The notes below the pieces were generated by a model. It saw nothing but the letters and a program-made list of their open reading frames with translations, had not been told where the DNA came from and made no database searches. A program made the translations under genes and the position numbers. A stretch of 64,000 bases of DNA from Pseudomonadota bacterium. Its GTDB lineage: Bacteria; Pseudomonadota; Alphaproteobacteria; Acetobacterales; Acetobacteraceae. Below, piece after piece: positions 1 to 64,000 of this stretch. The number at the start of each line of letters is the position of its first letter. Positions within the stretch are counted from its first letter, which is position 1. The stretch is from contig JAKBAD010000002.1 in the NCBI GenBank assembly GCA_021809435.1, forward strand, positions 1 through 64,000, written 5' to 3'.

Positions 1-1157
1 CGTATCGCCCGGCGGGATTTTGTTTTGGCTTGAAAGACAAGCTGGCAAAAGCCTTTGCCGGCCTCGACCGCGAGGCGCGGAATGATGAAGTTGACCACGT
101 GGGCTTGATGATGACGGCTGAATGTGCGCTCGACCGGATGGCCGTTGACGGTGACTTGGAAATCCTGCTCGGTGAAATGGGCCTGGGCGCTGAAGCGCAT
201 TGAGACTTCGTGGCTATCGGCACGGGACAAGGGAAGTTCAAGGGTGAAATGATCGCCGGGGCCGGTCCAGCGCCAAACGGCGTCGCCCTCGCGCTCGGGG
301 AGGTGCCAGCCTGAACCCGGCACGACGTCGCCCAGATCAATCTCGAAATCTCCGGCCATCTCGTGATAGGTGCCGTTGGCCAGCAACGGCTTCATGGCGG
401 CTTCAAAGCGCCGGAAATGAATAAGTTTTTTGGCGTACTCGTAGATTTTAATGTCGATGTCGTTATATGAACGCAGAATTTCGTAATCCTCGGCCGTGAG
501 GTCGGGGGCTGAGCGCGCGGCACCAGGCGCCTCGTTGGCGAAGGGGAAATAAGTTGCCGGATGGAAATTCATGCGGGCACTGAATGATTGCAGATCGAGC
601 GGCAACTCCTCGACGGTGGCGAGGAAATCAATTTCATGGAGGCGGGCGCAGGCGAGTTCCAACGTCGGCGCGCTATCGAGCTCGGTTGCCGATTCTTCCG
701 GGTTTTCGCGCAGGGTTTGCAGCACGAGGCCGGGCGGCGTGGATGCGCAGAGATAGGCGGCATGGATGTTGCGCTGGGTGCGCATCACTTCCGGCGTGCG
801 GATAATTTGCGCCAGGCTGCGCCCTTTGGTGAGGGCATGTTCGGGGGCAAAAGTGGCGTCGCGCTGCAAATGTTTAATCGAGGACAGGGTGCGGGCCACT
901 GGGTCACGCAGAATGGTGAGAAGCTTGAACGCGGGGGGCAGAGCTTGCCGGAGATTATACTGAAAATGCCCCCGGATCAGCGATTTGGTGACCAGCTGAT
1001 CGACGCTGGCCAGTGAATGCCAGCCTTCGTCGAGACAGATATCGCGGTCGGCGTATTGCGTCTCCAGAAACAGGCGCATGCTGGTGCCCGCCGTTTTGGG
1101 AATGTGCATGAAAAACAGCGGCGCCCGGCGGGATACGGGAAAGAAACGAGCAGTCAT
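1..1157 (-). CDS. Sulfotransferase family protein, 3' end outside window
   Basis: Reading from the ATG at 1157 leftwards gives an open frame of 385 codons that runs off the window edge, so the C-terminus is missing. Residues 18-26 read HIPKTAGTS, the 5'-phosphosulfate loop of PAPS-dependent sulfotransferases, and residues 84-92 read RDPVARTLS, the 3'-phosphate-binding motif. The enzyme should transfer sulfate from PAPS to a glycan or similar acceptor. From about residue 267 a second, beta-rich segment follows (GWHLPE, WRWTGPG, VTVNG). It resembles the stand-alone protein at 5056-5550 and looks like an accessory carbohydrate-binding-type module. An AAGGAC ribosome site precedes the ATG. It is the last gene of a minus-strand glycosyltransferase group. 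Confidence 0.82.
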   Translation of the reverse strand, partial: MTARFFPVSRRAPLFFMHIPKTAGTSMRLFLETQYADRDICLDEGWHSLASVDQLVTKSLIRGHFQYNLRQALPPAFKLLTILRDPVARTLSSIKHLQRDATFAPEHALTKGRSLAQIIRTPEVMRTQRNIHAAYLCASTPPGLVLQTLRENPEESATELDSAPTLELACARLHEIDFLATVEELPLDLQSFSARMNFHPATYFPFANEAPGAARSAPDLTAEDYEILRSYNDIDIKIYEYAKKLIHFRRFEAAMKPLLANGTYHEMAGDFEIDLGDVVPGSGWHLPEREGDAVWRWTGPGDHFTLELPLSRADSHEVSMRFSAQAHFTEQDFQVTVNGHPVERTFSRHHQAHVVNFIIPRLAVEAGKGFCQLVFQAKTKSRRAI

Positions 1158-1196
1158 GACTTGTCCTTGGACGGAAACATTGGCGTGAGTGAGATT

Positions 1197-2498
1197 TTAG
1201 CCTTGCTCGAGGGACAGCTGCAATTCGCGCAGGCGCGCGGCATCGGCGCTGGTCTTGGCGGGGTCATCGGGGAGCGGCGCGGCGTTCGTGAGATAGGCGG
1301 CTTCAAACTGGGGCTGATACATTGTCTTGATTCCGTATTGGCCCGCCTGCAGGCAAAAAGCGGCAACCGCCCCTGCCAAAGTCTCGAATTCTGGGGCAAA
1401 GCCACCAAGAGCCTGCCAGGTTTCGCGGCTAATGGCGAAGCATTGGGGCGCCGCCGCCTCAACCTCGGCCGCCGCGGTTAAATCTTCGGAGCTGCGGGCG
1501 TCACGAGCGACCAAAATATTGTCTGTGAACAAGGCGCCCGCATGCTCGACAATGCCGTCTGGGGACAGGAGGCAGGGGGTCAAAATATCGCCTCCGGAAG
1601 CGGACAGGGCCGAAGCCAGAGTGGGCAACCAAGCCCCGACCGGACCAACCGGCGCGGTGATGAAGCAGAGTATTGACCCATGCGCCGATTGGGCGAGGTC
1701 GTTAAGCCACCCGCCGGGGGTCACGGTTGCGGACCGGCGCATATAACGGGCATTGCCGGCAAGCAGCGGCAGCAATGGTGCATCGGCGTTATCCGCGGGG
1801 TCCAAAATCAGCAATTCGGCCTTGGCGGCGGCAAATCCGGGATGCAACCCCGCCAGAGCGGTGTACATGGCATCCATGTCGGCCTGAGCGAGAAAACAGA
1901 CGCTTATGTCGGGCGCTTCCGCCGGGAAGAACTCAAGCGGGGGATACATGCAGGTGGTTTCGGCAACAGAGTCACGCAACGTGCGCAGCGTGCGCGGCGA
2001 GGCGCCCGCCAGCGCTACATCGGCAAGTTGACTGAAAAAATCGGCCACTGTGCGAAATAGCGCAGCCGTGGCGTGATTGTCGGCGGCTTCCTTGGCCTGC
2101 AGCCGTGCCAGGGAGGCGCTCAACAGTTGAACATCTTGATTGAGCAGATCAAGCTGCGCGCCGGCCTCGCGCAGGGCAGGCTGGCTGAACACAACGGGTT
2201 TTGAAAACGCCACGCCGCTCAGGCGGTCGCGCAAGGTTATGGTCGCGGGACGGGGGCTCGACAGCACATGATGGGGCAATGCCACTGAAAATCCGTAGGC
2301 GCCATCACCGAAACCGGCGGCGGCCACATCCTCGCGGTGAAGGGCCGCGGTCATGGTGCCGATGATGTCGCCATCGGCCAGAACCTCAACATCGACGCGG
2401 CGTTCAGGGGCCTCGGGGTACCATGCCCAGCCAACGACCCAGCCTTCATCGGAAATCAGGTCAAGCTGGCCGACGGGGAAAAGCTGCTTGTCACTCAT
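1197..2498 (-). CDS. GT2-like protein with N-terminal beta domain, probably degenerate
   Basis: 433 residues from the ATG at 2498, which overlaps the upstream stop as ATGA, implying translational coupling. Residues 8-80 form a compact beta module (GWAW at 23-26, RED at 55-57, GFGDGAYGF at 62-70) that also occurs in the protein ending at 6031. Residues about 120-165 look helical or coiled-coil. Residues about 210-420 have the shape of a family 2 glycosyltransferase. However, the position expected to hold the nucleotide-sugar acidic motif reads ILDPADN, and the usual GGFDE...ED pattern is GGFAPEFETLAGA, without the paired acids. I infer a glycosyltransferase relative that may have lost activity and act as a binding or scaffold partner of the next gene. 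Confidence 0.6.
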   Translation of the reverse strand: MSDKQLFPVGQLDLISDEGWVVGWAWYPEAPERRVDVEVLADGDIIGTMTAALHREDVAAAGFGDGAYGFSVALPHHVLSSPRPATITLRDRLSGVAFSKPVVFSQPALREAGAQLDLLNQDVQLLSASLARLQAKEAADNHATAALFRTVADFFSQLADVALAGASPRTLRTLRDSVAETTCMYPPLEFFPAEAPDISVCFLAQADMDAMYTALAGLHPGFAAAKAELLILDPADNADAPLLPLLAGNARYMRRSATVTPGGWLNDLAQSAHGSILCFITAPVGPVGAWLPTLASALSASGGDILTPCLLSPDGIVEHAGALFTDNILVARDARSSEDLTAAAEVEAAAPQCFAISRETWQALGGFAPEFETLAGAVAAFCLQAGQYGIKTMYQPQFEAAYLTNAAPLPDDPAKTSADAARLRELQLSLEQG

Positions 2499-4846
2499 AC
2501 GCCATATTCCTGTTGTGCGGTCTTTATCCGACGTAACGCGGCCTGATCGAGACCTAACCGATGGGCCTGGGCGACGTCCAACGCCTCGGCCAATACCGCG
2601 GTGCCCTTGCCGATCGACAAATTGGCCTTCACAAATTGCTGCCCCCCGCGCGAGAGGCGATTCCACAACGCCTCATCGTGGTAAAGCCGCAAGGTTGACG
2701 CGGCAAATGCTTCGGCGCCGTTGGCAACGAGCACATGCGTGCCATCTTCCAGCCCCGCGCCCTCAACGCCGATATCGGTGGAGACCACGGGCAGCCCGTA
2801 GGACATTGACGACGCCACCTTGCCTTTCACTCCCGCGCCGGCGCGCAGCGGGCAAACGAACACGCGCGCGCGGTCGAACAGATCGCGCAGATCCTCAACC
2901 ATGCCGAGTACCTCGATATCATCGCAGGCGAGGGCCTTGATTTCCTCTGGGGCGCGGGCACCGGCGATAAGAAACCTTATTCCCGGCTCAGCCTTGCGCA
3001 ACAGGGGAAATATCTCGTTTACAAAATACAGCACGGCATCGACATTGGGGGGATGCCCATACCCGCCGAGAAAACAGATATCTCGACGCTGTCCAAACGA
3101 TACGGATGTTCCGAAATATTCGAACATTAACGGCCAGGTAACGATATTATCCCGCCCGCTCATATCGCGCAGAATCTCCGCCTCGGCTTCTGAATGGGTA
3201 ATGGTGCAATCGGCGGCTTGCACCATGGCCTGCTCACGCTGTTTCATGGCAGCCGCGGCGGCACGCATATCGTCATCGTCGTGAAGGGCGGCGGTGCGCT
3301 CCATGCGCAGATAATGCAAATCGGCGACGTGAAACAGCAAGGCGGCCTGGGGCGCGGCCTCGCGGATGGTGGAGATGCACCTTTCCATCACGCTCGGGCG
3401 ATAGACCAGAACCGCATCGAACAACCAGCCGTAGCGCGCCATATAAAGCCCGAAATCGAGATCATATGGCGCGTAGGCGCATTCCACCCCGATGCGTTGC
3501 AGATCGGTGGTGTAGCCGGGCTGAAACAGCCAGTTATCAACCGGAACGAAAAACGGCTTGTAGCCAAGCTCAAGACAACATTGCAAAGCCATGAAGGTCT
3601 GCACCGAGCCCGCGTCCTGATTGGGCGTGGGCGTGGTGATGTCGACCACCAAGATGCGTTTGCGGACATCACGCTCGCGCTCGAAATAGGGCGCTTCGGC
3701 GTTTCGCCGCCTGGCTGAAAGCCGCTCCTGCCAGCGCAAAAACAGCTTCTTGCTGTTGATGATCTGGTACGCCTTGGTTCCGGCGCCCGTATCTGTGCCC
3801 GATGTCTTGCCTTCGTAATGCACAATCCGCGAACGTGGTTGAAACCATACTTCTCGGCCGGCGGCGATTACCCGCAGCGCCAGGTCGGCATCTTCACAAT
3901 AGGCTGGGGTGAAAAGCCGGTCGAACCCGTCAAGGTCACGCCACAACTGCGCCGGGAGCACGATCGAGCAGCCTGAGATATAATCGACCTGGCGGGCATG
4001 GGAGTAGTGCGGCCGGTTGGGATCATCATTACGGCCGTAATTCCAAGACGAGCCATCCCGCCAAATAATGCCGCCCGCCTCCTGCAAGCTGCCATCGGCA
4101 TAAAATAATTTTGAGCCGACCAACCCGGCATTGGGCCACAGGGTAAAGCTGTCGAGCAATTCGTCGAGCCAGCCGTCAACCACGCGGGTGTCGTTGTTGA
4201 GCATCACCATATAACGCCCCGTCGCCATGGCCGCGCCGGTGTTACAGCTGTTGATGAAGCCGCCATTCTTGGGCTGCAGATGGTATTTTATGCCGTTTAC
4301 GGCAGGCAAATAGAGGGATGAGTCGTCGGGAGACACGTCGTCGATTATGATGATTTCAAAACTATATTTGGATTGATGCGAAAAAAGGCTCTCCAGGCAA
4401 TTAAGCGTATAAGCGAGCTGGCCATAAATCGGCACCACCACGGAGGCATCCGGCGCACCGCCAGGGGGGGCGCCGGCGCGAGAGAGGTTGTTCAGGTATT
4501 TGACCGCGCCGTCGAAGTCAGGCTGTGCCGGGTCGGCAAAAAAACGCTCAAAAAACCCCTCCCCCCGCCGGCCTTCCAGGATAACCGCGTCGTCCACGCG
4601 CACGTCGTAGGCGGTTAAATCCTGGGGCGATTTGGTCTTGTGGGTGAGCGGCCACTCATGGGTCGTGCGGGGGGCATCGAAGGTCGCCCCACCGCCACCG
4701 CCGCCACCCGCCGCCTGCAGCAAATTATCGCGCAGGCGGAAAATATCGGCGCGCAGATCCATGGTCTGCTCTTCCACCTCGAGCAGACGGTCAATCAAGG
4801 CAATGTTGAGTCGGGCGTTCGCGGACATGCTTTTTACCATGGGCAT
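2495..4846 (-). CDS. Two-domain glycosyltransferase (GT2 + GT4)
   Basis: 783 residues. After an N-terminal helical segment and a glycine run (about residues 47-53), residues about 133-370 form a GT-A domain: SVVVPIYG, IIDDVSPDDS, LNNDT and the late CEDADLALRV acidic motif are all present. Residues about 395-760 form a GT-B family 4 domain with the donor-site region CPLRAGAGVKGK and a preceding FLGGYGHPPN stretch. Such fusions build surface polysaccharide or decorate proteins by adding two sugars in sequence. Methionines at 4840 and 4828 are alternative starts, and no strong ribosome site separates them. The neighbouring sulfotransferase and GT-like proteins suggest one glycan pathway. Confidence 0.85.
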   Translation of the reverse strand: MPMVKSMSANARLNIALIDRLLEVEEQTMDLRADIFRLRDNLLQAAGGGGGGGATFDAPRTTHEWPLTHKTKSPQDLTAYDVRVDDAVILEGRRGEGFFERFFADPAQPDFDGAVKYLNNLSRAGAPPGGAPDASVVVPIYGQLAYTLNCLESLFSHQSKYSFEIIIIDDVSPDDSSLYLPAVNGIKYHLQPKNGGFINSCNTGAAMATGRYMVMLNNDTRVVDGWLDELLDSFTLWPNAGLVGSKLFYADGSLQEAGGIIWRDGSSWNYGRNDDPNRPHYSHARQVDYISGCSIVLPAQLWRDLDGFDRLFTPAYCEDADLALRVIAAGREVWFQPRSRIVHYEGKTSGTDTGAGTKAYQIINSKKLFLRWQERLSARRRNAEAPYFERERDVRKRILVVDITTPTPNQDAGSVQTFMALQCCLELGYKPFFVPVDNWLFQPGYTTDLQRIGVECAYAPYDLDFGLYMARYGWLFDAVLVYRPSVMERCISTIREAAPQAALLFHVADLHYLRMERTAALHDDDDMRAAAAAMKQREQAMVQAADCTITHSEAEAEILRDMSGRDNIVTWPLMFEYFGTSVSFGQRRDICFLGGYGHPPNVDAVLYFVNEIFPLLRKAEPGIRFLIAGARAPEEIKALACDDIEVLGMVEDLRDLFDRARVFVCPLRAGAGVKGKVASSMSYGLPVVSTDIGVEGAGLEDGTHVLVANGAEAFAASTLRLYHDEALWNRLSRGGQQFVKANLSIGKGTAVLAEALDVAQAHRLGLDQAALRRIKTAQQEYGV

Positions 4847-5055
4847 TTTTTTGCCGCAACTTCAAGATGGCACCCGATTTTTCGACACCGCCGGGAATCT
4901 TTTGCGGCATTGCAAAAAATTGTCATATAGCCCCCCTTGCAGACCAAACCACTGGTTGATAACTAGGCGTGCATTTAGCAATGATATGGATTTCGGAGCG
5001 GGCCTCGGCCCTGATTCTGGATATTTGGCACTGGCAAAAAAGGGCTTTGAGAGGC

Positions 5056-5550
5056 ATGGACGCTGAAATGGCTTGGAAAACTCCCGACGTCGCCGCCGAC
5101 AATAATTACGATCAGGTGGGTATGGTCCGCTTCTTTGGCTTAGGTGCCGATGGTGAGCGTCTGCTCTCCGGGTGGTCCACGCCTGAAGACAACCAGAACT
5201 GGAATGACGGCCCTGAGGTCGGGTATCAGTTGCGTGTTTCGCCGCCCCCCCAGGAGGCTTGCATCATCCGTATCGAAGGCGGGCCGTTCGTTAATGAGCA
5301 TGCCCCCCGCCAGACGATTGAGATGTATGTCAATGGGCTTCGCCTGGGGTGGTGGTCCTTGACGTCTGCCAAGCGCGTGGTGCTGGAAGCCCGGATCGAG
5401 CCTGAACAGTGGCTGATTCGGGACGGCGTGGCCGTTGGTGATGTACGCTGGCACATTCCGCAATGTGTGAGCCCTCAGCAGCTTGGCCTGGGCGCCGATG
5501 AGCGGGAGTTGGGTTTCTGCTTCATCAGCATCTCGGTTGCCTCGGCTTAA
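5056..5550 (+). CDS. Stand-alone beta-sandwich domain protein of the glycan locus
   Basis: About 164 residues from the ATG at 5056; an ATG at 5068 and upstream frames are alternatives. No enzyme motif is visible. The pattern GWSTPEDNQNW, MYVNGLRLGWW, VRWHIP, CVSPQQLG and DERELGFCF is a repeating-strand module that I recognise as an accessory domain attached to glycosyltransferases and sulfotransferases in alphaproteobacteria. The truncated sulfotransferase at 1-1157 ends in a related module (GWHLPE, VTVNG). It probably binds a carbohydrate or a partner enzyme and has no signal peptide. It is divergent from the GT2/GT4 gene and overlaps the start region of the following gene. Confidence 0.6.
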   Translation: MDAEMAWKTPDVAADNNYDQVGMVRFFGLGADGERLLSGWSTPEDNQNWNDGPEVGYQLRVSPPPQEACIIRIEGGPFVNEHAPRQTIEMYVNGLRLGWWSLTSAKRVVLEARIEPEQWLIRDGVAVGDVRWHIPQCVSPQQLGLGADERELGFCFISISVASA

Positions 5551-5572
5551 GGTGACCCTCGATCCGGCGGCC

Positions 5573-6031
5573 ATGGATCGCCTCTTCGGCGAAGCGCATT
5601 GCGACAATGAAGGCGTGATTCATGGCTGGTGCTGGAACCCCGCCACCCCCACCGCCCGAATCCGGGTGGAGTTGCTGGTACGCGGCCACGCCTTGCGGAC
5701 GGTGATTGCCTCACGCTTTCGGGAAGATCTCCGCGAACGCGGCATGGGGGATGGGTATCATGCGTTCAGCCTGCCGCTCCCGGCGGCCGTTCTGTCCGGC
5801 GGCGCGCCTGCCGCGTTGAGGGCCGCGGAAAGTGGCACGATATTTTGGCAAAAAAATGCCCTGAAGTTCCAGGCGGATGAAAATCTGACCAAAGCTATTG
5901 CGCAGTTGCGACAGCACGTGGCGCAAATGGCCGTCGAAATCGGCACCTTGCAGCAGCCCCGGCGCAGCGCGGCTGTGGCGCTGGCAATGCGAGCGGCCGC
6001 GGCGCGGTTGCGCGAGGTAGCCAGCCATTGA
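5573..6031 (+). CDS. Small protein with GT-associated beta domain
   Basis: 152 residues from the ATG at 5573; GTG at 5552 just after the previous stop and TTG at 5483 are in-frame alternatives, so the start is uncertain. Residues about 1-80 match the module at the N-terminus of the 1197-2498 protein: HGWCWNPATP, a variable strand, SRFREDLRERGMGDGYHAF. Residues about 100-152 are alpha-helical (LRQHVAQMAVEI, AMRAAAARLREV) and may form a coiled coil. No catalytic motif is visible. Its position suggests an accessory factor for the glycosyltransferases around it, though no function is demonstrated by sequence. Confidence 0.55.
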   Translation: MDRLFGEAHCDNEGVIHGWCWNPATPTARIRVELLVRGHALRTVIASRFREDLRERGMGDGYHAFSLPLPAAVLSGGAPAALRAAESGTIFWQKNALKFQADENLTKAIAQLRQHVAQMAVEIGTLQQPRRSAAVALAMRAAAARLREVASH

Positions 6032-6107
6032 GATGAGCCCACGCGCTTTACGGAGCCGTTAGAGTTAGGTATCGATACCGAATGATTTTCGTTCGCCCGG
6101 CAAGCAT

Positions 6108-8732
6108 ATGAACCCTGTTTCGGCCTGGGGCGTTCTCAACGAACAAGCACAGGCGGCCCGCTCTCGCGGCGACCACCAGGCAGCACTGGCTGCATTTGAG
6201 GCGGTTGCGGAACTGCTGCCCGAGGCAGGATGGGTTCAGGTCCAAATTGGGGCCGAGTATCAGGCGCTTGGCAACGAAGATCGTGCCGCCCAGGCATTTG
6301 AACAGGCTTTGCGCCTGGACCCGCAGAATGTTTTTGCCCGTAACGGCCTGGCTAAACTGGCACGCGCGCGGGGTGAGCGTGAGGTTGCGCTGGCCCTGTT
6401 TCGTGAAATCATGGCGATTGCGCCTGAAACCACTTGGGCCGCCACCGAAGCCGCGGTGGAGTTGGTGGCTCTGGGTAAACGCGACGAGGCGGAGCAGCTT
6501 TATAAGGCGCTGCTCGCGCAGGCGCCAGATCACGTTTTTGCCCTGCTCGGTCTGGGTAAATTGAGACGTGAAGCCGGACGGCCAACCGAGGCGCTGGAGC
6601 TTTTTGTGGCGGCAAGCCATGCGGCCCCCGAGAATCCGTGGCCTCATTTGGAATGCGGGGATGTTTTGCTCGCGCAAGGGAGAGTCGCCGAAGCCAGGCA
6701 ATCCTATCGTCGCTTTGCTGACCTGGGGGGAGATTCATGCCTGGCCGCGCTGGGTCAGGGCCGCTGTGCCCGGGCACGCGGCGACGCCGCCGGGGCGCTG
6801 GCCCATTTTGCCGAAGCTTGCTCACTGGCGCCTGACAGTCTTTGGGCATGGCTTGCCCGTGCCACGGAAGAGCGCGAACAGGGCCGGTTTGAGGCCGCGC
6901 GCGCCTCGGCCCGCACGGCCCTCATCCGGCACTCGGCTGACCCGCTGGCATGGCGAAATTTGGCTGAAACGGAGCTGCGCGCGGGCCAACTTAACACCGC
7001 CGCGGATGTTTTGAACGACGCATTATCGCAACTTGGGACAGATGCCGGCCTGCTCACTGATCTCGCGCGAATTGAAGGGCAGAGAGGCAATCTCACCAAG
7101 GCGGATGAGTTGGTGGCCAAGGCGCTAGACCTTGATCCTTGCAATATCGCTGCTCTTGCTTTGCTATCGGAGCATGATCAGCAACGCGGCGACACCACGG
7201 AAAACCTTGCCCGTTACCAAGAGGCTTTGGCGCTTCAGCCTGAAAATTTGGCCCTGCGCATAGGCGCACTGAAAGCCCGCGGCTTTGGCGGTGAATTCGG
7301 TGAGGCAATGGAGGGCTTCGCCCGCCTCGCCGGGCAAGGGGCGGCCAGCCCGGAGTTTTTTCTGGCCTGGGGACAACTGGCCCGTGAAGCGGGTGATGCG
7401 GCTTTCGCGCTGCGTCTGATGCGGGAGGCCACAACTCACTTTCCAGGCAATTTCTGGTTAGTGATCGAGCGCATGCAGGCTGCGCTGCAGGTTGCGCCGC
7501 AAGACGCTGAATTGGCGTTTTTGCGCGGCACGACCGCTAAAAGCAGAGTTGAGCGGTCATATCGCCATTTATTTCTTGGCCGCTTTGCCGAGCGGGCGGG
7601 CCAGCTTGACAACGCAATGCGCCACTACGAGGCAGCGACACGGGCCAACCCGCAGGAAATCACGCCCCACATGGAGTTGGCGCGCACTAAAATTCTCCGC
7701 CTCGATCTCGATGGCGCCAGGTATCACCTCGCCCGTGTCGCCGAAATCAATCCGGGCACCATTTTGCGGCGGGGAAGCTCGCTCAACATATCTCAGAGCC
7801 ACCTCGGGCAAATTCTCGACGAGTATGCGATTGACCGTGACGTAATGAGCCAGTTGCAGGCTCTCTCAGGCTTTCAACCGGCGCACCGGGCGGAAGCCCT
7901 GCGCATACTGGCGGCGGCCTACCCGGAGCATGTTGCCGTGGCGGCCAGCTTGATGGTGGCGCTGCGCGAGGCAGGCCGGTTTGATTATGTGCAGCCTCGC
8001 GAGATAAAGCTGAAAATTCCAAAGGTTATTGCGCAGTTCTGGGATGCTGAAGAACCGCCTGAGGATGTTGCCCGCCTGATGGCCAGTTGGGGGGGCAACA
8101 ACCCTGATTATGATGTGCGCTGTTTTTCGCTCCACACGGCGGCCTCGTTTTTACAGCAATCCTACCCAGCCCCCGTCTTGCGGGCCTTTCTTCGTCCGAT
8201 GGAGCCAGCCAAACGCGCCGATCTCTTCCGCTTGGCGTGGCTTTATAAGGCGGGCGGGATCTATGCGGACGCCGACGATCTGTGCTTGGCGCCGTTGGCA
8301 AGCGTGCTGCCCGCCAGCGCCGACATGGTTCTTTACCAGGAGGAGTACGGGACCGTTGGCAACAATTTCATCGCCACCGCGCCAAACAACCCGATGATGA
8401 AGTACGCCTTGGATCAGGCCGTTATCGCCATCAACCGCGGGGATGCCGATATTCTCTGGCTTGCAACTGGCCCCGGCCTGCTTACCCGCGCCCTGGCGCA
8501 ACAAATTTATACCCAAGGCGCGGTACCGCGGGGACTGGCGGTGATGCAACGACACGAACTGAATCAGGCCGTCGCGCCTCACTGCAAGGTGCGCTACAAA
8601 AAGACCCCTCTTCATTGGACTAAATCCTCGTTCAACGCCCGTGCGGGTCGTGTCCCCCCTCATGGTGTGGGGGGCGGCAATCAGCCTGCCTCCTACACCA
8701 CGCACGAGGGCACGAACGCTGTTCCTCCGTGA
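6108..8732 (+). CDS. TPR-repeat protein fused to a GT32-type glycosyltransferase
   Basis: 874 residues. Residues about 5-545 are roughly fifteen tandem tetratricopeptide units (for example GDHQAALAAFEAVAELLPE, GNEDRAAQAFEQALRLDPQ). From about residue 636 the sequence becomes a GT32/Gly_transf_sug domain: IPKVIAQFWD, then AKRADLFRLAWLYKAGGIYADAD with the DXD-type metal/nucleotide-sugar site at residues 719-724. The domain architecture resembles enzymes that glycosylate proteins, where the TPR solenoid recognises the acceptor; that role is inference. There is no signal peptide, so it should act in the cytoplasm. The ATG at 6108 was chosen because the earlier ATG at 6082 is out of frame. Confidence 0.82.
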   Translation: MNPVSAWGVLNEQAQAARSRGDHQAALAAFEAVAELLPEAGWVQVQIGAEYQALGNEDRAAQAFEQALRLDPQNVFARNGLAKLARARGEREVALALFREIMAIAPETTWAATEAAVELVALGKRDEAEQLYKALLAQAPDHVFALLGLGKLRREAGRPTEALELFVAASHAAPENPWPHLECGDVLLAQGRVAEARQSYRRFADLGGDSCLAALGQGRCARARGDAAGALAHFAEACSLAPDSLWAWLARATEEREQGRFEAARASARTALIRHSADPLAWRNLAETELRAGQLNTAADVLNDALSQLGTDAGLLTDLARIEGQRGNLTKADELVAKALDLDPCNIAALALLSEHDQQRGDTTENLARYQEALALQPENLALRIGALKARGFGGEFGEAMEGFARLAGQGAASPEFFLAWGQLAREAGDAAFALRLMREATTHFPGNFWLVIERMQAALQVAPQDAELAFLRGTTAKSRVERSYRHLFLGRFAERAGQLDNAMRHYEAATRANPQEITPHMELARTKILRLDLDGARYHLARVAEINPGTILRRGSSLNISQSHLGQILDEYAIDRDVMSQLQALSGFQPAHRAEALRILAAAYPEHVAVAASLMVALREAGRFDYVQPREIKLKIPKVIAQFWDAEEPPEDVARLMASWGGNNPDYDVRCFSLHTAASFLQQSYPAPVLRAFLRPMEPAKRADLFRLAWLYKAGGIYADADDLCLAPLASVLPASADMVLYQEEYGTVGNNFIATAPNNPMMKYALDQAVIAINRGDADILWLATGPGLLTRALAQQIYTQGAVPRGLAVMQRHELNQAVAPHCKVRYKKTPLHWTKSSFNARAGRVPPHGVGGGNQPASYTTHEGTNAVPP

Positions 8733-8766
8733 CGAGACCAGAATTTTTATGTAAAGCCATGATCCC

Positions 8767-8961
8767 ATGCGTCTGATCCTCGCCATATTTCTCCCCTGGT
8801 TGTCGTTTTTCACCATTGGCCGGCCTGTTTCGGGTCTGGCCTGCCTGGTTTTGCAGTTTACGCTGATCGGTTGGATCCCTGCGGCTTTGTGGGCGGTGTT
8901 CGCGCTCTCGCAGTACCAAACCGACCAGAAGATCGCCGCCGCGCGGCGTGCGCCAAATTAA
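8767..8961 (+). CDS. YqaE/Pmp3 family small membrane protein
   Basis: 64 residues, nearly all of it two membrane segments: residues 1-24 (LILAIFLPWLSFFTIGRP) and 28-50 (LQFTLIGWIPAALWAVFAL), followed by a charged tail. The PWLSFFTIGRP and GWIPAALWAVFALSQY strings are diagnostic of the Pmp3/YqaE proteolipid family. These are inner-membrane peptides linked to membrane potential and salt or acid stress in other organisms. The length is normal for the family. It stands alone between the TPR-glycosyltransferase and prpE; no obvious operon partner is seen. Confidence 0.88.
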   Translation: MRLILAIFLPWLSFFTIGRPVSGLACLVLQFTLIGWIPAALWAVFALSQYQTDQKIAAARRAPN

Positions 8962-9082
8962 ACCACCGTCTTGCCAAGCCCGCCCCGGCAAGCGACACTC
9001 CCCTCAGGCCTGACCGGGGCAGCAAACAAAACGTTTCTAACACCCCCGGCGCCGGCAGATAAAAATATGGGGAAACACCGGC

Positions 9083-10987
9083 ATGACGACATCCAATCTC
9101 TATCCGTCCACTTACGCCCAGAGCCTGAACGATCCCTCGGGCTTCTGGCTTGACGCCGCGCGCCTGCTCGACTGGACCAAGCCGCCCCAAACCGCGTTTG
9201 CGACCCAGGCCAACGGTATGGCGGACTGGTTTCCCGATGGCGAGTTGAACGTGTGCGATAATGCGGTTGACCGCCATGTGCGGGCAGGCCATGGCGAGCG
9301 TCCCGCGCTCATTCATGATAGCGCCATGACCGGCGAGGTCAGGACCATTACCTATGCCCAGATGCAGGACCATGTGGCCCGCACCGCCGGCATGCTGGCG
9401 GCTTTGGGCGTGGGCAAGGGGGACCGGGTGCTTATTTATATGCCCATGGTGCCCGAGGCGGTTTTTGCCATGCTGGCCTGCGCGCGCCTGGGGGCAATTC
9501 ATTCCGTGGTGTTTGGCGGCTTTGCATCGGCCGAGCTGGCCAAACGTGTGGATGACGCCACTCCAAAAGTCATTATGTCGGCCTCCTGCGGGCTCGAGCC
9601 CAACCGCGTGCTCGCCTATAAGCCGTTGCTCGACGAGGCGCTTCGCCTCTCCACCCACCAAGTGCCGCATTGCCTGATTTTGCAGCGCCCGCAACTGGCC
9701 GCGGACCTGCGCCCAGGCCGCGACCTTGACTGGCAGACGGCCTTTGCCGCCGCCGCGCCCGCCCCCTGCGTGCCGCTGGCCGCCACCGACCCGCTCTATA
9801 TTCTTTACACATCGGGCACCACGGGCATTCCAAAGGGCGTGGTGCATGATTCGGGCGGCTACGCGGTGGCTCTGGCCTGGAGCCTGCCCAATATTTACGG
9901 CGTGCAGCCTGGCGAGACATTCTGGGCCGCTTCGGACATTGGCTGGGCCGTGGGCCACAGCTACATCACCTATGGCCCGCTGCTGCTGGGCTGCACATCG
10001 GTGATGTATGAGGGCAAGCCGGTCGGCACGCCTGATCCAGGCGCCTTTTGGCGGGTCATACGCCAGCACAAGGTAAGTGTATTCTTCACCGCCCCCACCG
10101 CCATTCGTGCCATAAAGCGCGAAGACCCGGAGGGCAAATTCATCGCCGAGGGCGGTATTGGCGGCCTGCGCGCTCTGTTTCTGGCCGGTGAGCGCGCCGA
10201 CCCCGATACGGTACAATGGGCACAAACCAAGCTCGGCGTGCCGGTGGTGGACCATTGGTGGCAGACCGAGCTGGGCTGGCCGGCGCTGGCCGTTTGCCTG
10301 GGGCTGGGCGCGCATGAAACGCGGCTGGGCAGCGCGGGCATGCCAATTCCGGGTTACCGGTTTGCCGTGCTCGACTCAACCGGACAGGCTCTGCCCGCGG
10401 GCGAAACCGGGGCGATTGTGATTGAACTGCCACTGGCACCGGGCGCGCTCACCACGCTGTGGCAGCGCGGTGAGCATTTCGTCTCCGCCTATCTCACCGC
10501 CAACCCGGGCTATTACACCACGGGCGATGCCGGGTTTAGCGATGAGGACGGGTTTGTTCACATCATGAGCCGTATGGATGACATCATCAATGTCGCCGGG
10601 CACAGGCTCTCGACAGGCGGCATTGAGCAGATCATCGCCGCGCACCCCGATGTGGCGGAATGCGCGGTAGTTGGCGCGGCCGATGCCATTAAGGGCATGA
10701 TTCCGGTGGGGTTGATCGTGCTGAAGGCCAATGTTACCCGGCCGCCCGCCGATGTTTGCCGGGAGGTGGTTGAGCGGGTGCGCAAGGATCTCGGCCCCGT
10801 GGCGGCGTTTAAATATGTCGCGGTGACCTCACAATTGCCAAAGACCCGTTCGGGTAAAATTCTGCGCGCCACCATCCGCGCCATTGCCGATGGCCATGAC
10901 CCCGCCATTCCCGCCACCATCGAGGAGCCGCGCGCCCTTGATGCCGTACGCGCCGCACTGGCCACGCTGGCCACGCGCGAGGGCTGA
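9083..10987 (+). CDS. prpE: Propionyl-CoA synthetase (PrpE-type acyl-CoA ligase)
   Basis: 634 residues, the usual length of PrpE/Acs enzymes. It activates propionate (or another short acid) with ATP and CoA through an acyl-adenylate. The N-terminal ACAS_N-type region is followed by the AMP-binding core, with the P-loop-like YTSGTTGIPKG at residues 242-252, WWQTELGWP, and YYTTGDAGFSDEDGF. The mobile C-terminal domain carries PKTRSGK at 586-592, whose lysine 592 is the catalytic residue acetylated by Pat enzymes in relatives. A GGGGAAA ribosome site lies about ten bases before the ATG. No prpBCD genes are nearby, so propionate versus acetate preference cannot be settled from context. It converges on the 11117-15862 operon. 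Confidence 0.9.
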   Translation: MTTSNLYPSTYAQSLNDPSGFWLDAARLLDWTKPPQTAFATQANGMADWFPDGELNVCDNAVDRHVRAGHGERPALIHDSAMTGEVRTITYAQMQDHVARTAGMLAALGVGKGDRVLIYMPMVPEAVFAMLACARLGAIHSVVFGGFASAELAKRVDDATPKVIMSASCGLEPNRVLAYKPLLDEALRLSTHQVPHCLILQRPQLAADLRPGRDLDWQTAFAAAAPAPCVPLAATDPLYILYTSGTTGIPKGVVHDSGGYAVALAWSLPNIYGVQPGETFWAASDIGWAVGHSYITYGPLLLGCTSVMYEGKPVGTPDPGAFWRVIRQHKVSVFFTAPTAIRAIKREDPEGKFIAEGGIGGLRALFLAGERADPDTVQWAQTKLGVPVVDHWWQTELGWPALAVCLGLGAHETRLGSAGMPIPGYRFAVLDSTGQALPAGETGAIVIELPLAPGALTTLWQRGEHFVSAYLTANPGYYTTGDAGFSDEDGFVHIMSRMDDIINVAGHRLSTGGIEQIIAAHPDVAECAVVGAADAIKGMIPVGLIVLKANVTRPPADVCREVVERVRKDLGPVAAFKYVAVTSQLPKTRSGKILRATIRAIADGHDPAIPATIEEPRALDAVRAALATLATREG

Positions 10988-11116
10988 ACCGGCGGCACAC
11001 GCCGCACGCCACTTCCAGAGTTTTCAGCGTTCAGCTGTAGACTCTGGGGGGAGGCGTTGTTACGCCGCCGCTCTGAGCGCGTTTTAGAGAACAATTTTAG
11101 CGATAAATTCATTGAT

Positions 11117-11581
11117 TTAGCCGTTCAGCGCCCGGACGCCGGCCATGACCACCGGCACAGCCAGCACCAGATTGACACTTGAGAGCCACCTGATGCGCCC
11201 CGCCGCGCGGGCGGCGGCGGGCCAGTCGGCCATATGCACCGCCCGACCAAGCGCCAGGAAGGGGCCGAAAAACACATAGAGCGCCAGCGCCACCATCAGG
11301 CTGCCGCCCGTCACCATCTCCCACATCGCCTCGTTGAGCACGCCAAAGCCGCCCAGGCGGAAGATCATGATGAAGCCGGTGACCAACAGCACCGCGCCAG
11401 CCAGCCACACCCAGCCGAAAAACACCCGGAACAGGCCATGCACCAGGGTCAGCCGCACCGCCGGCTCGGCAATGTGGCGGCGCAGCGCGGGGACCAGAAA
11501 CAGATCGATGAGGAATACGCCGCCAATCCAGCTGATGGCGGCGATGAGGTGCAAAGACAGCAACAGCGACAGCAGGCTCAT
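11117..11581 (-). CDS. Four-helix membrane protein, CopD/DUF2269-like
   Basis: 154 residues with four hydrophobic helices (about 5-30, 52-74, 90-112, 133-150). The start LSLHLIAAISWIGGVFL, with histidine 11, and a second histidine near residue 48 (LVHGLF) resemble small CopD-like or DUF2269 integral membrane proteins that may bind heme or copper. The ATG at 11581 overlaps the stop of the GMC oxidoreductase gene (ATGA), so the two are likely translated together. I infer a membrane partner, perhaps an electron acceptor or anchor, for the flavoenzyme. Function is not established. Confidence 0.72.
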   Translation of the reverse strand: MSLLSLLLSLHLIAAISWIGGVFLIDLFLVPALRRHIAEPAVRLTLVHGLFRVFFGWVWLAGAVLLVTGFIMIFRLGGFGVLNEAMWEMVTGGSLMVALALYVFFGPFLALGRAVHMADWPAAARAAGRIRWLSSVNLVLAVPVVMAGVRALNG

Positions 11582-12828
11582 GACATCGGCTCCAGAACGG
11601 AATGGGCGAGGTAGCGCGCCAGCGCGAGCACGGTGAGGGTGGGCGGCAGGCCCCACGGCTCGGGCAGAGCGGCGGCGTCGCAGACATGCAGATTGGTGAC
11701 GTCGCGGCAGGTGAGCCGGGCATCGAGCACGTGCCCCAGCCGGGCGCTGCCACCCGGATGCGCGGCCACCCAGGGCGAGAGAAACGGCCGCCCGCCACCG
11801 GCCTGCGCCAGCAGCGCGCGCGCCTGCGCCACGCCCGCGCGCATGCGGCCCTTGTCGGCGGCCGAGAAATGCCGCCAGGCCGAGCCGTCGGCCCGCACTT
11901 CGCCGGCAATGTCGTCGCGGATTTTGACCATGACCATCATGGTGCGCCGGGCCTGGGTGACCATGTCGGGCCGGCAGGCGCCGAGGGCAAACGTGCGAAA
12001 TAACGGGGTGGGCAGGGCGATGTCGGAGAGCATGTAACCCGCCTCGGTATCGATGGCCCCTCCCGTCATGGGGTGCGGCTGCGCGGCCTCGGGGGGAAAG
12101 GGCGCGCGGGCCATGACGATGCGCAGCGGGTCACAGAAGAACCCCTCGCCTGCGCCGGCCACGCCTGAGCGCCGCAGCAACGCCGGGGTGCCAATGCCGC
12201 CCGCCGCCAGCACCACCCGCCCGGCGGGCAGAAACCGGCCGTCATCCATCTCCACCCCCTGCGCCCGCCCCGCCGCGATCCGCACGCGCCGCACGGGGCT
12301 GCCGGTTTCCAGCACAGCGCCGCCAGCCACGGCGCCGGCCAGCAGCCCGGCCGCCGACCACAGCGCCTCGGGGGGGCAGTGCGTGCCCTGGCAGCGTGTC
12401 TGGTCGATCATCTTTGGCAAGGGCGCCCAGGACAGGCCCAGCTGCCGTGCCGCCGCCGCCAGCGCCGCCGCGCCAGCCCCCACCAGCGCGGGGCGCAGCG
12501 GCGCATGGGGAATCTCGTCGAGAACCGCCTGGATATGCGGGGTGAGGTTAACGCCATAGCGGGCGAACAGGCCCGGTGGCGGCGCGATGGCGGTATGGAA
12601 AAACGCCGACGATCCGCCCCCTACCCGCACGCCGCGCAGCAGAGCCACGCCGGGGGCGATGTGGAGCATCTCACGCCGGCGCCAGAGCCGCCACAGGCCA
12701 GGCACAGCGGCGGGCGGCGCGCCGCCCTGCTCGAGCAGCCGCACTTTCAGCCCCGCCACCGCCAATTCGCGCGCCGCCATGGCGCCCGCCGGGCCCGAGC
12801 CCACGATGATCACATCGTCATGGTTCAT
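11578..12828 (-). CDS. GMC-type FAD alcohol oxidoreductase
   Basis: 416 residues, short for the glucose-methanol-choline family (often 500-600). Residues 5-40 form the FAD-binding beta-alpha-beta unit with GSGPAG at 10-15 and the ribose-binding acid in LLEQGG. The C-terminal GMC signature is present: AAHPGGSARLG with the likely active-site histidine, then VCDAAALPEPWGLPPTLTVLALARY. Members oxidise primary alcohols or sterols, passing electrons to oxygen, quinone or a cytochrome. The aldehyde dehydrogenase gene lies immediately upstream in the same operon, so the pair could convert an alcohol to an acid. No signal peptide is visible. Confidence 0.82.
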   Translation of the reverse strand: MNHDDVIIVGSGPAGAMAARELAVAGLKVRLLEQGGAPPAAVPGLWRLWRRREMLHIAPGVALLRGVRVGGGSSAFFHTAIAPPPGLFARYGVNLTPHIQAVLDEIPHAPLRPALVGAGAAALAAAARQLGLSWAPLPKMIDQTRCQGTHCPPEALWSAAGLLAGAVAGGAVLETGSPVRRVRIAAGRAQGVEMDDGRFLPAGRVVLAAGGIGTPALLRRSGVAGAGEGFFCDPLRIVMARAPFPPEAAQPHPMTGGAIDTEAGYMLSDIALPTPLFRTFALGACRPDMVTQARRTMMVMVKIRDDIAGEVRADGSAWRHFSAADKGRMRAGVAQARALLAQAGGGRPFLSPWVAAHPGGSARLGHVLDARLTCRDVTNLHVCDAAALPEPWGLPPTLTVLALARYLAHSVLEPMS

Positions 12829-12852
12829 GATGACCTTGGCATAAGCCCCGGC

Positions 12853-14277
12853 CTAGCCCCACCGCAAGAGCGCCGCCATGAGCCGGGCGGCGCGCGCGCC
12901 AAAAGGCGGGCGGGCCAGGCGGGCGGCTGGCGAGCCGTGGCGATAAACGCCTTGCAGGTGGGAGAGCCGCTCAAACCCGAACCGCCCGCGATAGTGGCCC
13001 ATGCCGCTCTCCCCCACCCCGCCAAAAGGCAGGCTGGGCTGGGCAGCCTGGAGCAGGGCAGCGTTGATGGCCACGCCGCCCGCCGGAATCGCCGCCGTCT
13101 CGCGCCGGGCGCGCGCCAAATCGGGGTCGAACCAGTACAGCGCCAGCGGCGCCGGGCGGGCCCGCACAAAGGTCACGGCCTCATCGAGGGTCTCATAGGG
13201 CAAAACGGGCAGAGCGGGGCCGAATATCTCTTCTTGCATCGCCAGCATGGCGGGGGTGGCGGGCCAGAGCAGCACCGGCGGAAACGGCGCCGCGCCCGGT
13301 GCCGGCGGCGGCTCGGCCCAAGCGCGCCAGACGCGCGCGCCCTGCTGGCCCGCATCATCGACCAGGGCGGACAGCCGGGCACGCAGGGCGGGCTCGGGCA
13401 CATGGGTGTAGGCGCCATCGTCAGCGCCGCGCGGATAAAGCCGCGCCACTTCGGCCTGGGCGGCGGCCACGAACGCCGCCAACACCCCGGCGGGCACCAA
13501 GACATAATCGGGAGCGATGCAGGTTTGCCCGGCATTGACCAGCTTGGCCGCCATGAGCGCGCGCGCGGCCTTGGACGGGTCGGCGCCGGGCGCCACAAGG
13601 GCCGGGCTCTTGCCGCTGAGCGAGAGGGTAACGGGCGTGAGGCCGCGCGCCGCCTGGCGGGCTATGGCGCGCCCCGTGCGGGTTGAGCCGGAAAACACCA
13701 AATGGTTGAAGCCGAGCCCGGCGAACCCGGCATCCACCTCGGGCGTGGGGGCCACCATGGCGAGCAATTCGGGCGGGGCAATCGCCGCCACGATCTCGCC
13801 CAGCACGGCCATGCTGTTGGGCGCCAGGCGCGGGGGCTTGATGATCACCCGGTTGCCCGCGGCAATGGCTGAAATGGCCGGCAGCACGGTGAGCAGCAGC
13901 GGGTAGTTCCAGGCGCCCACAATGCCCACCACGCCCAGCGGCTGGGGCACCACCCACGCCGAACCGGGCCAGAACGGCCAGCGCACCCCGGCGGCGCGCG
14001 GGCGCATCCAGCTTTTCAGGCGGCGGCGCACGAAGCGCAGCTCGGCGCGCAGGGGGTAGAGCTCGTATATTTCGCTCTCACGCGGGTGGCGGTTGCCGAA
14101 ATCGCGCGCCAGGGCGGCGCATAAATCGGCCCGCCTGTGGGCGAGCTGCGCGGCCAGCGCGCCCAGCAGGGCCCGGCGCTGGGCATAGCCCAGCCCGCCT
14201 TGCGCGCGCCAGCCCGCCTGCTGGACGGCCAGCAGCGCCTGCACGCCCGCCAGATCGCCAGGTGGCGCCATTGGCAT
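12853..14277 (-). CDS. Aldehyde dehydrogenase family protein lacking the usual general-base Glu
   Basis: 474 residues, most like the coniferyl/fatty aldehyde dehydrogenase branch. Visible motifs are GAWNYP with asparagine 125, FSGSTRTG (NAD binding), NAGQTC with the nucleophile cysteine 253, EEIFGP and PFGGVGESGMG. The motif normally reading VTLELGGKSP is VTLSLSGKSP here, so the conserved glutamate is serine 219 and a conserved glycine is serine 221. The usual KPSE cofactor motif is KPPR (147-150). It may still oxidise aldehydes with another base, or it may act differently. It sits 24 bases upstream of the GMC oxidoreductase. Confidence 0.82.
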   Translation of the reverse strand: MPMAPPGDLAGVQALLAVQQAGWRAQGGLGYAQRRALLGALAAQLAHRRADLCAALARDFGNRHPRESEIYELYPLRAELRFVRRRLKSWMRPRAAGVRWPFWPGSAWVVPQPLGVVGIVGAWNYPLLLTVLPAISAIAAGNRVIIKPPRLAPNSMAVLGEIVAAIAPPELLAMVAPTPEVDAGFAGLGFNHLVFSGSTRTGRAIARQAARGLTPVTLSLSGKSPALVAPGADPSKAARALMAAKLVNAGQTCIAPDYVLVPAGVLAAFVAAAQAEVARLYPRGADDGAYTHVPEPALRARLSALVDDAGQQGARVWRAWAEPPPAPGAAPFPPVLLWPATPAMLAMQEEIFGPALPVLPYETLDEAVTFVRARPAPLALYWFDPDLARARRETAAIPAGGVAINAALLQAAQPSLPFGGVGESGMGHYRGRFGFERLSHLQGVYRHGSPAARLARPPFGARAARLMAALLRWG

Positions 14278-14295
14278 CTTGTTCAGCGCGGCGCT

Positions 14296-14763
14296 CTAAC
14301 GCGCCTGGCCGAAATCAACCGGCATGCGAATGGCCACCACCTCGCCGAGCGCGGTTTCCACCCCCTCCACCAGCACCCGGCTCTCGATGACCACCTTGCG
14401 TTCCTTCAGCTCACGCACCCGGCCGCGAATTTCGATCTCGGGGCCGAGTCTGGTGGGCTTGAGGTACGTCACCTTGAGGGAGCCGGTGACAAAGCGCAGC
14501 ACCGGATCAGAGCCCGGCTCGCGCCCCTCGGCGCGGTAGGCGGCGGCCGCCGCCGAGCCGGTGCCGTGGCAATCGACCAGCGAGGCGATCAGCCCGCCAT
14601 ATACAAAGCCCGGCACGGCGGTGTGATAGGGTTTGGGGGTGAAGCGGGTGACGGTTTCATCGCCCTCCCAAAAGGTTTTGATTTGATGGCCGTGCTCGTT
14701 CTGGCTGCCGCAGCCGTAACAATGGGAGAGCTCCTCGGGATAGCTGTCTTGAATCGCCTTCAT
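14296..14763 (-). CDS. PaaI-family hotdog thioesterase
   Basis: 155 residues from the ATG at 14763, which follows an AGGAG ribosome site by seven bases. The N-terminus carries SHCYGCGSQNEHG, a cysteine pair typical of a subgroup of PaaI/YiiD-like thioesterases. The hotdog core follows with the active-site strand-helix region PGFVYGGLIASLVDCHG and LKVTYLKPTRLGPEIEIRGRV. Such enzymes hydrolyse acyl-CoA thioesters. It is followed at 18 bases by the aldehyde dehydrogenase gene, so it probably belongs to the same oxidation operon and may release CoA from an acyl product. Confidence 0.85.
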   Translation of the reverse strand: MKAIQDSYPEELSHCYGCGSQNEHGHQIKTFWEGDETVTRFTPKPYHTAVPGFVYGGLIASLVDCHGTGSAAAAAYRAEGREPGSDPVLRFVTGSLKVTYLKPTRLGPEIEIRGRVRELKERKVVIESRVLVEGVETALGEVVAIRMPVDFGQAR

Positions 14764-14810
14764 CTGTTGCTCCTGTCGTTGATATGACGCAATGGCACCA
14801 CGCCCGGCGG

Positions 14811-15458
14811 TTATGAGCAAGTCTCGTGGGGGGAGGCTGCAATCTGAGCGAAGAGACCGGCGGGCAGGTGGGCGGGGGTGTATGCGGCGCCCAGATGCAC
14901 CAGCCAGCGGTGAAACGCCCGCAGATGATTGCGCGAGCCGCGCGCGAGCTCAGCATAAACGGCCAGACTATCAGGGCGCGCGGTGCGCGACGCGGCCGCC
15001 TGCAAATCGGCGATATCGAGCTCCTCGATCAACAACCCGACACGGATGGCTTCGTGCGCGGCGGCCAGGCCGCGCGCGACGAGTTCGTCGTGCAGGGTTT
15101 GCAATTCGGGGCGGTGAAACGCGCCGGGCGCCAGCCCCGCCACCGGGTCGGGCAGCCCGTAATGGGTGAGCAGCGCCAGCATCATATCCATATGCGCCTG
15201 CTCGGAGCCGCTGATATTGCCGAACGGCCGCAGCCCCCACCGCGCGAACAGCCGCTCATACACATCACGCGCGAGCTTTTCCTCCTCGCGCATCAACAGC
15301 AGGTCTGCCCGCTCGGCCGGGGTGAGTGACCCGGCGGGCGCCGCGCCGATGCGCGCGCGCATGGCCGCCACCTTGGCCGCCCGATGAGAGGCGCGGAGGG
15401 CGCGGTCGTCACGGCGGGGGCTGCCTTGGGGCAGGCTGGACTGATAAATTTCTGGCAT
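14811..15458 (-). CDS. DUF2202 ferritin-like protein
   Basis: 215 residues from the ATG at 15458, which has a GGAGA ribosome site seven bases upstream. An ATG at 15494 overlapping the previous stop (ATGA) would add 12 residues and is an alternative. The helical core carries ferritin-type ligands: MREEEKLARDVY, SEQAHMDMM, LIEELDI and SRNHLRAFHRWL, matching the DUF2202 family. These proteins are thought to hold a di-iron centre; no activity is established. The location directly after a truncated hemoglobin gene suggests a role in oxygen, nitric oxide or iron stress. Confidence 0.82.
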   Translation of the reverse strand: MPEIYQSSLPQGSPRRDDRALRASHRAAKVAAMRARIGAAPAGSLTPAERADLLLMREEEKLARDVYERLFARWGLRPFGNISGSEQAHMDMMLALLTHYGLPDPVAGLAPGAFHRPELQTLHDELVARGLAAAHEAIRVGLLIEELDIADLQAAASRTARPDSLAVYAELARGSRNHLRAFHRWLVHLGAAYTPAHLPAGLFAQIAASPHETCS

Positions 15459-15490
15459 GGTCGTGTCTCCGCGGCAGGCGCGCCCGCCGC

Positions 15491-15862
15491 TCATATGTTG
15501 ATCATATGCCGGCCCAGCGCCTCGATCTGGGGCAGGATGGCCTTGGCCAGCCGCTCATCCCCGATCGTCTCGGCCCAGGCCCGGCGAAAGCAGAGCAGCC
15601 ACTCCTCGGCCTCGCGCGCGCCGATTTTGGCCGGCAGATGGCGGCGGCGCAGCATGGGATGGCCGTATTTGTCGGTGAACAAGGGCGGACCGCCCAGCCA
15701 GCCCGAGAGATACTCGAATAATTTCTCCGCCGCGCCGCTCAAATCGGGCGGGTGAATGGCTCGACAAGCCTCGGCTTCGGGCAGCGTGTCCATCAGCTCA
15801 TAAAAGCGTGTCACCAGCGCGCGCAGCACGGGCTCTCCGCCGACAGCGTCGTAAGGGGTCAT
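15491..15862 (-). CDS. Group II truncated hemoglobin
   Basis: 123 residues, the usual length. It starts with the family pattern TPYDAVGG and has a tyrosine-containing B helix (FYELM). The proximal heme ligand is histidine 75 in MLRRRH, and a conserved tryptophan 88 lies in EEWLLCFRRAW. Group II truncated globins bind oxygen and often detoxify nitric oxide or peroxide. It is the first gene of a minus-strand series with DUF2202 next. Its upstream region contains the perfect palindrome at 15938-15955, a good candidate operator. Confidence 0.9.
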   Translation of the reverse strand: MTPYDAVGGEPVLRALVTRFYELMDTLPEAEACRAIHPPDLSGAAEKLFEYLSGWLGGPPLFTDKYGHPMLRRRHLPAKIGAREAEEWLLCFRRAWAETIGDERLAKAILPQIEALGRHMINI

Positions 15863-15937
15863 GGTTTTATCCTCGATGCGGTGAGCAGATGGCTCAGGAC
15901 CAGTGGGACAGCGGGCAAAGTGCGTTAACCCGACTGC

Positions 15938-15955
15938 TTTTAGATATATCTAAAA
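15938..15955. promoter_or_regulatory. Perfect 18-bp palindrome in divergent intergenic region
   Basis: TTTTAGATATATCTAAAA lies between the truncated hemoglobin gene (minus, start 15862) and a methyltransferase gene (plus, start 16058). It is AT-only except for one G and one C in an otherwise GC-rich genome, as expected for a dimeric regulator's operator. Because it sits about 75 bases from the globin start, a nitric-oxide or redox regulator of the Rrf2/NsrR kind is one possibility. The exact sequence does not match a consensus I can name with certainty. Confidence 0.55.
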
Positions 15956-16057
15956 TACACCGAAATATGCCGCCGTCAAGCGCCGCCGCACCGGCCCGGT
16001 TGGCAGGTTGCGGCGCGGCGCGTTAAGCCCCACATTGGCCGTGGAGGACCGCAAACC

Positions 16058-16891
16058 ATGACCCCGCCTCATACCGACCCCATTGCCCTCCATTACACCC
16101 ACGGCGCCCTCGCCAGCACGCTTGAAGCCGCGCTTGCCCCGCTTGCCGGCCGCACCGGCGCGGAACTGCTCGAACAGCTCGGCGCGATCGATGAATTTCA
16201 TGTTGGCGGACGCGCGGCCACCCAGGCCCTCATCGACACCCTGCCCCTGCCCGCCAACGCTCACGTGCTCGATATTGGCTGCGGTCTTGGCGGCACGGCC
16301 CGCCTGCTGGCCACGCGCCTCGGCGCGCGGGTGGCGGGGGTCGATCTCACGGCGGAATTTGTCGCGGTGGGCAACAGCCTCAACGCCCGGCTCGGTCTTG
16401 CCGGCCAAATCGCCCTGCACTGCGCCGATGCCCTGTCGCTGCCCTTTGCCGCCGCCAGCTTCGACGCCGCCACGCTGCTGCATGTGGGCATGAACATCGC
16501 CGACAAGCCCGCCTTGTTCCAGGAAGCCGCGCGTGTGCTCAAGCCCGGCGGCCATATCGCCATTTACGACATCATGCGCATGCGCCCCGGCCCGCTCAGC
16601 TATCCGCTGCCCTGGGCGGGCCATGACACATATTGCCAAGTCACCCCGCCCGCCGCCTACCGCCAAGCTTTGCGGGGCGCTGGGTTCACCCTGCTCACCG
16701 AAACCGACCAAAGCCCGCGGGCGCGGGCGTTTTTCGCCGCCCAGCGCGCCCGCGCCACGGGACAGGCGCCATCACGCCTTGGCCTGCACATGCTGATGGG
16801 GCCAGAGGCTGGGCAGAAGCTCGCCAATATCGCCGCCCAGATCGAATCCGGCCTCATCGCGCCGGTGGAAATTCTGGCCCGCCGCACCTGA
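16058..16891 (+). CDS. Class I SAM-dependent methyltransferase (SDMT-like)
   Basis: 277 residues. The SAM-binding motif I is VLDIGCGLGG at residues 70-79, followed by the acidic VAGVDLT, then HCADALSLPF (motif II/III area) and ARVLKPGGHIAIYD. The segment LLHVGMNIADK and the overall pattern resemble sarcosine/dimethylglycine N-methyltransferase-like and ubiquinone/sterol-type small-molecule methyltransferases. The substrate cannot be read from the sequence. It is followed 27 bases later by a second methyltransferase, suggesting a two-gene operon. Confidence 0.83.
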   Translation: MTPPHTDPIALHYTHGALASTLEAALAPLAGRTGAELLEQLGAIDEFHVGGRAATQALIDTLPLPANAHVLDIGCGLGGTARLLATRLGARVAGVDLTAEFVAVGNSLNARLGLAGQIALHCADALSLPFAAASFDAATLLHVGMNIADKPALFQEAARVLKPGGHIAIYDIMRMRPGPLSYPLPWAGHDTYCQVTPPAAYRQALRGAGFTLLTETDQSPRARAFFAAQRARATGQAPSRLGLHMLMGPEAGQKLANIAAQIESGLIAPVEILARRT

Positions 16892-16918
16892 TCCGCCGAC
16901 AACAAAAAGGAACTGCTC

Positions 16919-17494
16919 ATGGACATGGCACTCGCCACACAGCATCTCGGCCCGCAATTCGGGCTGATCGCCGCCGATATTGACACCGCCCTGGCCGAAC
17001 TTCGCCTGCCCCCCGGCGCCGAGGTGCTCGATGTCGGTACCGGCGAGGGCAAATCCGCCATCACCTTGGCGCTGCACGGCTTTCGTGTGCTCACCGGCGA
17101 ACCCGCAACCGACACCACCCATTACGCCAATAAAGACTGGCAAAGCGCCGCCGCCGCCATGGGCGCCGCGCCGCTCATCACCTTCCAGCCCTTCAATGCC
17201 GCCCACATGCCCTTCGCCAGCGGGCGTTTCGCGGCGGTGGTGTTTTTTGGCGTTCTCCACCACATCGCCCAGTCCGAGCGCGCGGCGGTCTTCGCCGAGG
17301 CACTCCGCGTTACCGCCCCGGGCGGCGCGGTGGTGTTTTTCGAGCCCCACGCCGAGACCCTGGCCAAGATTCGCGTCACCGACCCCACCCACCCCGAAGC
17401 CGCCAATCCGGCTGAGTATCAGGGCAGCCTGCGGGTCAGCGAAACCCGGCTGGCCGGCCAGCGCATGAACATGTTCATCTACCGCGCGGCCTGA
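16919..17494 (+). CDS. Small class I SAM-dependent methyltransferase
   Basis: 191 residues with the SAM loop VLDVGTGEG at 36-44 and a late HHIAQSERAAVFAEALRVTAPGG, the usual post-motif III helix. The strand-2 acidic residue expected after motif I appears within LTGEP. It lacks a recognisable substrate domain and is shorter than its neighbour, so it may act on a small molecule or pair with the first enzyme. It converges on the cupin gene, with only three bases between stop codons. Confidence 0.75.
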   Translation: MDMALATQHLGPQFGLIAADIDTALAELRLPPGAEVLDVGTGEGKSAITLALHGFRVLTGEPATDTTHYANKDWQSAAAAMGAAPLITFQPFNAAHMPFASGRFAAVVFFGVLHHIAQSERAAVFAEALRVTAPGGAVVFFEPHAETLAKIRVTDPTHPEAANPAEYQGSLRVSETRLAGQRMNMFIYRAA

Positions 17495-17497
17495 GCC

Positions 17498-18184
17498 TCA
17501 GCCCGGCAGCGCGCCCTGGCCGGGAAGGCTCAGCGGCGCGCGCTTGAGCCACAGCGCCGCGCCCGAAGGGCCGGCCGTGGCTTCGACCGGGCTGCCCGCC
17601 GGAAACCGCGCCCAGCCCTGGGGCCCCAAAAGCTCGCCCGCCAGCGCCACCTCGCCAGAGAGCACCAGCAGCTCCAGCCCGTGCTCATTGGCCATGCGCA
17701 GCCGTGCGCCGGGCAGCCAGTTTTCCAGCCGTACATCCTCATACCCGTCATCAAACAGCTGCACCGCGCGGGCCATGCCCGCCCCTGGCGTCAGCCGCTC
17801 GCCCTCGCCCGGCCGGCGCACCACCCGCCGCGCATCGGCGGCCCGGAACTGCCAAAGCTTGACGAAAATGACACAGCCCGGCCCCGAGGCCGGTACGTGC
17901 GCGCTGCCGGGCGGATTGCGGAAATAGCTGCCCGCCGGGTAATCGCCATGCTCATCCTGGAACAATCCGTCGAGCACCAAAATCTCTTCGCCCCCGCCAT
18001 GCTCATGGCGCGGAAACACGCTGCCCGGCGCGTAGCGCACCAAAGAGGTTGCCCGCGCCACCTCACCGCCAATGCGAAACAGCATGCGCCGCTCGACCCC
18101 CGCCACCGGGCTCGCCACCCAGGGCAGCGCGCCGCCCTGCATCACGACGGGGCGTGAAAAATCATCATTGATACGCATGCTCAT
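17498..18184 (-). CDS. ChrR-like cupin domain protein
   Basis: 228 residues from the ATG at 18184, which follows AAGGGAC. The first half is a cupin with the metal-binding set FPRHEHGGGEEILVLDG and a later GSAHVP, matching the ChrR cupin family. A second, more diverged cupin-like half (MANEHGLELLVLSGE) follows. ChrR proteins are zinc anti-sigma factors, but the N-terminal sigma-binding domain is absent, so this is probably a cupin-only relative, possibly an enzyme or a sensor. It diverges from glxB, sharing an intergenic region of about 200 bases. Confidence 0.78.
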   Translation of the reverse strand: MSMRINDDFSRPVVMQGGALPWVASPVAGVERRMLFRIGGEVARATSLVRYAPGSVFPRHEHGGGEEILVLDGLFQDEHGDYPAGSYFRNPPGSAHVPASGPGCVIFVKLWQFRAADARRVVRRPGEGERLTPGAGMARAVQLFDDGYEDVRLENWLPGARLRMANEHGLELLVLSGEVALAGELLGPQGWARFPAGSPVEATAGPSGAALWLKRAPLSLPGQGALPG

Positions 18185-18383
18185 GCCGTCCCTTTTGCCT
18201 CGCCCTGCCCAAAGCCGGGCCTTCACCGGCTTATATGGCCAAGCCATGCGCCAATATCCATAAGCCTTAAATTTTGGCGCCAACTGTCAAGATTATCACC
18301 AAACACCAGCCCTATCGTCAGCTCATCATCCAACCGCCCAAATAACCGCCAGCCTTGCGCCGGCGCGGCAAGGAGACCGACGA

Positions 18384-19322
18384 ATGTGTGGCATAGCCGG
18401 ACGAATATTAGGCAAAACAGGAGATGTCGGCACCGATCTGGTCGAGCTGATGGACGCCCAGGCCCATCGCGGCTCGGACAGCACGGGCTTCGCCATTTAT
18501 GCCCCGCCGCGCGCGCATGGCTATGTCGTTCGCGCCATGGGGTTTGACCGCGCGGGGCTGGGCCGGGACCTTGAGGATTTTTTGCTCATCCTGCGCGAGC
18601 ATGGCGGGGATTTTCTTGAGAACCCGACCTGGGACTCCGCCCCCGACAAGCATTATTCCGTGCGCATGGTGATCAGCGACCCGGCCAATGTCGCCCGCTG
18701 GATTCATGACGCCGACATGCTCTGCGCACGCCTCGAAGTGCAATCGGTCGGCCGCGCGCTGGAAATCATCAAAGATATCGGCGGTGCCGCCGAGGTTGCC
18801 GCCAAGCACCATGTGCGCGGCATGCAGGGCACGCACGGCCTTGGCCATGCCCGCCTGGCCACCGAGAGCGCCGTGCGCCCCAATGCCAGCCACCCGTTCT
18901 GGGCGCGCCCCTTCCCCGACGTCGCCATCGTGCATAACGGCCAGATCACCGATTACACCAACTGGCGCAACCGGCTGGAGCGCCAGGGTTACCGCTTCCT
19001 CACCCAGAATGATTCCGAGCTGATCGCCGTCTGGGTCTCGCATGAGATCAGCCAGGGCATGACCCTGCAACAGGCGCTCGACCACTCGATCAAACAGATC
19101 GATGGCGTGTTCACCTACATGATCGCCGACCTCAACGGCATCGGCTTCGCCAAGGACAGGTTCGCCATCAAGCCATTGGCCACCGTACAGGCGGACGGCG
19201 CCTTCTGCGCCGCCACCGAGGAACAGGCGCTGCGCCGGGTCTATCCGGGCGGCGCCAAGATCATCAATTATGACGGCCCGGCTAAAACCGGCATCTGGGG
19301 CAAGGGAGGGCTGGCCGCATGA
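18384..19322 (+). CDS. glxB: GlxB/MgsA-like class II glutamine amidotransferase
   Basis: 312 residues beginning MCGIAGR, where cysteine 2 is the Ntn nucleophile after methionine removal. Other amidotransferase landmarks are AHRGSDSTGF, GLGHARLATES and VAIVHNGQITDY. It is a stand-alone version of the glutaminase domain of glutamate synthase. It is known as GlxB next to glxA in rhizobia and as MgsA in the N-methylglutamate synthase of methylamine users. With GlxC and GlxD it should form a three-subunit enzyme that puts an amine or ammonia onto 2-oxoglutarate. An AAGGAG site precedes the ATG, and the stop overlaps glxC (ATGA). Confidence 0.9.
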   Translation: MCGIAGRILGKTGDVGTDLVELMDAQAHRGSDSTGFAIYAPPRAHGYVVRAMGFDRAGLGRDLEDFLLILREHGGDFLENPTWDSAPDKHYSVRMVISDPANVARWIHDADMLCARLEVQSVGRALEIIKDIGGAAEVAAKHHVRGMQGTHGLGHARLATESAVRPNASHPFWARPFPDVAIVHNGQITDYTNWRNRLERQGYRFLTQNDSELIAVWVSHEISQGMTLQQALDHSIKQIDGVFTYMIADLNGIGFAKDRFAIKPLATVQADGAFCAATEEQALRRVYPGGAKIINYDGPAKTGIWGKGGLAA

Positions 19323-20011
19323 GCGCCCATGTCATCGATGTCGGCAGCCGGTCCATCCGCGAGGTCAGCGCCGAGCTGCAGCAGGCCGCGCGCACGCGCG
19401 AAGCGGTGCATGTCATCAACACACTCTCGCGCCATAATCTCGGCATCGGCCTGCCGCCCGGCGCCGAGGTCAGCTTCGAAGGTTCGGTCGGCTATTATTG
19501 CGGCGGGCTCAACACCGGCGCGCGCATCACCATCGAAGGCGACGCGGGGTGGGGCGTGGGCGAGGGCATGGATGCCGGCCACATCACGGTCGGCGGCTAT
19601 GCGGGCATGTCGGCGGGCGCGGCCATGCGCGGCGGGCTCATCCACATCAAGGGCGATGCCGGGCCGCGCGCGGGCGTGGCCATGAAGGGCGGCACCATCG
19701 TGGTCGAGGGCAAGCTCGGCGCCCAGGCCGGGTTCATGGCGCATGCCGGCAAGATCATCGCGCTCGGCGGCGCCGCCACCTCCTGCGCCGATGCGCTCTG
19801 GCAGGGGGAAATCTGGGTCGCCGGCGACATTGAGAGCCTGGGCGTTGACGCCAAGGTGGTCGAGCCCACGCCCGCGCAGGTGGCCGAGGTGGAGGCGATT
19901 CTCGCCCCCCTGGGGCTTGCCGGCCAATCACGCAACTGGCGCCGCATCATCGCGGGCCAGCGCCTTTGGTATTTCGAGAGCAGGGATGCAAACGCATGGC
20001 TGATGATCTGA
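19319..20011 (+). CDS. glxC: GlxC/MgsB-like glutamate synthase alpha-subunit domain
   Basis: 230 residues. From about residue 60 it has the glycine-spaced beta-helix of the GltB C-terminal domain: GARITIEGDAGWGVGEGM, GGLIHIKGDAG, GGTIVVEGKLGAQAGF. This domain is structural in glutamate synthase, positioning the glutaminase and FMN modules. It corresponds to the middle subunit of N-methylglutamate synthase (MgsB) or GlxC. It is translationally coupled to both neighbours: the start overlaps glxB, and glxD begins 16 bases before its stop. Confidence 0.9.
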   Translation: MSAHVIDVGSRSIREVSAELQQAARTREAVHVINTLSRHNLGIGLPPGAEVSFEGSVGYYCGGLNTGARITIEGDAGWGVGEGMDAGHITVGGYAGMSAGAAMRGGLIHIKGDAGPRAGVAMKGGTIVVEGKLGAQAGFMAHAGKIIALGGAATSCADALWQGEIWVAGDIESLGVDAKVVEPTPAQVAEVEAILAPLGLAGQSRNWRRIIAGQRLWYFESRDANAWLMI

Positions 20012-21417
20012 ACATGGGCTACCAGTACCCGTTCCCCGAACCTTCCGAGGACATGGTGAAGTTTGGCGACGGTGCCATTCCCGGCCGACCGGCGGGCGTG
20101 CCCTCTTCCTACGATGCCGGCGGCTCACTGCGCTGGACGCCCGAAGCCATCTCCGAGGTTCACGCCCTGTCGCAGCTCGGCCGCTACCAGGTGCGGGGCT
20201 TTAACACCTTCAACAAGCGCTTCCCCACCTTCGACGACCTCACCTTCGTTCCCGCCACCATGACCCGCCTGCCCCTCGAAGGCTACCGCGAGTCCTGCGA
20301 CACCACCACCGTGCTGGGCGGCGGGCGCGGCATTGTCGAGAAGCCGATCGAGCTGAAAATCCCCATCTACATCGCCTCCATGTCATTTGGCGCCCTCTCG
20401 GCCAACGCCAAGGAGGCGCTGGGCCACGGCGCCTCGAAAGTCGGCACCATGACCTGCACCGGCGAGGGCGGCATGCTCGAGGAGGAGCGCGCGGCGTCTT
20501 CCAGGCTGGTGTATCAGATGTCACCCGCCCGCTATGGGCTCGATCTCGACCATCTGCGCCGCGCCGACGGGCTTGAAATTGTCGTTGGCCAGGGCGCCAA
20601 GCCGGGCACGGGCGGGCTGTTGCTGGGCATGAAGGTCTCGCCCCGCGTCTCGCAAATGCGCACCCTGCCCGAGGGCGTCGATCAGCGCTCCACCGTCCGC
20701 CACCCCGACTGGCTGGGCGCCGACGATCTGGCCATCAAGGTCGAGGAGCTGCGCATCGCCACCAATTACCAGGTGCCCATTTTCCTCAAAATGGGGGCCA
20801 CCCGCCCGCGCTACGACGTGGCGATCGCCGCCAAGGCGGGCGTCGACGTGGTGGTGGTCGATGGCGCCGAGGGCGGCACCGGCGCCTCGCCCGAGCTGCT
20901 GCTCAACCACACCGGCATCCCCACCATCAGCGCCATCCGCGCGGCGCGCGAGGCGCTGGATGAATGCGGCATGTCGGGCAAGGTTTCGCTGGTGGCGGCG
21001 GGCGGCATACGTTCGGGGGTCGATGTCGCCAAATGCCTGGCGCTTGGCGCCGATGCCGTGATGATCGGCAATGCCGCCATGATCGCGCTCGGCTGCAACT
21101 CACCGCGCTACCCCGATGATTATGCGAAGCTCGGCACCTCCCCCGGTGCCTGCCACCATTGCCACACGGGGCTGTGCCCGGTCGGCGTGGCCACGCAAAC
21201 GCCGGAGCTGACCGCGCGCATGGATGTGGCGGCGGGCGCCGAGCGTGTCGCCCGTTTTCTCACCGCCATGACCATGGAGGTGACCGCGCTCGCCAAGGCG
21301 TGCGGCAAATCCAATGTCCATAATCTCGATATGGAGGATCTGCGCGCCCTCTCCTTCGAAGCCTCCGCCTTCACGGGCGTAAAAATGGCCGGCATCGACC
21401 GCGCCTATGGGTGGTAA
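19996..21417 (+). CDS. glxD: GlxD/MgsC-like FMN glutamate synthase domain
   Basis: 473 residues from the ATG at 19996, chosen for the AGGGA site about ten bases upstream. It is the FMN/Fe-S synthase module: the barrel strand YIASMSFGALSANAKEALG, VDGAEGGTGASP and VAAGGIRSGVDVAKCLALGADAVMIG bind FMN and 2-oxoglutarate/imino intermediates. Cysteines 386, 389 and 394 (CHHCHTGLC) are placed to hold the iron-sulfur cluster. With GlxB and GlxC it should reduce an imine of 2-oxoglutarate to glutamate or an N-substituted glutamate. A structured repeat region separates it from the glutamine-synthetase-like gene. Confidence 0.9.
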   Translation: MADDLNMGYQYPFPEPSEDMVKFGDGAIPGRPAGVPSSYDAGGSLRWTPEAISEVHALSQLGRYQVRGFNTFNKRFPTFDDLTFVPATMTRLPLEGYRESCDTTTVLGGGRGIVEKPIELKIPIYIASMSFGALSANAKEALGHGASKVGTMTCTGEGGMLEEERAASSRLVYQMSPARYGLDLDHLRRADGLEIVVGQGAKPGTGGLLLGMKVSPRVSQMRTLPEGVDQRSTVRHPDWLGADDLAIKVEELRIATNYQVPIFLKMGATRPRYDVAIAAKAGVDVVVVDGAEGGTGASPELLLNHTGIPTISAIRAAREALDECGMSGKVSLVAAGGIRSGVDVAKCLALGADAVMIGNAAMIALGCNSPRYPDDYAKLGTSPGACHHCHTGLCPVGVATQTPELTARMDVAAGAERVARFLTAMTMEVTALAKACGKSNVHNLDMEDLRALSFEASAFTGVKMAGIDRAYGW

Positions 21418-21420
21418 AAA

Positions 21421-21497
21421 TTTTTGGGGGTGTGGACCCTTTTTATAAAAAGGGTCCACGAAACCGCCGCCTTTAAAAAAAAGGCAGCCCCCAAAAA
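21421..21497. repeat. Nested inverted repeats predicted to form a three-way junction
   Basis: Between glxD and the glutamine-synthetase homologue, TTTTTGGGGG (21421-21430) is the inverse complement of CCCCCAAAAA (21488-21497). Inside it lies a perfect 28-bp palindrome at 21432-21459 (13-base arms around AT, core GGACCC/GGGTCC). A shorter GCCTT/AAGGC hairpin follows at about 21469-21484. As RNA the three stems would fold into a cloverleaf-like junction. Possible roles are partial termination, mRNA processing within the operon, or a dispersed REP-like element. Confidence 0.8.
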
Positions 21498-21524
21498 ACT
21501 TTAAAATCTTTCGGGTGGCTCATC

Positions 21525-22829
21525 ATGATTGAAAAACCGATCTTCCCCCTGCCCGCGGGCACGCACACCATCGCCATGGGCATTGGCGACCTCAACGGCA
21601 TCATGCGCGGCAAACGCTTCCCGGCCAGCCATTGGCCCACGGTGTGCAAATCCGGCAACGCCGTCTCCATCGCCATGCTCGCCCTCGACATGACCTGCGA
21701 CGTCTGGGACACACCCTACGTCAATTTCACCAACGGCTTCCCCGACATGCATCTCTTTCCCCTGCACGCCCCCGTGGCCGTGCCGTGGGAGCCAGGCGTT
21801 GCCTTCTGCCTTGGTTACGCCGTCGGCATGGACCACAAGCCCGTTCCCATCGACCCGCGCGGCGCCCTGCTCCGCCAGCTCGAGCGCGCCAGCGCGCTGG
21901 GGTTTGAAATCAAGGTCGGCGCCGAGCTGGAATTCTACCTCGTCGATCCGGTGACAAAACTTCCCGTCGAGAAGGGCATCCAGGTCTATTCGCTCGCCCG
22001 GGCCGCGCAAAACGAATATGTGCTCGGCCCCATCAGGCAACTCATCAACCAGATGGACATCCCCATCGAGCAGTCCAACCCCGAATACGCCGCCGGCCAG
22101 GCCGAGGTGAACATACGCTACGCCGACGCGCTGAGCTCGGCCGACAATGTCATCAAATTCCGCAACCTGGTTAAAGAGCTTGCCCAAACCAAGGGCCTGC
22201 TCGCCACCTTCATGGCCAAGCCCTTCATCGACCAGTCCGGCAACGGCTTCCACGCCCATTATTCACTGTGGAAAGACGGCCAGAACGCCTTCGCCGACCA
22301 TGGGCGGCTGAGCCGCCTGGGCCTCGCCTTTCTGGCCGGGCTGCAACGGCGCATGGCCGAAATCACCCTGGCCGGCTCGACCACCCCCAACGCCATGCGC
22401 CGGCGCCTGCCCTATACATTCTGCCCCACCAACGCCAACTGGGGGTTCGATAACCGCACCGTTGGCCTGCGCGTGCTCGAAGGTTCCGAGTCCGCCGTTA
22501 GAATCGAAAAACGCGACGCCGCCGCCGACTGCAACCCCTACTATCTCATGGCCGCTGACATCGCCGCCGGGCTCGATGGCATCGAGCAGGCGCTCGAGCC
22601 TACCCCGCCCTGCATCGGCGATGGCTACGCGCCCGGCGCCGAGGGGGCCGGGCCGCTGCCCACCAGCCTTGCCCAGGCCGCCAGCCTCGCCGAAGACTCC
22701 GCCTTTCTGCGCGATGTGCTGGGCGATGAGCGCCTGGCCATCCTCATCCAGCAGGCCCGGCGCGAAATCGGCTTCATTGCCACACAGGTCACACCGGTCG
22801 AGATCGACCGCTATCTGGGGAATTTCTGA
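21525..22829 (+). CDS. Glutamine synthetase-family ligase (GmaS/PuuA-like)
   Basis: 434 residues with the type I glutamine synthetase fold. The N-terminal beta-grasp carries GDLNGIMRGK (21-30). The metal and glutamate site is seen in GAELEFYLV (E134, E136), GQAEVNIRY (E194) and GNGFHAHYS. Nucleotide and substrate positions are NWGFDNRTVGLRV and RIEKRDAAADCNPYYLMAADIAAGLDGIE. The RGK motif and overall pattern favour gamma-glutamyl-amine ligases such as gamma-glutamylmethylamide synthetase or gamma-glutamylputrescine synthetase over housekeeping GlnA. Placement beside glxBCD and a polyamine-type importer supports ligation of glutamate to an imported amine. The specific amine is unknown. Confidence 0.85.
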   Translation: MIEKPIFPLPAGTHTIAMGIGDLNGIMRGKRFPASHWPTVCKSGNAVSIAMLALDMTCDVWDTPYVNFTNGFPDMHLFPLHAPVAVPWEPGVAFCLGYAVGMDHKPVPIDPRGALLRQLERASALGFEIKVGAELEFYLVDPVTKLPVEKGIQVYSLARAAQNEYVLGPIRQLINQMDIPIEQSNPEYAAGQAEVNIRYADALSSADNVIKFRNLVKELAQTKGLLATFMAKPFIDQSGNGFHAHYSLWKDGQNAFADHGRLSRLGLAFLAGLQRRMAEITLAGSTTPNAMRRRLPYTFCPTNANWGFDNRTVGLRVLEGSESAVRIEKRDAAADCNPYYLMAADIAAGLDGIEQALEPTPPCIGDGYAPGAEGAGPLPTSLAQAASLAEDSAFLRDVLGDERLAILIQQARREIGFIATQVTPVEIDRYLGNF

Positions 22830-22831
22830 TC

Positions 22832-23245
22832 ATGTCCGTGCAAAAATATTTTTCCGGCGGGCGGTTTGAAGCCATCGGCTCCTATGCGCGCGGCAAGCGC
22901 GTCGGGCCTTATGTGTTCATCGCCGGCACCACCGCCATTAATGAGCAAAACGAGGTTCACGCGCCCGGAGATGCCTATGAGCAAACCATCTTCATCATGG
23001 CGCGCATTGAAAAAGCCCTGCACGCGCTTGGCGCCGATCTGACGCATGTCGTGCGCACCACCGCCTTTCTCTCCAACATGCAAGAGGGCGTGATGGGCTT
23101 TGTCAAAGCCCATGGCGAGGTGTTCAAGGGCATCGACCCGGTCTCCACCGGTGTCGAGGCCGGGCTCACCCGCCCGGGCATGATGGTTGAACTCCAGGTC
23201 GATGCCATCATCCACGACGAAACCGGCAATATCCTCGCGCCATGA
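22832..23245 (+). CDS. RidA/YjgF family enamine-imine deaminase
   Basis: 137 residues, the family length. Typical features are YVFIAGTTAINE, DLTHVVRTTAFL and RPGMMVELQVDAI, whose arginine anchors the carboxylate of imino acids. RidA proteins hydrolyse reactive imines or enamines released by flavin or PLP enzymes, forming ketone plus ammonia. It starts two bases after the synthetase stop and its own stop overlaps the oxidase ATG (ATGA), so it is probably made together with the FAD oxidase whose imine product it would clear. Confidence 0.88.
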   Translation: MSVQKYFSGGRFEAIGSYARGKRVGPYVFIAGTTAINEQNEVHAPGDAYEQTIFIMARIEKALHALGADLTHVVRTTAFLSNMQEGVMGFVKAHGEVFKGIDPVSTGVEAGLTRPGMMVELQVDAIIHDETGNILAP

Positions 23246-24525
23246 GCCTCTACCGCCCCCTTGAGGGTGACAGCACCCTGCCCCCGCAAGCCGATGTGGT
23301 GGTGATCGGCGGCGGCATCATCGGCGCCAGTACGGCGCTTGAACTCGCCGAGCGCGGCCACCGCGTGGCGCTGTGCGAAAAAGGTGACATCGGCGCCGAG
23401 CAATCCTGCCGTAACTGGGGCTGGGTGCGCCGCCAGGGCCGCGACCCGGCCGAACTTCCCCTTGCCATTGCCGCGCGCGCGCTGTGGGCGGGCCTTGCCG
23501 CGCGCGTTGGGTTTGATGCGGGCTACACCGAAAGCGGCATACTCTACGCCGCCGCCAATGCCCGCGAAATGGCCAACCACGAAGCCTGGTTCGCCAAAGC
23601 GCGCGGCTTCGGGCTGGACTCCAAGCTGCTCTCCGCCGCCGAGCTGGCCGCCCTGTTCCCCGGCACCGGGCGCCGCTTCACCGGCGGCCTGTTCACCGCA
23701 CAAGATGGCCGAGCCGAGCCGCGGGACGCCACCTACGCCATCGCCCAGGGGGCGCGGAAACAAGGCGCGGCCCTGCTCACCTCCTGCGCGGTGCGCGGCA
23801 TCGACACCACGGCCGGGCGGCTGAGCGGCGTGGTCACCGAGCGCGGGCTCATCAAATGCGGCGCGGCGCTGATCGCGGCCGGCGCCTGGAGCCGGCTGTT
23901 CACAGGCAATCTCGGCATCAATTTTAAGCAACTGCCCGTGCGCGGCACGGTCGCGCGCATTGAGCACAGCGGCCCCGCTCCCGAATTCGCCGTCGGCGGC
24001 ACTGATTTCGCCGTTCGCAAACGCCGGGACGGCGGCTACTCCATTGCCGTGCGCAACGCCAACATCGTTGAGCTGGGGCTCGATAACCTGCTCCTCGCCC
24101 CCGATTTTCTGCCCGCGCTGCGTACCGGCTGGCGCGAGCTGCGCTTGCGCCCCGGCCTGCCCTTCCTGCGCAGCCTGGTGCAGCAACGCCGATGGCGCGC
24201 CGGCGACATCACCCCCTTCGAGCGCACCCGCATCAATTCCACCGCGCCCTACCGCCACCTGCCCGAAACCGCCTTGAAAAACCTCATCGCCGCCGTGCCG
24301 GCCTTTGCCGGCGCCCGCCTTACCTCGGCGTGGTCGGGCATCATCGACACCACCCCCAACGCCCTGCCGGTCATCTCGCCCCTGCCCCTGCCCGGCCTGT
24401 TTCTGGCCAGCGGCTTTTCGGGGCATGGGTTTGGCATCGGCCTGGCCGCCGGGCGCCTGGCCGCCGACCTGGTCACCAATGCCACGCCCTTCCTCGACCC
24501 CACGCCCTTCCGCTTCACCAGCTGA
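23242..24525 (+). CDS. FAD-dependent amine/amino acid oxidoreductase (DAO family)
   Basis: 427 residues. The N-terminal dinucleotide fold reads VVVIGGGIIGASTALELAE (GGGIIG at 23-28), and the C-terminal FAD contact is LASGFSGHGFGIGLAAGRLA, both typical of the D-amino-acid/sarcosine/gamma-glutamylputrescine oxidase family. The SCRNWGWVRRQGRDPAELP segment (55-73) belongs to a DAO subgroup found near glx-type genes. It would oxidise a C-N bond of an N-substituted amino acid or amine. In N-methylglutamate pathways this step uses the multisubunit MgdABCD, which is missing here, so this single-chain enzyme is the probable substitute. Confidence 0.85.
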   Translation: MSLYRPLEGDSTLPPQADVVVIGGGIIGASTALELAERGHRVALCEKGDIGAEQSCRNWGWVRRQGRDPAELPLAIAARALWAGLAARVGFDAGYTESGILYAAANAREMANHEAWFAKARGFGLDSKLLSAAELAALFPGTGRRFTGGLFTAQDGRAEPRDATYAIAQGARKQGAALLTSCAVRGIDTTAGRLSGVVTERGLIKCGAALIAAGAWSRLFTGNLGINFKQLPVRGTVARIEHSGPAPEFAVGGTDFAVRKRRDGGYSIAVRNANIVELGLDNLLLAPDFLPALRTGWRELRLRPGLPFLRSLVQQRRWRAGDITPFERTRINSTAPYRHLPETALKNLIAAVPAFAGARLTSAWSGIIDTTPNALPVISPLPLPGLFLASGFSGHGFGIGLAAGRLAADLVTNATPFLDPTPFRFTS

Positions 24526-24556
24526 ACCGGGCACGAAATTTGCACAATCTGCCGTG

Positions 24557-25600
24557 ATGCCTGACACCGACCATCTTCCGGCCGCGGCCGTGATCATGAC
24601 CGACATCGCGCGCGAGACCCTGCTCGCCATCACGCGCGAGCGTCCGCGCCTGGCCTATATCGGCCCGCTCACCGGCGGCGCGGCGGCGCTGCACCCGCGG
24701 GCGGGCGAGGCTTTTCCCCTTTCCACCTTCACCGCGCTGCTTGAAACCGCCGCCGCCGAGCTGGGCGATGAGACCTTCGGCCTCAGCCTGGGCGCGCGCT
24801 TTGGCCTGGGCGCGCTTGGCCGGCTTGGCCGGCTGATGCAGTGCGCCCCCAGCGTGGGCGAGGCGCTCACCGCCTTCGTGCGCTATTTCAGCCTGGTGCA
24901 AACCAACAGCCTGTGCCGGCTGGCGGTTGATAACGGCACTGCCCGCCTGTCCTACGCCATCACCGATTCCAGCGTCCGCTGCCGCACCCAGGACGCCAAT
25001 TTCACCGCCGCCATGCTCGACAAGGTGCTCCACGCCCTGCTCGGCGCCAGCTGGCGCAAACAAGCCATCGAGTTCGCCCACCACCCCGCCGCGCCACCCG
25101 GCGCCTATCAATCACAGTTTGGCTGCCCCGTGCGCTTCGGCGCCGCCCAAACCGCGCTGGTCTTTCCCGCCGCCTGCCTCGCCCAGGCGCCGAGGGGGGG
25201 AAACGAGCCTCATTACCAAACGCTCCATGACGCGCTCGAGGCCGAGCACAGCGCCGCCCGGCACCGGCTCGATCTGCAAAACGCCCTCGAAGCCTGGATT
25301 GCCGCCGGCCTGACCGCCGGCGCCAGCACCGAGGCCGAACACGCCGCCAGCGATTTCGGGATGAGCCTGCGCAGCCTGCAACGGCGCCTGGGCGCGGCGC
25401 AGGTCAATTTCGCCGCGTTGCGTAACGAGGTGCGCGGGCGCCTCGCGCGGGCGCTGCTCCAAGACACTGACCTGCCCGTCACCGCCATCGGCGAGCGGCT
25501 GGGATATTCCGAAACCAGCGCCTTCTCGCGGGCCTTTACCCGCCGCCACGGCGTTTCACCCGCCGCTTACCGCCAGCGCCCGCCCGCCACCCGGCCTTAA
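24557..25600 (+). CDS. AraC-family transcriptional regulator
   Basis: 347 residues from the ATG at 24557. Residues about 20-205 form the arabinose-binding-like sensor domain seen in OruR/ArgR-type AraC proteins (LGDETFGLSLGARF, LGRLMQCAPSVGEAL). Residues about 250-340 carry the double helix-turn-helix: SLRSLQRRLGAAQVNF and ALLQDTDLPVTAIGERLGYSETSAFSRAFTRRHGVSPAAYR. It lies 31 bases after the oxidase gene and ends two bases from the convergent importer operon. It is the likely inducer-responsive activator of the glx cluster and perhaps the importer. Confidence 0.88.
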   Translation: MPDTDHLPAAAVIMTDIARETLLAITRERPRLAYIGPLTGGAAALHPRAGEAFPLSTFTALLETAAAELGDETFGLSLGARFGLGALGRLGRLMQCAPSVGEALTAFVRYFSLVQTNSLCRLAVDNGTARLSYAITDSSVRCRTQDANFTAAMLDKVLHALLGASWRKQAIEFAHHPAAPPGAYQSQFGCPVRFGAAQTALVFPAACLAQAPRGGNEPHYQTLHDALEAEHSAARHRLDLQNALEAWIAAGLTAGASTEAEHAASDFGMSLRSLQRRLGAAQVNFAALRNEVRGRLARALLQDTDLPVTAIGERLGYSETSAFSRAFTRRHGVSPAAYRQRPPATRP

Positions 25601-25602
25601 CC

Positions 25603-26388
25603 TCACCGCGCCGCGCGCCCCGCGTCGCCAATCAGCTTCTGCGACAGCATCACCGGCACCACGGTGAACAATATCACCGCGAACACCACCACATTCACCT
25701 CGGGCAATTGCTGGCCCAGCCGGATGGCGCCAAAAATCCACAGGGGCAATGTGTTCTGCGCGCCGGCCGTGAACGTGGTGACGATCACCTCATCGAACGA
25801 CAGCGCAAAGGCCAGCAGCGCGCCCGCCCCAATGCTTGAAGCCATCATCGGCAACTGTACCCGCCGGAAGGTGTGAAAGGCATCCGCCCCCAAATCGGCG
25901 GAGGCTTCCACCAGCGAGCGCGGCAACCGCCGCAGCCGCGCAATGACGTTGTTATAAACAATCACCACGCAAAACGTCGCGTGCCCGGCGACAATCGTCC
26001 AGTAAGAGAGATTGACGTTGAGATAGGCAAAATATGCGGCCAGCGCCATGCCGGTTAAAATTCCCGGCAGCGCGATCGGCAACAGCACCACAAAGCTCAC
26101 CACCTCCTTGGTGGCAGACTGCATGCGCGCCACCGCCATGGCCGCCAGCGTGCCCAGCACCATGGCCATCGCTGTCGCCATCACCGCCACTTCCAGCGAC
26201 AGCAGCAGCGCGGCGCGCACCTGGTCGTCGTTCCAGGTGTCTCGAAACCAGTGCAGCGCGAACCCGGCAATCGGCCAGGCGGGAATGGGCGCGGCGGAAA
26301 ACGCGTAGAGAATGACGATCACCACCGGCGCGAACAAAAACACCAGCACCGCGCCAACCGCCAGCCAAATGAGGGATTCAGAGCGCAT
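25603..26388 (-). CDS. ABC importer permease, PotC/YdcV-like
   Basis: 261 residues from the ATG at 26388, overlapping the preceding permease by 11 bases. Six hydrophobic helices are visible. The BPD permease EAA loop appears as SLVEASADLGADAFHTFRRVQLPM. The family match is to the second permease of spermidine/putrescine-type importers (PotC, YdcV). It pairs with the 26378-27256 permease to make the inner-membrane channel, and is the last gene of the four-gene importer operon. Confidence 0.87.
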   Translation of the reverse strand: MRSESLIWLAVGAVLVFLFAPVVIVILYAFSAAPIPAWPIAGFALHWFRDTWNDDQVRAALLLSLEVAVMATAMAMVLGTLAAMAVARMQSATKEVVSFVVLLPIALPGILTGMALAAYFAYLNVNLSYWTIVAGHATFCVVIVYNNVIARLRRLPRSLVEASADLGADAFHTFRRVQLPMMASSIGAGALLAFALSFDEVIVTTFTAGAQNTLPLWIFGAIRLGQQLPEVNVVVFAVILFTVVPVMLSQKLIGDAGRAAR

Positions 26389-27256
26389 CGAACGCCCCCA
26401 GCCGGCGGGCAATGAGCAAAAACCCCGCCATCACGCCCAGCGGCAGCACCGCATAGGCCGCCGCGAAGGGAATGTTATTGGTTACGCCGACATTCGAATA
26501 CACCACATTGCCGATGAAATCAGAGCCCTCGCCCCCCACCAGCATTGGCGTCACATAATCGCCCAGCGTCAGCGAAAAGGTAAAAATCGCCCCCGCCACC
26601 ATGCCCGGCAGCGCCAGCGGCAGCACCACGCGCCGGAATGTGCGCAGCCCCGTCTCTCCCAGATCGCTCGAAGCCTCCAGCAGGCTGGGCGCAATGCGCT
26701 CCACACTGGCCGCGATCGGCAAAATCATGAACGGCAGCCATAAATACGAAAACACGATCCACATCGCCCAGTTTGAATAGCCGATATGAAGCCGCGGCAA
26801 GCCGATTTCGATGAGTGCCCAGTTGAGCACGCCGTTATGCGCCAAAATCAGCCGCCATGCATAAACCCGGGCCAGATAGCTCGACCATAACGGCACCATC
26901 ACCGCCGCCATCAGCACCGCGCGCAGCCGTGGTCCGGCCAGCCGTACCATCGCATAGGCCACCGGCCAGGCGAGCAAGATATCCGTCACCGTCACCGAAG
27001 CCGCGATACCCACCGTGCGCAGCGCGATTTTGGTATAGATCGGGTCGGACAGCAGAGCCTGGAAATTGCCCAGCGAGAACCCTGGGATCAGGGTGCCCGA
27101 GAGCGGGTCGACGCTCCAAAACGAGGTCACGAACATGGCGCCGATGGCCGCCAGATACAGCCCCGCGAACCAAGCGCCCGGCAACGCCAGCAGCGCCCCC
27201 GTGGCCGCCCAGCCCCGCCGCCAGACAAAGGATGACCAAGCTTTCAGCGGGTGCAT
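26378..27256 (-). CDS. ABC importer permease, PotB/YdcU-like
   Basis: 292 residues from the ATG at 27256, preceded by GGCGGAG. Six transmembrane helices, starting near residue 16 (ALLALPGAWFAGLYLAAIGAMFV), and an EAA loop reading SLLEASSDLGETGLRTFRRVVLPLALPG identify the first permease of a polyamine-type importer. It is separated from the binding-protein gene by a 58-base gap carrying a strong GC hairpin (27278-27300). This should lower permease expression relative to binding protein. Confidence 0.87.
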   Translation of the reverse strand: MHPLKAWSSFVWRRGWAATGALLALPGAWFAGLYLAAIGAMFVTSFWSVDPLSGTLIPGFSLGNFQALLSDPIYTKIALRTVGIAASVTVTDILLAWPVAYAMVRLAGPRLRAVLMAAVMVPLWSSYLARVYAWRLILAHNGVLNWALIEIGLPRLHIGYSNWAMWIVFSYLWLPFMILPIAASVERIAPSLLEASSDLGETGLRTFRRVVLPLALPGMVAGAIFTFSLTLGDYVTPMLVGGEGSDFIGNVVYSNVGVTNNIPFAAAYAVLPLGVMAGFLLIARRLGAFDAL

Positions 27257-27277
27257 GAAACGGCTCCGCCATGGGAG

Positions 27278-27300
27278 GCAAGGGGGCAGAGCCCCCTTGC
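27278..27300. repeat. GC hairpin between binding-protein and permease genes
   Basis: GCAAGGGGGC at 27278-27287 and GCCCCCTTGC at 27291-27300 form perfect 10-bp arms with a 3-base loop. It lies within the importer transcript just after the binding-protein stop at 27315 and before the permease ATG at 27256. There is no T-run, so it is more likely an mRNA 3'-end stabiliser or partial attenuator than a full terminator. Confidence 0.75.
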
Positions 27301-27314
27301 GGCACCATACCCCA

Positions 27315-28463
27315 TCATCCCTTGATGTTCTGCCATTCGCGCTGCCAGGCGGAATAATCCAGGCAATCATCTTTGCCATTGCCGCAATCGGCCAGCGGGG
27401 TTTTCCAGAACTTGATGGAGTCGAAATAGCTGGCCGGCGCATTGGCATGATACTGCGCGCAGGCACCTGGCTGTTCGGCGTCCATTTCCTTGCAGGCGAG
27501 CGTGTTGGCCGGCGTCTCGCCAAAATAAATCGCCTGTTCGGCCTGCACTTTGGGCGTGGTTACCCAGTTGATCCACTCATAGGCACAGTTGGGGTGCTTG
27601 GCCTTGGCCGAGATCATCCACGTATCGGCCCAGCCCGTCGCGCCCTCGGCGGGAATGGTATCGGCCACGGCCACCTTGGCGGCCTGCAGCGTGTTGGTCT
27701 GATATGGCCAGGCCGCGCCCACCACCGCATCGCCCGAGGTGAAGAGCTGGATCTCATCGGACGCCAGGGCCCAATATTTCTTGATCAGCCCGGACTGGGT
27801 CTTCAACAGCGCCACCACCGCGTTCATCTGCGTCTGGTTCAGCTCATAAGGGTCGGTAATCCCCAGCGAGGGATCGGCCTTCGAGAGGTAGAGCGCGGCA
27901 TCGGCAATCTGGATCGGATTATCGGGTACCGTGATCTGGCCCTTGTATTTTGGATTATAAATCACGCTCCACGAGGTGGGCGCGGTGGGGAACACCTTGG
28001 TCGAATATAGCAGCGTATTGGGCCCCCATTCATAGGACACCCCGTAATGCACGCCCTTCACGGTGTTGAAATCCGGGCTCTGGAGTTGTGGGATGAAATT
28101 CTTCCAGGCCGGAATCAGGGCGATGTTGATCGGTTGCACGTTATGGCCGTAAATCAGCCGCAGCGTGGCATCGCCCGAGGCCGACACCACGTCATATTGT
28201 CCGCCGCCCCCTGAGCGCATCAGCGCCACCATCTCATCCGAGGATCCGGCATATTTGGCGTTCACCATGCAGCCCGTGGCGGCCTCGAAGGGCTTCACCC
28301 AGTCATCCTGCGCATAGCCCTCCCAGGCCACCACATTCAGCACGCCCTCGCCCTTGCCGATCGCCTGCAAGGGCTGCACCGCGGCGGCCGTCTGCACCAT
28401 GGGCAACGACATGGAAACCCCCAGCAGAAGCCGGGCAACGTCTCGTTTCAGATCGGCTTTCAT
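27315..28463 (-). CDS. Periplasmic polyamine-type binding protein (YdcS/PotD-like)
   Basis: 382 residues. Residues 1-28 form a signal peptide (basic start, hydrophobic core, AAA cleavage region). The mature protein has the PotD/PotF-like fold: GVLNVVAWEGYAQDDWVKPFE, YDVVSASGDATLRLI, YGVSYEWGPNTLLY, ALYLSKADPSLGITDPY and GWADTWMIS. The closest characterised group is YdcS, which binds putrescine and related amines. The start and the upstream ATPase stop share one base (TGATG), with a GGGAGAAG ribosome site. It would capture the amine that feeds the neighbouring glx cluster. Confidence 0.87.
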   Translation of the reverse strand: MKADLKRDVARLLLGVSMSLPMVQTAAAVQPLQAIGKGEGVLNVVAWEGYAQDDWVKPFEAATGCMVNAKYAGSSDEMVALMRSGGGGQYDVVSASGDATLRLIYGHNVQPINIALIPAWKNFIPQLQSPDFNTVKGVHYGVSYEWGPNTLLYSTKVFPTAPTSWSVIYNPKYKGQITVPDNPIQIADAALYLSKADPSLGITDPYELNQTQMNAVVALLKTQSGLIKKYWALASDEIQLFTSGDAVVGAAWPYQTNTLQAAKVAVADTIPAEGATGWADTWMISAKAKHPNCAYEWINWVTTPKVQAEQAIYFGETPANTLACKEMDAEQPGACAQYHANAPASYFDSIKFWKTPLADCGNGKDDCLDYSAWQREWQNIKG

Positions 28464-29506
28464 CAGACTTCTCCCTCGTTGTTATTGGAAATCCTCACGC
28501 ACGCCTCAACCGGCCACAGGGCCAAAACCTCATCACCGGGCACAAGCCGCAGGCGCTCCGCCCTGGGGGCGGTGTTCGCCTCCATCACGCTCAAGGCCCG
28601 CCCGTCAGCCAGCATCACGCCAAAGCGCGTCACCGCGCCCAGATACACCGCCTCGCGCACCACGCCGGGCCGGGCTTCAAACCCGGCGGGCACGGGCGCC
28701 GCGGGCGCCAGCAGCCGCACCTTCTCGGGCCGCAGCAGCATAGAATCCCAAAGGTTCGAACTGCCAACAAAATCCGCCACGAACGCGCTGGCCGGGCGCT
28801 CATAAAGCTCAAACGGCGTGCCCACCTGCTCAATCTCGCCGTGCGAAAACACCGCGATCCGGTCCGACATGGACAGCGCCTCGTCCTGGTCATGGGTCAC
28901 GTAAATGAAGGTGATGCCGGTATCATGCTGCAATTTCTTCAGCTCAGCCTGCATCTGGTGGCGCAGCTTCAAATCCAGCGCGCCCAGCGGCTCATCGAGC
29001 AGCAGCACGCGGGGCTTGTTCACCATCGCGCGCGCCAAAGCCACCCGCTGGCGCTGCCCGCCCGAGAGCTGCGCCGGCTTGCGCCCGGCAAACGCATCCA
29101 GCTTCACCGCCGCCAGCGCCTTTTCCGCTTCGTCATGGGCCTGGGCCTTGGGCATTTTCCGGGCACGCAGCCCATAGGCCACGTTTTCCACCAGTGTCAG
29201 GTGCGGAAACAGCGCATAATCCTGAAACACCGTGTTCACGTGGCGCAAATGCGGCGCCAAATCGGCCACATCCGCCCCGTCGAGCAAAATCCGCCCGGTA
29301 TCGGGCCGCTCGAAGCCGGCAATCAGGCGCAGCGTGGTGGTTTTTCCCGAGCCGCTTGGTCCCAGCAGCGTGAAAAACTCTCCCGCCCGCACCAGCAGGT
29401 CGAGCCGTTTCAGCGCCACGGCGGCGCCGTAGCTCTTCACCACCCCCTGCAACTCAACAATTGGCGCCGGCGCCAAGCCCGCCGCCCCTGCACGATCCAT
29501 ACCCAT
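28463..29506 (-). CDS. ABC importer ATPase, PotA/YdcT-like
   Basis: 347 residues. The nucleotide-binding domain carries Walker A GPSGSGKTT, signature LSGGQRQRVALARA, Walker B VLLLDEPLGALD and the switch histidine in YVTHDQDEA. A C-terminal TOBE-type beta domain follows (LLRPEKVRLLAP, YLGAVTRFGV). It energises the two permeases of this operon. It is the first gene of the minus-strand operon and diverges from the branched-chain oxoacid dehydrogenase genes across about 210 bases. The ATG at 29500 is an alternative start. Confidence 0.9.
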   Translation of the reverse strand: MGMDRAGAAGLAPAPIVELQGVVKSYGAAVALKRLDLLVRAGEFFTLLGPSGSGKTTTLRLIAGFERPDTGRILLDGADVADLAPHLRHVNTVFQDYALFPHLTLVENVAYGLRARKMPKAQAHDEAEKALAAVKLDAFAGRKPAQLSGGQRQRVALARAMVNKPRVLLLDEPLGALDLKLRHQMQAELKKLQHDTGITFIYVTHDQDEALSMSDRIAVFSHGEIEQVGTPFELYERPASAFVADFVGSSNLWDSMLLRPEKVRLLAPAAPVPAGFEARPGVVREAVYLGAVTRFGVMLADGRALSVMEANTAPRAERLRLVPGDEVLALWPVEACVRISNNNEGEV

Positions 29507-29647
29507 GCGCCGAGCTTGGCATAGGCGCGGGCGCCACCGCTTGACCCCCGAGCACAGCGCTCCTTACCCAAGGGCTTGCTCACCAGGCATGCGGCACCGC
29601 CAGGCGGCCCCGGCGAAAGCGCGGGAGCTGAGGCGCCAAAAACACAA

Positions 29648-29678
29648 TTGTCGCACGCGGGCACCCTGGCGCTATGAT
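29648..29678 (+). promoter_or_regulatory. Candidate promoter of the bkd operon
   Basis: TTGTCG (29648-29653) and TATGAT (29673-29678) resemble sigma-70 -35 and -10 boxes separated by 19 bases, a little long. They lie 38 bases before the E1-alpha ATG. The match is modest and the call rests on position as much as sequence. Confidence 0.3.
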
Positions 29679-29716
29679 GTTGGAAACACGAGGAATCAGT
29701 CCAGCAGCGAGGGCCC

Positions 29717-30952
29717 ATGCGCAACCTGCCGCCGCTTCACCTGCACATTCCAGCCCCCCACGCCCGCCCGGGCGAGGCGCCGGATTTCAGCTACCTCACC
29801 TTTCCGGCACCCGGCGCCACACGCCGCCCCGCGCCGCTGACCCCGGAGGCCGAGATGCGCGACCTGCCCTACGGGCTGATTCGCGTGCTCGCCGAGGACG
29901 GCCAAGCCGTGGGGCCGTGGCACCCGCATCTGCCCCCGGCTTTGCTCCAAAAGGGCCTGCGCGCCATGATGCTCACGCGCGCCTTCGACGACCGCATGTT
30001 CGCCGCCCATCACCAGGGCAAAACCTCGTTTTACATGAAATCAACCGGCGAGGAGGCGACCGCCGCCGCGCCCTCGCTCGCCCTGCAACCGGGCGACATG
30101 TGCTTCCCCACCTACCGCATGGTCAGCTTCCTCATCGCGCGCGACTATCCGCTGGCCAATCTGGTCAACCAGACCTTCGCCAATGCCGGCGACCCGATGC
30201 GCGGCCGGCAGCTGCCCCTGCTGTATTCGGCGCGCGACTACGGGTTCTATTCGCTGGCGGGCAATGTCGGCAGCCGGTTCGGCCACGCGGTCGGCTGGGC
30301 CATGGCCTCGGCCTTTAAGGGCGATGACAAAATCGCCATGGCGTTTGTCGGCGATGGCACGACCGCCGAAGGTAATTTCCACGAGGCCATGGTGTTCGCC
30401 GCCGTCTACCACGCCCCCGTGATCCTGTGCGTGACCAACAACCAATGGGCGATTTCGAGCTACCAGGGCATGGCGGGCGGCGAGGAAACCACCTTCGCGG
30501 CGCGCGGCATCGGCTACGGGTTGCCCGGCCTGCGCGTGGATGGCAACGACTTTCTGGCCGTTTACGCCGCCACCCAATGGGCTGCAGAGCGGGCGCGCGC
30601 CAATTATGGTGCCACGCTGATTGAATTCGTCACCTACCGGGTCGCCGGCCATTCGAGCAACGACGACCCATCGCGCTACCGCCCATCGGGCGAAGCCCGC
30701 GCCTGGCCGCTGGGGGATCCGATCGAGCGGCTGAAAACCCACCTGATCAGCCTGGGCGAATGGTCGGAGGCGCGCCACGAGGAGCTGGCCAAGACGCTGC
30801 ACGAGGAGGTGCGCGCCGCCGCCAAGGCCGGCGAGGCGCTGGGCACACTCGGCCAAAACCCGCCGCCCCGGCGTGAGATGTTCGAGCATGTGTTCAAGAC
30901 GCCCGATTGGCGCAACCTTGAGCAGCGGCGCGAATGCGGGGTTGATCAATGA
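29717..30952 (+). CDS. bkdA1: Branched-chain 2-oxoacid dehydrogenase E1 alpha subunit
   Basis: 411 residues. It carries the thiamine-diphosphate motif GDGTTAEGN at 212-220 continuing to VTNNQWAIS, the substrate helix FYMKSTGEEA, and the phosphorylation-loop-like HSSNDDPSRYR. The long N-terminal extension (about 60 residues before YGLIRVLAEDG) is characteristic of bacterial BCKDH E1 alpha rather than pyruvate dehydrogenase. It decarboxylates oxoacids from leucine, isoleucine and valine and passes the acyl group to E2. The stop overlaps the E1 beta ATG (ATGA). Confidence 0.9.
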   Translation: MRNLPPLHLHIPAPHARPGEAPDFSYLTFPAPGATRRPAPLTPEAEMRDLPYGLIRVLAEDGQAVGPWHPHLPPALLQKGLRAMMLTRAFDDRMFAAHHQGKTSFYMKSTGEEATAAAPSLALQPGDMCFPTYRMVSFLIARDYPLANLVNQTFANAGDPMRGRQLPLLYSARDYGFYSLAGNVGSRFGHAVGWAMASAFKGDDKIAMAFVGDGTTAEGNFHEAMVFAAVYHAPVILCVTNNQWAISSYQGMAGGEETTFAARGIGYGLPGLRVDGNDFLAVYAATQWAAERARANYGATLIEFVTYRVAGHSSNDDPSRYRPSGEARAWPLGDPIERLKTHLISLGEWSEARHEELAKTLHEEVRAAAKAGEALGTLGQNPPPRREMFEHVFKTPDWRNLEQRRECGVDQ

Positions 30953-31962
30953 CCCAGATGAGCATGATCCAGGCCATCCACTCGGCGCTCGATGCCATGC
31001 TCGCACGTGACCCCAACGTGCTGATCTTTGGCGAGGATGTCGGCTATTTCGGCGGCGTGTTCCGCGCCACCGACGGGTTGCAGGCCAAATATGGCCCCAC
31101 GCGCTGCTTCGACACGCCGCTCTCCGAAGGCGGCATCGTCGCCACCGCCATCGGCATGGGCGCCTACGGCCTGCGCCCGGTCGTCGAAATCCAGTTCGCC
31201 GACTATATCCTCCCCGCCTATGACCAGCTGGTCTCCGAAGCCGCCCGCCTGCGCTACCGCTCGGGCGGCGAATTCTGGGCGCCCATTACCGTGCGCGCGC
31301 CCTATGGCGGGGGCATTTATGGCGGCCAAACCCACAGCGCCAGCCCCGAGGCTTTGTTCACCCATGTCGCCGGGCTCAAAACCATCATCCCCGCCACCCC
31401 CTATGATGCCAAGGGCCTGCTCATCGCCGCCATCGAGGATGACGACCCGGTGATTTTTCTGGAGCCCAAGCGCATTTATAACGGCCCCTTCGATGGCCGC
31501 CACGATGTGCCCGCCAAACCCTGGACCGATGAGCCCGGCAGCGACGTGCCCGAGGGCTATTACCGCGTGTCGCTGGGCAGCGCCGCCATCTGCCGCGCGG
31601 GCGAGGCCGTCACGGTGCTGGCCTACGGCACCATGGTTCATGTGGCGCTGCGCGCGGTTGAGGAAACCGGGATCGACGCCGAGGTGATCGATCTGCGCAG
31701 CCTGGTGCCGCTCGATATCGAAACCATCACCGTCTCGGTCAACAAAACCGGCCGCTGCGTGATCGTGCACGAGGCCACGCGCTATTGCGGCTTTGGCGCC
31801 GAGCTGTCGGCCCTGGTGCAGGAGCGCTGCTTCTACCGGCTCGAAGCCCCGATCGTGCGCGTCACCGGCTGGGACACGCCCTACCCGCACGCTTTTGAGT
31901 GGGATTATTTCCCCGGCCCCCAGCGCGTGGCCAAGGGGCTGCGCCAAGCGCTGGAGGCCTGA
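30949..31962 (+). CDS. bkdA2: Branched-chain 2-oxoacid dehydrogenase E1 beta subunit
   Basis: 337 residues. Typical E1 beta sequence: [36 protein letters not shown] and [28 protein letters not shown] in the pyrimidine-binding half. The C-terminal transketolase domain follows, with [16 protein letters not shown] and [15 protein letters not shown]. It forms the alpha2beta2 E1 component with the preceding gene and is followed immediately by E2 (stop and ATG adjacent). Confidence 0.9.
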
Positions 31963-33117
31963 ATGGCACGGTTCATCTTCCGCCTGCCCGATATCGGCGA
32001 AGGCGTGACCCAGGCCGAACTCACCGCCTGGCACGTCGGCGTGGGTGAGCGGCTGGCGGAAGACCAGCTGATGGCCGAGGTGATGACCGACAAGGCCAAT
32101 GTGGAAATGACCGCCCCAGCCGCCGGCATCGTGCGGGCGCTGCACGGCCGGCCGGGCGAGAAAATCGCCGTCGGCGCCCCGCTCATCGAGCTGGAAACCG
32201 ACGCGCCCATGGCCCAACCGGCAAGCCCAGCCACGCCGCCGGCCGGGTCGGCGCCAGCCACGCCGCCCGCTACTGCCAGCGCTGGCGTGCGCGCCGCCCC
32301 CGCCACCCGCCGCCTCGCGCGCGAGCAGGGCATTGATCTCCGCCACGTGCCCGGCACCGGGCCCGAGGGGCGCATCACCGCCGCCGACCTGGCCGCCTTT
32401 CAGTCCCACGGCGAGGCGGACGTGCGTGAGATTCCCATCCTCGGTCTGCGCCGCCAGATCGCCGATCATCTGCAGGCCGCCACCCGCGACATTCCACATT
32501 TCACCTATGTCGAGGAGATCGACATGACCGCGCTCGAAGCCCTGCGCGCAACCCTCAACGCCGAACGCGCCACAGACCAGCCCCACCTGACCCTGCTGCC
32601 CTTTTTCATGCGCGCCCTGGCCCTCACCCTGCCCCGCCACCCACAGCTCAACGCCCGCTATGACGGCGCCGCCGGCCTGCTCCGGGTCTATCGTCCGGTG
32701 CATATCGGCATTGCCACGCAAAGCCCCGGCGGGCTGCTGGTGCCGGTGGTGCGCCATGCCGAACGGCTGGATTTATGGGGCGCCGCCCGCGAGCTCGCGC
32801 GCCTGGCATCCGCCGCGCGCGACGGCCACGCCCGCCGCGAGGAGCTGACCGGCTCGACCATCACGCTCACCAGCCTGGGCGCGCTGGGCGGCCTCGCCGC
32901 CACGCCCATTCTCAACGCCCCCGAGGTCGCCATCCTCGCCCCCAACAAGCTCACCCCGCGCCCGGTGGTGCAGGGCGGGCAAATCGTGATCCGCACCATG
33001 ATGAACCTCTCCGCCGCCTTCGACCACCGCATCATCGACGGGTTCGAGGCCGCCACCTTCATCCAGGCCCTGCGCGGCGCCCTCGAAACCCCCGCCGCAC
33101 TGGCAGCGCCGCCCTGA
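31963..33117 (+). CDS. bkdB: Branched-chain 2-oxoacid dehydrogenase E2 (lipoamide acyltransferase)
   Basis: 384 residues with three parts. First is an N-terminal lipoyl domain, with the lipoylated lysine 44 in MTDKANVEM. An Ala/Pro-rich linker leads to an E3-binding domain at about 105-145 ([25 protein letters not shown]). The catalytic CAT domain ends in FDHRIIDG, with histidine 355 and aspartate 359 as the active-site pair. It transfers branched acyl groups from E1 to CoA. No lpd (E3) gene follows in this window, so the complex must borrow one encoded elsewhere. Confidence 0.9.
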
Positions 33118-33192
33118 AACCGCCGCCCCCAGCCAACAGAAACACCCAAACCCGGTTGCCATTGCCGCAACCCGCCGCTAAAGCGCCTCCCG

Positions 33193-33828
33193 ATGGGCTA
33201 CAGCGTAAAAGAGATTTTCTACACCCTGCAGGGCGAAGGGCGGAATGCCGGCCGCGCGGCGGTATTTTGCCGTTTCGCGGGCTGCAATCTCTGGTCTGGC
33301 CGCGAGGCCGACCGCGCCGGCGCCATCTGCCGCTTCTGCGACACTGATTTCGTCGGCACCGACGGCACCGGCGGCGGGCGCTTCGCCTCGGCCCCCGAAT
33401 TGGCCACGGCCATTGCCACGGCCTGGCCCCAAACCACCGGCGGCACGCCGCTCGCCGTGCTCACCGGCGGCGAGCCGCTGCTGCAACTCGATCCTGCCCT
33501 GATCGCCGCCCTCCACGCCCAGGGCTTTGAAATCGCCGTTGAGACCAACGGCACCATCGCGCCGCCGCCCGGCATCGACTGGCTGTGCGTCAGCCCCAAG
33601 GCGGGCGCGCCGCTGGCGGTAACGGGCGGCGATGAGCTCAAGCTCGTCTTCCCCCAACACGGCGCCGCCCCGGCCGACTTCGAGACCCTGGCCTTCCGCC
33701 ATTTCCTTCTCCAGCCCATGGACGGCCCTGACCAAGCCGCCAACACCCAGGCAGCCACCACCTATTGCCTCGCCCACCCGCGCTGGCGCCTGACGCTGCA
33801 GACCCACAAATTCCTGGGACTCCGCTAA
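33193..33828 (+). CDS. queE: 7-carboxy-7-deazaguanine synthase
   Basis: 211 residues. This radical SAM enzyme converts carboxytetrahydropterin to CDG in queuosine biosynthesis. The N-terminus shows EIFYTLQGEGRNAGR and the family's expanded cluster motif, cysteines 31, 46 and 49 (C-x14-C-x2-C, ending CRFCDTDF), which binds the 4Fe-4S cluster. LTGGEPLLQ (SAM site) and VSPKAG follow. The stop overlaps the queD ATG by one base (TAATG). It starts a three-gene queE-queD-queC operon. Confidence 0.92.
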   Translation: MGYSVKEIFYTLQGEGRNAGRAAVFCRFAGCNLWSGREADRAGAICRFCDTDFVGTDGTGGGRFASAPELATAIATAWPQTTGGTPLAVLTGGEPLLQLDPALIAALHAQGFEIAVETNGTIAPPPGIDWLCVSPKAGAPLAVTGGDELKLVFPQHGAAPADFETLAFRHFLLQPMDGPDQAANTQAATTYCLAHPRWRLTLQTHKFLGLR

Positions 33829-34199
33829 TGTTTGAACTCAGCAAGCAATTCCACTTCGACGCCGCTCATACCCTGCACCGGCACATCGAAACCGACTCCA
33901 GCCGCCGCATCCACGGCCATTCCTACCGCGCCGAGGTGGCGCTGCGCGGCCCGGCCGACCCGGTCAGCGGCATGGTCATGGATGTTGGCCTGCTGGCCCG
34001 CGCGCTCGACGCCGCGCGCGACGCGCTCGACCACCATTTCCTCGACGAAATCCCCGATCTTGGCCCCGCGACCATGGAAAATCTCTGTGCCTGGATCTGG
34101 CGCCGCCTGGCGCCCACCTGCCCGGCACTCCACCGCGTCACCGTCTCGCGCGCCTCGAACGGCGATTGCTGCAGCTATTTCGGCCCCATCGCGCCATGA
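33828..34199 (+). CDS. queD: 6-carboxytetrahydropterin synthase-like protein, Ser in place of catalytic Cys
   Basis: 123 residues from the ATG at 33828. It should convert dihydroneopterin triphosphate to carboxytetrahydropterin. The zinc ligands histidine 14, 29 and 31 (FDAAHTL, RIHGHSY), the DHHFLDE segment and TMENLC are all present. In characterised QueD the nucleophile is the cysteine of CxxxHGH; here that position is serine 25 (SRRIHGH). Operon position between queE and queC argues that it still works in this pathway, perhaps as a variant subgroup. The stop overlaps queC (ATGA). Confidence 0.87.
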
Positions 34200-34906
34200 G
34201 CCTCGACCCAAACGCCGCGCTGGTGCTGTTCTCCGGCGGCCAGGATTCCGCCACCTGTCTGGCCTGGGCGCTGGCGCGGTTTGGCCGGGTGGAGACCATC
34301 GGCTTCGATTACCGCCAGCGCCACCGCATTGAGCTCGACGTGCGCGCCCCCCTGCGCGCCGCTATTTCGGGGGCCTTCCCCGCCTGGGCGGCCAAACTGG
34401 GCGATGACCACCTGCTCGACCTCGCCGTGCTTGGCCAAATCAGCGACACGGCGCTCACCAGCGAGGCCGCCATCGCCATGCAGGCCAACGGCTTGCCCAA
34501 CACCTTCGTGCCCGGGCGCAACCTGCTGTTCTTCACCTTCGCCGCCGCCCTCGCCTACCGGCGCGGTATCAAGCACGTCGTCACCGGCGTGTGCGAAACC
34601 GATTATTCAGGCTACCCCGACTGCCGCGACGACACGGTAAAAGCCATGCAGCTGGCCCTGAATCTGGGCATGGATACCCGCTTCGTCCTGCACACGCCGC
34701 TCATGTGGATCGATAAGGCGCAAACCTGGGCGCTGGCCCAGGAGCTGGGGGGCGATGCGCTGGTCGAGATCATCCGTACCGGCTCACATAGCTGCTATCA
34801 CGGCGAACGCGCCACGCTGCACGACTGGGGTTATGGCTGCGGCACCTGCCCCGCCTGCGAACTTCGCGCCCAAGGCTGGCACGGCTACACCGCGCGGGCA
34901 GACTGA
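34196..34906 (+). CDS. queC: 7-cyano-7-deazaguanine synthase
   Basis: 236 residues from the ATG at 34196. The PP-loop SGGQDS (13-18) binds [14 protein letters not shown] and [20 protein letters not shown] are family signatures. The C-terminal zinc site uses the cysteines of SHSCYHG and GCGTCPAC. QueC converts CDG to preQ0 with ammonia and ATP. It is the last of three coupled queuosine genes; a decayed transposase tail follows about 80 bases downstream. Confidence 0.92.
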
Positions 34907-34985
34907 CGCGGGCCTGACGCGAGCCGCGCTGACAGCCTCAAGCCCGGTTGTCACGCCAGCTTTATGGAGGGGCGGGCTGGCGACC

Positions 34986-35150
34986 GGCGTTCACCGAAGC
35001 GTTGGCGAACTCCAGAACGTCATCAATTCCTGCATCCAACAGCATAACGCCGAACCCAAACCATTCAGGTGGGCAAAGTCCGCCAGCGACATCCTCGCCA
35101 GCATTGAGCGGTTCTGCACTTTTAATGCCCAACCAGAACAACGCTCCTGA
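34986..35150 (+). pseudogene. Remnant of an IS630-family transposase C-terminus
   Basis: In this frame the sequence reads GVHRSVGELQNVINSCI, QQHNAEPKPFRWAKSASDI and LASIERFC, then stops. This matches the C-terminal tail of IS630-type transposases (NxDPKPFxW, DDILxxIxR). No start codon, DDE catalytic region or clear terminal repeats accompany it, so it is a decayed fragment left in the 269-base gap between queC and the DUF5666 gene. I see no other gene in that gap. Confidence 0.75.
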
Positions 35151-35175
35151 TCAAATGAACTTCTGGTTCAGGACG

Positions 35176-36453
35176 CTAGGGACTGCTCGCCGGCTCAACC
35201 TCGGGCGCGTCAATGTCGGGCTCGGGGGTCTGGGGGTCTGGCAGCTCTATTTCAGGCGCCTCGGTCTCGGGCGCCTCGGGCTCCGTGGCTTCGCTGGCCT
35301 CGGGCGGCTCGACATTATGTGTGCCATGGGTGGCGCCGCCTTGGTCCTGCGCGGTGGCGTTGTGCGCTCCCGGCGTGGCATCGCCGCCCCCGCTTGCTTC
35401 GGCCTGGCCCGGAAGGTCAGGCATTGCCTCCGCCTCGATCGTGCCGGCGATCTCTCCAGAGGCGGAAACTTGCCCAACCAGCTCCATCGGCCTCTCCCCC
35501 GACAGCGGCGGGATCTTGCCCATGCTTTGGGCCACGATGCCGTTGGACCCAACCAATTTGCCGCTGCCAGCGGATTGGAAATACCCCTCGATTTCCACCC
35601 GCGTGCCCGGCGGGCCAAAATTGAGCGGATTGGCGCTCAGCGCCGTCAGCACCGGTTGCCCGTTGGTGATCTGGCCGGTGATGACAGCCGGTTCTCCCAC
35701 CCGGATGCCCGCCAGCTGCGCGGGCGATGCCTGAAGTGTGAGCCCGCCAAAGGTGATGCTGGTTTTGCCGACCGCGCTCACCACCGCCGCCAAGCGGAAA
35801 TTTTGGGCCGGCGGCAGCAATGTCACCCGGTAGGCTGTCCATGTGCCATCTGCCCGGGGCTGGCCGGAAATGCCAACCATCGCCCCCACCCTCACGGCCG
35901 GCGGCGCCGCGCCGAGCGCGACGGTTTGCCCAAGCACGGTGATGCGGGTGCCGTTGGCGCTGACCGCGCCGACCGGCCCGATAATGGCCTGCCACGCCGT
36001 AATGCTGCGCGCCGCGCCGCCATGTGCGCCTTCAGCCACCCCGTGCACAAGCACCAGGTCGCCGACCCGCAATGCGGCAAGTGGCGCCGGCTTGCCATCA
36101 ATGGTCACCAGCGTGCCGGCACCAACGCGATATTCCCGCCCATTGACGAAAACACTTCCAAAACGCTGGATGGGCCCGTAACCCGTAATGGGGGCGCGGA
36201 TGCCCGTGCCACCGATGCCGCCGGCTTCCTGACCAATTCCGGTGCCGCCAATGCCCCCAGTCTCCTGGCCCATGCCCGTGCCACCGATGCCGCCGGTCTC
36301 CTGGCCAATTCCGGTGCCGCCAATGCCCCCGGTCTCCTGCGCGCGCGCGCCGCCCGCCGCCAGCAACAGGGCGGCCGCGGCGACGGCCGCCAGCAGCGCG
36401 CGCGACCGGCGCGGGCCTGTCGGGCACCGACGCAAAACATCAGGGGAGATCAT
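35176..36453 (-). CDS. Exported DUF5666 domain protein with Gly-rich repeats
   Basis: 425 residues from the ATG at 36453, which overlaps the upstream DUF6502 gene by 14 bases. Residues about 10-38 form a signal peptide (RRSRALLAAVAAAALLLAAGGARA, cleavage near ARA/Q). Residues 39-85 are four copies of a 12-residue repeat (QETGGIGGTGIG and variants). Then come repeated small beta units of DUF5666 type (GTRVEIEGYFQ, MELVGQVSASGEIAGTIEAE). The last 90 residues are an acidic Pro/Glu tail. It is presumably periplasmic or surface-associated; function unknown. The pairing with DUF6502 is a recurring arrangement that I recognise. Confidence 0.75.
   Translation of the reverse strand: MISPDVLRRCPTGPRRSRALLAAVAAAALLLAAGGARAQETGGIGGTGIGQETGGIGGTGMGQETGGIGGTGIGQEAGGIGGTGIRAPITGYGPIQRFGSVFVNGREYRVGAGTLVTIDGKPAPLAALRVGDLVLVHGVAEGAHGGAARSITAWQAIIGPVGAVSANGTRITVLGQTVALGAAPPAVRVGAMVGISGQPRADGTWTAYRVTLLPPAQNFRLAAVVSAVGKTSITFGGLTLQASPAQLAGIRVGEPAVITGQITNGQPVLTALSANPLNFGPPGTRVEIEGYFQSAGSGKLVGSNGIVAQSMGKIPPLSGERPMELVGQVSASGEIAGTIEAEAMPDLPGQAEASGGGDATPGAHNATAQDQGGATHGTHNVEPPEASEATEPEAPETEAPEIELPDPQTPEPDIDAPEVEPASSP
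36198..36339 (-). repeat. Four tandem 36-bp repeats encoding QETGGIGGTGIG
   Basis: Inside the DUF5666 gene, a 36-base unit (plus-strand core CCGGTGCCGCCAATGCCCCC) is repeated four times with small changes, keeping frame. Unit number may vary by slippage or recombination. It is coding and ungapped, so it is not a CRISPR array. Confidence 0.8.
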
Positions 36454-37288
36454 CGGCGTCCGTCTCGTAATAATAGACCCCAAGACGCAAGCGGCGTGTC
36501 CGCGCATCCTGGCCGGCCGCGGCAAAGCTGGCGGCGTCGGCGGCGTTGGCCTCCAGCAGCACCTCGTTGCATTGCCTGAGCAGACGGTCCGCCATCTCGG
36601 ATAAAACCGGGCGGGCGGCATCGAGCTGGGCGGCGGGCATACGGTTGTGGAACAGCGCGCGTTCGATGAAAACCGGCTCTTCACCCTCCAGGTTATGAAA
36701 GGCGCTGCGTAGATGGTCGCCAATATTGGCGGTGAGAAAGAGCATCTTGTCTCTGGGGAGGGACGGCGTGAACGCCGCCCGCAGCAGCTTCACCCGGCCA
36801 TCGGGCAGGCGCTCAACCACATTCGCCTTCTCCAGGGCCTCAAGCACCGCCCTTGCCCGGGCATCGACTTTTGCCACCCGCAACAGGTCTTCGAAGCTGA
36901 CCTGCGCCGGGTCGGGGCGCAGGGGCAGAACCCGGGGCATGCCATCGGCCGTGCGAAACGCCGGCGAGGACGCCCACGTACCCACCACCCGCGCCATGGC
37001 GTTCACGCCCGCCATGCGGTCCTGCGGCTCAGCGGGTTCCGGCTCGGCCGCGGCTTCACGCAAGCGCCTGACCTCGCGCCGGTTGATGCCGGTGATGACG
37101 CTGATCTCGCTATCGGTCAGGCGCGCGTCGCCGTCTTGGCCGCGCACGGCCTCATCGACGTAAATCCGCTTCAGCAGGTCGCGCAGGGCGATATACCCCC
37201 ACCCTTGCCGCATTAAATATGCGATGACGGGCCGCAGCAGCCGGTCAAGCATAATCTCTGTAGCCGGTCTGATTTCCAACTCGTTCAT
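36440..37288 (-). CDS. DUF6502 family protein
   Basis: 282 residues. The N-terminal third looks like a helix-turn-helix (GWGYIALRDLLKRIYVDEA, SEISVITGINRREVRRLRE). The middle and C-terminus are alpha-helical and of unknown function (ALEKANVVERLPDGRVKLLRAAF, LGVYYYETDADD). This matches DUF6502, a family with winged-helix-like features. The gene overlaps the DUF5666 gene and diverges from the beta-barrel gene at 37435. It may regulate its partner, but this is inferred only from layout and the HTH-like segment. Confidence 0.75.
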   Translation of the reverse strand: MNELEIRPATEIMLDRLLRPVIAYLMRQGWGYIALRDLLKRIYVDEAVRGQDGDARLTDSEISVITGINRREVRRLREAAAEPEPAEPQDRMAGVNAMARVVGTWASSPAFRTADGMPRVLPLRPDPAQVSFEDLLRVAKVDARARAVLEALEKANVVERLPDGRVKLLRAAFTPSLPRDKMLFLTANIGDHLRSAFHNLEGEEPVFIERALFHNRMPAAQLDAARPVLSEMADRLLRQCNEVLLEANAADAASFAAAGQDARTRRLRLGVYYYETDADDLP

Positions 37289-37406
37289 TGGCCTTATCGT
37301 CAGCAGGTCAAGCAGGCGGGGTGCGGTAATCGGTGTGGAACTTTTTTACACAAAATTCAAGCGTGACGATTTGATGACAGCCTGGAGTGCCTCCAACCAG
37401 CATGGT

Positions 37407-37423
37407 AACGCTGTGACAGCGTT
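37407..37423. promoter_or_regulatory. Inverted repeat directly before the barrel gene's ribosome site
   Basis: AACGCTG (37407-37413) and CAGCGTT (37417-37423) form 7-bp arms with a TGA loop, ending two bases before the GAGGAGAG ribosome site of the gene at 37435. It could be an operator or an mRNA hairpin that affects translation start. Confidence 0.45.
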
Positions 37424-37434
37424 GAGGAGAGACC

Positions 37435-38244
37435 ATGACCGCCAAGAGGGGTGCGCGCGCAAGGCATGGAAAAGTTGGCGGCATCATGCTGGCGGCTTGC
37501 GCGGTGTTTTTCGCCTCTCTCCTGCCTTCAGCCGCTTGGGCGGCTCCCCCGGGACAGTTTGAAATTGGCATCGAGCCATCATTGTTCACCGGCCATTTCG
37601 GCACGCACCATGAAATAACAATTTACGACCTGCCCCTCACCCTGGCGTATCGCGATCATGGGCTGCGTGTGCAGGTGGAAATTCCCTATCTCGCCCTCTC
37701 GGGTGCCGGGGCAATCGCGGGAGCCTCGGTCGTGGCCGGGCACGGGTCGGGCGCGCTACGCCAGGGGCTGGGCGATGTCTGGGTCAGGCTTGACTACCGC
37801 CTGAATGAGCCCGCGGGCTGGCGGCCGGCGGTTATGCCCTATGTCAAGATCAAGCTGCCTGTCGCCTCTTATAACAAGGGGTTGGGCACGGGGCGGTTTG
37901 ATGAGGAGGGCGGCGCGCGGCTGACATGGCACGCCAGACACGGCATCTTTCCTTATGTGCAAATCGGCTATCAGATTGTTGGCCGGTTGCCGGGTCTGCA
38001 TTTGCAGAACATGGTGACATTCGAGCCCGGCGTCGCGCTCACCCTCACCCCAAGCCAGTATCTGAGCCTGATCGTTATCGGCCACTCGCCGGTGCAACAG
38101 CGCCGCGGCTACGTCGTTTCGGCGGTGGCCGCTTATAACCTCAGATTGAACCGGCGCTGGGGCATTCAAATCTACGCATCCCGTGGCCTTACCACGCAAA
38201 GCCCTGCTTTTGGCGCCGGGCTTGGCGTCATGGCGCACTTCTAA
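37435..38244 (+). CDS. Outer-membrane beta-barrel protein
   Basis: 269 residues with a GAGGAGAG ribosome site. Residues 1-36 are a signal peptide (basic start, MLAACAVFFASLLPSAAWA). The mature part alternates short amphipathic strands and turns (LPLTLAYRDHGLRVQVEIPYLAL, GLGDVWVRLDYRLN, MPYVKIKLPVA, YLSLIVIGHSPV) and ends in phenylalanine, the usual signal for barrel assembly. It resembles the broad transporter/MetA-pathway-like phenol-degradation barrel group. The cargo is unknown. It stands just upstream of the exported-glycan operon, whose own barrel (44145) has a similar size. Confidence 0.72.
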   Translation: MTAKRGARARHGKVGGIMLAACAVFFASLLPSAAWAAPPGQFEIGIEPSLFTGHFGTHHEITIYDLPLTLAYRDHGLRVQVEIPYLALSGAGAIAGASVVAGHGSGALRQGLGDVWVRLDYRLNEPAGWRPAVMPYVKIKLPVASYNKGLGTGRFDEEGGARLTWHARHGIFPYVQIGYQIVGRLPGLHLQNMVTFEPGVALTLTPSQYLSLIVIGHSPVQQRRGYVVSAVAAYNLRLNRRWGIQIYASRGLTTQSPAFGAGLGVMAHF

Positions 38245-38336
38245 AGCCCTCCAAAAACAACCTCAAAATGCATGCCTCCCGCCCTGGCGGGCGCGGGCGC
38301 GCGCCGCCTGCGCCATGAGTATTTTCGATTTTACAC

Positions 38337-38366
38337 TTGACGCGGAACTTTCTCCCACAATAACGT
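38337..38366 (+). promoter_or_regulatory. Candidate promoter of the exported-glycan operon
   Basis: TTGACG (38337-38342) matches five of six -35 bases. A weak -10 (TAACGT, 38361-38366) follows after 18 bases, 28 bases upstream of the first ATG at 38395. The -35 is good and the -10 poor, so this is only a candidate. Confidence 0.35.
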
Positions 38367-38394
38367 GCCCCCGAAGCCGCTGCGAGGACACGAC

Positions 38395-39795
38395 ATGCGA
38401 GACATCCACATGACCGAGTGGGACGCCGGCAAAACGCTGAAGAAGGCGGCTGCATGGATGGGCTCGGGCACCAGCGGCTGGCCGCCCGCAGAGGACGGCA
38501 ATGAGCCGGCCCTTGGGGGCAACGCGCCCAGGGCGCGCGCGCGCCCCCTGGTGCCGGCGGGCAGCCGTGTCGGCCCGGCCGTGGTGTTTCTCTACTCCCA
38601 TGACACGTTCGGCCTCGGCCATTTGCGGCGCAACCTCGCCATTGCCGAGCGCCTGCTCGCCTCCGGCCAGTTCTCCGTGCATCTGCTCACCGGCTCACCG
38701 GTCATCGCCCAATGGCATCTGCCCCCGGGGCTGCATGTTCATCCCATGCCCCCGGTCGTGAAAACCGGCGCCGAGCGCTACGCCGCGCGCGATGCCGCGA
38801 AAGCCTTTGCGCTTGTCAAAGGGTATCGCTCCGCGCTGATCCTGACCCTGGCCATGCGATACCGGCCGGAGGTGTTTCTGGTTGACCACGCGCCCGCGGG
38901 CATGAACGGCGAATTGCTGCCGGCGCTGGCGATGATGCGGCGTGATCTCCCCTCCACCCGCATCATGCTCGGGCTGCGCGATATTCTCGACAGCCCCGAA
39001 ATCGTCCGCGCCACCTGGGATGAGCAGGACATACACGCGCTGCTGGAGCAGGCCTACGACGATATTCTGGTCTACGGCTCGCAGACCTTGTTCGATGTGG
39101 TCGAGGCTTACGGCATCGAGGCCGCCACGGCCGGGCGTGTGCGCTATTGCGGCCACGTCGTCGCGGCGGATCTGGCCGGCCCGGCCTCCGCGGATCAGCC
39201 CCCCTGCTGGGACCAGGCCCGCGCTCATGGGCGCCCGGTCGTTCTGGTTACCGCAGGCGGCGGCGGTGACGGCTTTGCCCTGATGGACGCCTACCTGACC
39301 GCCTGCCGGCAAACACCACCAGGCACCCGGCACTCGGTCATCGTTACCGGCCCGCTCATGTCCGCCGAGCAGCGCGCCGCGCTGACCGCCGCGGCCGCCG
39401 GGCGGGAAGATATCGAACTCATCGACTATCTGACCGATCCGCTGCCCAGCCTGCGCGCGGCCGATCTGGTGATTGCCATGGCCGGATATAACACCAGCGC
39501 CGAACTGATTGCCGCGCGTAAACGCGCGATTATCGTGCCGCGCCCGGCACCGCGGGCGGAGCAGCGCCTGCGCGCGGCGCTGCTGGCCCGGCTCGGCCTG
39601 GTGCGGATGATTGAACAAGGGCCTGACCTGGCCGCCCAATTGGCCCGCGAAATTGCGGCGGCCCTGGCCACGCCGCCACCAGCCGAAACCGCCTGGGCGC
39701 AACTCGATCTGAATGGCGCCGAGCGCGTCATGGCCCATCTGACCGCGACATTGGAAGCGCGCGCCACCGCCAATTTCACCTGGGAAAGCACTTAA
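38395..39795 (+). CDS. COG4671-type predicted glycosyltransferase (MurG-like fold)
   Basis: 466 residues from the ATG at 38395 (GAGGA ribosome site seven bases upstream). The N-terminal motif LYSHDTFGLGHLRRNLAIAE and the late donor-site region MAGYNTSAELIAARKRAIIVPRP are diagnostic of the predicted glycosyltransferases related to GT28/MurG. RDILDSPE and VTAGGGGDGFALM occur between. It probably adds a sugar to a lipid or polymer precursor at the inner membrane. It heads a plus-strand operon of seven tightly packed genes; its stop overlaps the next ATG (TAATG). Confidence 0.85.
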   Translation: MRDIHMTEWDAGKTLKKAAAWMGSGTSGWPPAEDGNEPALGGNAPRARARPLVPAGSRVGPAVVFLYSHDTFGLGHLRRNLAIAERLLASGQFSVHLLTGSPVIAQWHLPPGLHVHPMPPVVKTGAERYAARDAAKAFALVKGYRSALILTLAMRYRPEVFLVDHAPAGMNGELLPALAMMRRDLPSTRIMLGLRDILDSPEIVRATWDEQDIHALLEQAYDDILVYGSQTLFDVVEAYGIEAATAGRVRYCGHVVAADLAGPASADQPPCWDQARAHGRPVVLVTAGGGGDGFALMDAYLTACRQTPPGTRHSVIVTGPLMSAEQRAALTAAAAGREDIELIDYLTDPLPSLRAADLVIAMAGYNTSAELIAARKRAIIVPRPAPRAEQRLRAALLARLGLVRMIEQGPDLAAQLAREIAAALATPPPAETAWAQLDLNGAERVMAHLTATLEARATANFTWEST

Positions 39796-41147
39796 TGTCA
39801 GCCGACATGTCCGCAACCGCCATCGCCTCCCTGCCCGATGCGCCGATCGCCTACATCATGAAGCGCTACCCCCGCCTCACCGAAACCTTCATTCTCAATG
39901 AAATCAGGGCCATGGAGCGGCTGGGCGCGCCGTTGCACATCGTGTCGCTGCTGCCCCCCGAACCGCCACCCCACCACCCCATGGTGGCCGAGGTACAGGC
40001 ACCGCTGCACGCCATGCCCCAGCCGGGAGAGCGCCAAGCATGGCGGCTGATGGCGCGCGCCCATGCGGCGGCGGCCGCAGCCGCGCCCTGGCGCTATCTG
40101 GGGGCCATTGCCCGCGCCTGCCTGTGGTCGGTGCAATCGCCCACCCCGCGCACGGTCTGGAAACAATTCATGCGCGGCGGCATGATCGCCACACTCTGCC
40201 GCCGCCATGGCATCCGTCATATCCACGCGCATTTCGCCAACGCGCCCGCGGCCGCGGCGCGGTTTGCCAGCGTCATGACCGGGCTTCCCTTCAGCTTCAC
40301 GGCCCATGCCAAAGACCTCTACCTCACGCCTGCTCATGTCATTCGCAAGCGGGCCCTGGCCGCCAGCTTCGTTGCCACCTGCACCGGGTATAACGTGCAA
40401 TATCTCGCGGGGCTGCTCGGCGGGCGGACGGATAAAATCCATCTGGTTTATCACGGCATAGATCTCGGCCTGTTCGGTGCCGCGCCCGCCACCACCGCCA
40501 CGGCGGCAGAGACGCTCATTCTCTCGGTCGGGCGGCTGGTGCCCAAGAAAGGCCATGACGACCTGATCGAAGCGTGCCGCCTGCTGCATGGGCGCGGCCT
40601 ATCATTCAGGTGCCGCATTGTTGGTGCCGGACCGCTGCGCCATGAGCTGGCCGCCCAGATCGAAGCCAGCGGCCTCACCGGCATTGTCACGCTCGATGGC
40701 GCAATGACCCATGCCGACCTGGTGGCGCTGTACCGGACGGCCGCGCTCTTCGCGCTCGCGCCCCGCATCACCGAGGATGGCGACCGGGACGGTATTCCCA
40801 ATGTCATTGCCGAAGCCATGGCGACCGGCGTGCCGGTGGTTTCAACGAGCGTCTCTGGAATTCCGGAATTGGTGCGCGATGGCGAGACCGGCAGGCTGGT
40901 CCCCCCGCGTAATCCCCAGGCCCTGGCGGATGCCATAGAGCAGACACTGGCCGACCAACCCGCCGCACGGCGCATGGCCGCCGCCGGGCGCGCCCGGCTG
41001 GAGGGGGAATTCGATCTTTGGAAAACCACACGCCGCCTGCACAGCCTGTTTGGCTGCACCTCATGCCCGCCCGGCGCCCCCGAAACAAGCAGCCGCTTCC
41101 AAGCCGATGATGCCGCCATGACAGCGCCGGCCGCGGTGATGCCATGA
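39795..41147 (+). CDS. Family 4 glycosyltransferase
   Basis: 450 residues with a GT-B fold. The N-terminal acceptor half contains MKRYPRLTETFILNEI and HIHAHFANAPAAAARFAS. The donor half has LSVGRLVPKKGHDDLI, IVGAGPL and DGIPNVIAEAMATGVPVVST, the last carrying the EX7E-type nucleotide-sugar site. The sequence resembles exopolysaccharide (WcaL/EpsD-like) transferases. The stop overlaps the next gene (ATGA). The last 40 residues are low-complexity. Confidence 0.88.
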   Translation: MSADMSATAIASLPDAPIAYIMKRYPRLTETFILNEIRAMERLGAPLHIVSLLPPEPPPHHPMVAEVQAPLHAMPQPGERQAWRLMARAHAAAAAAAPWRYLGAIARACLWSVQSPTPRTVWKQFMRGGMIATLCRRHGIRHIHAHFANAPAAAARFASVMTGLPFSFTAHAKDLYLTPAHVIRKRALAASFVATCTGYNVQYLAGLLGGRTDKIHLVYHGIDLGLFGAAPATTATAAETLILSVGRLVPKKGHDDLIEACRLLHGRGLSFRCRIVGAGPLRHELAAQIEASGLTGIVTLDGAMTHADLVALYRTAALFALAPRITEDGDRDGIPNVIAEAMATGVPVVSTSVSGIPELVRDGETGRLVPPRNPQALADAIEQTLADQPAARRMAAAGRARLEGEFDLWKTTRRLHSLFGCTSCPPGAPETSSRFQADDAAMTAPAAVMP

Positions 41148-42343
41148 ACGTTCTTTATCTCAATCTCGATCGCGGCATTCCGGTGCAAGGCGACAAGGGC
41201 GCGTCGGTGCATGTGCGGGAGTTCATCACCGCCGCCAGCGCGCTGGGACATGACGTGACATTGGCCTGCACCACGCTTGGAGACGGCAACCCTCTGCCGC
41301 CCGCGCATGTTTTGCATGTGCCCGCGCCCCCGGCCGATGCTTCGATAAATGACCAGTTCGAGCGCCGCGAACGTAACTGTCTCGCGCACGACAGCACGGT
41401 GGCCGCGCGCATTTGCGCCGCTCTCGAACAGCGGGGCGTTATCCCCGACGTGATCTATGAGCGTCACGCGCTGTTTCACCGTGCCGGCGTGGCGCTGGCG
41501 GCGCGGCTGGGCGTACCGCGCATTCTCGAAGTCAACGCGCCGCTGGTCGAGGAGCAGCGGCGCTTCCGCGGCCTGCGGCTCGAGGCCGAGGCCCGCGCGG
41601 CGGAAGCCGCGTCTTATCGCGGCGCCGACGCGGTGGTGGCTGTTTCGGGCGCCGTGGCCGCGCAGGTCAGCGATGTGCGCGGTGGCGGTGAGCACGTGCA
41701 TGTCGTGCCCAACGGCGTCGATCTGGAACGGTTCGGTGGGGCCGAGACCGAGGGCGCCGCCCTCCGCGCGCGGCTGGGCCTGGCGGGCGTGCCGGTCGCC
41801 GGCTTTGTCGGCAGTTTCAAGACTTGGCACGGCGTGCCGTTTCTGCTCGACGCCATGGCCGCCCTCACGCCAGCCTGTCCGGCGTTGCATCTCATCGCCG
41901 TGGGTGACGGGCCTGACCACGAGGCCGTGGTGGCCAAGGCGGCCAAGCTCGGGTTGACCGAGCGTGTGATCCTCCCCGGGCGGATCGCGCATGGCGACAT
42001 TCCCACCTGGCTGGGGGCCATGGATTTCACCGTCGCGCCCTATCTGCCCCAGCCTGATTTCTATTTCTCTCCCCTCAAGATTTTCGAATCCCTGGCCGCG
42101 GGGCGGCCGGTCATCGCCCCCCAGATTGGCGAAATCGACGGCATTCTCACACAGGATACCGATGGGTTGCTCTACACGCCAGGCGATCTGGCAGGGCTGC
42201 GCGACGCGGTAAGCCGCTTTTTGGCCAACCCGGCAGAGCGTGCGGCCATGGGCGCGCAGGCCCGGCTGAGCGTCGCGGCGCGGGGCTGGCGGGCGGTTGC
42301 CGCCCACTGCCTGGCTCTGGCCCCCGTGCGGCCCGCGGCATGA
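41144..42343 (+). CDS. Family 4 glycosyltransferase
   Basis: 399 residues. N-terminal GT-B half: NLDRGIPVQGDKGASVHVREF, the family's glycine-rich loop and acceptor area, then VIYERHALFHRAG. Donor half: HVVPNGVDLERF, GFVGSFKTWHGVPFLL and PLKIFESLAAGRPVIAP. It is coupled by ATGA overlaps to the genes before and after. Together with the two upstream transferases it could build a short saccharide that the next gene exports. Confidence 0.88.
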   Translation: MNVLYLNLDRGIPVQGDKGASVHVREFITAASALGHDVTLACTTLGDGNPLPPAHVLHVPAPPADASINDQFERRERNCLAHDSTVAARICAALEQRGVIPDVIYERHALFHRAGVALAARLGVPRILEVNAPLVEEQRRFRGLRLEAEARAAEAASYRGADAVVAVSGAVAAQVSDVRGGGEHVHVVPNGVDLERFGGAETEGAALRARLGLAGVPVAGFVGSFKTWHGVPFLLDAMAALTPACPALHLIAVGDGPDHEAVVAKAAKLGLTERVILPGRIAHGDIPTWLGAMDFTVAPYLPQPDFYFSPLKIFESLAAGRPVIAPQIGEIDGILTQDTDGLLYTPGDLAGLRDAVSRFLANPAERAAMGAQARLSVAARGWRAVAAHCLALAPVRPAA

Positions 42344-44148
42344 ACGACCCCGCCATATACTGGCTGCGCCCCTATCTGCGCGCCGAATGGCGGGCTTTGT
42401 CGCTGGGGGCGGGGGTCACGCTCGCACGTGCGGGCGGGTTGCTGCTGTTGCCCTGGCCCCTTAAATTCATCATCGACAATGTCATTTTTCAGCGCCGCCT
42501 GGCGCCGTGGCTGGATGGCATTCTCCCCGATCCGCTCACGCACCGCATGGCGCTCCTCAATACGCTGGGGCTGATCATGCTGGCGCTTGGCGCGATCGAC
42601 GCGGCGCTGGTTTTTTTTGGCAACCGCCTGTTTCTCGATGCCGGACAGCGCATCGTGTTCGCCATACGCTTCGATCTGTTCGCGCATTTGCAGCGTTTAT
42701 CGCTGGCTTTTCACCGCGGCCAGCGCGCGGGTGAACTGATGACCAGGCTCAATGGCGATGTCCGCCAGTTGCAGGATTTCATCACCGCCATCGGCATTGA
42801 TCTCCTGCCTCATGCGCTCACCATTTTCGGCATGGCCACGGTGATGACGATCATCGACTGGCACTTCGCGCTCATCGTGCTCTCGCTGGCGCCCGTGCTG
42901 TTTTGGATTGCCCAGCATTACGCCGCCAAACTGCGCCACGCCATGCGCCAGGTGCGCCGGCATGAAACCACCCTGGCGGGTGTGGCGCAGGAGGTGCTCT
43001 CGGGGGTGCAGATCGTGCAGGCCTTCGGCCGCGAACCCCATGAGGACCAGCGCTTCACCCTGCATGCCGCGCCCAGCCTGGAAGCGGGCTTGTATGCCAA
43101 CGCCATGCAGTCTCAATTTGCCCCGGCGATGAATCTGGCCATTGCGGCGGGCACGGGGGCCATTGCCTGGTATGGCGCGGCGGCGGTCATTCATGGGCGG
43201 CTGACACCTGGAGAATTGCTGATTTTTCTGGCCTATCTGCGCGGCATCGCCACCCCGGCGCGCCAGCTGGCCAAGGGGGGACGGATTTTTGGCCGCGCGG
43301 CGGTTGCCATTGAGCGCATCGGCGAATACCGCGCGGCGCGTTCAACCGTCACCGACGCGCCAACGGCCATCCCCTTTCCCGGCCGCGCCTCACATATCGA
43401 GTTTCGTGAGGTGAGTTTCGGCTACCGCCCCGGCCATGCCGTGCTGCACGACATCTCCTTCAGCCTGGCGCCCGGCAAAACCGTGGCCCTGGTGGGCGCC
43501 ACCGGCTCGGGCAAAAGCACCATCGCCAGTTTGATCCCGCGGTTCTACGATCCCACCTCCGGAGCCGTGCTCCTGGATGGCCATGACCTCCGCGGCTTGC
43601 GCCTCGCCGATGTGCGCCATCAGGTGGCCTTGGTGCAGCAAGAGCCCGTGCTGTTCCAGGCCGCGATATGGGAAAACATCGCCTATGGTCGCGAGGGAGC
43701 GGGGCGCGATGAGGCAATTGCGGCGGCCCGCGCGGTTGGGGTGGAAAGCCTCATCGCCGCGCTGCCCGATGGGTTTGATACGCTGGTCGCTGAACGCGGC
43801 CACAGCCTCTCGGGTGGGCAGCGCCAATGCGTCGCCATCGCCCGCGCCATGCTCTGCGACGCGCCGGTGGTGATTCTCGATGAACCCAGCAGCAGCCTCG
43901 ATGCCGCCACCGAGCGCCGGGTCATGGCGGCATTGGACCGGCTGACCGCCAACCGGGCCGCCCTGGTCATCGCCCATCGCCTGTCGACCGTGCGCGCGGC
44001 CGACCAGATTCTGGTGCTCGACCAGGGGCGGATCGTCCAGCGGGGCACGCATGAGAGCCTGCTGGCCGATGATGGGCCATATGCCGCGCTTTGGCAGGCG
44101 CTGAACACCACCACCGCCACGCCATCCCCGTGTCAGGCCGTACCATGA
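42340..44148 (+). CDS. ABC exporter, fused membrane and ATPase domains
   Basis: 602 residues. Residues about 20-320 hold six transmembrane helices of the type I exporter fold. Residues about 345-590 are the ATPase: Walker A GATGSGKST, Q-loop VQQEPVLFQ, signature LSGGQRQCVAIARAM (the usual arginine after GQRQ is cysteine), Walker B VVILDEPSSSLD and H-loop AHRLSTV. As a half-transporter it should work as a homodimer, likely flipping a lipid-linked sugar made by the adjacent glycosyltransferases (MsbA/HlyB-like family). It overlaps both neighbours. Confidence 0.9.
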   Translation: MNDPAIYWLRPYLRAEWRALSLGAGVTLARAGGLLLLPWPLKFIIDNVIFQRRLAPWLDGILPDPLTHRMALLNTLGLIMLALGAIDAALVFFGNRLFLDAGQRIVFAIRFDLFAHLQRLSLAFHRGQRAGELMTRLNGDVRQLQDFITAIGIDLLPHALTIFGMATVMTIIDWHFALIVLSLAPVLFWIAQHYAAKLRHAMRQVRRHETTLAGVAQEVLSGVQIVQAFGREPHEDQRFTLHAAPSLEAGLYANAMQSQFAPAMNLAIAAGTGAIAWYGAAAVIHGRLTPGELLIFLAYLRGIATPARQLAKGGRIFGRAAVAIERIGEYRAARSTVTDAPTAIPFPGRASHIEFREVSFGYRPGHAVLHDISFSLAPGKTVALVGATGSGKSTIASLIPRFYDPTSGAVLLDGHDLRGLRLADVRHQVALVQQEPVLFQAAIWENIAYGREGAGRDEAIAAARAVGVESLIAALPDGFDTLVAERGHSLSGGQRQCVAIARAMLCDAPVVILDEPSSSLDAATERRVMAALDRLTANRAALVIAHRLSTVRAADQILVLDQGRIVQRGTHESLLADDGPYAALWQALNTTTATPSPCQAVP

Positions 44149-44984
44149 TTCGCCCCCCTGCCTTGTCATCGCGTCTCCGGCTGGTGCTGCTGGCCGCCAC
44201 CCTCACCACATCATGGCGCGGCGCTCTGGCCGATCCATGGGTGCCCGCCGCCGGGTCTGGCGAGGTCAAGCCCATGATCCGCCTGTTCGAGGGCAACCGC
44301 GCGTTTCCCGCCGGCGGCTTCACCACCTCGACCGTGCCGGCCTCGAGCGCCACCATGACCCAGTACCGTCTGACCGGTATCCAAGGGCTCGGTGACGGGC
44401 TCTCGATCGAGTATGATGTGCGCGGCGCGCGCCTGCGCAACCAAACCAACGTCAATCATATCCCCACGCCCCATGTCTCCGCGGGTTTGCAGGACGAGGA
44501 AATCGGGGTGAATTACGGCCTCACGCAGCAGCCGTCTTTTGCCGATTCCGTTGAGCTGAACATGATCATTCCCGCCGGCCGCAGCAAAGCCGTGCCGGCG
44601 CTGGGCACCGGGCGCTGGGCCACCGAGCCCGACTTCCAGGCCGGGTTTGCGGGCGGCTGGGGCGATATCACGCTCACCACGGGACCGCGTGTTTTTCTTG
44701 ACGGCAACGCCACGCAAGTGCGCGCGACACTCGATCTGTCGGTGCGGCTGACACATCGGCTCTCGCTGCTCGGTGAAGTTTTCGCGGTCAAGACATTCAG
44801 ACAAAGCGCCAAGCTGCCGCCCGGCGCGCAAGGGGAGATTTACAACCTCATCCGCCCGGCGGTGGGCGTGTCATGGCGGATAACGCCGCGACTGCGGCCG
44901 TTTCTGCTCTACGAAGTCAACCTCGCGGGGGCGGGACTCCATGCCGGCAGCCAAATCGAATTCGGCCTTGCGCTGCACTACTGA
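44145..44984 (+). CDS. Exported beta-barrel protein of the glycan operon
   Basis: 279 residues from the ATG at 44145, overlapping the ABC exporter stop. Residues 1-29 form a signal peptide ending ALA/D. The rest is strand-rich (YRLTGIQGLGDGLSIEYDVRG, EIGVNYGL, VRATLDLSVRLTHRLSLLGEVFAV, RPFLLYEVNLAGAG) and ends with tyrosine, as expected of an outer-membrane barrel. It may complete the export route or sense the glycan. No specific family could be named. Confidence 0.7.
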   Translation: MIRPPALSSRLRLVLLAATLTTSWRGALADPWVPAAGSGEVKPMIRLFEGNRAFPAGGFTTSTVPASSATMTQYRLTGIQGLGDGLSIEYDVRGARLRNQTNVNHIPTPHVSAGLQDEEIGVNYGLTQQPSFADSVELNMIIPAGRSKAVPALGTGRWATEPDFQAGFAGGWGDITLTTGPRVFLDGNATQVRATLDLSVRLTHRLSLLGEVFAVKTFRQSAKLPPGAQGEIYNLIRPAVGVSWRITPRLRPFLLYEVNLAGAGLHAGSQIEFGLALHY

Positions 44985-45597
44985 CGCGCAGGCGGGCCGC
45001 CTGCTGCTGTTCGTGCGCCATGGGCACACGGCCTGGATGCAGGAAGGGCGCTACCAGGGCCGCAGCGACACGCCACTCTCCGAGGCTGGGCACGAGGAAG
45101 CGCGGCGCTTGGCAAAACGCCTGGACGGTGAAAACCTGGCCGCCATTTACACCAGCCCCCTGCGCCGCGCCCATGAAACCGCCCGCCATATCGCGCGGTT
45201 TCACCCCCACACCCCCTTTGCGACGGATGAGCGGCTGACAGAGATCGGGTTTGGCGACTGGGAGGGCCGGACCCAGGCCGATATCCGCGCCACCACGCCT
45301 GAGGCGCTCCGACGCTGGAAGCGCGACCCCGGCGGCATGCGCTTTCCGGGCGGCGAAACACTGGCCGAGGCCCAAAACCGGCTGCATGAGTTTCTCTCGG
45401 CTTTGCCCCCGGACGGCGGCCCCGCGCTGGTGGTGACACATGCGGGCATGATCCGCCTCGCCCGCCTCGCGGCCGAGGACCGTGAGATCGCGGCGTTCCG
45501 CACAATCGCCGTGCCCACGGCGGGGGTGACGCGCCTTATCCTGGCCGGCACGACGGTCTTGCGGCCCGCCGGCATAATTTCAGAATTCGTGGAGTGA
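44941..45597 (+). CDS. Histidine phosphatase family protein (phosphoglycerate mutase-like)
   Basis: 218 residues. The catalytic RHG is at 26-28 (FVRHGHTAW), SPLRRAHETA follows, EIGFGDWEG carries the proton donor, and VVTHAGMIRLA holds the second histidine. It overlaps the barrel gene by 44 bases, and no later in-frame ATG would leave the RHG motif intact. In a sugar-nucleotide operon it may dephosphorylate a sugar phosphate, but the family is broad. Confidence 0.85.
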   Translation: MPAAKSNSALRCTTDAQAGRLLLFVRHGHTAWMQEGRYQGRSDTPLSEAGHEEARRLAKRLDGENLAAIYTSPLRRAHETARHIARFHPHTPFATDERLTEIGFGDWEGRTQADIRATTPEALRRWKRDPGGMRFPGGETLAEAQNRLHEFLSALPPDGGPALVVTHAGMIRLARLAAEDREIAAFRTIAVPTAGVTRLILAGTTVLRPAGIISEFVE

Positions 45598-45601
45598 ACT
45601 G

Positions 45602-46969
45602 ATGCGCATTGTCATGATTGGCGCCGGCTATGTTGGGCTGGTATCGGGCGCGTGCTTCGCCAGCCTGGGAACCGGGGTGACGATTGTGGAAAAAGACCCG
45701 GCCCGGCTGGCGGCGCTGCGCGAGGGACATATTCCCATCTATGAGCCGGGGCTCGAGCGGCTGGTGGCTGACGCTACCCGGACAGGGCATTTGCGCTTCG
45801 AGGCTGACCTGGAAGCCGCGCTTCCTGGCGCCGACGCGGTGTTTCTGGCGGTTGGCACACCGTCACGCCGGGGGGATGGCCACGCCGACCTGAGCCATGT
45901 GTTCGCCGCCGCCGCCGAAGTGGCCGCCGCGTTGACCGCGCCGACCGTGCTGGTGACCAAATCCACCGTGCCGGTGGGCACTGGCCGGCGCCTGAGCCAG
46001 ATGATGCGTGAAGTGCGGCCCGGCCTCGCCATACATATCGCCTCCAATCCTGAGTTTTTGCGCGAGGGTAGCGCGATCGAGGATTTTTTGCGGCCTGAGC
46101 GTATCGTCATCGGCACCGACAGCCCCGCCGCGCGCGAGGTACTCGAGGCCTTGTACCACCCGCTCACCGAAGCCGGCGCGGCGTTGTTTTGCACGGGCCG
46201 GGAAACCGCGGAGCTGATCAAATATGCCACCAATGCCTTTCTCGCCCTGAAAATCACCTTCGCCAACGAGATGGCGGATCTGTGCGAGCAGGTCGGCGCC
46301 GATATTCATGAATTGGCGCACGGCATGGGGCAGGATAGCCGTATCGGGCCGAAATTTCTCCAACCTGGTCCCGGATTCGGCGGCTCGTGCTTTCCCAAGG
46401 ATACCCAGGCGCTGATGCGCATCGCCCAAGACGCCCAGGCCCCATCGCGGCTGGTGGAGACGGTGGTGGCCGTGAATGATGCGCGCAAGGCGGCCATGGC
46501 CGGGCGTATTCTCAAGGCGTTCGGCGGCTCGGTCCGGCGGCGCCGGGTGGCGGTGCTGGGGCTTACCTTCAAGCCCGACACCGACGACATGCGCGAATCC
46601 CCCGCCATTCCCATCCTGCACCGTCTGGCGGAGCTGGGGGCCGAGATTACCGCCTATGACCCCGCCGGCATGGCCCAGGCACGCGGCTGCCTGCCCGAGG
46701 CCATTACCTACGCCCCCAGCGCGGCCGCGGCTGTGCACGGCGCCGACGGGGCGGTGCTGATCACGGAATGGGCGGAATTCCGGACGCTTGATCCCGCATG
46801 GCTGGCCCAGACCATGCGCGGGCGCGTGGTGGTCGATTTACGCAATGTGTTTGACGCCAAAGCCATGCGCCGGGCTGGCCTGGAACACCACGCCATCGGC
46901 CGCCCGGCACCGGCGGGGCTGCCCGCCGCCCCGCCAGCGGAAGCGGCTTATTGCACCGCCGCGGAATGA
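45602..46969 (+). CDS. ugd: UDP-glucose 6-dehydrogenase
   Basis: 455 residues. It makes UDP-glucuronate from UDP-glucose with two NAD+. The N-terminal Rossmann motif is GAGYVG (7-12). The catalytic set includes TKSTVPVGTG, EFLREGSA, lysine 207 in ELIKYATNAFLALKI and the nucleophile cysteine 263 in GFGGSCFPKD; the C-terminal UDP domain has LGLTFKPDTDDMRESPA. It starts four bases after the phosphatase and closes the glycan operon, supplying glucuronic acid to its glycosyltransferases. Confidence 0.93.
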   Translation: MRIVMIGAGYVGLVSGACFASLGTGVTIVEKDPARLAALREGHIPIYEPGLERLVADATRTGHLRFEADLEAALPGADAVFLAVGTPSRRGDGHADLSHVFAAAAEVAAALTAPTVLVTKSTVPVGTGRRLSQMMREVRPGLAIHIASNPEFLREGSAIEDFLRPERIVIGTDSPAAREVLEALYHPLTEAGAALFCTGRETAELIKYATNAFLALKITFANEMADLCEQVGADIHELAHGMGQDSRIGPKFLQPGPGFGGSCFPKDTQALMRIAQDAQAPSRLVETVVAVNDARKAAMAGRILKAFGGSVRRRRVAVLGLTFKPDTDDMRESPAIPILHRLAELGAEITAYDPAGMAQARGCLPEAITYAPSAAAAVHGADGAVLITEWAEFRTLDPAWLAQTMRGRVVVDLRNVFDAKAMRRAGLEHHAIGRPAPAGLPAAPPAEAAYCTAAE

Positions 46970-46999
46970 GGAAACGCGCCGCGCCCCTGCCCGCCGGCC

Positions 47000-47695
47000 T
47001 CAGGCCAACGTGCCGAAGAGCCGGCCGATGCCGGTTGTGGCGGCCATGGCCAAAGCCCCCCAGAACATTACCCGCACTGCCGGCTTGAGCATGGGCGCGC
47101 CACCCGCCTTGGCGCCGGTGGCCCCCAAGATGGCCAAAAACAACAGCGCGCCCACGCCGATACCGGGCATCAGCCACACCATGGGCAAAAGCGCGGCCAG
47201 CACCAGCGGCGCCGCGGCCCCGGCCGAAAAAGTGAGCGCCGATGCCAGGGCGGCCTGCACGGGGTTGGCCCCGACCAGCTCCGAGATGCCCAGCTCGTCG
47301 CGCGCGTGGGCGGCCAGGGCGTCATGCGCCATCAGCTGCACCGCCACCTCGCGGGCCAGATCGGGCGCCACCCCACGGGCCTGATAGATCTGCGCGAGCT
47401 CGGCCACCTCGACCTCATGATCCGAGGCGAGCTCGTGCCGCTCCTTGGCCAGAGCAGCCGATTCCGTATCCGCCTGAGAGCTGACCGAAACATACTCGCC
47501 CGCCGCCATGGCCATGGCGCCCGCCACCAGCCCGGCCACACCGGCCACCAGGGCATCGTGGCGCAGCCCGCTCGCGGAGACGACCCCCAAAACCAGGCTG
47601 GCCGTGGATATAATACCGTCATTGGCGCCCAACACCGCCGCGCGTAACCAGCCGGTCCGCTCGATCAAATGGGTTTCCTTGTGTCCTCGCTGCAT
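47000..47695 (-). CDS. VIT1/CCC1 family iron/manganese transporter
   Basis: 231 residues from the ATG at 47695; a GTG two codons earlier is possible. Typical segments are LRAAVLGANDGIISTASLVLGV (TM1), AMAMAAGEYVSVSSQADTE (TM2 with the metal-site acid) and a cytoplasmic acidic loop ELASDHEVEVAELAQIY. Three C-terminal helices follow. It probably exports Fe2+ or Mn2+ from the cytosol. It diverges from the P-type ATPase gene across 93 bases, and both may answer to metal stress. Confidence 0.87.
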   Translation of the reverse strand: MQRGHKETHLIERTGWLRAAVLGANDGIISTASLVLGVVSASGLRHDALVAGVAGLVAGAMAMAAGEYVSVSSQADTESAALAKERHELASDHEVEVAELAQIYQARGVAPDLAREVAVQLMAHDALAAHARDELGISELVGANPVQAALASALTFSAGAAAPLVLAALLPMVWLMPGIGVGALLFLAILGATGAKAGGAPMLKPAVRVMFWGALAMAATTGIGRLFGTLA

Positions 47696-47788
47696 TTTCA
47701 CTCTCTATTCCAATCTTGACGCATGATAGTATCGAGCCGCGCTTTGGGCCTTGCGCTACCTCAAGGCCGCGCTGTGCCGGGAGGAAGC

Positions 47789-50341
47789 ATGTCAGGAGCC
47801 GCTCCGGGGGCCACGTCCAGCATCGCCGGCCTGTCTCAAGCCGAGGCGCAGGCGCGGCTGCAACAAGATGGCCCCAACGAATTGCCCCAGGATCAGCAGC
47901 GGCGCCTGCCTGTCATTATCTGGGAAGCCGTGCGCGAGCCAATGCTGCAATTGCTGCTGGCCGCGGGCGTGATCTATCTGTTGCTGGGCAATTTGGCCGA
48001 AGCCTTGATTTTGCTGGGCTTCGCGGTGCTCAACGTGGTGATGGTGGTGGTGCAGGAAGCCCGCACGGAAACCGCGCTGGCGGCACTGCGCGCTTTGGCC
48101 ACCCCCCAGGCGCAGGTATGGCGCGAGGGCGGCAAGCGGCGCGTGCCCGCGCGCGAGTTGGTGGTCGGGGATGTCATTGGCTTGTCGGAAGGCGAGCGCG
48201 TGCCGGCGGATGCCCTGCTGATCGAGGCGTCAGCCCTTTATGCCGATGAAGCCCTGCTGACCGGCGAATCCGTTCCCGTTGGCAAACAAGCCGGCGGCGC
48301 GCCGGTGCTCAACGCCCAGCCCGGCGGTGAGGATACGCCCCTGATCTGGGCGGGCAGCCTGATTACCGCCGGCACCGGGATGGCGATTGTCACCGCCACG
48401 GGGCCGCGCACCGCCATCGGGCGCATCGGCCATGCGTTGAGCACCGTGGCCGCCGCGCCGCCGCCCTTGCAACGGCAAATGCGGCGCCTGGTCTGGCTGT
48501 TCGCGGCCGCGGGCATTGGCACGTCGGTCATCCTCACCCTCGCTTATGGCCTGCTGCACGGGCAATGGCTGCAGGCGATCTTAGGGGGCATCACCCTGGC
48601 AATGGCCACATTGCCAGAGGAGTTTCCTCTGGTTCTCACCATCTTTCTGGTGCTGGGGGCGTGGCGCATGGCGCGCCAGCATGTGCTGGCCAGACGGGCC
48701 GCGGCCATTGAGGCCCTGGGTACGGCCACGCTGCTGTGCACCGATAAAACCGGCACGCTGACGCAAAACCGCATGTCCGTGGCAAGGCTCGCGACCGGTC
48801 ATGAGGCGCTGGATATAACACCGGCCACCACCAGCCTGCCCGAGCCCTTTCATGAATTGCTGGAATTTGCCATTCTGGCCAGCCGCCCCGACCCGTTCGA
48901 CCCCATGGAGCAGGCCTTCCACGATCTGGGCGCCCGGGGGCTGGCCAATAGCGAGCATTTGCACCCGGCCTGGGTGATGGCGCATGGCTACCCGCTGCAA
49001 CCAGGCCTGCCAGCCATGAGCCAGGCATGGGCGGGCGATGGGGTGGAGGGGCATGTGATCGCCGCCAAGGGCGCGCCTGAGGCCATTGCCGATCTCTGCC
49101 ACCTGGACGGGGCCGCCCTGGCCATGGCGCGGCGCGGCGCCGCCGACATGGCGGCCGCGGGCTTGCGCGTTCTGGCCGTGGCCAAGGGCACACATGCCCA
49201 ACCCGGCTGGCCCGCCAGCCAGCATGAGTTTGACTTCACCTGGCTTGGGCTGGCGGGCCTTGCCGACCCCTTACGCCCCGGCGTGCCCGAAGCCGTGGCG
49301 GCCTGCCACGGCGCGGGCATAGATGTGGCCATGATCACGGGCGACCACCCCATAACCGCGCAGACCATTGCCCGGCAGGCCGGCATCGGGGCCGGCCCTG
49401 TGCTCACGGGCCCGGAAATTGCGGCGCTCGACGACATGGCGCTGCGGGCGGCCTTGCGCGGGACGCGCATATTCGCCCGGGTAACGCCCGAGCAAAAATT
49501 GCGCCTGGTGCGGGGCTTCGCCGCCAATGGCGAGGTGGTGGCGATGACGGGCGATGGCGTCAACGACGCCCCCTCGCTCAAGGCCGCGCATATTGGCGTG
49601 GCCATGGGCGGGCGCGGCACCGACGTTGCCCGCGAGGCCGCCGCGCTGGTGCTGCTCGATGATGATTTCACCAGCCTGGTTGCCGCCATCCGGCTGGGGC
49701 GGCGCATCGATGCCAATTTGCGCAAGGCCTTCTCCTATATACTCGCCGTGCATGTGCCCATTGCCGGCATGTCCCTGCTGCCGGTGCTGCTCGGGGGACC
49801 GTTGCTGCTTGGCCCCGTGCATGTGGTGTTTCTCGAAATGATCATCGACCCGGTCTCGTCCATCATCTTCGAGGCGGAGCCCGAGGCCCCCACCATCATG
49901 GCCCACCCGCCCCGCCGGGCTGACGCGCCCTTGTTCAGCCTTGGTCTGCTCGCGGGGGGCTTGCTGCAGGGGGCCACCGTGCTGGGCGCCGCCTTGCTGG
50001 CGTTTGAACTGGGCACGCATGGGCTAGGCCAGGAAAGCACCGGCCGGGCCATGGCCTTTCTTACGCTGGTAAGCGGCAATCTCGGGCTCGTGATCAGCAA
50101 CAAGCTGCTCGACGGAGGGGCCCTGGGCGCGATCTTGCGGCCCAACCGGGCGCTGGTGATGGTTGGCATCCTCGCCAGCGCCGCCCTTATCCTCATCTTC
50201 TGGGCACCCGGGTTGCGCCATTTATTCGGGTTCGCGGCATTATCCGCGCGTGAGGCCGCCATGGCGCTGGCCGCGGGCGGGGCCAGCATGGCCGTGAATG
50301 CCGCCGCCATTGGCTTGCGGCCCATATGGCGCCGCGCCTGA
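47789..50341 (+). CDS. P-type cation-transporting ATPase (P2-like)
   Basis: 850 residues from the ATG at 47789 (GGGAGGA ribosome site). It has an N-terminal cation-ATPase domain, an actuator domain with LLTGES, the phosphorylated aspartate 319 in CTDKTGTLTQ, the hinge GDGVNDAP at 588-595, and C-terminal helices with PLLLGPVHVVFLEMIIDPVS. The TM4 ion site reads PEEFPLV, a form common in bacterial calcium-type ATPases. Ion specificity (Ca, Mn or other) cannot be decided by sequence. Nearby genes handle iron/manganese and cobalt/nickel. Confidence 0.88.
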   Translation: MSGAAPGATSSIAGLSQAEAQARLQQDGPNELPQDQQRRLPVIIWEAVREPMLQLLLAAGVIYLLLGNLAEALILLGFAVLNVVMVVVQEARTETALAALRALATPQAQVWREGGKRRVPARELVVGDVIGLSEGERVPADALLIEASALYADEALLTGESVPVGKQAGGAPVLNAQPGGEDTPLIWAGSLITAGTGMAIVTATGPRTAIGRIGHALSTVAAAPPPLQRQMRRLVWLFAAAGIGTSVILTLAYGLLHGQWLQAILGGITLAMATLPEEFPLVLTIFLVLGAWRMARQHVLARRAAAIEALGTATLLCTDKTGTLTQNRMSVARLATGHEALDITPATTSLPEPFHELLEFAILASRPDPFDPMEQAFHDLGARGLANSEHLHPAWVMAHGYPLQPGLPAMSQAWAGDGVEGHVIAAKGAPEAIADLCHLDGAALAMARRGAADMAAAGLRVLAVAKGTHAQPGWPASQHEFDFTWLGLAGLADPLRPGVPEAVAACHGAGIDVAMITGDHPITAQTIARQAGIGAGPVLTGPEIAALDDMALRAALRGTRIFARVTPEQKLRLVRGFAANGEVVAMTGDGVNDAPSLKAAHIGVAMGGRGTDVAREAAALVLLDDDFTSLVAAIRLGRRIDANLRKAFSYILAVHVPIAGMSLLPVLLGGPLLLGPVHVVFLEMIIDPVSSIIFEAEPEAPTIMAHPPRRADAPLFSLGLLAGGLLQGATVLGAALLAFELGTHGLGQESTGRAMAFLTLVSGNLGLVISNKLLDGGALGAILRPNRALVMVGILASAALILIFWAPGLRHLFGFAALSAREAAMALAAGGASMAVNAAAIGLRPIWRRA

Positions 50342-50368
50342 GCGCCCACCCCTCTTCAGCACGCGCCG

Positions 50369-50405
50369 TTGCATAGGATAGGGGGGTATATTATAATGCA
50401 TCTCA
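50369..50405 (+). promoter_or_regulatory. dmeR promoter with G6 operator, predicted leaderless start
   Basis: TTGCAT (50369-50374) and a perfect TATAAT (50392-50397) are 17 bases apart. The spacer holds ATAGGGGGGTAT (50378-50389), a dyad around six Gs like operators of the RcnR/CsoR/FrmR repressors. A transcript starting about seven bases after the -10 would begin at or one base before the ATG at 50405, leaving no leader. The upstream ATG at 50396 overlaps the -10 box, so it cannot be used. Confidence 0.72.
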
Positions 50406-50683
50406 TGACGCATACCATTCGTGACAAAAAGCGCCTGCTCGCGCGCATAAGACGCATCCGCGGCCAGGCGGAAGCGGTCGAGCGCGCGCTGGAGAGCGAG
50501 GCTGGCTGCGAGACGGTGATGCATCTGATCGCCGGGATGCGCGGCGCCACGGCCGGGCTGATGGCCGAAATCGTCGAAGATCATGTCCGCACCCACCTGG
50601 TCGATCACCATAAACATCCCGGCGCCTTGAATGAAGATGCCGCCGAGCAGCTTCTCGATGTCGTCCGCAGCTATCTGAAGTGA
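50405..50683 (+). CDS. dmeR: RcnR/DmeR-type nickel/cobalt-responsive repressor
   Basis: 92 residues from the ATG at 50405. It belongs to the CsoR/RcnR all-helical repressor family and begins MTHTIRDKKRLLARIRRIRGQ, aligning with RcnR. The metal ligands of RcnR are all present: histidine 3, the cysteine of AGCET, and two histidines in VEDHVRTHLV. It should bind its own G-rich operator (50378-50389) when metal-free and release it with Co or Ni, allowing expression of the efflux gene nine bases downstream. Confidence 0.88.
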   Translation: MTHTIRDKKRLLARIRRIRGQAEAVERALESEAGCETVMHLIAGMRGATAGLMAEIVEDHVRTHLVDHHKHPGALNEDAAEQLLDVVRSYLK

Positions 50684-50691
50684 TTTCCTGA

Positions 50692-51942
50692 ATGTCTGAT
50701 CATGCCGAAATGAGCGCCGCCCACCGCCATGTTTTTCTCGCGGCCGACCATGCCCGCAGCGAACGCCGCACCTGGTGGGTGATATGGCTGTGCGGCGCGA
50801 TGATGGTGGCTGAAATCGTCGGCGGCTGGCTGTTTGGCTCAATCGCCCTGGTGGCCGACGGCCTGCACATGAGCACCCATGCCGGCGCCCTGCTGCTGGC
50901 GGCCATGGCCTATCGTTACGCGCGCCGCCATGCCGATGATCCGCGCTTCTCGTTTGGCACCGGAAAACTGGGCGATCTGGCGGGCTTCGCCAGCGCCATC
51001 GTTCTCGCCATGATCTCCCTGCTGATCGCCTATGAGGCGGTCAGCCGCTTTTTCACCCCCGTGCCGATTGATTATGCCGAGGCCATTCCCATCGCGTGCC
51101 TGGGGCTGGGGGTCAATGTTTTGAGCGCGATCATCCTTGCCGGTGGCGGGCACGATCATGGCCATCATCACGGCCATCATCACCATGATCATCATGATCA
51201 CCACGAACATGATGATCATGAGGAGGCGCACCGGATCACCACGCGAACCGGGACCGTGTTGTTGCGGGTTTTTGAAGACGACACGCCGCCATATTTTCGT
51301 GTCTATCCAGAGGATGGCGTTGCCTTATCGGCGGATCATACGCGGATCGAGACCCTCAGACCCGATGGCAGCCGGCAGGTTTTCGGCCTGGAGCACCGGG
51401 GGGCCTATCTCGAATCCACCGACCAAATTCCCGAACCTCATGAGTTTGTCGCCCATCTTGTCATCGATGGTGAAACGCACGAGGCGCGGTTTGCCGAACA
51501 TGAGCACGCCCACGGCGCGGCGGCGCGCGACAACAACATGCGGGCGGCGGTTGTGCATGTCATGGCCGACGCCGCGGTTTCGGTCCTGGTCATCATTGGG
51601 CTTGTGCTCGCCCGCGGCTTTGGCTGGCTGTGGATGGACCCGCTGGTCGGCATTGTCGGGGCCGTGGTCATCGCGAGCTGGGCGCTTGGGCTGGTGCGCG
51701 ACACCGCCAAAATTCTGCTCGATATGATCCCCGATTCCGCCATGCACGACAAGCTCCGCGCGACCATCGAGGCCAGCGGCGACCAGCTGGACGATTTGCA
51801 CCTCTGGCGTCTGGGCCCCGGGCATTTCGGCGCCATTTTGTCGGTCCGCACCGAACATCCCCGTACTGTCGCGTATTATCGCGGGCAGCTCTCACGGTTC
51901 AAATCCCTCTCTCATCTGACGGTTGAGATACACAAGGTCTGA
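50692..51942 (+). CDS. dmeF: DmeF-like CDF cobalt/nickel efflux transporter with large His-rich insert
   Basis: 416 residues, about 100 longer than a basic CDF protein. Six transmembrane helices carry the transport site: aspartate 56 and histidine 59 in TM2 (VADGLH), histidine 289 and aspartate 293 in TM5 (HVMAD). Between TM4 and TM5, residues 154-180 are almost all His/Asp. They are followed by about 95 residues of a beta-rich segment (RVFEDDTPPYFRVYPEDG, HLVIDGETHEARF) and a second HEHAH patch. A C-terminal cytoplasmic domain follows. With dmeR it forms a metal-inducible export operon. Confidence 0.87.
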   Translation: MSDHAEMSAAHRHVFLAADHARSERRTWWVIWLCGAMMVAEIVGGWLFGSIALVADGLHMSTHAGALLLAAMAYRYARRHADDPRFSFGTGKLGDLAGFASAIVLAMISLLIAYEAVSRFFTPVPIDYAEAIPIACLGLGVNVLSAIILAGGGHDHGHHHGHHHHDHHDHHEHDDHEEAHRITTRTGTVLLRVFEDDTPPYFRVYPEDGVALSADHTRIETLRPDGSRQVFGLEHRGAYLESTDQIPEPHEFVAHLVIDGETHEARFAEHEHAHGAAARDNNMRAAVVHVMADAAVSVLVIIGLVLARGFGWLWMDPLVGIVGAVVIASWALGLVRDTAKILLDMIPDSAMHDKLRATIEASGDQLDDLHLWRLGPGHFGAILSVRTEHPRTVAYYRGQLSRFKSLSHLTVEIHKV

Positions 51943-52011
51943 CCGCCCCCTCACCCGCGCTTTGCCCCGGCCCGCCACACGGGCCCGCCGGAGCAAGGTG
52001 ATAAAATTATC

Positions 52012-52062
52012 ATGAAAAAACAGCTGTATTGCCCGGCGGGCTCGTTTATCAAGGCGCCATGA
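52012..52062 (+). CDS. Possible 16-residue leader peptide of the RND operon
   Basis: ATG at 52012 opens MKKQLYCPAGSFIKAP and stops with a TGA that overlaps the ATG of the RND adaptor gene (ATGA at 52059). An AAGGTGAT ribosome site lies about ten bases upstream, and a TGATAA-AA-TTATCA dyad (51999-52012) covers the start. Translation of this short frame could couple to the adaptor gene. It may equally be chance. Confidence 0.4.
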   Translation: MKKQLYCPAGSFIKAP

Positions 52063-53033
52063 CTCGCCGCTCAATCGTCACGCCGCTCATGCTGGTGCTC
52101 GCCGCCCTGGCGCTTTCCGCGCAGGCCCCGCCCGGTTGGGTCACGGTGCGGGTCTCGCGCCAGGCGCCGGTCGTTTCGGGGTTTGCCTCGGTCGAACCGG
52201 GCACCGCCATCACCATTACCGCCACGCAGACAGGGCTGCTCACCAGCCTTCTGGTCGCGCCAGGCGACAGCGTGCGGCCCGGGCAGGTCATCGGGGGGCT
52301 CGGCGGTCCCCAGATCATCGCGGCACTGGCCCAGGCCCAAGGCGCGCGCGACGCCGCCGATGACGCCCTGAGCGCCGAGCAAAGCAAATTCGCCACCCAT
52401 CTCTCCACCAAAGCCCAGCTGGCCCAGGCCCAAGCCTCTGCCGCCACGGCACAGGCCAATCTCGCGGCCCTGCGCGCGGCCATCAGCCTGCGCGCGCCGG
52501 CCGCTGGGCAAGTGCAAACGCTGCCCACGGCCCTGGGGGCGGTTGTTGGCGCGGGACAGCCCGTGGCGGTGATGCAACCGGCCGCCGGCGCCTGGGTGAA
52601 AGCGGTGTTTTACGGCCCAGATGCCGCCGTGCTCACCCCCGGCATGGCGGCGCGCTTCACCCCCGCCGATGGCGCCCCCAGCACCATGCTCAGGCTGCGC
52701 GGGCCACTCGGCAGCCAGGCCGATGGCGGCGTGGCGGTTGCCTTCACCGGCACCGGCCTTGAGCCAGGCCAGACCGGCATGCTCACGCTCGCCCTGCCCT
52801 CGCGCGCGGTACTCATGGTCCCCAGCGCGGCGCTGATTTTGGATGCCGGGCAATGGTGGGTGATGGTGCACGGCCCAACGGGCGACCATGCCGTACCGGT
52901 GGTGCCGGGTGAGGCTGAGGGCGCGCAAACGCCCATCCTCTCCGGCCTCACGGCGGGGGATGAGGTGATCGTCGAGGATGCCGCCTTGCTGTATCATCGC
53001 GATATCGCCGCCCAATACCAGCCGCCCGACTAG
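52059..53033 (+). CDS. RND efflux periplasmic adaptor (MFP)
   Basis: 324 residues from the ATG at 52059, short for the family. A signal or anchor helix spans residues 5-23. The split lipoyl domain is visible as TATQTGLLTSLLVAPGDSVRPGQVIGGL and APAAGQVQTLPTALGAVVGAGQPV, flanking an alanine-rich coiled coil at about 85-140. A beta-barrel and membrane-proximal domain follow (VPSAALILDAGQWWVMV, GDEVIVEDA). It links the RND pump to an outer-membrane channel. It overlaps the possible leader peptide and lies two bases before the pump gene. Confidence 0.85.
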   Translation: MTRRSIVTPLMLVLAALALSAQAPPGWVTVRVSRQAPVVSGFASVEPGTAITITATQTGLLTSLLVAPGDSVRPGQVIGGLGGPQIIAALAQAQGARDAADDALSAEQSKFATHLSTKAQLAQAQASAATAQANLAALRAAISLRAPAAGQVQTLPTALGAVVGAGQPVAVMQPAAGAWVKAVFYGPDAAVLTPGMAARFTPADGAPSTMLRLRGPLGSQADGGVAVAFTGTGLEPGQTGMLTLALPSRAVLMVPSAALILDAGQWWVMVHGPTGDHAVPVVPGEAEGAQTPILSGLTAGDEVIVEDAALLYHRDIAAQYQPPD

Positions 53034-53035
53034 CC

Positions 53036-56000
53036 ATGCAGCCCCTGCTTTTGCGTTGGCTGGGCCGCCCGGCCCTGTGGCTGATGATTTATGCCGCCCT
53101 GCTCGGCTACGGGCTGTTCGCGCTTTATCACATCCCCGAAGAGGTTCTGCCCGCCTTTCATTATCCCGAGATCAGCGTGACCGTGCACCTGCCCGGCACC
53201 ACCGCCACGGATATGGAGGCCATGGTCGCCACCCCGCTCGAGGGCACATTGCTCGGCCTGCCGGGTGTCTCCTCGGTGCGCAGCACCATTGGCGACGGGC
53301 TGGTGGAGACCGATTTGCGCTTTGCCGAGACCACCAGCGCCTCGGCGGATTTGCAGGCGGTGAACGGCGCCATCGAGCGCGCCCAGGCCGCCTTGCCGCC
53401 CGGCATCCAGCCAACGGCGCAGATCATGGGCAATGCCATCAACGAAGTGGCTGACTATGCCGTCCGCTTCACGCCCGGCACCTCGCCGGCGGCGGTGGCG
53501 CGGGCGGTGGCCACGCAACTTGTGCCCGCGCTGCGCGCGGTGCCCGGCGTGCAGCTTGTCACCACGGCCGGGCTCGGCGGCGAGGTGCTGTGGGTGCAGC
53601 CCAATCTGGCCGCCATGGTGCGGGCCGGCGTATCGGTGCAGGCCCTGCGCCAGGCTCTGGCCGGGCAGGCCATGCTGGCGCCCGGCGGCACGCTCAGCCT
53701 CGGCCACACCGATGCGCTGATCACCTTCGCCAACGCCCCCGACGCCGCCGCCTTGGCGCAGATTCCCGTGGCCGGGCCGCATGGCCCGCTGCCGCTGGGG
53801 GCGCTGGCACGCATCATCCACGGCACCGCGCCCGTGCATCAGCGCGAGCTGCTCGATGGCGCGCCGGCCATCGCCCTCACCATCTTCAAGCAGCAAGGGG
53901 CCTCCACCCTGCCGGTTTGCCGCGCGCTGGCACAGGCCATCCAAAACGTTCCGCTGCCGCCGGGCGTCTCGGTCGTGCGCATTTACAGCCAGGGGCATCT
54001 GGTCGGGGCCATCGGCGGCGATCTGCGCCGTAATCTGGTCATTGGCGGGGTTTTGGCCATCGCCGGGCTGCTGGCGGTGCTGGGCGCGGGCAGCGGCGCG
54101 TGGCTGCTGGCGCTGTCCATCCCGGCCTCGCTGGTGCTGGGCATTGCCGGGCTATATGCCACGGGGCAGAGCCTCAATCTGCTCACCTTTGGCGCCATCA
54201 TCGTCGCGCTCAGCCTGGTGGCCGATGACTCCATCATCGTGCTGGAGAGCATCTTTCACCGCTGGGAAGCGGGCGACGACACCTGGCCCGGCATTTGGCG
54301 CGGCCTGCGCGAGATCATGGCGCCCGATATCATCGGCACGCTCACCACCATGCTGGTTTTCGTGCCGCTGCTGTTCACCGGCGGGCTGGCCGGGCTGTTC
54401 TGCGTGCCTTTCGCGCTGGGCATGTTGTTTGCGCTTGGGGCCTCGCTGGTGGTGTCGCTCACGCTCATTCCCCTGGGGCTCGGGCTTATGCCGCGCCACG
54501 CCCTGCGCCCGCCGCGCGCGGCCGATCTGTTGCTCACCCGCCTGATGAACGCGAACCGCCGGCTCTTCCGGCTGGTCTTGGCGCACCCCAAACGCGCCGT
54601 GCTGGCCTGCGCGGCGCTGTTTCTGCTCAGCATCGGCGCCATGAGTGTGGTTTCGGTCAATGTCTTGCCCCTGCCAAACGAGGGCGTGCTGCTCGAATCC
54701 TTCACCCTCGCGCCGGGCACATCGCTGGCGGATACGGATATGCTGATGCGCCGCCTCTCGGCGCGGCTGGCCAAAGATCCGGCGGTGGAGCATGTGCTGG
54801 CGCGCATCGGCTCGGCCGCCGACTCAACCTACACCGAGCCGGCCTATGCCGGTGAGATCACCATCCGCCTCAAGCCAGGCGCGGGCGGCGCCAGCCTGGA
54901 TGCCCTCGCCAACCGCGTGCAGGCGGAGACGCAATTTCCCTCGCTGCAAACCAGCATCGACACGCCGACCATCGAGCGGCTGGGCGAAAGCCTGAACGGC
55001 CTGCCGCAGCCTTTCGCGCTCGATTTATATGGCGATAACCTCGGCCAGATGAGCGCCACCGCCCAGCTCATCACCCAACGCCTGAGCCAGGTGCCCGGGC
55101 TGAGCGGCCTGTTCAACGATCAAGGCTACCCCGAAACCCAAATCCGCATCACCCCCCGCCCGGCCGCGCTGGCGGCCGTGGGCATGACCCCAGCCGCCTT
55201 GAGCGGCGAAGTCTCGGCTCTTATGGCCGGCGACATCGCGGCGGAGTTGCCCGACGGCGCCGCCCCCCTGCCGCTCTATCTGCGCCTGCCCTCGTCACGG
55301 CTGCTGTCGCTGACGGCGCTCATGGCCTTGCCCGTCGGGCCCAACGGGGCCACGCCGCTCGGCGCGCTGGCCGATGTCACGCTGAGCACCAGCCCAAACC
55401 AGTTTTTGCACATAGATGGCGCCCGCGCCCTGGAGATTCTGGCCACCCCCACCACCGCGCCCGGCCAGGCCATAGCCCAGGCCCGGCACGCTCTGAGCGG
55501 GCTGCGCCTGCCGCCCGGCGAGCGGATTGTGTTTGGGGGGCTTTATCAGCAGCTCGAGCATGCGGCTCTGGGGCTGGGCCTCGCCGCCATGGCCGCCATC
55601 GTCACGCTGGCATGGCTGCTGTTTCTGCGTTTCTCGGGCCAGCGCGTGCCGTTATTGCTGCTGGCGCAAATTCCGCTGGCCATGACGGGCGGCGGGTTGG
55701 CGCTGGCGCTGAGCGGGCTGGGGCTGAACGGCATCGGGCTGATCGGGTTTCTGGCCCTGGCCGGCGTCAGCCTCAATCACGGCGTGGTGCTGCTTGACCG
55801 CGCGCAACGCAACGAGGCCGCGGGCATGAGCCCCGAAGACGCGGTGGATGAAGCCCTGCGCGTCCGGTTCCGGCCTATTTTTCTCACCACTGCCGTGGCG
55901 ATTTTAGGCATGCTGCCCACCGCCCTGGGGCTGGGCGCGGGCGCCGCGCCCGAACAAGGGCTGGCGGTGGTGATTGGCGGCGGCATTTTATGGAGCGCGC

Positions 56001-56068
56001 TGCTCTGCACCAACCTGTTGCCTGCCCTCTATCTGGCTTGGCGCCAGGGGGGAGAAACAGCCGCCTGA
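53036..56068 (+). CDS. RND efflux pump inner-membrane subunit
   Basis: 1010 residues, the normal RND size. Twelve transmembrane helices and two large periplasmic loops (after TM1: YPEISVTVHLPGTTATDMEAMVATPLE) are evident. The proton-relay aspartates 397 and 398 are in TM4 (LVADDSIIVLES). This places it in the AcrB/MexB-like HAE group or a related branch. The metal-type (CusA) methionine set is not evident, so substrates are probably organic. No outer-membrane TolC-type gene is nearby. Converges with the molybdopterin oxidoreductase gene. Confidence 0.88.
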   Translation: MQPLLLRWLGRPALWLMIYAALLGYGLFALYHIPEEVLPAFHYPEISVTVHLPGTTATDMEAMVATPLEGTLLGLPGVSSVRSTIGDGLVETDLRFAETTSASADLQAVNGAIERAQAALPPGIQPTAQIMGNAINEVADYAVRFTPGTSPAAVARAVATQLVPALRAVPGVQLVTTAGLGGEVLWVQPNLAAMVRAGVSVQALRQALAGQAMLAPGGTLSLGHTDALITFANAPDAAALAQIPVAGPHGPLPLGALARIIHGTAPVHQRELLDGAPAIALTIFKQQGASTLPVCRALAQAIQNVPLPPGVSVVRIYSQGHLVGAIGGDLRRNLVIGGVLAIAGLLAVLGAGSGAWLLALSIPASLVLGIAGLYATGQSLNLLTFGAIIVALSLVADDSIIVLESIFHRWEAGDDTWPGIWRGLREIMAPDIIGTLTTMLVFVPLLFTGGLAGLFCVPFALGMLFALGASLVVSLTLIPLGLGLMPRHALRPPRAADLLLTRLMNANRRLFRLVLAHPKRAVLACAALFLLSIGAMSVVSVNVLPLPNEGVLLESFTLAPGTSLADTDMLMRRLSARLAKDPAVEHVLARIGSAADSTYTEPAYAGEITIRLKPGAGGASLDALANRVQAETQFPSLQTSIDTPTIERLGESLNGLPQPFALDLYGDNLGQMSATAQLITQRLSQVPGLSGLFNDQGYPETQIRITPRPAALAAVGMTPAALSGEVSALMAGDIAAELPDGAAPLPLYLRLPSSRLLSLTALMALPVGPNGATPLGALADVTLSTSPNQFLHIDGARALEILATPTTAPGQAIAQARHALSGLRLPPGERIVFGGLYQQLEHAALGLGLAAMAAIVTLAWLLFLRFSGQRVPLLLLAQIPLAMTGGGLALALSGLGLNGIGLIGFLALAGVSLNHGVVLLDRAQRNEAAGMSPEDAVDEALRVRFRPIFLTTAVAILGMLPTALGLGAGAAPEQGLAVVIGGGILWSALLCTNLLPALYLAWRQGGETAA

Positions 56069-56153
56069 TCGGCACCGGAAGGTTCAGATCAGACGGCTGC
56101 AATGGCTCGGCACAAAAATTTTCAATGAGTTAGAGTGCGATACTCAGCGAAGC

Positions 56154-58439
56154 TCACGCAGCGGCGCTGGGCACCACCCGCACCGGCACCGATTTATATG
56201 ACGGTGTGCCGCTGACGCGGTCGTGATAGGCCAGCGGCACCAGCGGGTTCGCCTCGGGATAATAAGCACCGACAGAGCCGGGGGCGATATCATACTCAAC
56301 CACGGTAAACCCGCTGACACGATTATGCGCGCTATCGGGCAGCGCGGTCTCGATATCGACCAGATCGCCGTGGCGAAGATTAAACTTGGCCAGATCGCTG
56401 CCGCTCATGAACACAACATCGCGCCGGCCGAACACGCCACGATAGCGATCGTTAAGCCCATAGACCGTGGTGTTATATTGGTCATGGCTGCGCAAGGTGG
56501 TCAAACGCAGCACGCTGTCATCGGTATTTTGGTTGAGCCCCTCATAAATCAAAAACTCCGCCTTGCCTGAGGGGGTGTTCCAGATCCGCTCGGTTGCCGG
56601 CAACGGCAGGCGGAAGCCGCCGGGGATGCGTATGCGCCGGTTATAATCCTCAAACTCCGGCAACACGGCCTCTATGGCATCGCGAATGCGGTCATAATCG
56701 GCGACCAGATGCATCCAATCCACCTTGGTGTTCGGCAAGGTCGCCATGGCCATGCGCGCCACGATCATCGGCTCGGACAGCAACATGCTGGATGCCGGCG
56801 GCAAGCTGCCCCGGGAGGCATGCACCATCGACATTGAATCCTCGACCGTCACCACCTGCGGCCCGGCCTCCTGCACATCCGCCTCGGTACGCCCGAGACA
56901 GGGCAGGATGATCGATTCTTTTCCAATGAGCAGCGTCGAACGATTCAGCTTGGTGATCACATGCACCGCCAAATCCAGCGATCGCATGGCCTCGTAACAG
57001 GCTTGCGGATCGGGCATCGCCACGGCGAGATTGCCGCCAAGGCTGATGAGCACTTTGGAAAATCCGGCCTTCATCGCCTGCATGGTGGCCACGGCATCAT
57101 GGCCGTGATGATGCGGCGGCTTGAAACCGAACACGCGCTCAATCCCCTCGAGCAAGGCCGCGTTGGGTTTCTCAGAAATACCAACCGTGCGGTCGCCCTG
57201 CACGTTTGAGTGCCCGCGCAGCGGGCAGATGCCAGCCCCAGCCTTGCCGATATTGCCGCGCAGCATGAGCAGATTGGCAATTTGCTGCACGTTGGACGTG
57301 CCTTTGGTGCTTTGGGTAATGCCCATGCCATAGGTGACGATGGTGGCGTTTGATTTGGCATAAGCCGCGCCAACGGCTTCCAGATCGGCCCGGCTCAGCC
57401 CGCTGGCCGCCTCGATCTCAGCCCACGCGGTCGCTCGCAAATCGGCCGCCAGCGCCTCGAACCCGTTAGTATGAGTGGCGATGAAATCGTGATCGATCAC
57501 CTGGCCGCCCGAAGCATCATCGAGGGCGAGCACGGCCTTCATGACCCCTTTCAGGGCCGCGCCGTCACCGCCAACCTTGACCTGATAATAGGAGGAGGCG
57601 ATGCGGGTTGATCCCAATGTCGCCATTTCCACCGGGTCCTGCGGGTCGGTGAAACGCTCGAGCGCGCGCTCGCGCAAGGGGTTGAACACGATAATCGGCA
57701 CATTGCGGCGTGAAACCTCGTGCAGCGTGCCCATCATGCGCGGATGGTTTGTGCCCGGGTTATGCCCCATCGCGATGATCAGCTCACAGCGGTCGAAATC
57801 ATCGAGCGAGACCGTGCCCTTGCCCAGCCCAATCGATTTCGGCAGGCCCTGGCTGGTGGCTTCGTGGCACATGTTCGAGCAATCGGGGAAATTATTTGTG
57901 CCATATTCCCTGACAAAGAGCTGATACAAAAACGCCGCCTCGTTGGACGCCCGGCCCGAGGTGTAGAAATCCGCCATGTCTGGAGTGGGCAGGCCGCGCA
58001 GCACCTCGCCAATCCGCTCGAACGCGGCCTCCCAGCTGATGGGCCGATAGGTGTCGCTGGCTTGGTCATAAGCCATCGGGTGGGTCAGGCGGCCTTCGAA
58101 CTCAAGCTCATAATCCGTGCGGGTGAGCAGCGAGGTCACGGTGTTGGCGGCAAAAAATTCCGGGGTAACGCGCTTCTTGGTCGCCTCCCAGGTCACCGCC
58201 TTGGCGCCGTTTTCGCAGAATTGGAAGGTTGAGGTGTGTTCCTTGTCCGGCCAGGCGCAGCCGGGGCAGTCAAACCCATCGGGCTTGTTGGTGTGAAACA
58301 GGGTTATGGGCGCGTCCAGCACGCCCATCTGCTCGCGCACGGCCTTGGCGGTGGCTCTCAGCGCCCCCCAGCCACCGGCGGCATGGTTATACGCCTTGAT
58401 GCCGGGGACTTGCCGCCGCGGCGTTGTTTCATTTTGCAT
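56154..58439 (-). CDS. FdhF/YdeP-family molybdopterin oxidoreductase
   Basis: 761 residues from the ATG at 58439 (GGCGGAG ribosome site); a GTG three codons earlier is possible. N-terminal FDCPGCAWPD (cysteines 58 and 61) and FCENGAKA match the YdeP subfamily, in which an iron-sulfur site may replace the four-cysteine set of formate dehydrogenases. A cysteine in SNMCHEATSQG is the likely molybdenum ligand, and C-terminal YNTTVYGLNDRYRG is a molybdopterin dinucleotide contact. E. coli YdeP is linked to acid resistance, fitting an acidophile; the physiological substrate is unknown. Confidence 0.87.
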   Translation of the reverse strand: MQNETTPRRQVPGIKAYNHAAGGWGALRATAKAVREQMGVLDAPITLFHTNKPDGFDCPGCAWPDKEHTSTFQFCENGAKAVTWEATKKRVTPEFFAANTVTSLLTRTDYELEFEGRLTHPMAYDQASDTYRPISWEAAFERIGEVLRGLPTPDMADFYTSGRASNEAAFLYQLFVREYGTNNFPDCSNMCHEATSQGLPKSIGLGKGTVSLDDFDRCELIIAMGHNPGTNHPRMMGTLHEVSRRNVPIIVFNPLRERALERFTDPQDPVEMATLGSTRIASSYYQVKVGGDGAALKGVMKAVLALDDASGGQVIDHDFIATHTNGFEALAADLRATAWAEIEAASGLSRADLEAVGAAYAKSNATIVTYGMGITQSTKGTSNVQQIANLLMLRGNIGKAGAGICPLRGHSNVQGDRTVGISEKPNAALLEGIERVFGFKPPHHHGHDAVATMQAMKAGFSKVLISLGGNLAVAMPDPQACYEAMRSLDLAVHVITKLNRSTLLIGKESIILPCLGRTEADVQEAGPQVVTVEDSMSMVHASRGSLPPASSMLLSEPMIVARMAMATLPNTKVDWMHLVADYDRIRDAIEAVLPEFEDYNRRIRIPGGFRLPLPATERIWNTPSGKAEFLIYEGLNQNTDDSVLRLTTLRSHDQYNTTVYGLNDRYRGVFGRRDVVFMSGSDLAKFNLRHGDLVDIETALPDSAHNRVSGFTVVEYDIAPGSVGAYYPEANPLVPLAYHDRVSGTPSYKSVPVRVVPSAAA

Positions 58440-58570
58440 TGCCCACACTCCGCCCTGTTACCGTCAGGCCCCTCAAACCCGGCCCGACCAGATCTACGCC
58501 GGTGTAATTAGAATTCACGTCCTCCGGCGCAAGGGGGCGATTGTGCGGCACAGCAAAAATACCGTTCGCG

Positions 58571-59557
58571 CTAAACAGAAGTCACTTTCAAAAGCCGCGC
58601 CAATTCTCCGACAATGCCGCGACGGAAAAGCAGGACACAGACGATGAAAATCGCCCCGATCACCACCTGCACCCACGAGCCGATGCCGGCCAGCTCCTGT
58701 TGCAGGGCCACCACGATAAACGCCCCCACGACAGGGCCAAAAATCGTCCCCAACCCGCCAATCAGCGTCATCAAAATCACCTCGCCCGACATCATCCACT
58801 GCACATCGGTCAGCGAGGCGAATTGAAACACGATTGATTTCATCGACCCGGCCAATCCGGCGATGCCGGCCGAGAGAATGAACGCGAGCAGTTTGAACCG
58901 GTCGACATTATAGCCAAGAGACAACGCGCGCGGCTCATTCTCCCTGATCGCCTGCAAGACCTGGCCGAACGGCGAATGGATGATCCGGAAAATCGCCCAA
59001 AACCCGGCCAGAAACACCACCGCCACGAAATAATACATCGACAGCGAGTGGTTGAGATCGATCACCCCCAGCAAATGCCCGCGCGGAATGCCCTGCAAGC
59101 CATTTTCTCCCCCCGTGAAGGGGAGTTGCACCGCGAAGAAATACACAATCTGGGCGAGCGCCAGGGTAATCATGGCAAAATAAATGCCCTGCCGGCGAAT
59201 GGCCAAAGCCCCCACCACCGCGCCCAGCAAGGTTGAACACAGCACCCCGGCCAGAATGCCCAGCAGCGGCGGCATGCCAAAACTGGTGAGCAAATAGCCG
59301 GTGATGTAGGCCGACACCCCAAAAAACGCCGCATGCCCAAATGACAGCAGCCCCGTGAAGCCGGTGAGCAGATTGAGCGCGCAGGCGAACAGCGCGAAGC
59401 ACAGCATCTGCATGACAAATATCGGGTAGAGCATAAACGGCGCCACCGCCACAAAGGCGATGAGCAGCCCCCAAAACAAGGCCTGCACGTTGCGCGAGCG
59501 GGCGCGGGCGGCAAGCGGCTGCGCGTCGATGGCGTCGGGATTGTCGGAAATAGACAT
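58571..59557 (-). CDS. livM: Branched-chain-type ABC importer permease LivM
   Basis: 328 residues with about ten transmembrane helices. LivM landmarks are LLTGFTGLLSFGHAAFFGVSAY and IRENEPRALSLGYNVDRFKLLAF, followed by GGLGTIFGPVVGA. It pairs with LivH as the transmembrane channel. It begins nine bases after livH and ends before the YdeP-like gene on the same strand. Confidence 0.9.
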   Translation of the reverse strand: MSISDNPDAIDAQPLAARARSRNVQALFWGLLIAFVAVAPFMLYPIFVMQMLCFALFACALNLLTGFTGLLSFGHAAFFGVSAYITGYLLTSFGMPPLLGILAGVLCSTLLGAVVGALAIRRQGIYFAMITLALAQIVYFFAVQLPFTGGENGLQGIPRGHLLGVIDLNHSLSMYYFVAVVFLAGFWAIFRIIHSPFGQVLQAIRENEPRALSLGYNVDRFKLLAFILSAGIAGLAGSMKSIVFQFASLTDVQWMMSGEVILMTLIGGLGTIFGPVVGAFIVVALQQELAGIGSWVQVVIGAIFIVCVLLFRRGIVGELARLLKVTSV

Positions 59558-59566
59558 GTCAGCCCC

Positions 59567-60472
59567 TTATCTTTGCCGTCCAAACAAGCCGCTGGGGCGC
59601 ACCAGCAGCACCAGGACCATGGCGATAAACACCACGGTATTCGCCGCCGGGGCGTAAAAAACCTTCACCACGCCTTCCAGCAAACCCAGCCCCAGGCTGG
59701 TGACCACCGCCCCCATGATCGACCCCATGCCCCCGATGACGACGATGGCAAAGATGATGATGATCAAATCATCTCCCATCAACGGCGTCACCGAATAGAT
59801 GGGCGCGGCCAGAACCCCGGCCAAACCGGCGAGCCCCGTGCCAAACCCAAAGGTCAGCGTGATCAACCGCGACACGTTAATGCCAAAAGCGCGTACCAGA
59901 TCGGGGTTTTCCGTTCCCGCGCGCAGCACGGCGCCAATCCTTGTGCGCTCGATGAGAAACCACACGCCAATACACACAAGTATTGAAAAAATGATGGTGA
60001 AAAGCCTGAATTTCGGAAACATCATGAATCCGAGATTGACAATGCCCTGCAGCTGATCAGGAGTGCCCGGATAGGGCGTGCCCGAGGCACCAAAGCCATT
60101 GATGAAAATGCCCTGCAATACCAGCGCGGCGCCAAAGGTCAGCAGCAGGCTGTAAATCGGATCCAACCCATAAAGCCAGCGCAGCAAAAACCGTTCAAAC
60201 AACATGCCAAAGCACGCCACGATCAATGGCACCAGCACCAGCGCGGCCCAAAACCCTATATGCAGCCAGGACAGCCCCAGCCACGTTCCGATATAGGAAT
60301 AAAGTATGATGGCGAGAAACGCGCCGCTCATATAGAGCGCGCCATGGGCGAAATTCACCACATCGAGAAGGCCAAAAATCACCGCCAGACCCAGGCTGAG
60401 CATGGCATAAAAAACGCCATTATTCAGCCCGAGCATGCCTTGCGCCAATATCAGTCTGAGCATCGGGTTCAT
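59567..60472 (-). CDS. livH: Branched-chain-type ABC importer permease LivH
   Basis: 301 residues with eight or so transmembrane helices. LivH signatures are GLAVIFGLLDVVNFAHGALYMSGAF, AVLRAGTENPDLVRAFGINVSRL and GGMGSIMGAVVTSLGLG. It is placed between livF and livM in a contiguous minus-strand operon. The cargo is set by the binding protein at 62028-63242. Confidence 0.9.
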   Translation of the reverse strand: MNPMLRLILAQGMLGLNNGVFYAMLSLGLAVIFGLLDVVNFAHGALYMSGAFLAIILYSYIGTWLGLSWLHIGFWAALVLVPLIVACFGMLFERFLLRWLYGLDPIYSLLLTFGAALVLQGIFINGFGASGTPYPGTPDQLQGIVNLGFMMFPKFRLFTIIFSILVCIGVWFLIERTRIGAVLRAGTENPDLVRAFGINVSRLITLTFGFGTGLAGLAGVLAAPIYSVTPLMGDDLIIIIFAIVVIGGMGSIMGAVVTSLGLGLLEGVVKVFYAPAANTVVFIAMVLVLLVRPSGLFGRQR

Positions 60473-60500
60473 GGGGTCGCCTGCTTCATGAGAATCTGCC

Positions 60501-61208
60501 TTACACGCTGAGATACTGATTGAGACGGTCCATATTCGCCCCCAGCGCCTCGGCGCTGAACGTATCTATCACCCGGCCATGTTCAATAACGTAATGCCGG
60601 TTGGCCAGCGGCGCCGCGAAGTGAAAATTTTGCTCTACCAGAACGATGGTATAGCCTTTTTGTTTCAGGCTACGAATGGCTTCGCCCAAGACCTTCACAA
60701 TCACTGGCGCCAGACCTTCGGTAATTTCATCGAGCAACAAAAGCCGCGCGCCGGTGCGCAAAATACGCGCCATGGCCAACATTTGCTGCTCGCCGCCCGA
60801 AAGCCGCGTGCCCATGCGGTTGCGAACATCACGCAGATTTGGAAACATGGTGAAAATTTCCTCAAGCCCCATGCCGCCCGGCCCCACCATGGGGGGCAGC
60901 ATGAGATTCTCACCGACCGTCAGCTTCGAGAAAATGCCGCGCTCCTCGGGGCAATAGCCAATGCGGCCAAGCGGCGCGATGCGATGGGTGGGCTTGTCGA
61001 TGAATTCATCGCCATGGAGCTGTATCGAGCCCGTGCGGCGGTCCACCATGCCCATGATCGCGCGCAAGGTGGTTGTGCGGCCAGCGCCATTGCGGCCCAG
61101 CAGCGTAATCAGCTGCCCCTCGGCGCATTCCAGATCGATGCCGTGCAGAATATGCGACTCGCCATACCAGGCGTGCAAATCTCGCAATTGTAACAATGGC
61201 GTGCTCAT
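60501..61208 (-). CDS. livF: ABC importer ATPase LivF with Arg in Walker A
   Basis: 235 residues, the usual LivF size. Walker A reads GRNGAGRTT: the invariant lysine is arginine 44. Signature LSGGEQQMLAMARIL, Walker B LLLLDEITEGLAP and the switch histidine region (LVEQNFHFA, with Asn/Phe in the usual His area) follow. A Lys-to-Arg change normally weakens ATP hydrolysis, so LivF may be a regulatory ATPase while LivG does the work. The ATG overlaps the livG stop (ATGA). Confidence 0.88.
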   Translation of the reverse strand: MSTPLLQLRDLHAWYGESHILHGIDLECAEGQLITLLGRNGAGRTTTLRAIMGMVDRRTGSIQLHGDEFIDKPTHRIAPLGRIGYCPEERGIFSKLTVGENLMLPPMVGPGGMGLEEIFTMFPNLRDVRNRMGTRLSGGEQQMLAMARILRTGARLLLLDEITEGLAPVIVKVLGEAIRSLKQKGYTIVLVEQNFHFAAPLANRHYVIEHGRVIDTFSAEALGANMDRLNQYLSV

Positions 61209-61975
61209 GCGGCAACATCCCCGGCGCTCACGCCCATATAAGCCTCCATCACCGCCGGATTGCGCGAGACATCCTCGTAAGCCCCCTCGGCCAGCACCTC
61301 TCCGCGGCTCAATACCGTAATCCGGTCGGCGAGCTTGGCGACAAATCCAAGATTATGCTCAACCATGACAATGGTGCGCCCCACGCTAACCTTGCGAATC
61401 AGCTCGGCCACCGCGCCCACATCCTCAATGCCCATGCCCTGGGTCGGCTCATCGAGCAGCATCAACTCAGGCTCCAGCGCCAGCGTCGTGGCGATTTCCA
61501 GGGCGCGCTTGCGGCCATAGGGCATCTCCACCGCGCGCACATGCGCGAACGTCTCCAGCCCAACCTGGGCCAGCCGCTCCAGCGCCTCCTCGTCAAGCGT
61601 GCTCAAAATTTTTCGCGAGCGCCAAAACTGAAAACTGACCTTCAAGCGGCGCTGCAGCGCCAGGCGGACATTTTCAAGCGCCGTTAAATGCGGGAACACC
61701 GCCGAAATCTGAAATGAGCGGACAAAGCCATGGCTCGCCACCTCGGCGGGCTGCCATCTGGTGATGTCACGGCCATTGAACAATATCCGCCCCCCGGTGG
61801 GCCGGATGAACTTGGTGAGCAGGTTGAAAACCGTGGTCTTGCCCGCGCCATTGGGACCAATGATCGCATGGATCGCGCCACGTTCAATCTTCAGATTCAC
61901 GCCCTTCACGGCCAAAAAGCCGCCAAAGCTCACCCTCAGATCATGGGTTTCAAGAATATAATCGGTCATGCCCAT
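61205..61975 (-). CDS. livG: ABC importer ATPase LivG
   Basis: 256 residues from the ATG at 61975; the ATG at 61969 is an alternative. Walker A GPNGAGKTT is intact (40-48). The signature is in the LivG form MPYGRKRALEIATTL, Walker B is LMLLDEPTQGMG, and VEHNLGFVAKLAD is the switch region. It pairs with LivF. It is separated from the binding-protein gene by a GC hairpin at 61997-62019. Confidence 0.9.
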   Translation of the reverse strand: MGMTDYILETHDLRVSFGGFLAVKGVNLKIERGAIHAIIGPNGAGKTTVFNLLTKFIRPTGGRILFNGRDITRWQPAEVASHGFVRSFQISAVFPHLTALENVRLALQRRLKVSFQFWRSRKILSTLDEEALERLAQVGLETFAHVRAVEMPYGRKRALEIATTLALEPELMLLDEPTQGMGIEDVGAVAELIRKVSVGRTIVMVEHNLGFVAKLADRITVLSRGEVLAEGAYEDVSRNPAVMEAYMGVSAGDVAA

Positions 61976-61996
61976 ATCCACGCCGGAGAGACGAAA

Positions 61997-62019
61997 GGGC
62001 GGCGGCACCGCCGCCGCCC
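61997..62019. repeat. GC hairpin after the liv-type binding-protein gene
   Basis: GGGCGGCGGC (61997-62006) and GCCGCCGCCC (62010-62019) form perfect 10-bp arms with a 3-base loop, just after the binding-protein stop at 62028 and before livG. Read on the minus strand it is followed by TTTCG, a poor T-run, so partial termination or mRNA stabilisation is more likely than full termination. Confidence 0.75.
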
Positions 62020-62027
62020 GGGTCGGG

Positions 62028-63242
62028 TTAGTTCACCAGCGGGCAGCCGCCATCGTTTTTCAGCGAAGGATACGCCACGTCGGCGGGAATGGTGGCAACC
62101 ACTTTCGCCACGTCCCACTTCCCATCCTTGGGCTGCTGCACTTTCAACAGGTACATATCGTGCATCAGCAGGCCATCGGGGCGGATATAGCCGCCCTTGG
62201 CGAAGAAATCGTTGATCTTCATCTTGCCCAGCTCGGCGCGCACGGCGTCGGGATTATCGGTCCCGGCGGCCTTCACCGCCTCGAGATACGCCATGGTCAG
62301 CGAATAATCCGCCGCGCGGGTGAAGGTCGGGGCGGCGCCGTGGGTGTAAGCCTCATACTCAGCCTCCCATTTGCGCGAGGCCGGATCCATGTTCCAGTAC
62401 CAGCCAACCGTAAATTCCAGCCCCTTGGCAACATCCGTGCCCAGCGCCTGCACATCGGCAATGTTCATCAACAGCCCGGCGAGCTGCTGGCCGCCACTGG
62501 TGACGCCAAATTCATGCGCCTGCTTGATCGAGTTGACCGTATCCTCGCCGGCATTGGCCAGGCCAATAACCTGCGCCCCCGAAGATTGCGCCTGCAGGAT
62601 ATAAGACGAGAAATCCGTGGTGCCGAGCGGCACGTCCGAAGCCCCGATGACCTTGCCGCCCAAGCGTGTCACCACCGCGGCCGTGCTGTTTTGCAGCGCG
62701 TGGCCGAACGCATAGTCAGCGGTAATGAAATACCAGGTTTTGCCACCATTTTGCACCACCGCTGTGGCGGTGCCATTGGCCAGGGCGTTTGTATCATAGC
62801 CGTAATGAATGCCGTAGGGCGTGCAATCCTTGCCGGTCAGCTCCGCCGCGGCCCCGCCCGTGGTCATGGTGATCACATGCTTCTCAGACGCCAGCTTTTG
62901 CACTGCGATGGCAACGGCCGAATTGGTCAGATCGGCGATCATGTCGACGTGATCTTCATCAATCCACTGACGGGCAATCGCCGAGCCAACATCGGGCTTA
63001 TTCTGGTGGTCAGCCGAGATCACCACAATCGGCCGGCCCAGCACCTTGCCGCCAAAATCGCGAACCGCCATCTGCACCGCCTGCACGGCACCCTCGCCAC
63101 TGAAATCGCCCGAATAGACGCCCGACATATCGCCCAAAACGCCAATGGTGATGGGGGTATTCGCGGCCTGCTGGGCCATCGCCGCGCCCGCCGACAAACC
63201 AAACATCGCAACCGTCGCACCGAGATAGGTTTTAAACTTCAT
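62028..63242 (-). CDS. Periplasmic substrate-binding protein, branched-chain/aromatic acid type
   Basis: 404 residues from the ATG at 63242, after GGGAGAAG. Residues 1-23 are a signal peptide ending AMA/Q. The Peripl_BP_6 fold is seen in ITIGVLGDMSGVYSGDFSGEGAVQAVQMAV and YGYDTNALANGTATAVVQNGGKTWYFIT. A likely disulfide joins the cysteines of GKDCTPYG and GGCPLVN. The pattern, including GWYWNMDP, fits the subgroup that often binds aromatic or other carboxylic acids rather than leucine. It would feed LivHMGF. Confidence 0.88.
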   Translation of the reverse strand: MKFKTYLGATVAMFGLSAGAAMAQQAANTPITIGVLGDMSGVYSGDFSGEGAVQAVQMAVRDFGGKVLGRPIVVISADHQNKPDVGSAIARQWIDEDHVDMIADLTNSAVAIAVQKLASEKHVITMTTGGAAAELTGKDCTPYGIHYGYDTNALANGTATAVVQNGGKTWYFITADYAFGHALQNSTAAVVTRLGGKVIGASDVPLGTTDFSSYILQAQSSGAQVIGLANAGEDTVNSIKQAHEFGVTSGGQQLAGLLMNIADVQALGTDVAKGLEFTVGWYWNMDPASRKWEAEYEAYTHGAAPTFTRAADYSLTMAYLEAVKAAGTDNPDAVRAELGKMKINDFFAKGGYIRPDGLLMHDMYLLKVQQPKDGKWDVAKVVATIPADVAYPSLKNDGGCPLVN

Positions 63243-63255
63243 TATTCTTCTCCCT

Positions 63256-63283
63256 AAAAAGATCCCCGCTCTTCGTCGGGGAT
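63256..63283 (-). terminator. Terminator-like hairpin directly upstream of the binding-protein ribosome site
   Basis: On the minus strand ATCCCCG (63283-63277) pairs with CGGGGAT (63268-63262) around an eight-base loop. It is followed by a C-TTTTT run at 63261-63256, then the GGGAGAAG ribosome site and the ATG at 63242. This is the form of a rho-independent terminator, but with no room for a promoter before the ribosome site. It may end the upstream GntR gene and/or attenuate the importer operon. Confidence 0.6.
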
Positions 63284-63431
63284 TCACGCCACAACTCTGA
63301 CCACTCCACCCAGTCACGCCAAGCCCTGCTCCACTATGGCGCGCGAACAGGCTGCATCCGCGGCCGCTTTTCGCTGTTCCGCTTTTTCACAGCCCCCGCG
63401 CGGGGTTAGCCCCTGGCCGCCTCTGTCACCC

Positions 63432-64000
63432 TCACCCCATACGCTGCCGGCGCAAATCAATCGGCGCGTTCAAATCAAATCCGGCCACTTCATAACCACG
63501 CCGAAAATCCCGGATATGGCGGCGCATCCAGAGCCGCGCCGCCTCGGCGTCGCGCTCCACCACAGCCTGGGCGATCATGCGGTGCGCCTTCAGCAAACGG
63601 TGCCGCGCCGCCGGCACCGCCTGATATAAATCGCGCGTGGCCGAGAACAGCAGCAACCCAAAGGGCGCCGTGGCCAAAACCAAAGCCGGATTAGAAGCGG
63701 CCCCGCTCAGCGTGGCATGAAACTCGACATCATGGCGGATGACCGCTTCATCATCCTCCAACGCGCCCTCCAGCCGGGCGACCAGATCGAGCAATGTCCG
63801 CGCCTCCGCCTCACTGGCCCGCTCGGCCGCCAATCCGGCCGCGAGGGGCTCAAGCTCGATCTGAATTTCCCACAAATGCTTGAAAGCGGTGCCTGTCAGC
63901 CCCAGCGCGCGGGCATTGGTCATGGCCACCACGGCCGGGTCGGGGGTGGCCACCTGCAAGCGCTTGGCGCCCACGCGGCGAATCAAACCGCTGACCTCCA
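63432..64000 (-). CDS. GntR-family regulator, FCD domain, 5' end outside window
   Basis: The frame enters the window at its right edge and ends at 63432, giving about 189 visible residues. The first visible part reads VSGLIRRVGAKRLQVATPDP, the tail of a winged-helix domain. Then comes a helical FCD sensor domain: LWEIQIELEPLAAGLAAERASE, DVEFHATLSGAASNPAL and AHRMIAQAVVERDAEAARLWMRRHI, with the usual metal-ligand positions (D, two H). FCD regulators bind carboxylate or amino-acid effectors. Its place upstream of the liv-type operon makes it the likely regulator of that importer. Confidence 0.82.
   Translation of the reverse strand, partial: EVSGLIRRVGAKRLQVATPDPAVVAMTNARALGLTGTAFKHLWEIQIELEPLAAGLAAERASEAEARTLLDLVARLEGALEDDEAVIRHDVEFHATLSGAASNPALVLATAPFGLLLFSATRDLYQAVPAARHRLLKAHRMIAQAVVERDAEAARLWMRRHIRDFRRGYEVAGFDLNAPIDLRRQRMG

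Follow-up and report, generated by a model that had tools for sequence, protein, structure and literature searches.

The genes between 18384 and 29506 of the window (the whole 64,000-nucleotide stretch of DNA analysed) are best read as an inducible set for breaking down some small primary amine, methylamine excepted, by way of an N-alkyl-glutamate. We give this reading a probability a little above one half (~0.55). The reactions, the regulation and the class of substrate, probably a small primary amine, we infer from gene content and order, homology, conserved residues and co-occurrence. A single-chain oxidase of the DAO superfamily is present at all 42 loci showing GlxB or GlxD among 82 examined loci of the ligase clade (here GSw). 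The ligase, GlxBCD and the single-chain oxidase therefore look like a recurring module, of which the Acidocella-type version lacks a shell. That these three components travel together, with a specialised ligase lacking the Glu-flap glutamate, bears out the first-pass annotation.

Starting at the 5′ end, the forward strand encodes a GlxB/MgsA-like class II glutamine amidotransferase subunit of 312 aa (18384..19322; GATase_6 63.5 bits, GATase_7 61.9 bits), a GlxC/MgsB-like GXGXG subunit (19319..20011; PF01493, 53.9 bits) and a GlxD/MgsC-like FMN/Fe-S glutamate-synthase-type subunit (19996..21417; PF01645, 321.3 bits), the start of the last being our choice of the first ATG, at 19996. GlxB and GlxC overlap by 4 bp, and GlxC and GlxD by 16 bp. 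After a gap of 107 bp comes the GS-like gamma-glutamyl-amine ligase of the GSw clade (21525..22829; PF00120, 277.7 bits), and 2 bp further on a Rid-family protein (22832..23245; PF01042, 70.7 bits), overlapping by 4 bp the gene of an L-amino-acid-deaminase-like, single-chain FAD oxidase belonging to the DAO superfamily (23242..24525; PF01266, 237.2 bits). The strand then continues into a QhpR-like AraC-family regulator (NF049968), which runs from alternative starts at 24557 or 24596 to 25600. A Pot/YdcS-type importer converges on these genes from the reverse strand. It comprises a PotC-type ABC permease (25603..26412; PRK09500, 161 bits, below the cut-off of 326), a PotB/PotH-type permease (~26378..27256, its start set by eye from the translation; PRK10683, 152.1 bits, below the cut-off of 489), a YdcS-like substrate-binding protein (27315..28463; NF041888 YdcS, 367.7 bits; 6nlp, 318.7 bits) and a PotA-like ATPase with ABC_tran and TOBE_2 domains (28463..29506; PRK09452, 381.5 bits, below the cut-off of 482). 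All the genes named in the first-pass annotation are found where it had placed them. There is no aldehyde dehydrogenase gene within the operon; one at 12853–14277, 4 kb away on the opposite strand, was scanned by profile and kept out of the proposed pathway.

The three Glx subunits have the GATase, GXGXG and Glu_synthase domains in order, and by homology make up a putative three-subunit synthase of the MgsABC type. GlxB begins with MCGIAG, in which the nucleophile cysteine (Cys2) is present in 38 of 39 rows, the remaining row having a gap, and Cys396, Cys399 and Cys404 of GlxD are conserved in 42/42 rows. GlxBCD is described as a putative NMG synthase in an account of SAR11 (PMC3160333).

The order GlxBCD–GS–Rid–DAO–AraC is also found in Acidocella aromatica, at 66–95% identity, so the arrangement is more than chance. 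The opposite view, that the operon was assembled by chance through horizontal transfer and serves no single pathway, could point to its very patchy distribution (a close GlxB in one of the 298 genomes sampled across the order, the window's own apart) and to the fact that the window and A. aromatica differ both in where the operon lies and in the importer beside it. Yet an identical order at two locations, and a core that recurs across alpha- and gammaproteobacteria, leave such an assembly hardly credible.

For 80 of the survey loci, 139 pattern matches gave 108 relatives, of which the best 80 were taken; this is no census. Gene presence was scored by identity thresholds, and the locus counts (n = 82) are raw, with no correction for relatedness. 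All three Glx subunits are seen at 37 of the 42 loci with GlxB or GlxD, where the oxidase is MTOX/monomeric-sarcosine-oxidase-like (33), pipecolate-oxidase-like (5) or L-amino-acid-deaminase-like (4). Where none of these oxidase types is found, GlxB or GlxD occurs at 0 of 14 loci. Only seven of the 14 are covered for 9 kb or more on either flank, and at one of them, L130, an 808-aa frame of the DAO superfamily, 27% identical to the window oxidase, lies ~4 kb away.

Microcompartment shell genes are present at 57 of the 82 loci, in Rhodobacteraceae, Granulosicoccaceae and others. Every one of these has an MTOX-type oxidase, 54 have a EutE-like aldehyde dehydrogenase and 56 an opine-dehydrogenase homologue, one member of which matches 1bg6 (E 3e-13); opine dehydrogenases are an enzyme type working on N-substituted amino acids. 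The shelled loci also add an LDH-type dehydrogenase and a Liv-type importer. Their shared proteins are 58–70% (GSw), 57–88% (GlxB/C/D) and 52–67% (Rid) identical to those of the window, and both forms have a single-chain FAD oxidase, MTOX-like in the shelled loci but L-amino-acid-deaminase-like in the window. GlxB and GlxD are both out of view at 24 of the 57, of which 13 extend 9.5 kb or more in both directions, and GlxBCD may therefore be optional in shell loci, or located elsewhere. The shell-protein profile PF00936 has no match in the window genome at E 0.001, and a microcompartment elsewhere in that genome was rejected on this profile.

The first-pass annotation saw no mgd genes and took the single-chain oxidase to stand in for MgdABCD in a variant of the methylamine route. 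While there are indeed none among the genes of 18384–29506, an mgdABCD-like operon (SoxBDAG-like) with purU and folD lies on contig 4 of the same genome, and gmaS–mgsABC on contig 8; the best matches of the contig-4 operon in the congeners G006 and G023 adjoin mgsABC–gmaS. The substitution is thus not supported. A degenerate NMG pathway was rejected because an NMG-type gene set exists elsewhere in the genome, and the window cluster is for the same reason taken as a second, parallel system. With the N-methylglutamate pathway (GmaS, MgsABC, MgdABCD) it shares a GS-like ligase and a GlxBCD-type three-subunit synthase, but its GS belongs to another clade and its oxidase is single-chain, not four-subunit. 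The cluster might nevertheless handle the same substrate, as an alternative NMG pathway for methylamine or ethylamine with one oxidase chain replacing MgdABCD. Such a duplicate would be in keeping with the MgsABC-type Glx subunits and with the action of DAO-superfamily oxidases on N-methyl amino acids. RhGmaS itself accepts ethylamine (PMC7948447, Table 1). The methylamine operons already in the genome, the missing folate genes of the cluster and a substitution in the ligase active site (below) make it unlikely.

By score the ligase falls short of a GmaS orthologue. It scores 217.9 against TIGR03105, for which the cut-off is 469.6, and matches RhGmaS 7cql with 130 bits, compared with 651 bits for the contig-8 GS. 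In the tree the window-type GS rows form one clade, distinct from GmaS and IpuC, with support of 100/100; the group for the AU test was chosen post hoc, with the tree already inspected. Phe299 aligns with the YEAP Glu-flap glutamate of GS 8s59, and phenylalanine occupies this position in 83/83 GSw rows, unlike GlnA with its catalytic Glu-flap glutamate. Since the multi-row alignment contains no row with that glutamate, the evidence for the difference is the pairwise alignment with 8s59 together with PMC7948447. The checked His, Arg and Glu of the ATP, metal and glutamate sites, with roles as given in PMC7948447, are conserved in 83/83 rows. In GmaS, Asp177 is the residue proposed to take a proton from methylamine; the position matching it by spacing is Asn185 in all 83 rows. 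Motif and spacing, rather than numbering, served to place Asp177 and Trp300 of GmaS. Three comparison rows that are apparent antisense frames (own_L001, own_L002 and own_L004) are left out of all these statements. Among plasmid matches with a specific enzyme name the best is IpuC (35.2 and 36.5% identity), while a Mesorhizobium loti plasmid protein 64.8% identical to GSw is annotated only as "GS family". IpuC of the isopropylamine pathway (Paenarthrobacter aurescens TC1 plasmids) shares the asparagine at the Asp177 place, but that pathway is P450-based, and the 11 plasmid features read include neither GlxBCD nor a DAO oxidase.

The best solved relative of the window oxidase is the L-amino acid deaminase 5fjm, aligned nearly full length (222.7 bits, residues 10–424) though found in a different gene context. 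A structure predicted from a five-row alignment was rejected for its mean pLDDT of 39.0. The homology argues against our proposal to the extent that an L-amino acid deaminase-like oxidase would act on the glutamate side, not the alkyl side, of the conjugate. It could also indicate that the enzyme deaminates an amino acid that the cluster produces or sets free, with GlxBCD and GS serving ammonia assimilation. Such a role is improbable, given that the ligase lacks the Glu-flap glutamate in every row, and that elsewhere GS and Glx pair with oxidases of the MTOX-like or pipecolate-oxidase-like families, known for secondary amines. The nearest plasmid relatives of the oxidase adjoin hydantoinase/oxoprolinase genes in three of the annotated neighbourhoods, which likewise speaks against our proposal, and were rejected as a lead to the cluster. 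Single-chain FAD oxidases converting N-methyl-AEP directly to the aldehyde are described in PMC10590968.

The Rid-family protein was originally expected to clear an imine in the manner of RidA. This is doubtful, since leucine takes the place of the arginine of imine-hydrolysing Rids in 54/54 rows; in the window it is Leu112, by ungapped alignment to solved Rid chains. The protein thus departs at this position from RidA/Rid1–3 of that type. The arginine is Arg105 of E. coli TdcF, with a role in imine hydrolysis (PMC4433059). An arginine is found two residues further on (Arg114) in the window, L056 and L057.

The AraC regulator scores 270.1 bits against QhpR (NF049968), above the curated equivalog cut-off of 250, and there are no qhp genes around it. 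The YdcS-like binding protein falls well below the YdcS equivalog cut-off of 725 and is related to it rather than an equivalog. In A. aromatica, where the cluster lies at a different genomic location, the neighbouring Pot system is another paralogue with a PotD/F-like, not YdcS-like, binding protein; in the relative G011 the cluster is reduced to fragments while the transporter frames remain open to the contig limit. A dedicated importer, as at first supposed, is therefore doubtful, and the case for PotABCD as an obligate partner is weakened. Of the layout put forward for conservation across genomes, the Glx/GS/oxidase core recurs and the importer does not.

The adjoining importer suggests a route like the Puu putrescine pathway, in which GS would glutamylate an imported di- or polyamine, a PuuB-like FAD oxidase would attack its free amine end and GlxBCD would recover glutamate. 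Both systems have a GS-like ligase and a DAO-superfamily oxidase, here in one operon, and GSw matches the gamma-glutamylputrescine synthetase model (NF045547). The score is 174.7 bits, however, far below the cut-off of 650; a profile scan of the operon gives no PuuC- or PuuD-type match; and neither the additional GlxBCD with its constant oxidase partner nor the inconstancy of the importer is explained. We consider a Puu-type route unlikely.

In the N-alkyl-glutamate reading, the ligase would use ATP to couple the amine to glutamate, giving a gamma-glutamyl amide. GlxB would split this and hand the amine to the FMN/Fe-S subunit GlxD, which would condense it with 2-oxoglutarate and reduce the product to an N-alkyl-glutamate, a secondary amine, as in N-methylglutamate synthase. 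The FAD oxidase would then convert it to an aldehyde and glutamate, and the Rid-family protein might assist at an imine or other side product lacking an alpha-carboxylate. The QhpR-like protein would turn the genes on. The pathway first drawn for this locus is partly supported, in its Glx/ligase/oxidase module. The window would be the unshelled Acidocella/Rhodospirillales-type version of a system that is shelled in many other alpha- and gammaproteobacteria, where the aldehyde would pass to the EutE-like acylating dehydrogenase.

More tentatively, and at less than even odds, the whole may be a third branch of amine catabolism by glutamate conjugation, undescribed in the literature searched. This would combine the ligase clade and GlxBCD with an interchangeable oxidase (MTOX-like, pipecolate-oxidase-like or L-amino-acid-deaminase-like). 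The shelled form would be a metabolosome drawing its aldehyde from N-alkyl-glutamate, and the unshelled Acidocella form would descend from it, having lost the shell and acquired another oxidase. The signature chemistry of N-alkyl-glutamate is not named in the passages considered from two microcompartment surveys. The 68 microcompartment types described in PMC8217296 may already include the shelled loci, with no function assigned. If the proposal is correct, the route known for methylamine would have a widespread counterpart that handles other amines with a single small flavoenzyme. What one group of microcompartments consumes would then be testable through its shell-free version, in the cultured A. 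aromatica DSM 27026.

The window cluster comprises eleven genes arranged as two converging sets. On the + strand (18384-25600) GlxB, GlxC and GlxD, subunits resembling MgsABC of the N-methylglutamate methylamine route, are followed by the GS-like ligase (GSw, 21525-22829), a Rid-family gene, a DAO-superfamily FAD oxidase and an AraC regulator. On the - strand (25603-29506) lie PotC, PotB, a YdcS-like binding protein and PotA, and all elements named in the first-pass annotation, including the converging importer, are found at 18384-29506. Neighbouring frames share 4 bp at GlxB-GlxC, 16 bp at GlxC-GlxD and 4 bp at Rid-oxidase, and are separated by 2 bp at GSw-Rid and by 107 bp at GlxD-GSw. Because the genes overlap or sit 2-107 bp apart, the + strand set is likely transcribed as one unit. 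Branched-chain 2-oxoacid dehydrogenase genes (E1 alpha, E1 beta and E2; 29717-33117) are divergent from PotA.

The genome totals 2.65 Mb, and the window is part of its contig 6. Another GlxBCD set, accompanied by a separate GS, is found on contig 8. This GS reaches 663.7 with the type III model (cut-off 469.6) and 651 bits with the solved enzyme RhGmaS (PDB 7cql, as stated in PMC7948447); the corresponding scores of GSw are 217.9 and 130 bits. A SoxBDAG-like operon on contig 4 also contains purU and folD. The model scores used cannot separate MgdABCD from sarcosine oxidase; we read the operon as MgdABCD because its best matches in the congeners G006 and G023 (SoxB 74 and 76%) adjoin mgsABC-gmaS. 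The proposal that a single-chain oxidase replaces MgdABCD in the methylamine route is therefore not supported, and the window cluster is an additional system rather than an incomplete methylamine route. The GS catalytic domain has ten matches in the genome (contigs 4, 6, 7, 8, 9 and 10), and the two that adjoin each other on contig 10 could be parts of a single gene.

Scanning one genome per species (84,980 species) gave 139 pattern matches and 108 GSw relatives. The best 80 loci of these 108 (58-80% identity), together with L052 in genome G025 and L034 on a Mesorhizobium loti plasmid, make up the 82 loci examined. In a tree of 85 aligned sequences (82 loci, the window and two outgroups) GSw forms its own clade, within which the window groups with Acidocella aromatica and three MAGs, one of Acidocella and two of Rhodospirillales (support 100/100). 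Where GS 8s59 carries the Glu-flap glutamate the window has Phe299, with Phe in 83/83 sequences. The place matching Asp177 of GmaS, assigned by spacing, is Asn in all 83, as it is in IpuC. Given these two replacements, GSw is unlikely to have ordinary GlnA activity alone; we infer that its substrate is either unlike that of GmaS or bound in another way.

The GSw-based module recurs across loci. Presence was scored by set identity thresholds, and the counts are lower bounds because several contigs are short. Among the 82 loci GlxD is found in 41 and GlxB and GlxC in 38 each (all three in 37), Rid in 53, a Liv-type binding protein in 36 and a class I GATase in 27. The first-pass annotation had asked whether its gene neighbourhood is conserved; GSw, Glx subunits and a single-chain oxidase do recur together. 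The window-type oxidase is present in four loci and the window-type AraC in two.

A single-chain oxidase accompanies the Glx subunits. The commonest, in 59 loci, is of the MTOX or monomeric-sarcosine-oxidase type (assigned from one member), and in 55 of these it is divergent from GSw and <900 bp away. Five loci lacking shell genes have another DAO-superfamily enzyme, for which L-pipecolate oxidase is the top NCBIfam match (152.6 bits, cut-off 600; one scanned). The third is the window type; among solved proteins, the oxidase of the window itself is closest to L-amino acid deaminase. One of these three types occurs in 42/42 loci with GlxB or GlxD, while the loci with none of them have GlxB or GlxD in 0/14 and Rid in 0/14 (Fisher's exact p = 1e-5 for Glx and oxidase co-occurrence, ignoring relatedness of loci). 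Three points count against the pairing. GlxB and GlxD are missing from view in 24 of 57 loci beside microcompartment genes, including 13 with >=9.5 kb of sequence to either side; of the 14 loci scored without an oxidase, just 7 reach >=9 kb in each direction; and L130, which belongs to these 14, contains a distant DAO-superfamily frame of 808 aa ~4 kb from GSw.

These 57 shell loci (L077:4549-21277 and 56 more among L060-L135) contain GSw, the MTOX-like oxidase (57/57), the shell genes BMC-H (57) and BMC-T (52 of the 82 loci), and genes for opine-dehydrogenase-like (56), EutE-like aldehyde dehydrogenase (54) and LDH/MDH-like (49 of the 82) proteins. Rid is present in 47 and GlxB or GlxD in 33, and the loci often have a Liv-type ABC importer. 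No signature enzyme of described microcompartments was seen among their conserved genes. A vertex-type shell protein (EutN_CcmL, 90.9 bits) is present in L077, the one locus checked. The 397-aa opine-dehydrogenase homologue in L077 has a match to N-(1-D-carboxylethyl)-L-norvaline dehydrogenase 1bg6 (E 3e-13) and none in Pfam at E 1e-5; the homologous protein in L066 narrowly misses the Octopine_DH cut-off (29.3 bits, cut-off 30). The LDH-like gene of L077 has an in-frame N-terminal extension (15107-15373), which could serve for encapsulation or as a linker, or could merely reflect a start placed too far upstream. Among the matches listed in a literature search, no title or abstract opening describes the GSw-Glx-oxidase module, and pairing 'microcompartment' with 'opine dehydrogenase' found nothing. 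Words starting 'glutam' do not occur in the main text of the microcompartment catalogue published in 2021 (PMC8217296).

Two further arrangements are seen. GSw is found with a P450, an iron-sulfur protein and an APC permease in L034 (8068-15470), L092 and L124, a layout similar to that of the IpuC plasmid; two of the three have a gamma-glutamyl-GABA-hydrolase-like gene, and neither GlxBCD nor any of the three oxidase types was found in them. In some alphaproteobacterial MAGs a class I fructose-bisphosphate-aldolase-family gene directly follows GSw (L127:11287-12324, 525 bits; L133:11281-12369, 524 bits); GlxBCD and Rid were not found there at the set thresholds. L127 clusters with SAR116 sequences in the GSw tree.

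N-substituted amino acids are the substrates of two enzyme families, the opine dehydrogenases and the sarcosine-oxidase-like enzymes. Chiefly because the shelled loci hold homologues of both, a route through N-alkyl-glutamate is preferred over one of the gamma-glutamylputrescine (Puu) type. By analogy with the methylamine route, GSw would convert an amine into a gamma-glutamyl amide, GlxBCD would convert this into an N-alkyl-glutamate, and the FAD oxidase would open its secondary amine; the EutE-like enzyme of the shelled loci would take over the aldehyde. A weak point of this scheme is that the window oxidase is closest to L-amino acid deaminase among solved proteins, since attack at the glutamate side would be unproductive. 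Single-chain FAD oxidases that take N-methyl-AEP directly to an aldehyde have been described (PMC10590968). The EutE-like enzyme scores 500.2 bits against the acetylating acetaldehyde dehydrogenase model (cut-off 620.1), from which we would guess an aldehyde of C2-C3 size; the starting amine could then be, for example, ethylamine. For the window, a QhpR-like AraC (270.1, cut-off 250) and the rise of qhp genes on methylamine in Methyloversatilis (PMC5023235) hint at a primary amine.

Imine clearing by RidA was also proposed. A Rid-family gene is indeed in the cluster, but the conserved arginine on which imine hydrolysis by Rid proteins depends (PMC4433059) is Leu in 54/54 sequences, with Arg two residues later in the window, L056 and L057. 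Rid4-7 lack the arginine and are of unknown function according to the same source. Speculatively, an imine without an alpha-carboxylate might do without it.

Within the order, a close GlxB occurs in 2 of 299 sampled genomes, the window's own and the congener G188 (84%). In A. aromatica the cluster is at a different site, where its neighbours are a PotD/F-like importer and genes for glycolate oxidase. The congener G011 shares both flanks with A. aromatica (86-97% in longer frames), and from this synteny the genus of the window is inferred to be Acidocella. Between these flanks G011 retains only fragments matching GlxB and Rid (L055:8391-9200), and further stretches resemble, by eye, pieces of the oxidase and AraC; its importer frames are open to the contig end. 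The importer had been taken as part of the pathway. While a converging Pot/YdcS-type set is present in the window, the importer of A. aromatica is PotD/F-like and that of G011 outlasts the eroded cluster, so the link between importer and cluster is not a strict one.

A profile search of the window genome found no PF00936 shell gene. In the GSw tree, whose root is unsure as the outgroup branches are very long, window-type, P450-type and soluble-AldDH-type sequences are nested within those of the shell loci. A single shell clade is weakly rejected by the AU test (p-AU 0.033; 57 sequences against 11, a group defined only once the tree had been seen). This rejection and the nesting of the window type fit derivation of the unshelled Acidocella form from a shelled one.
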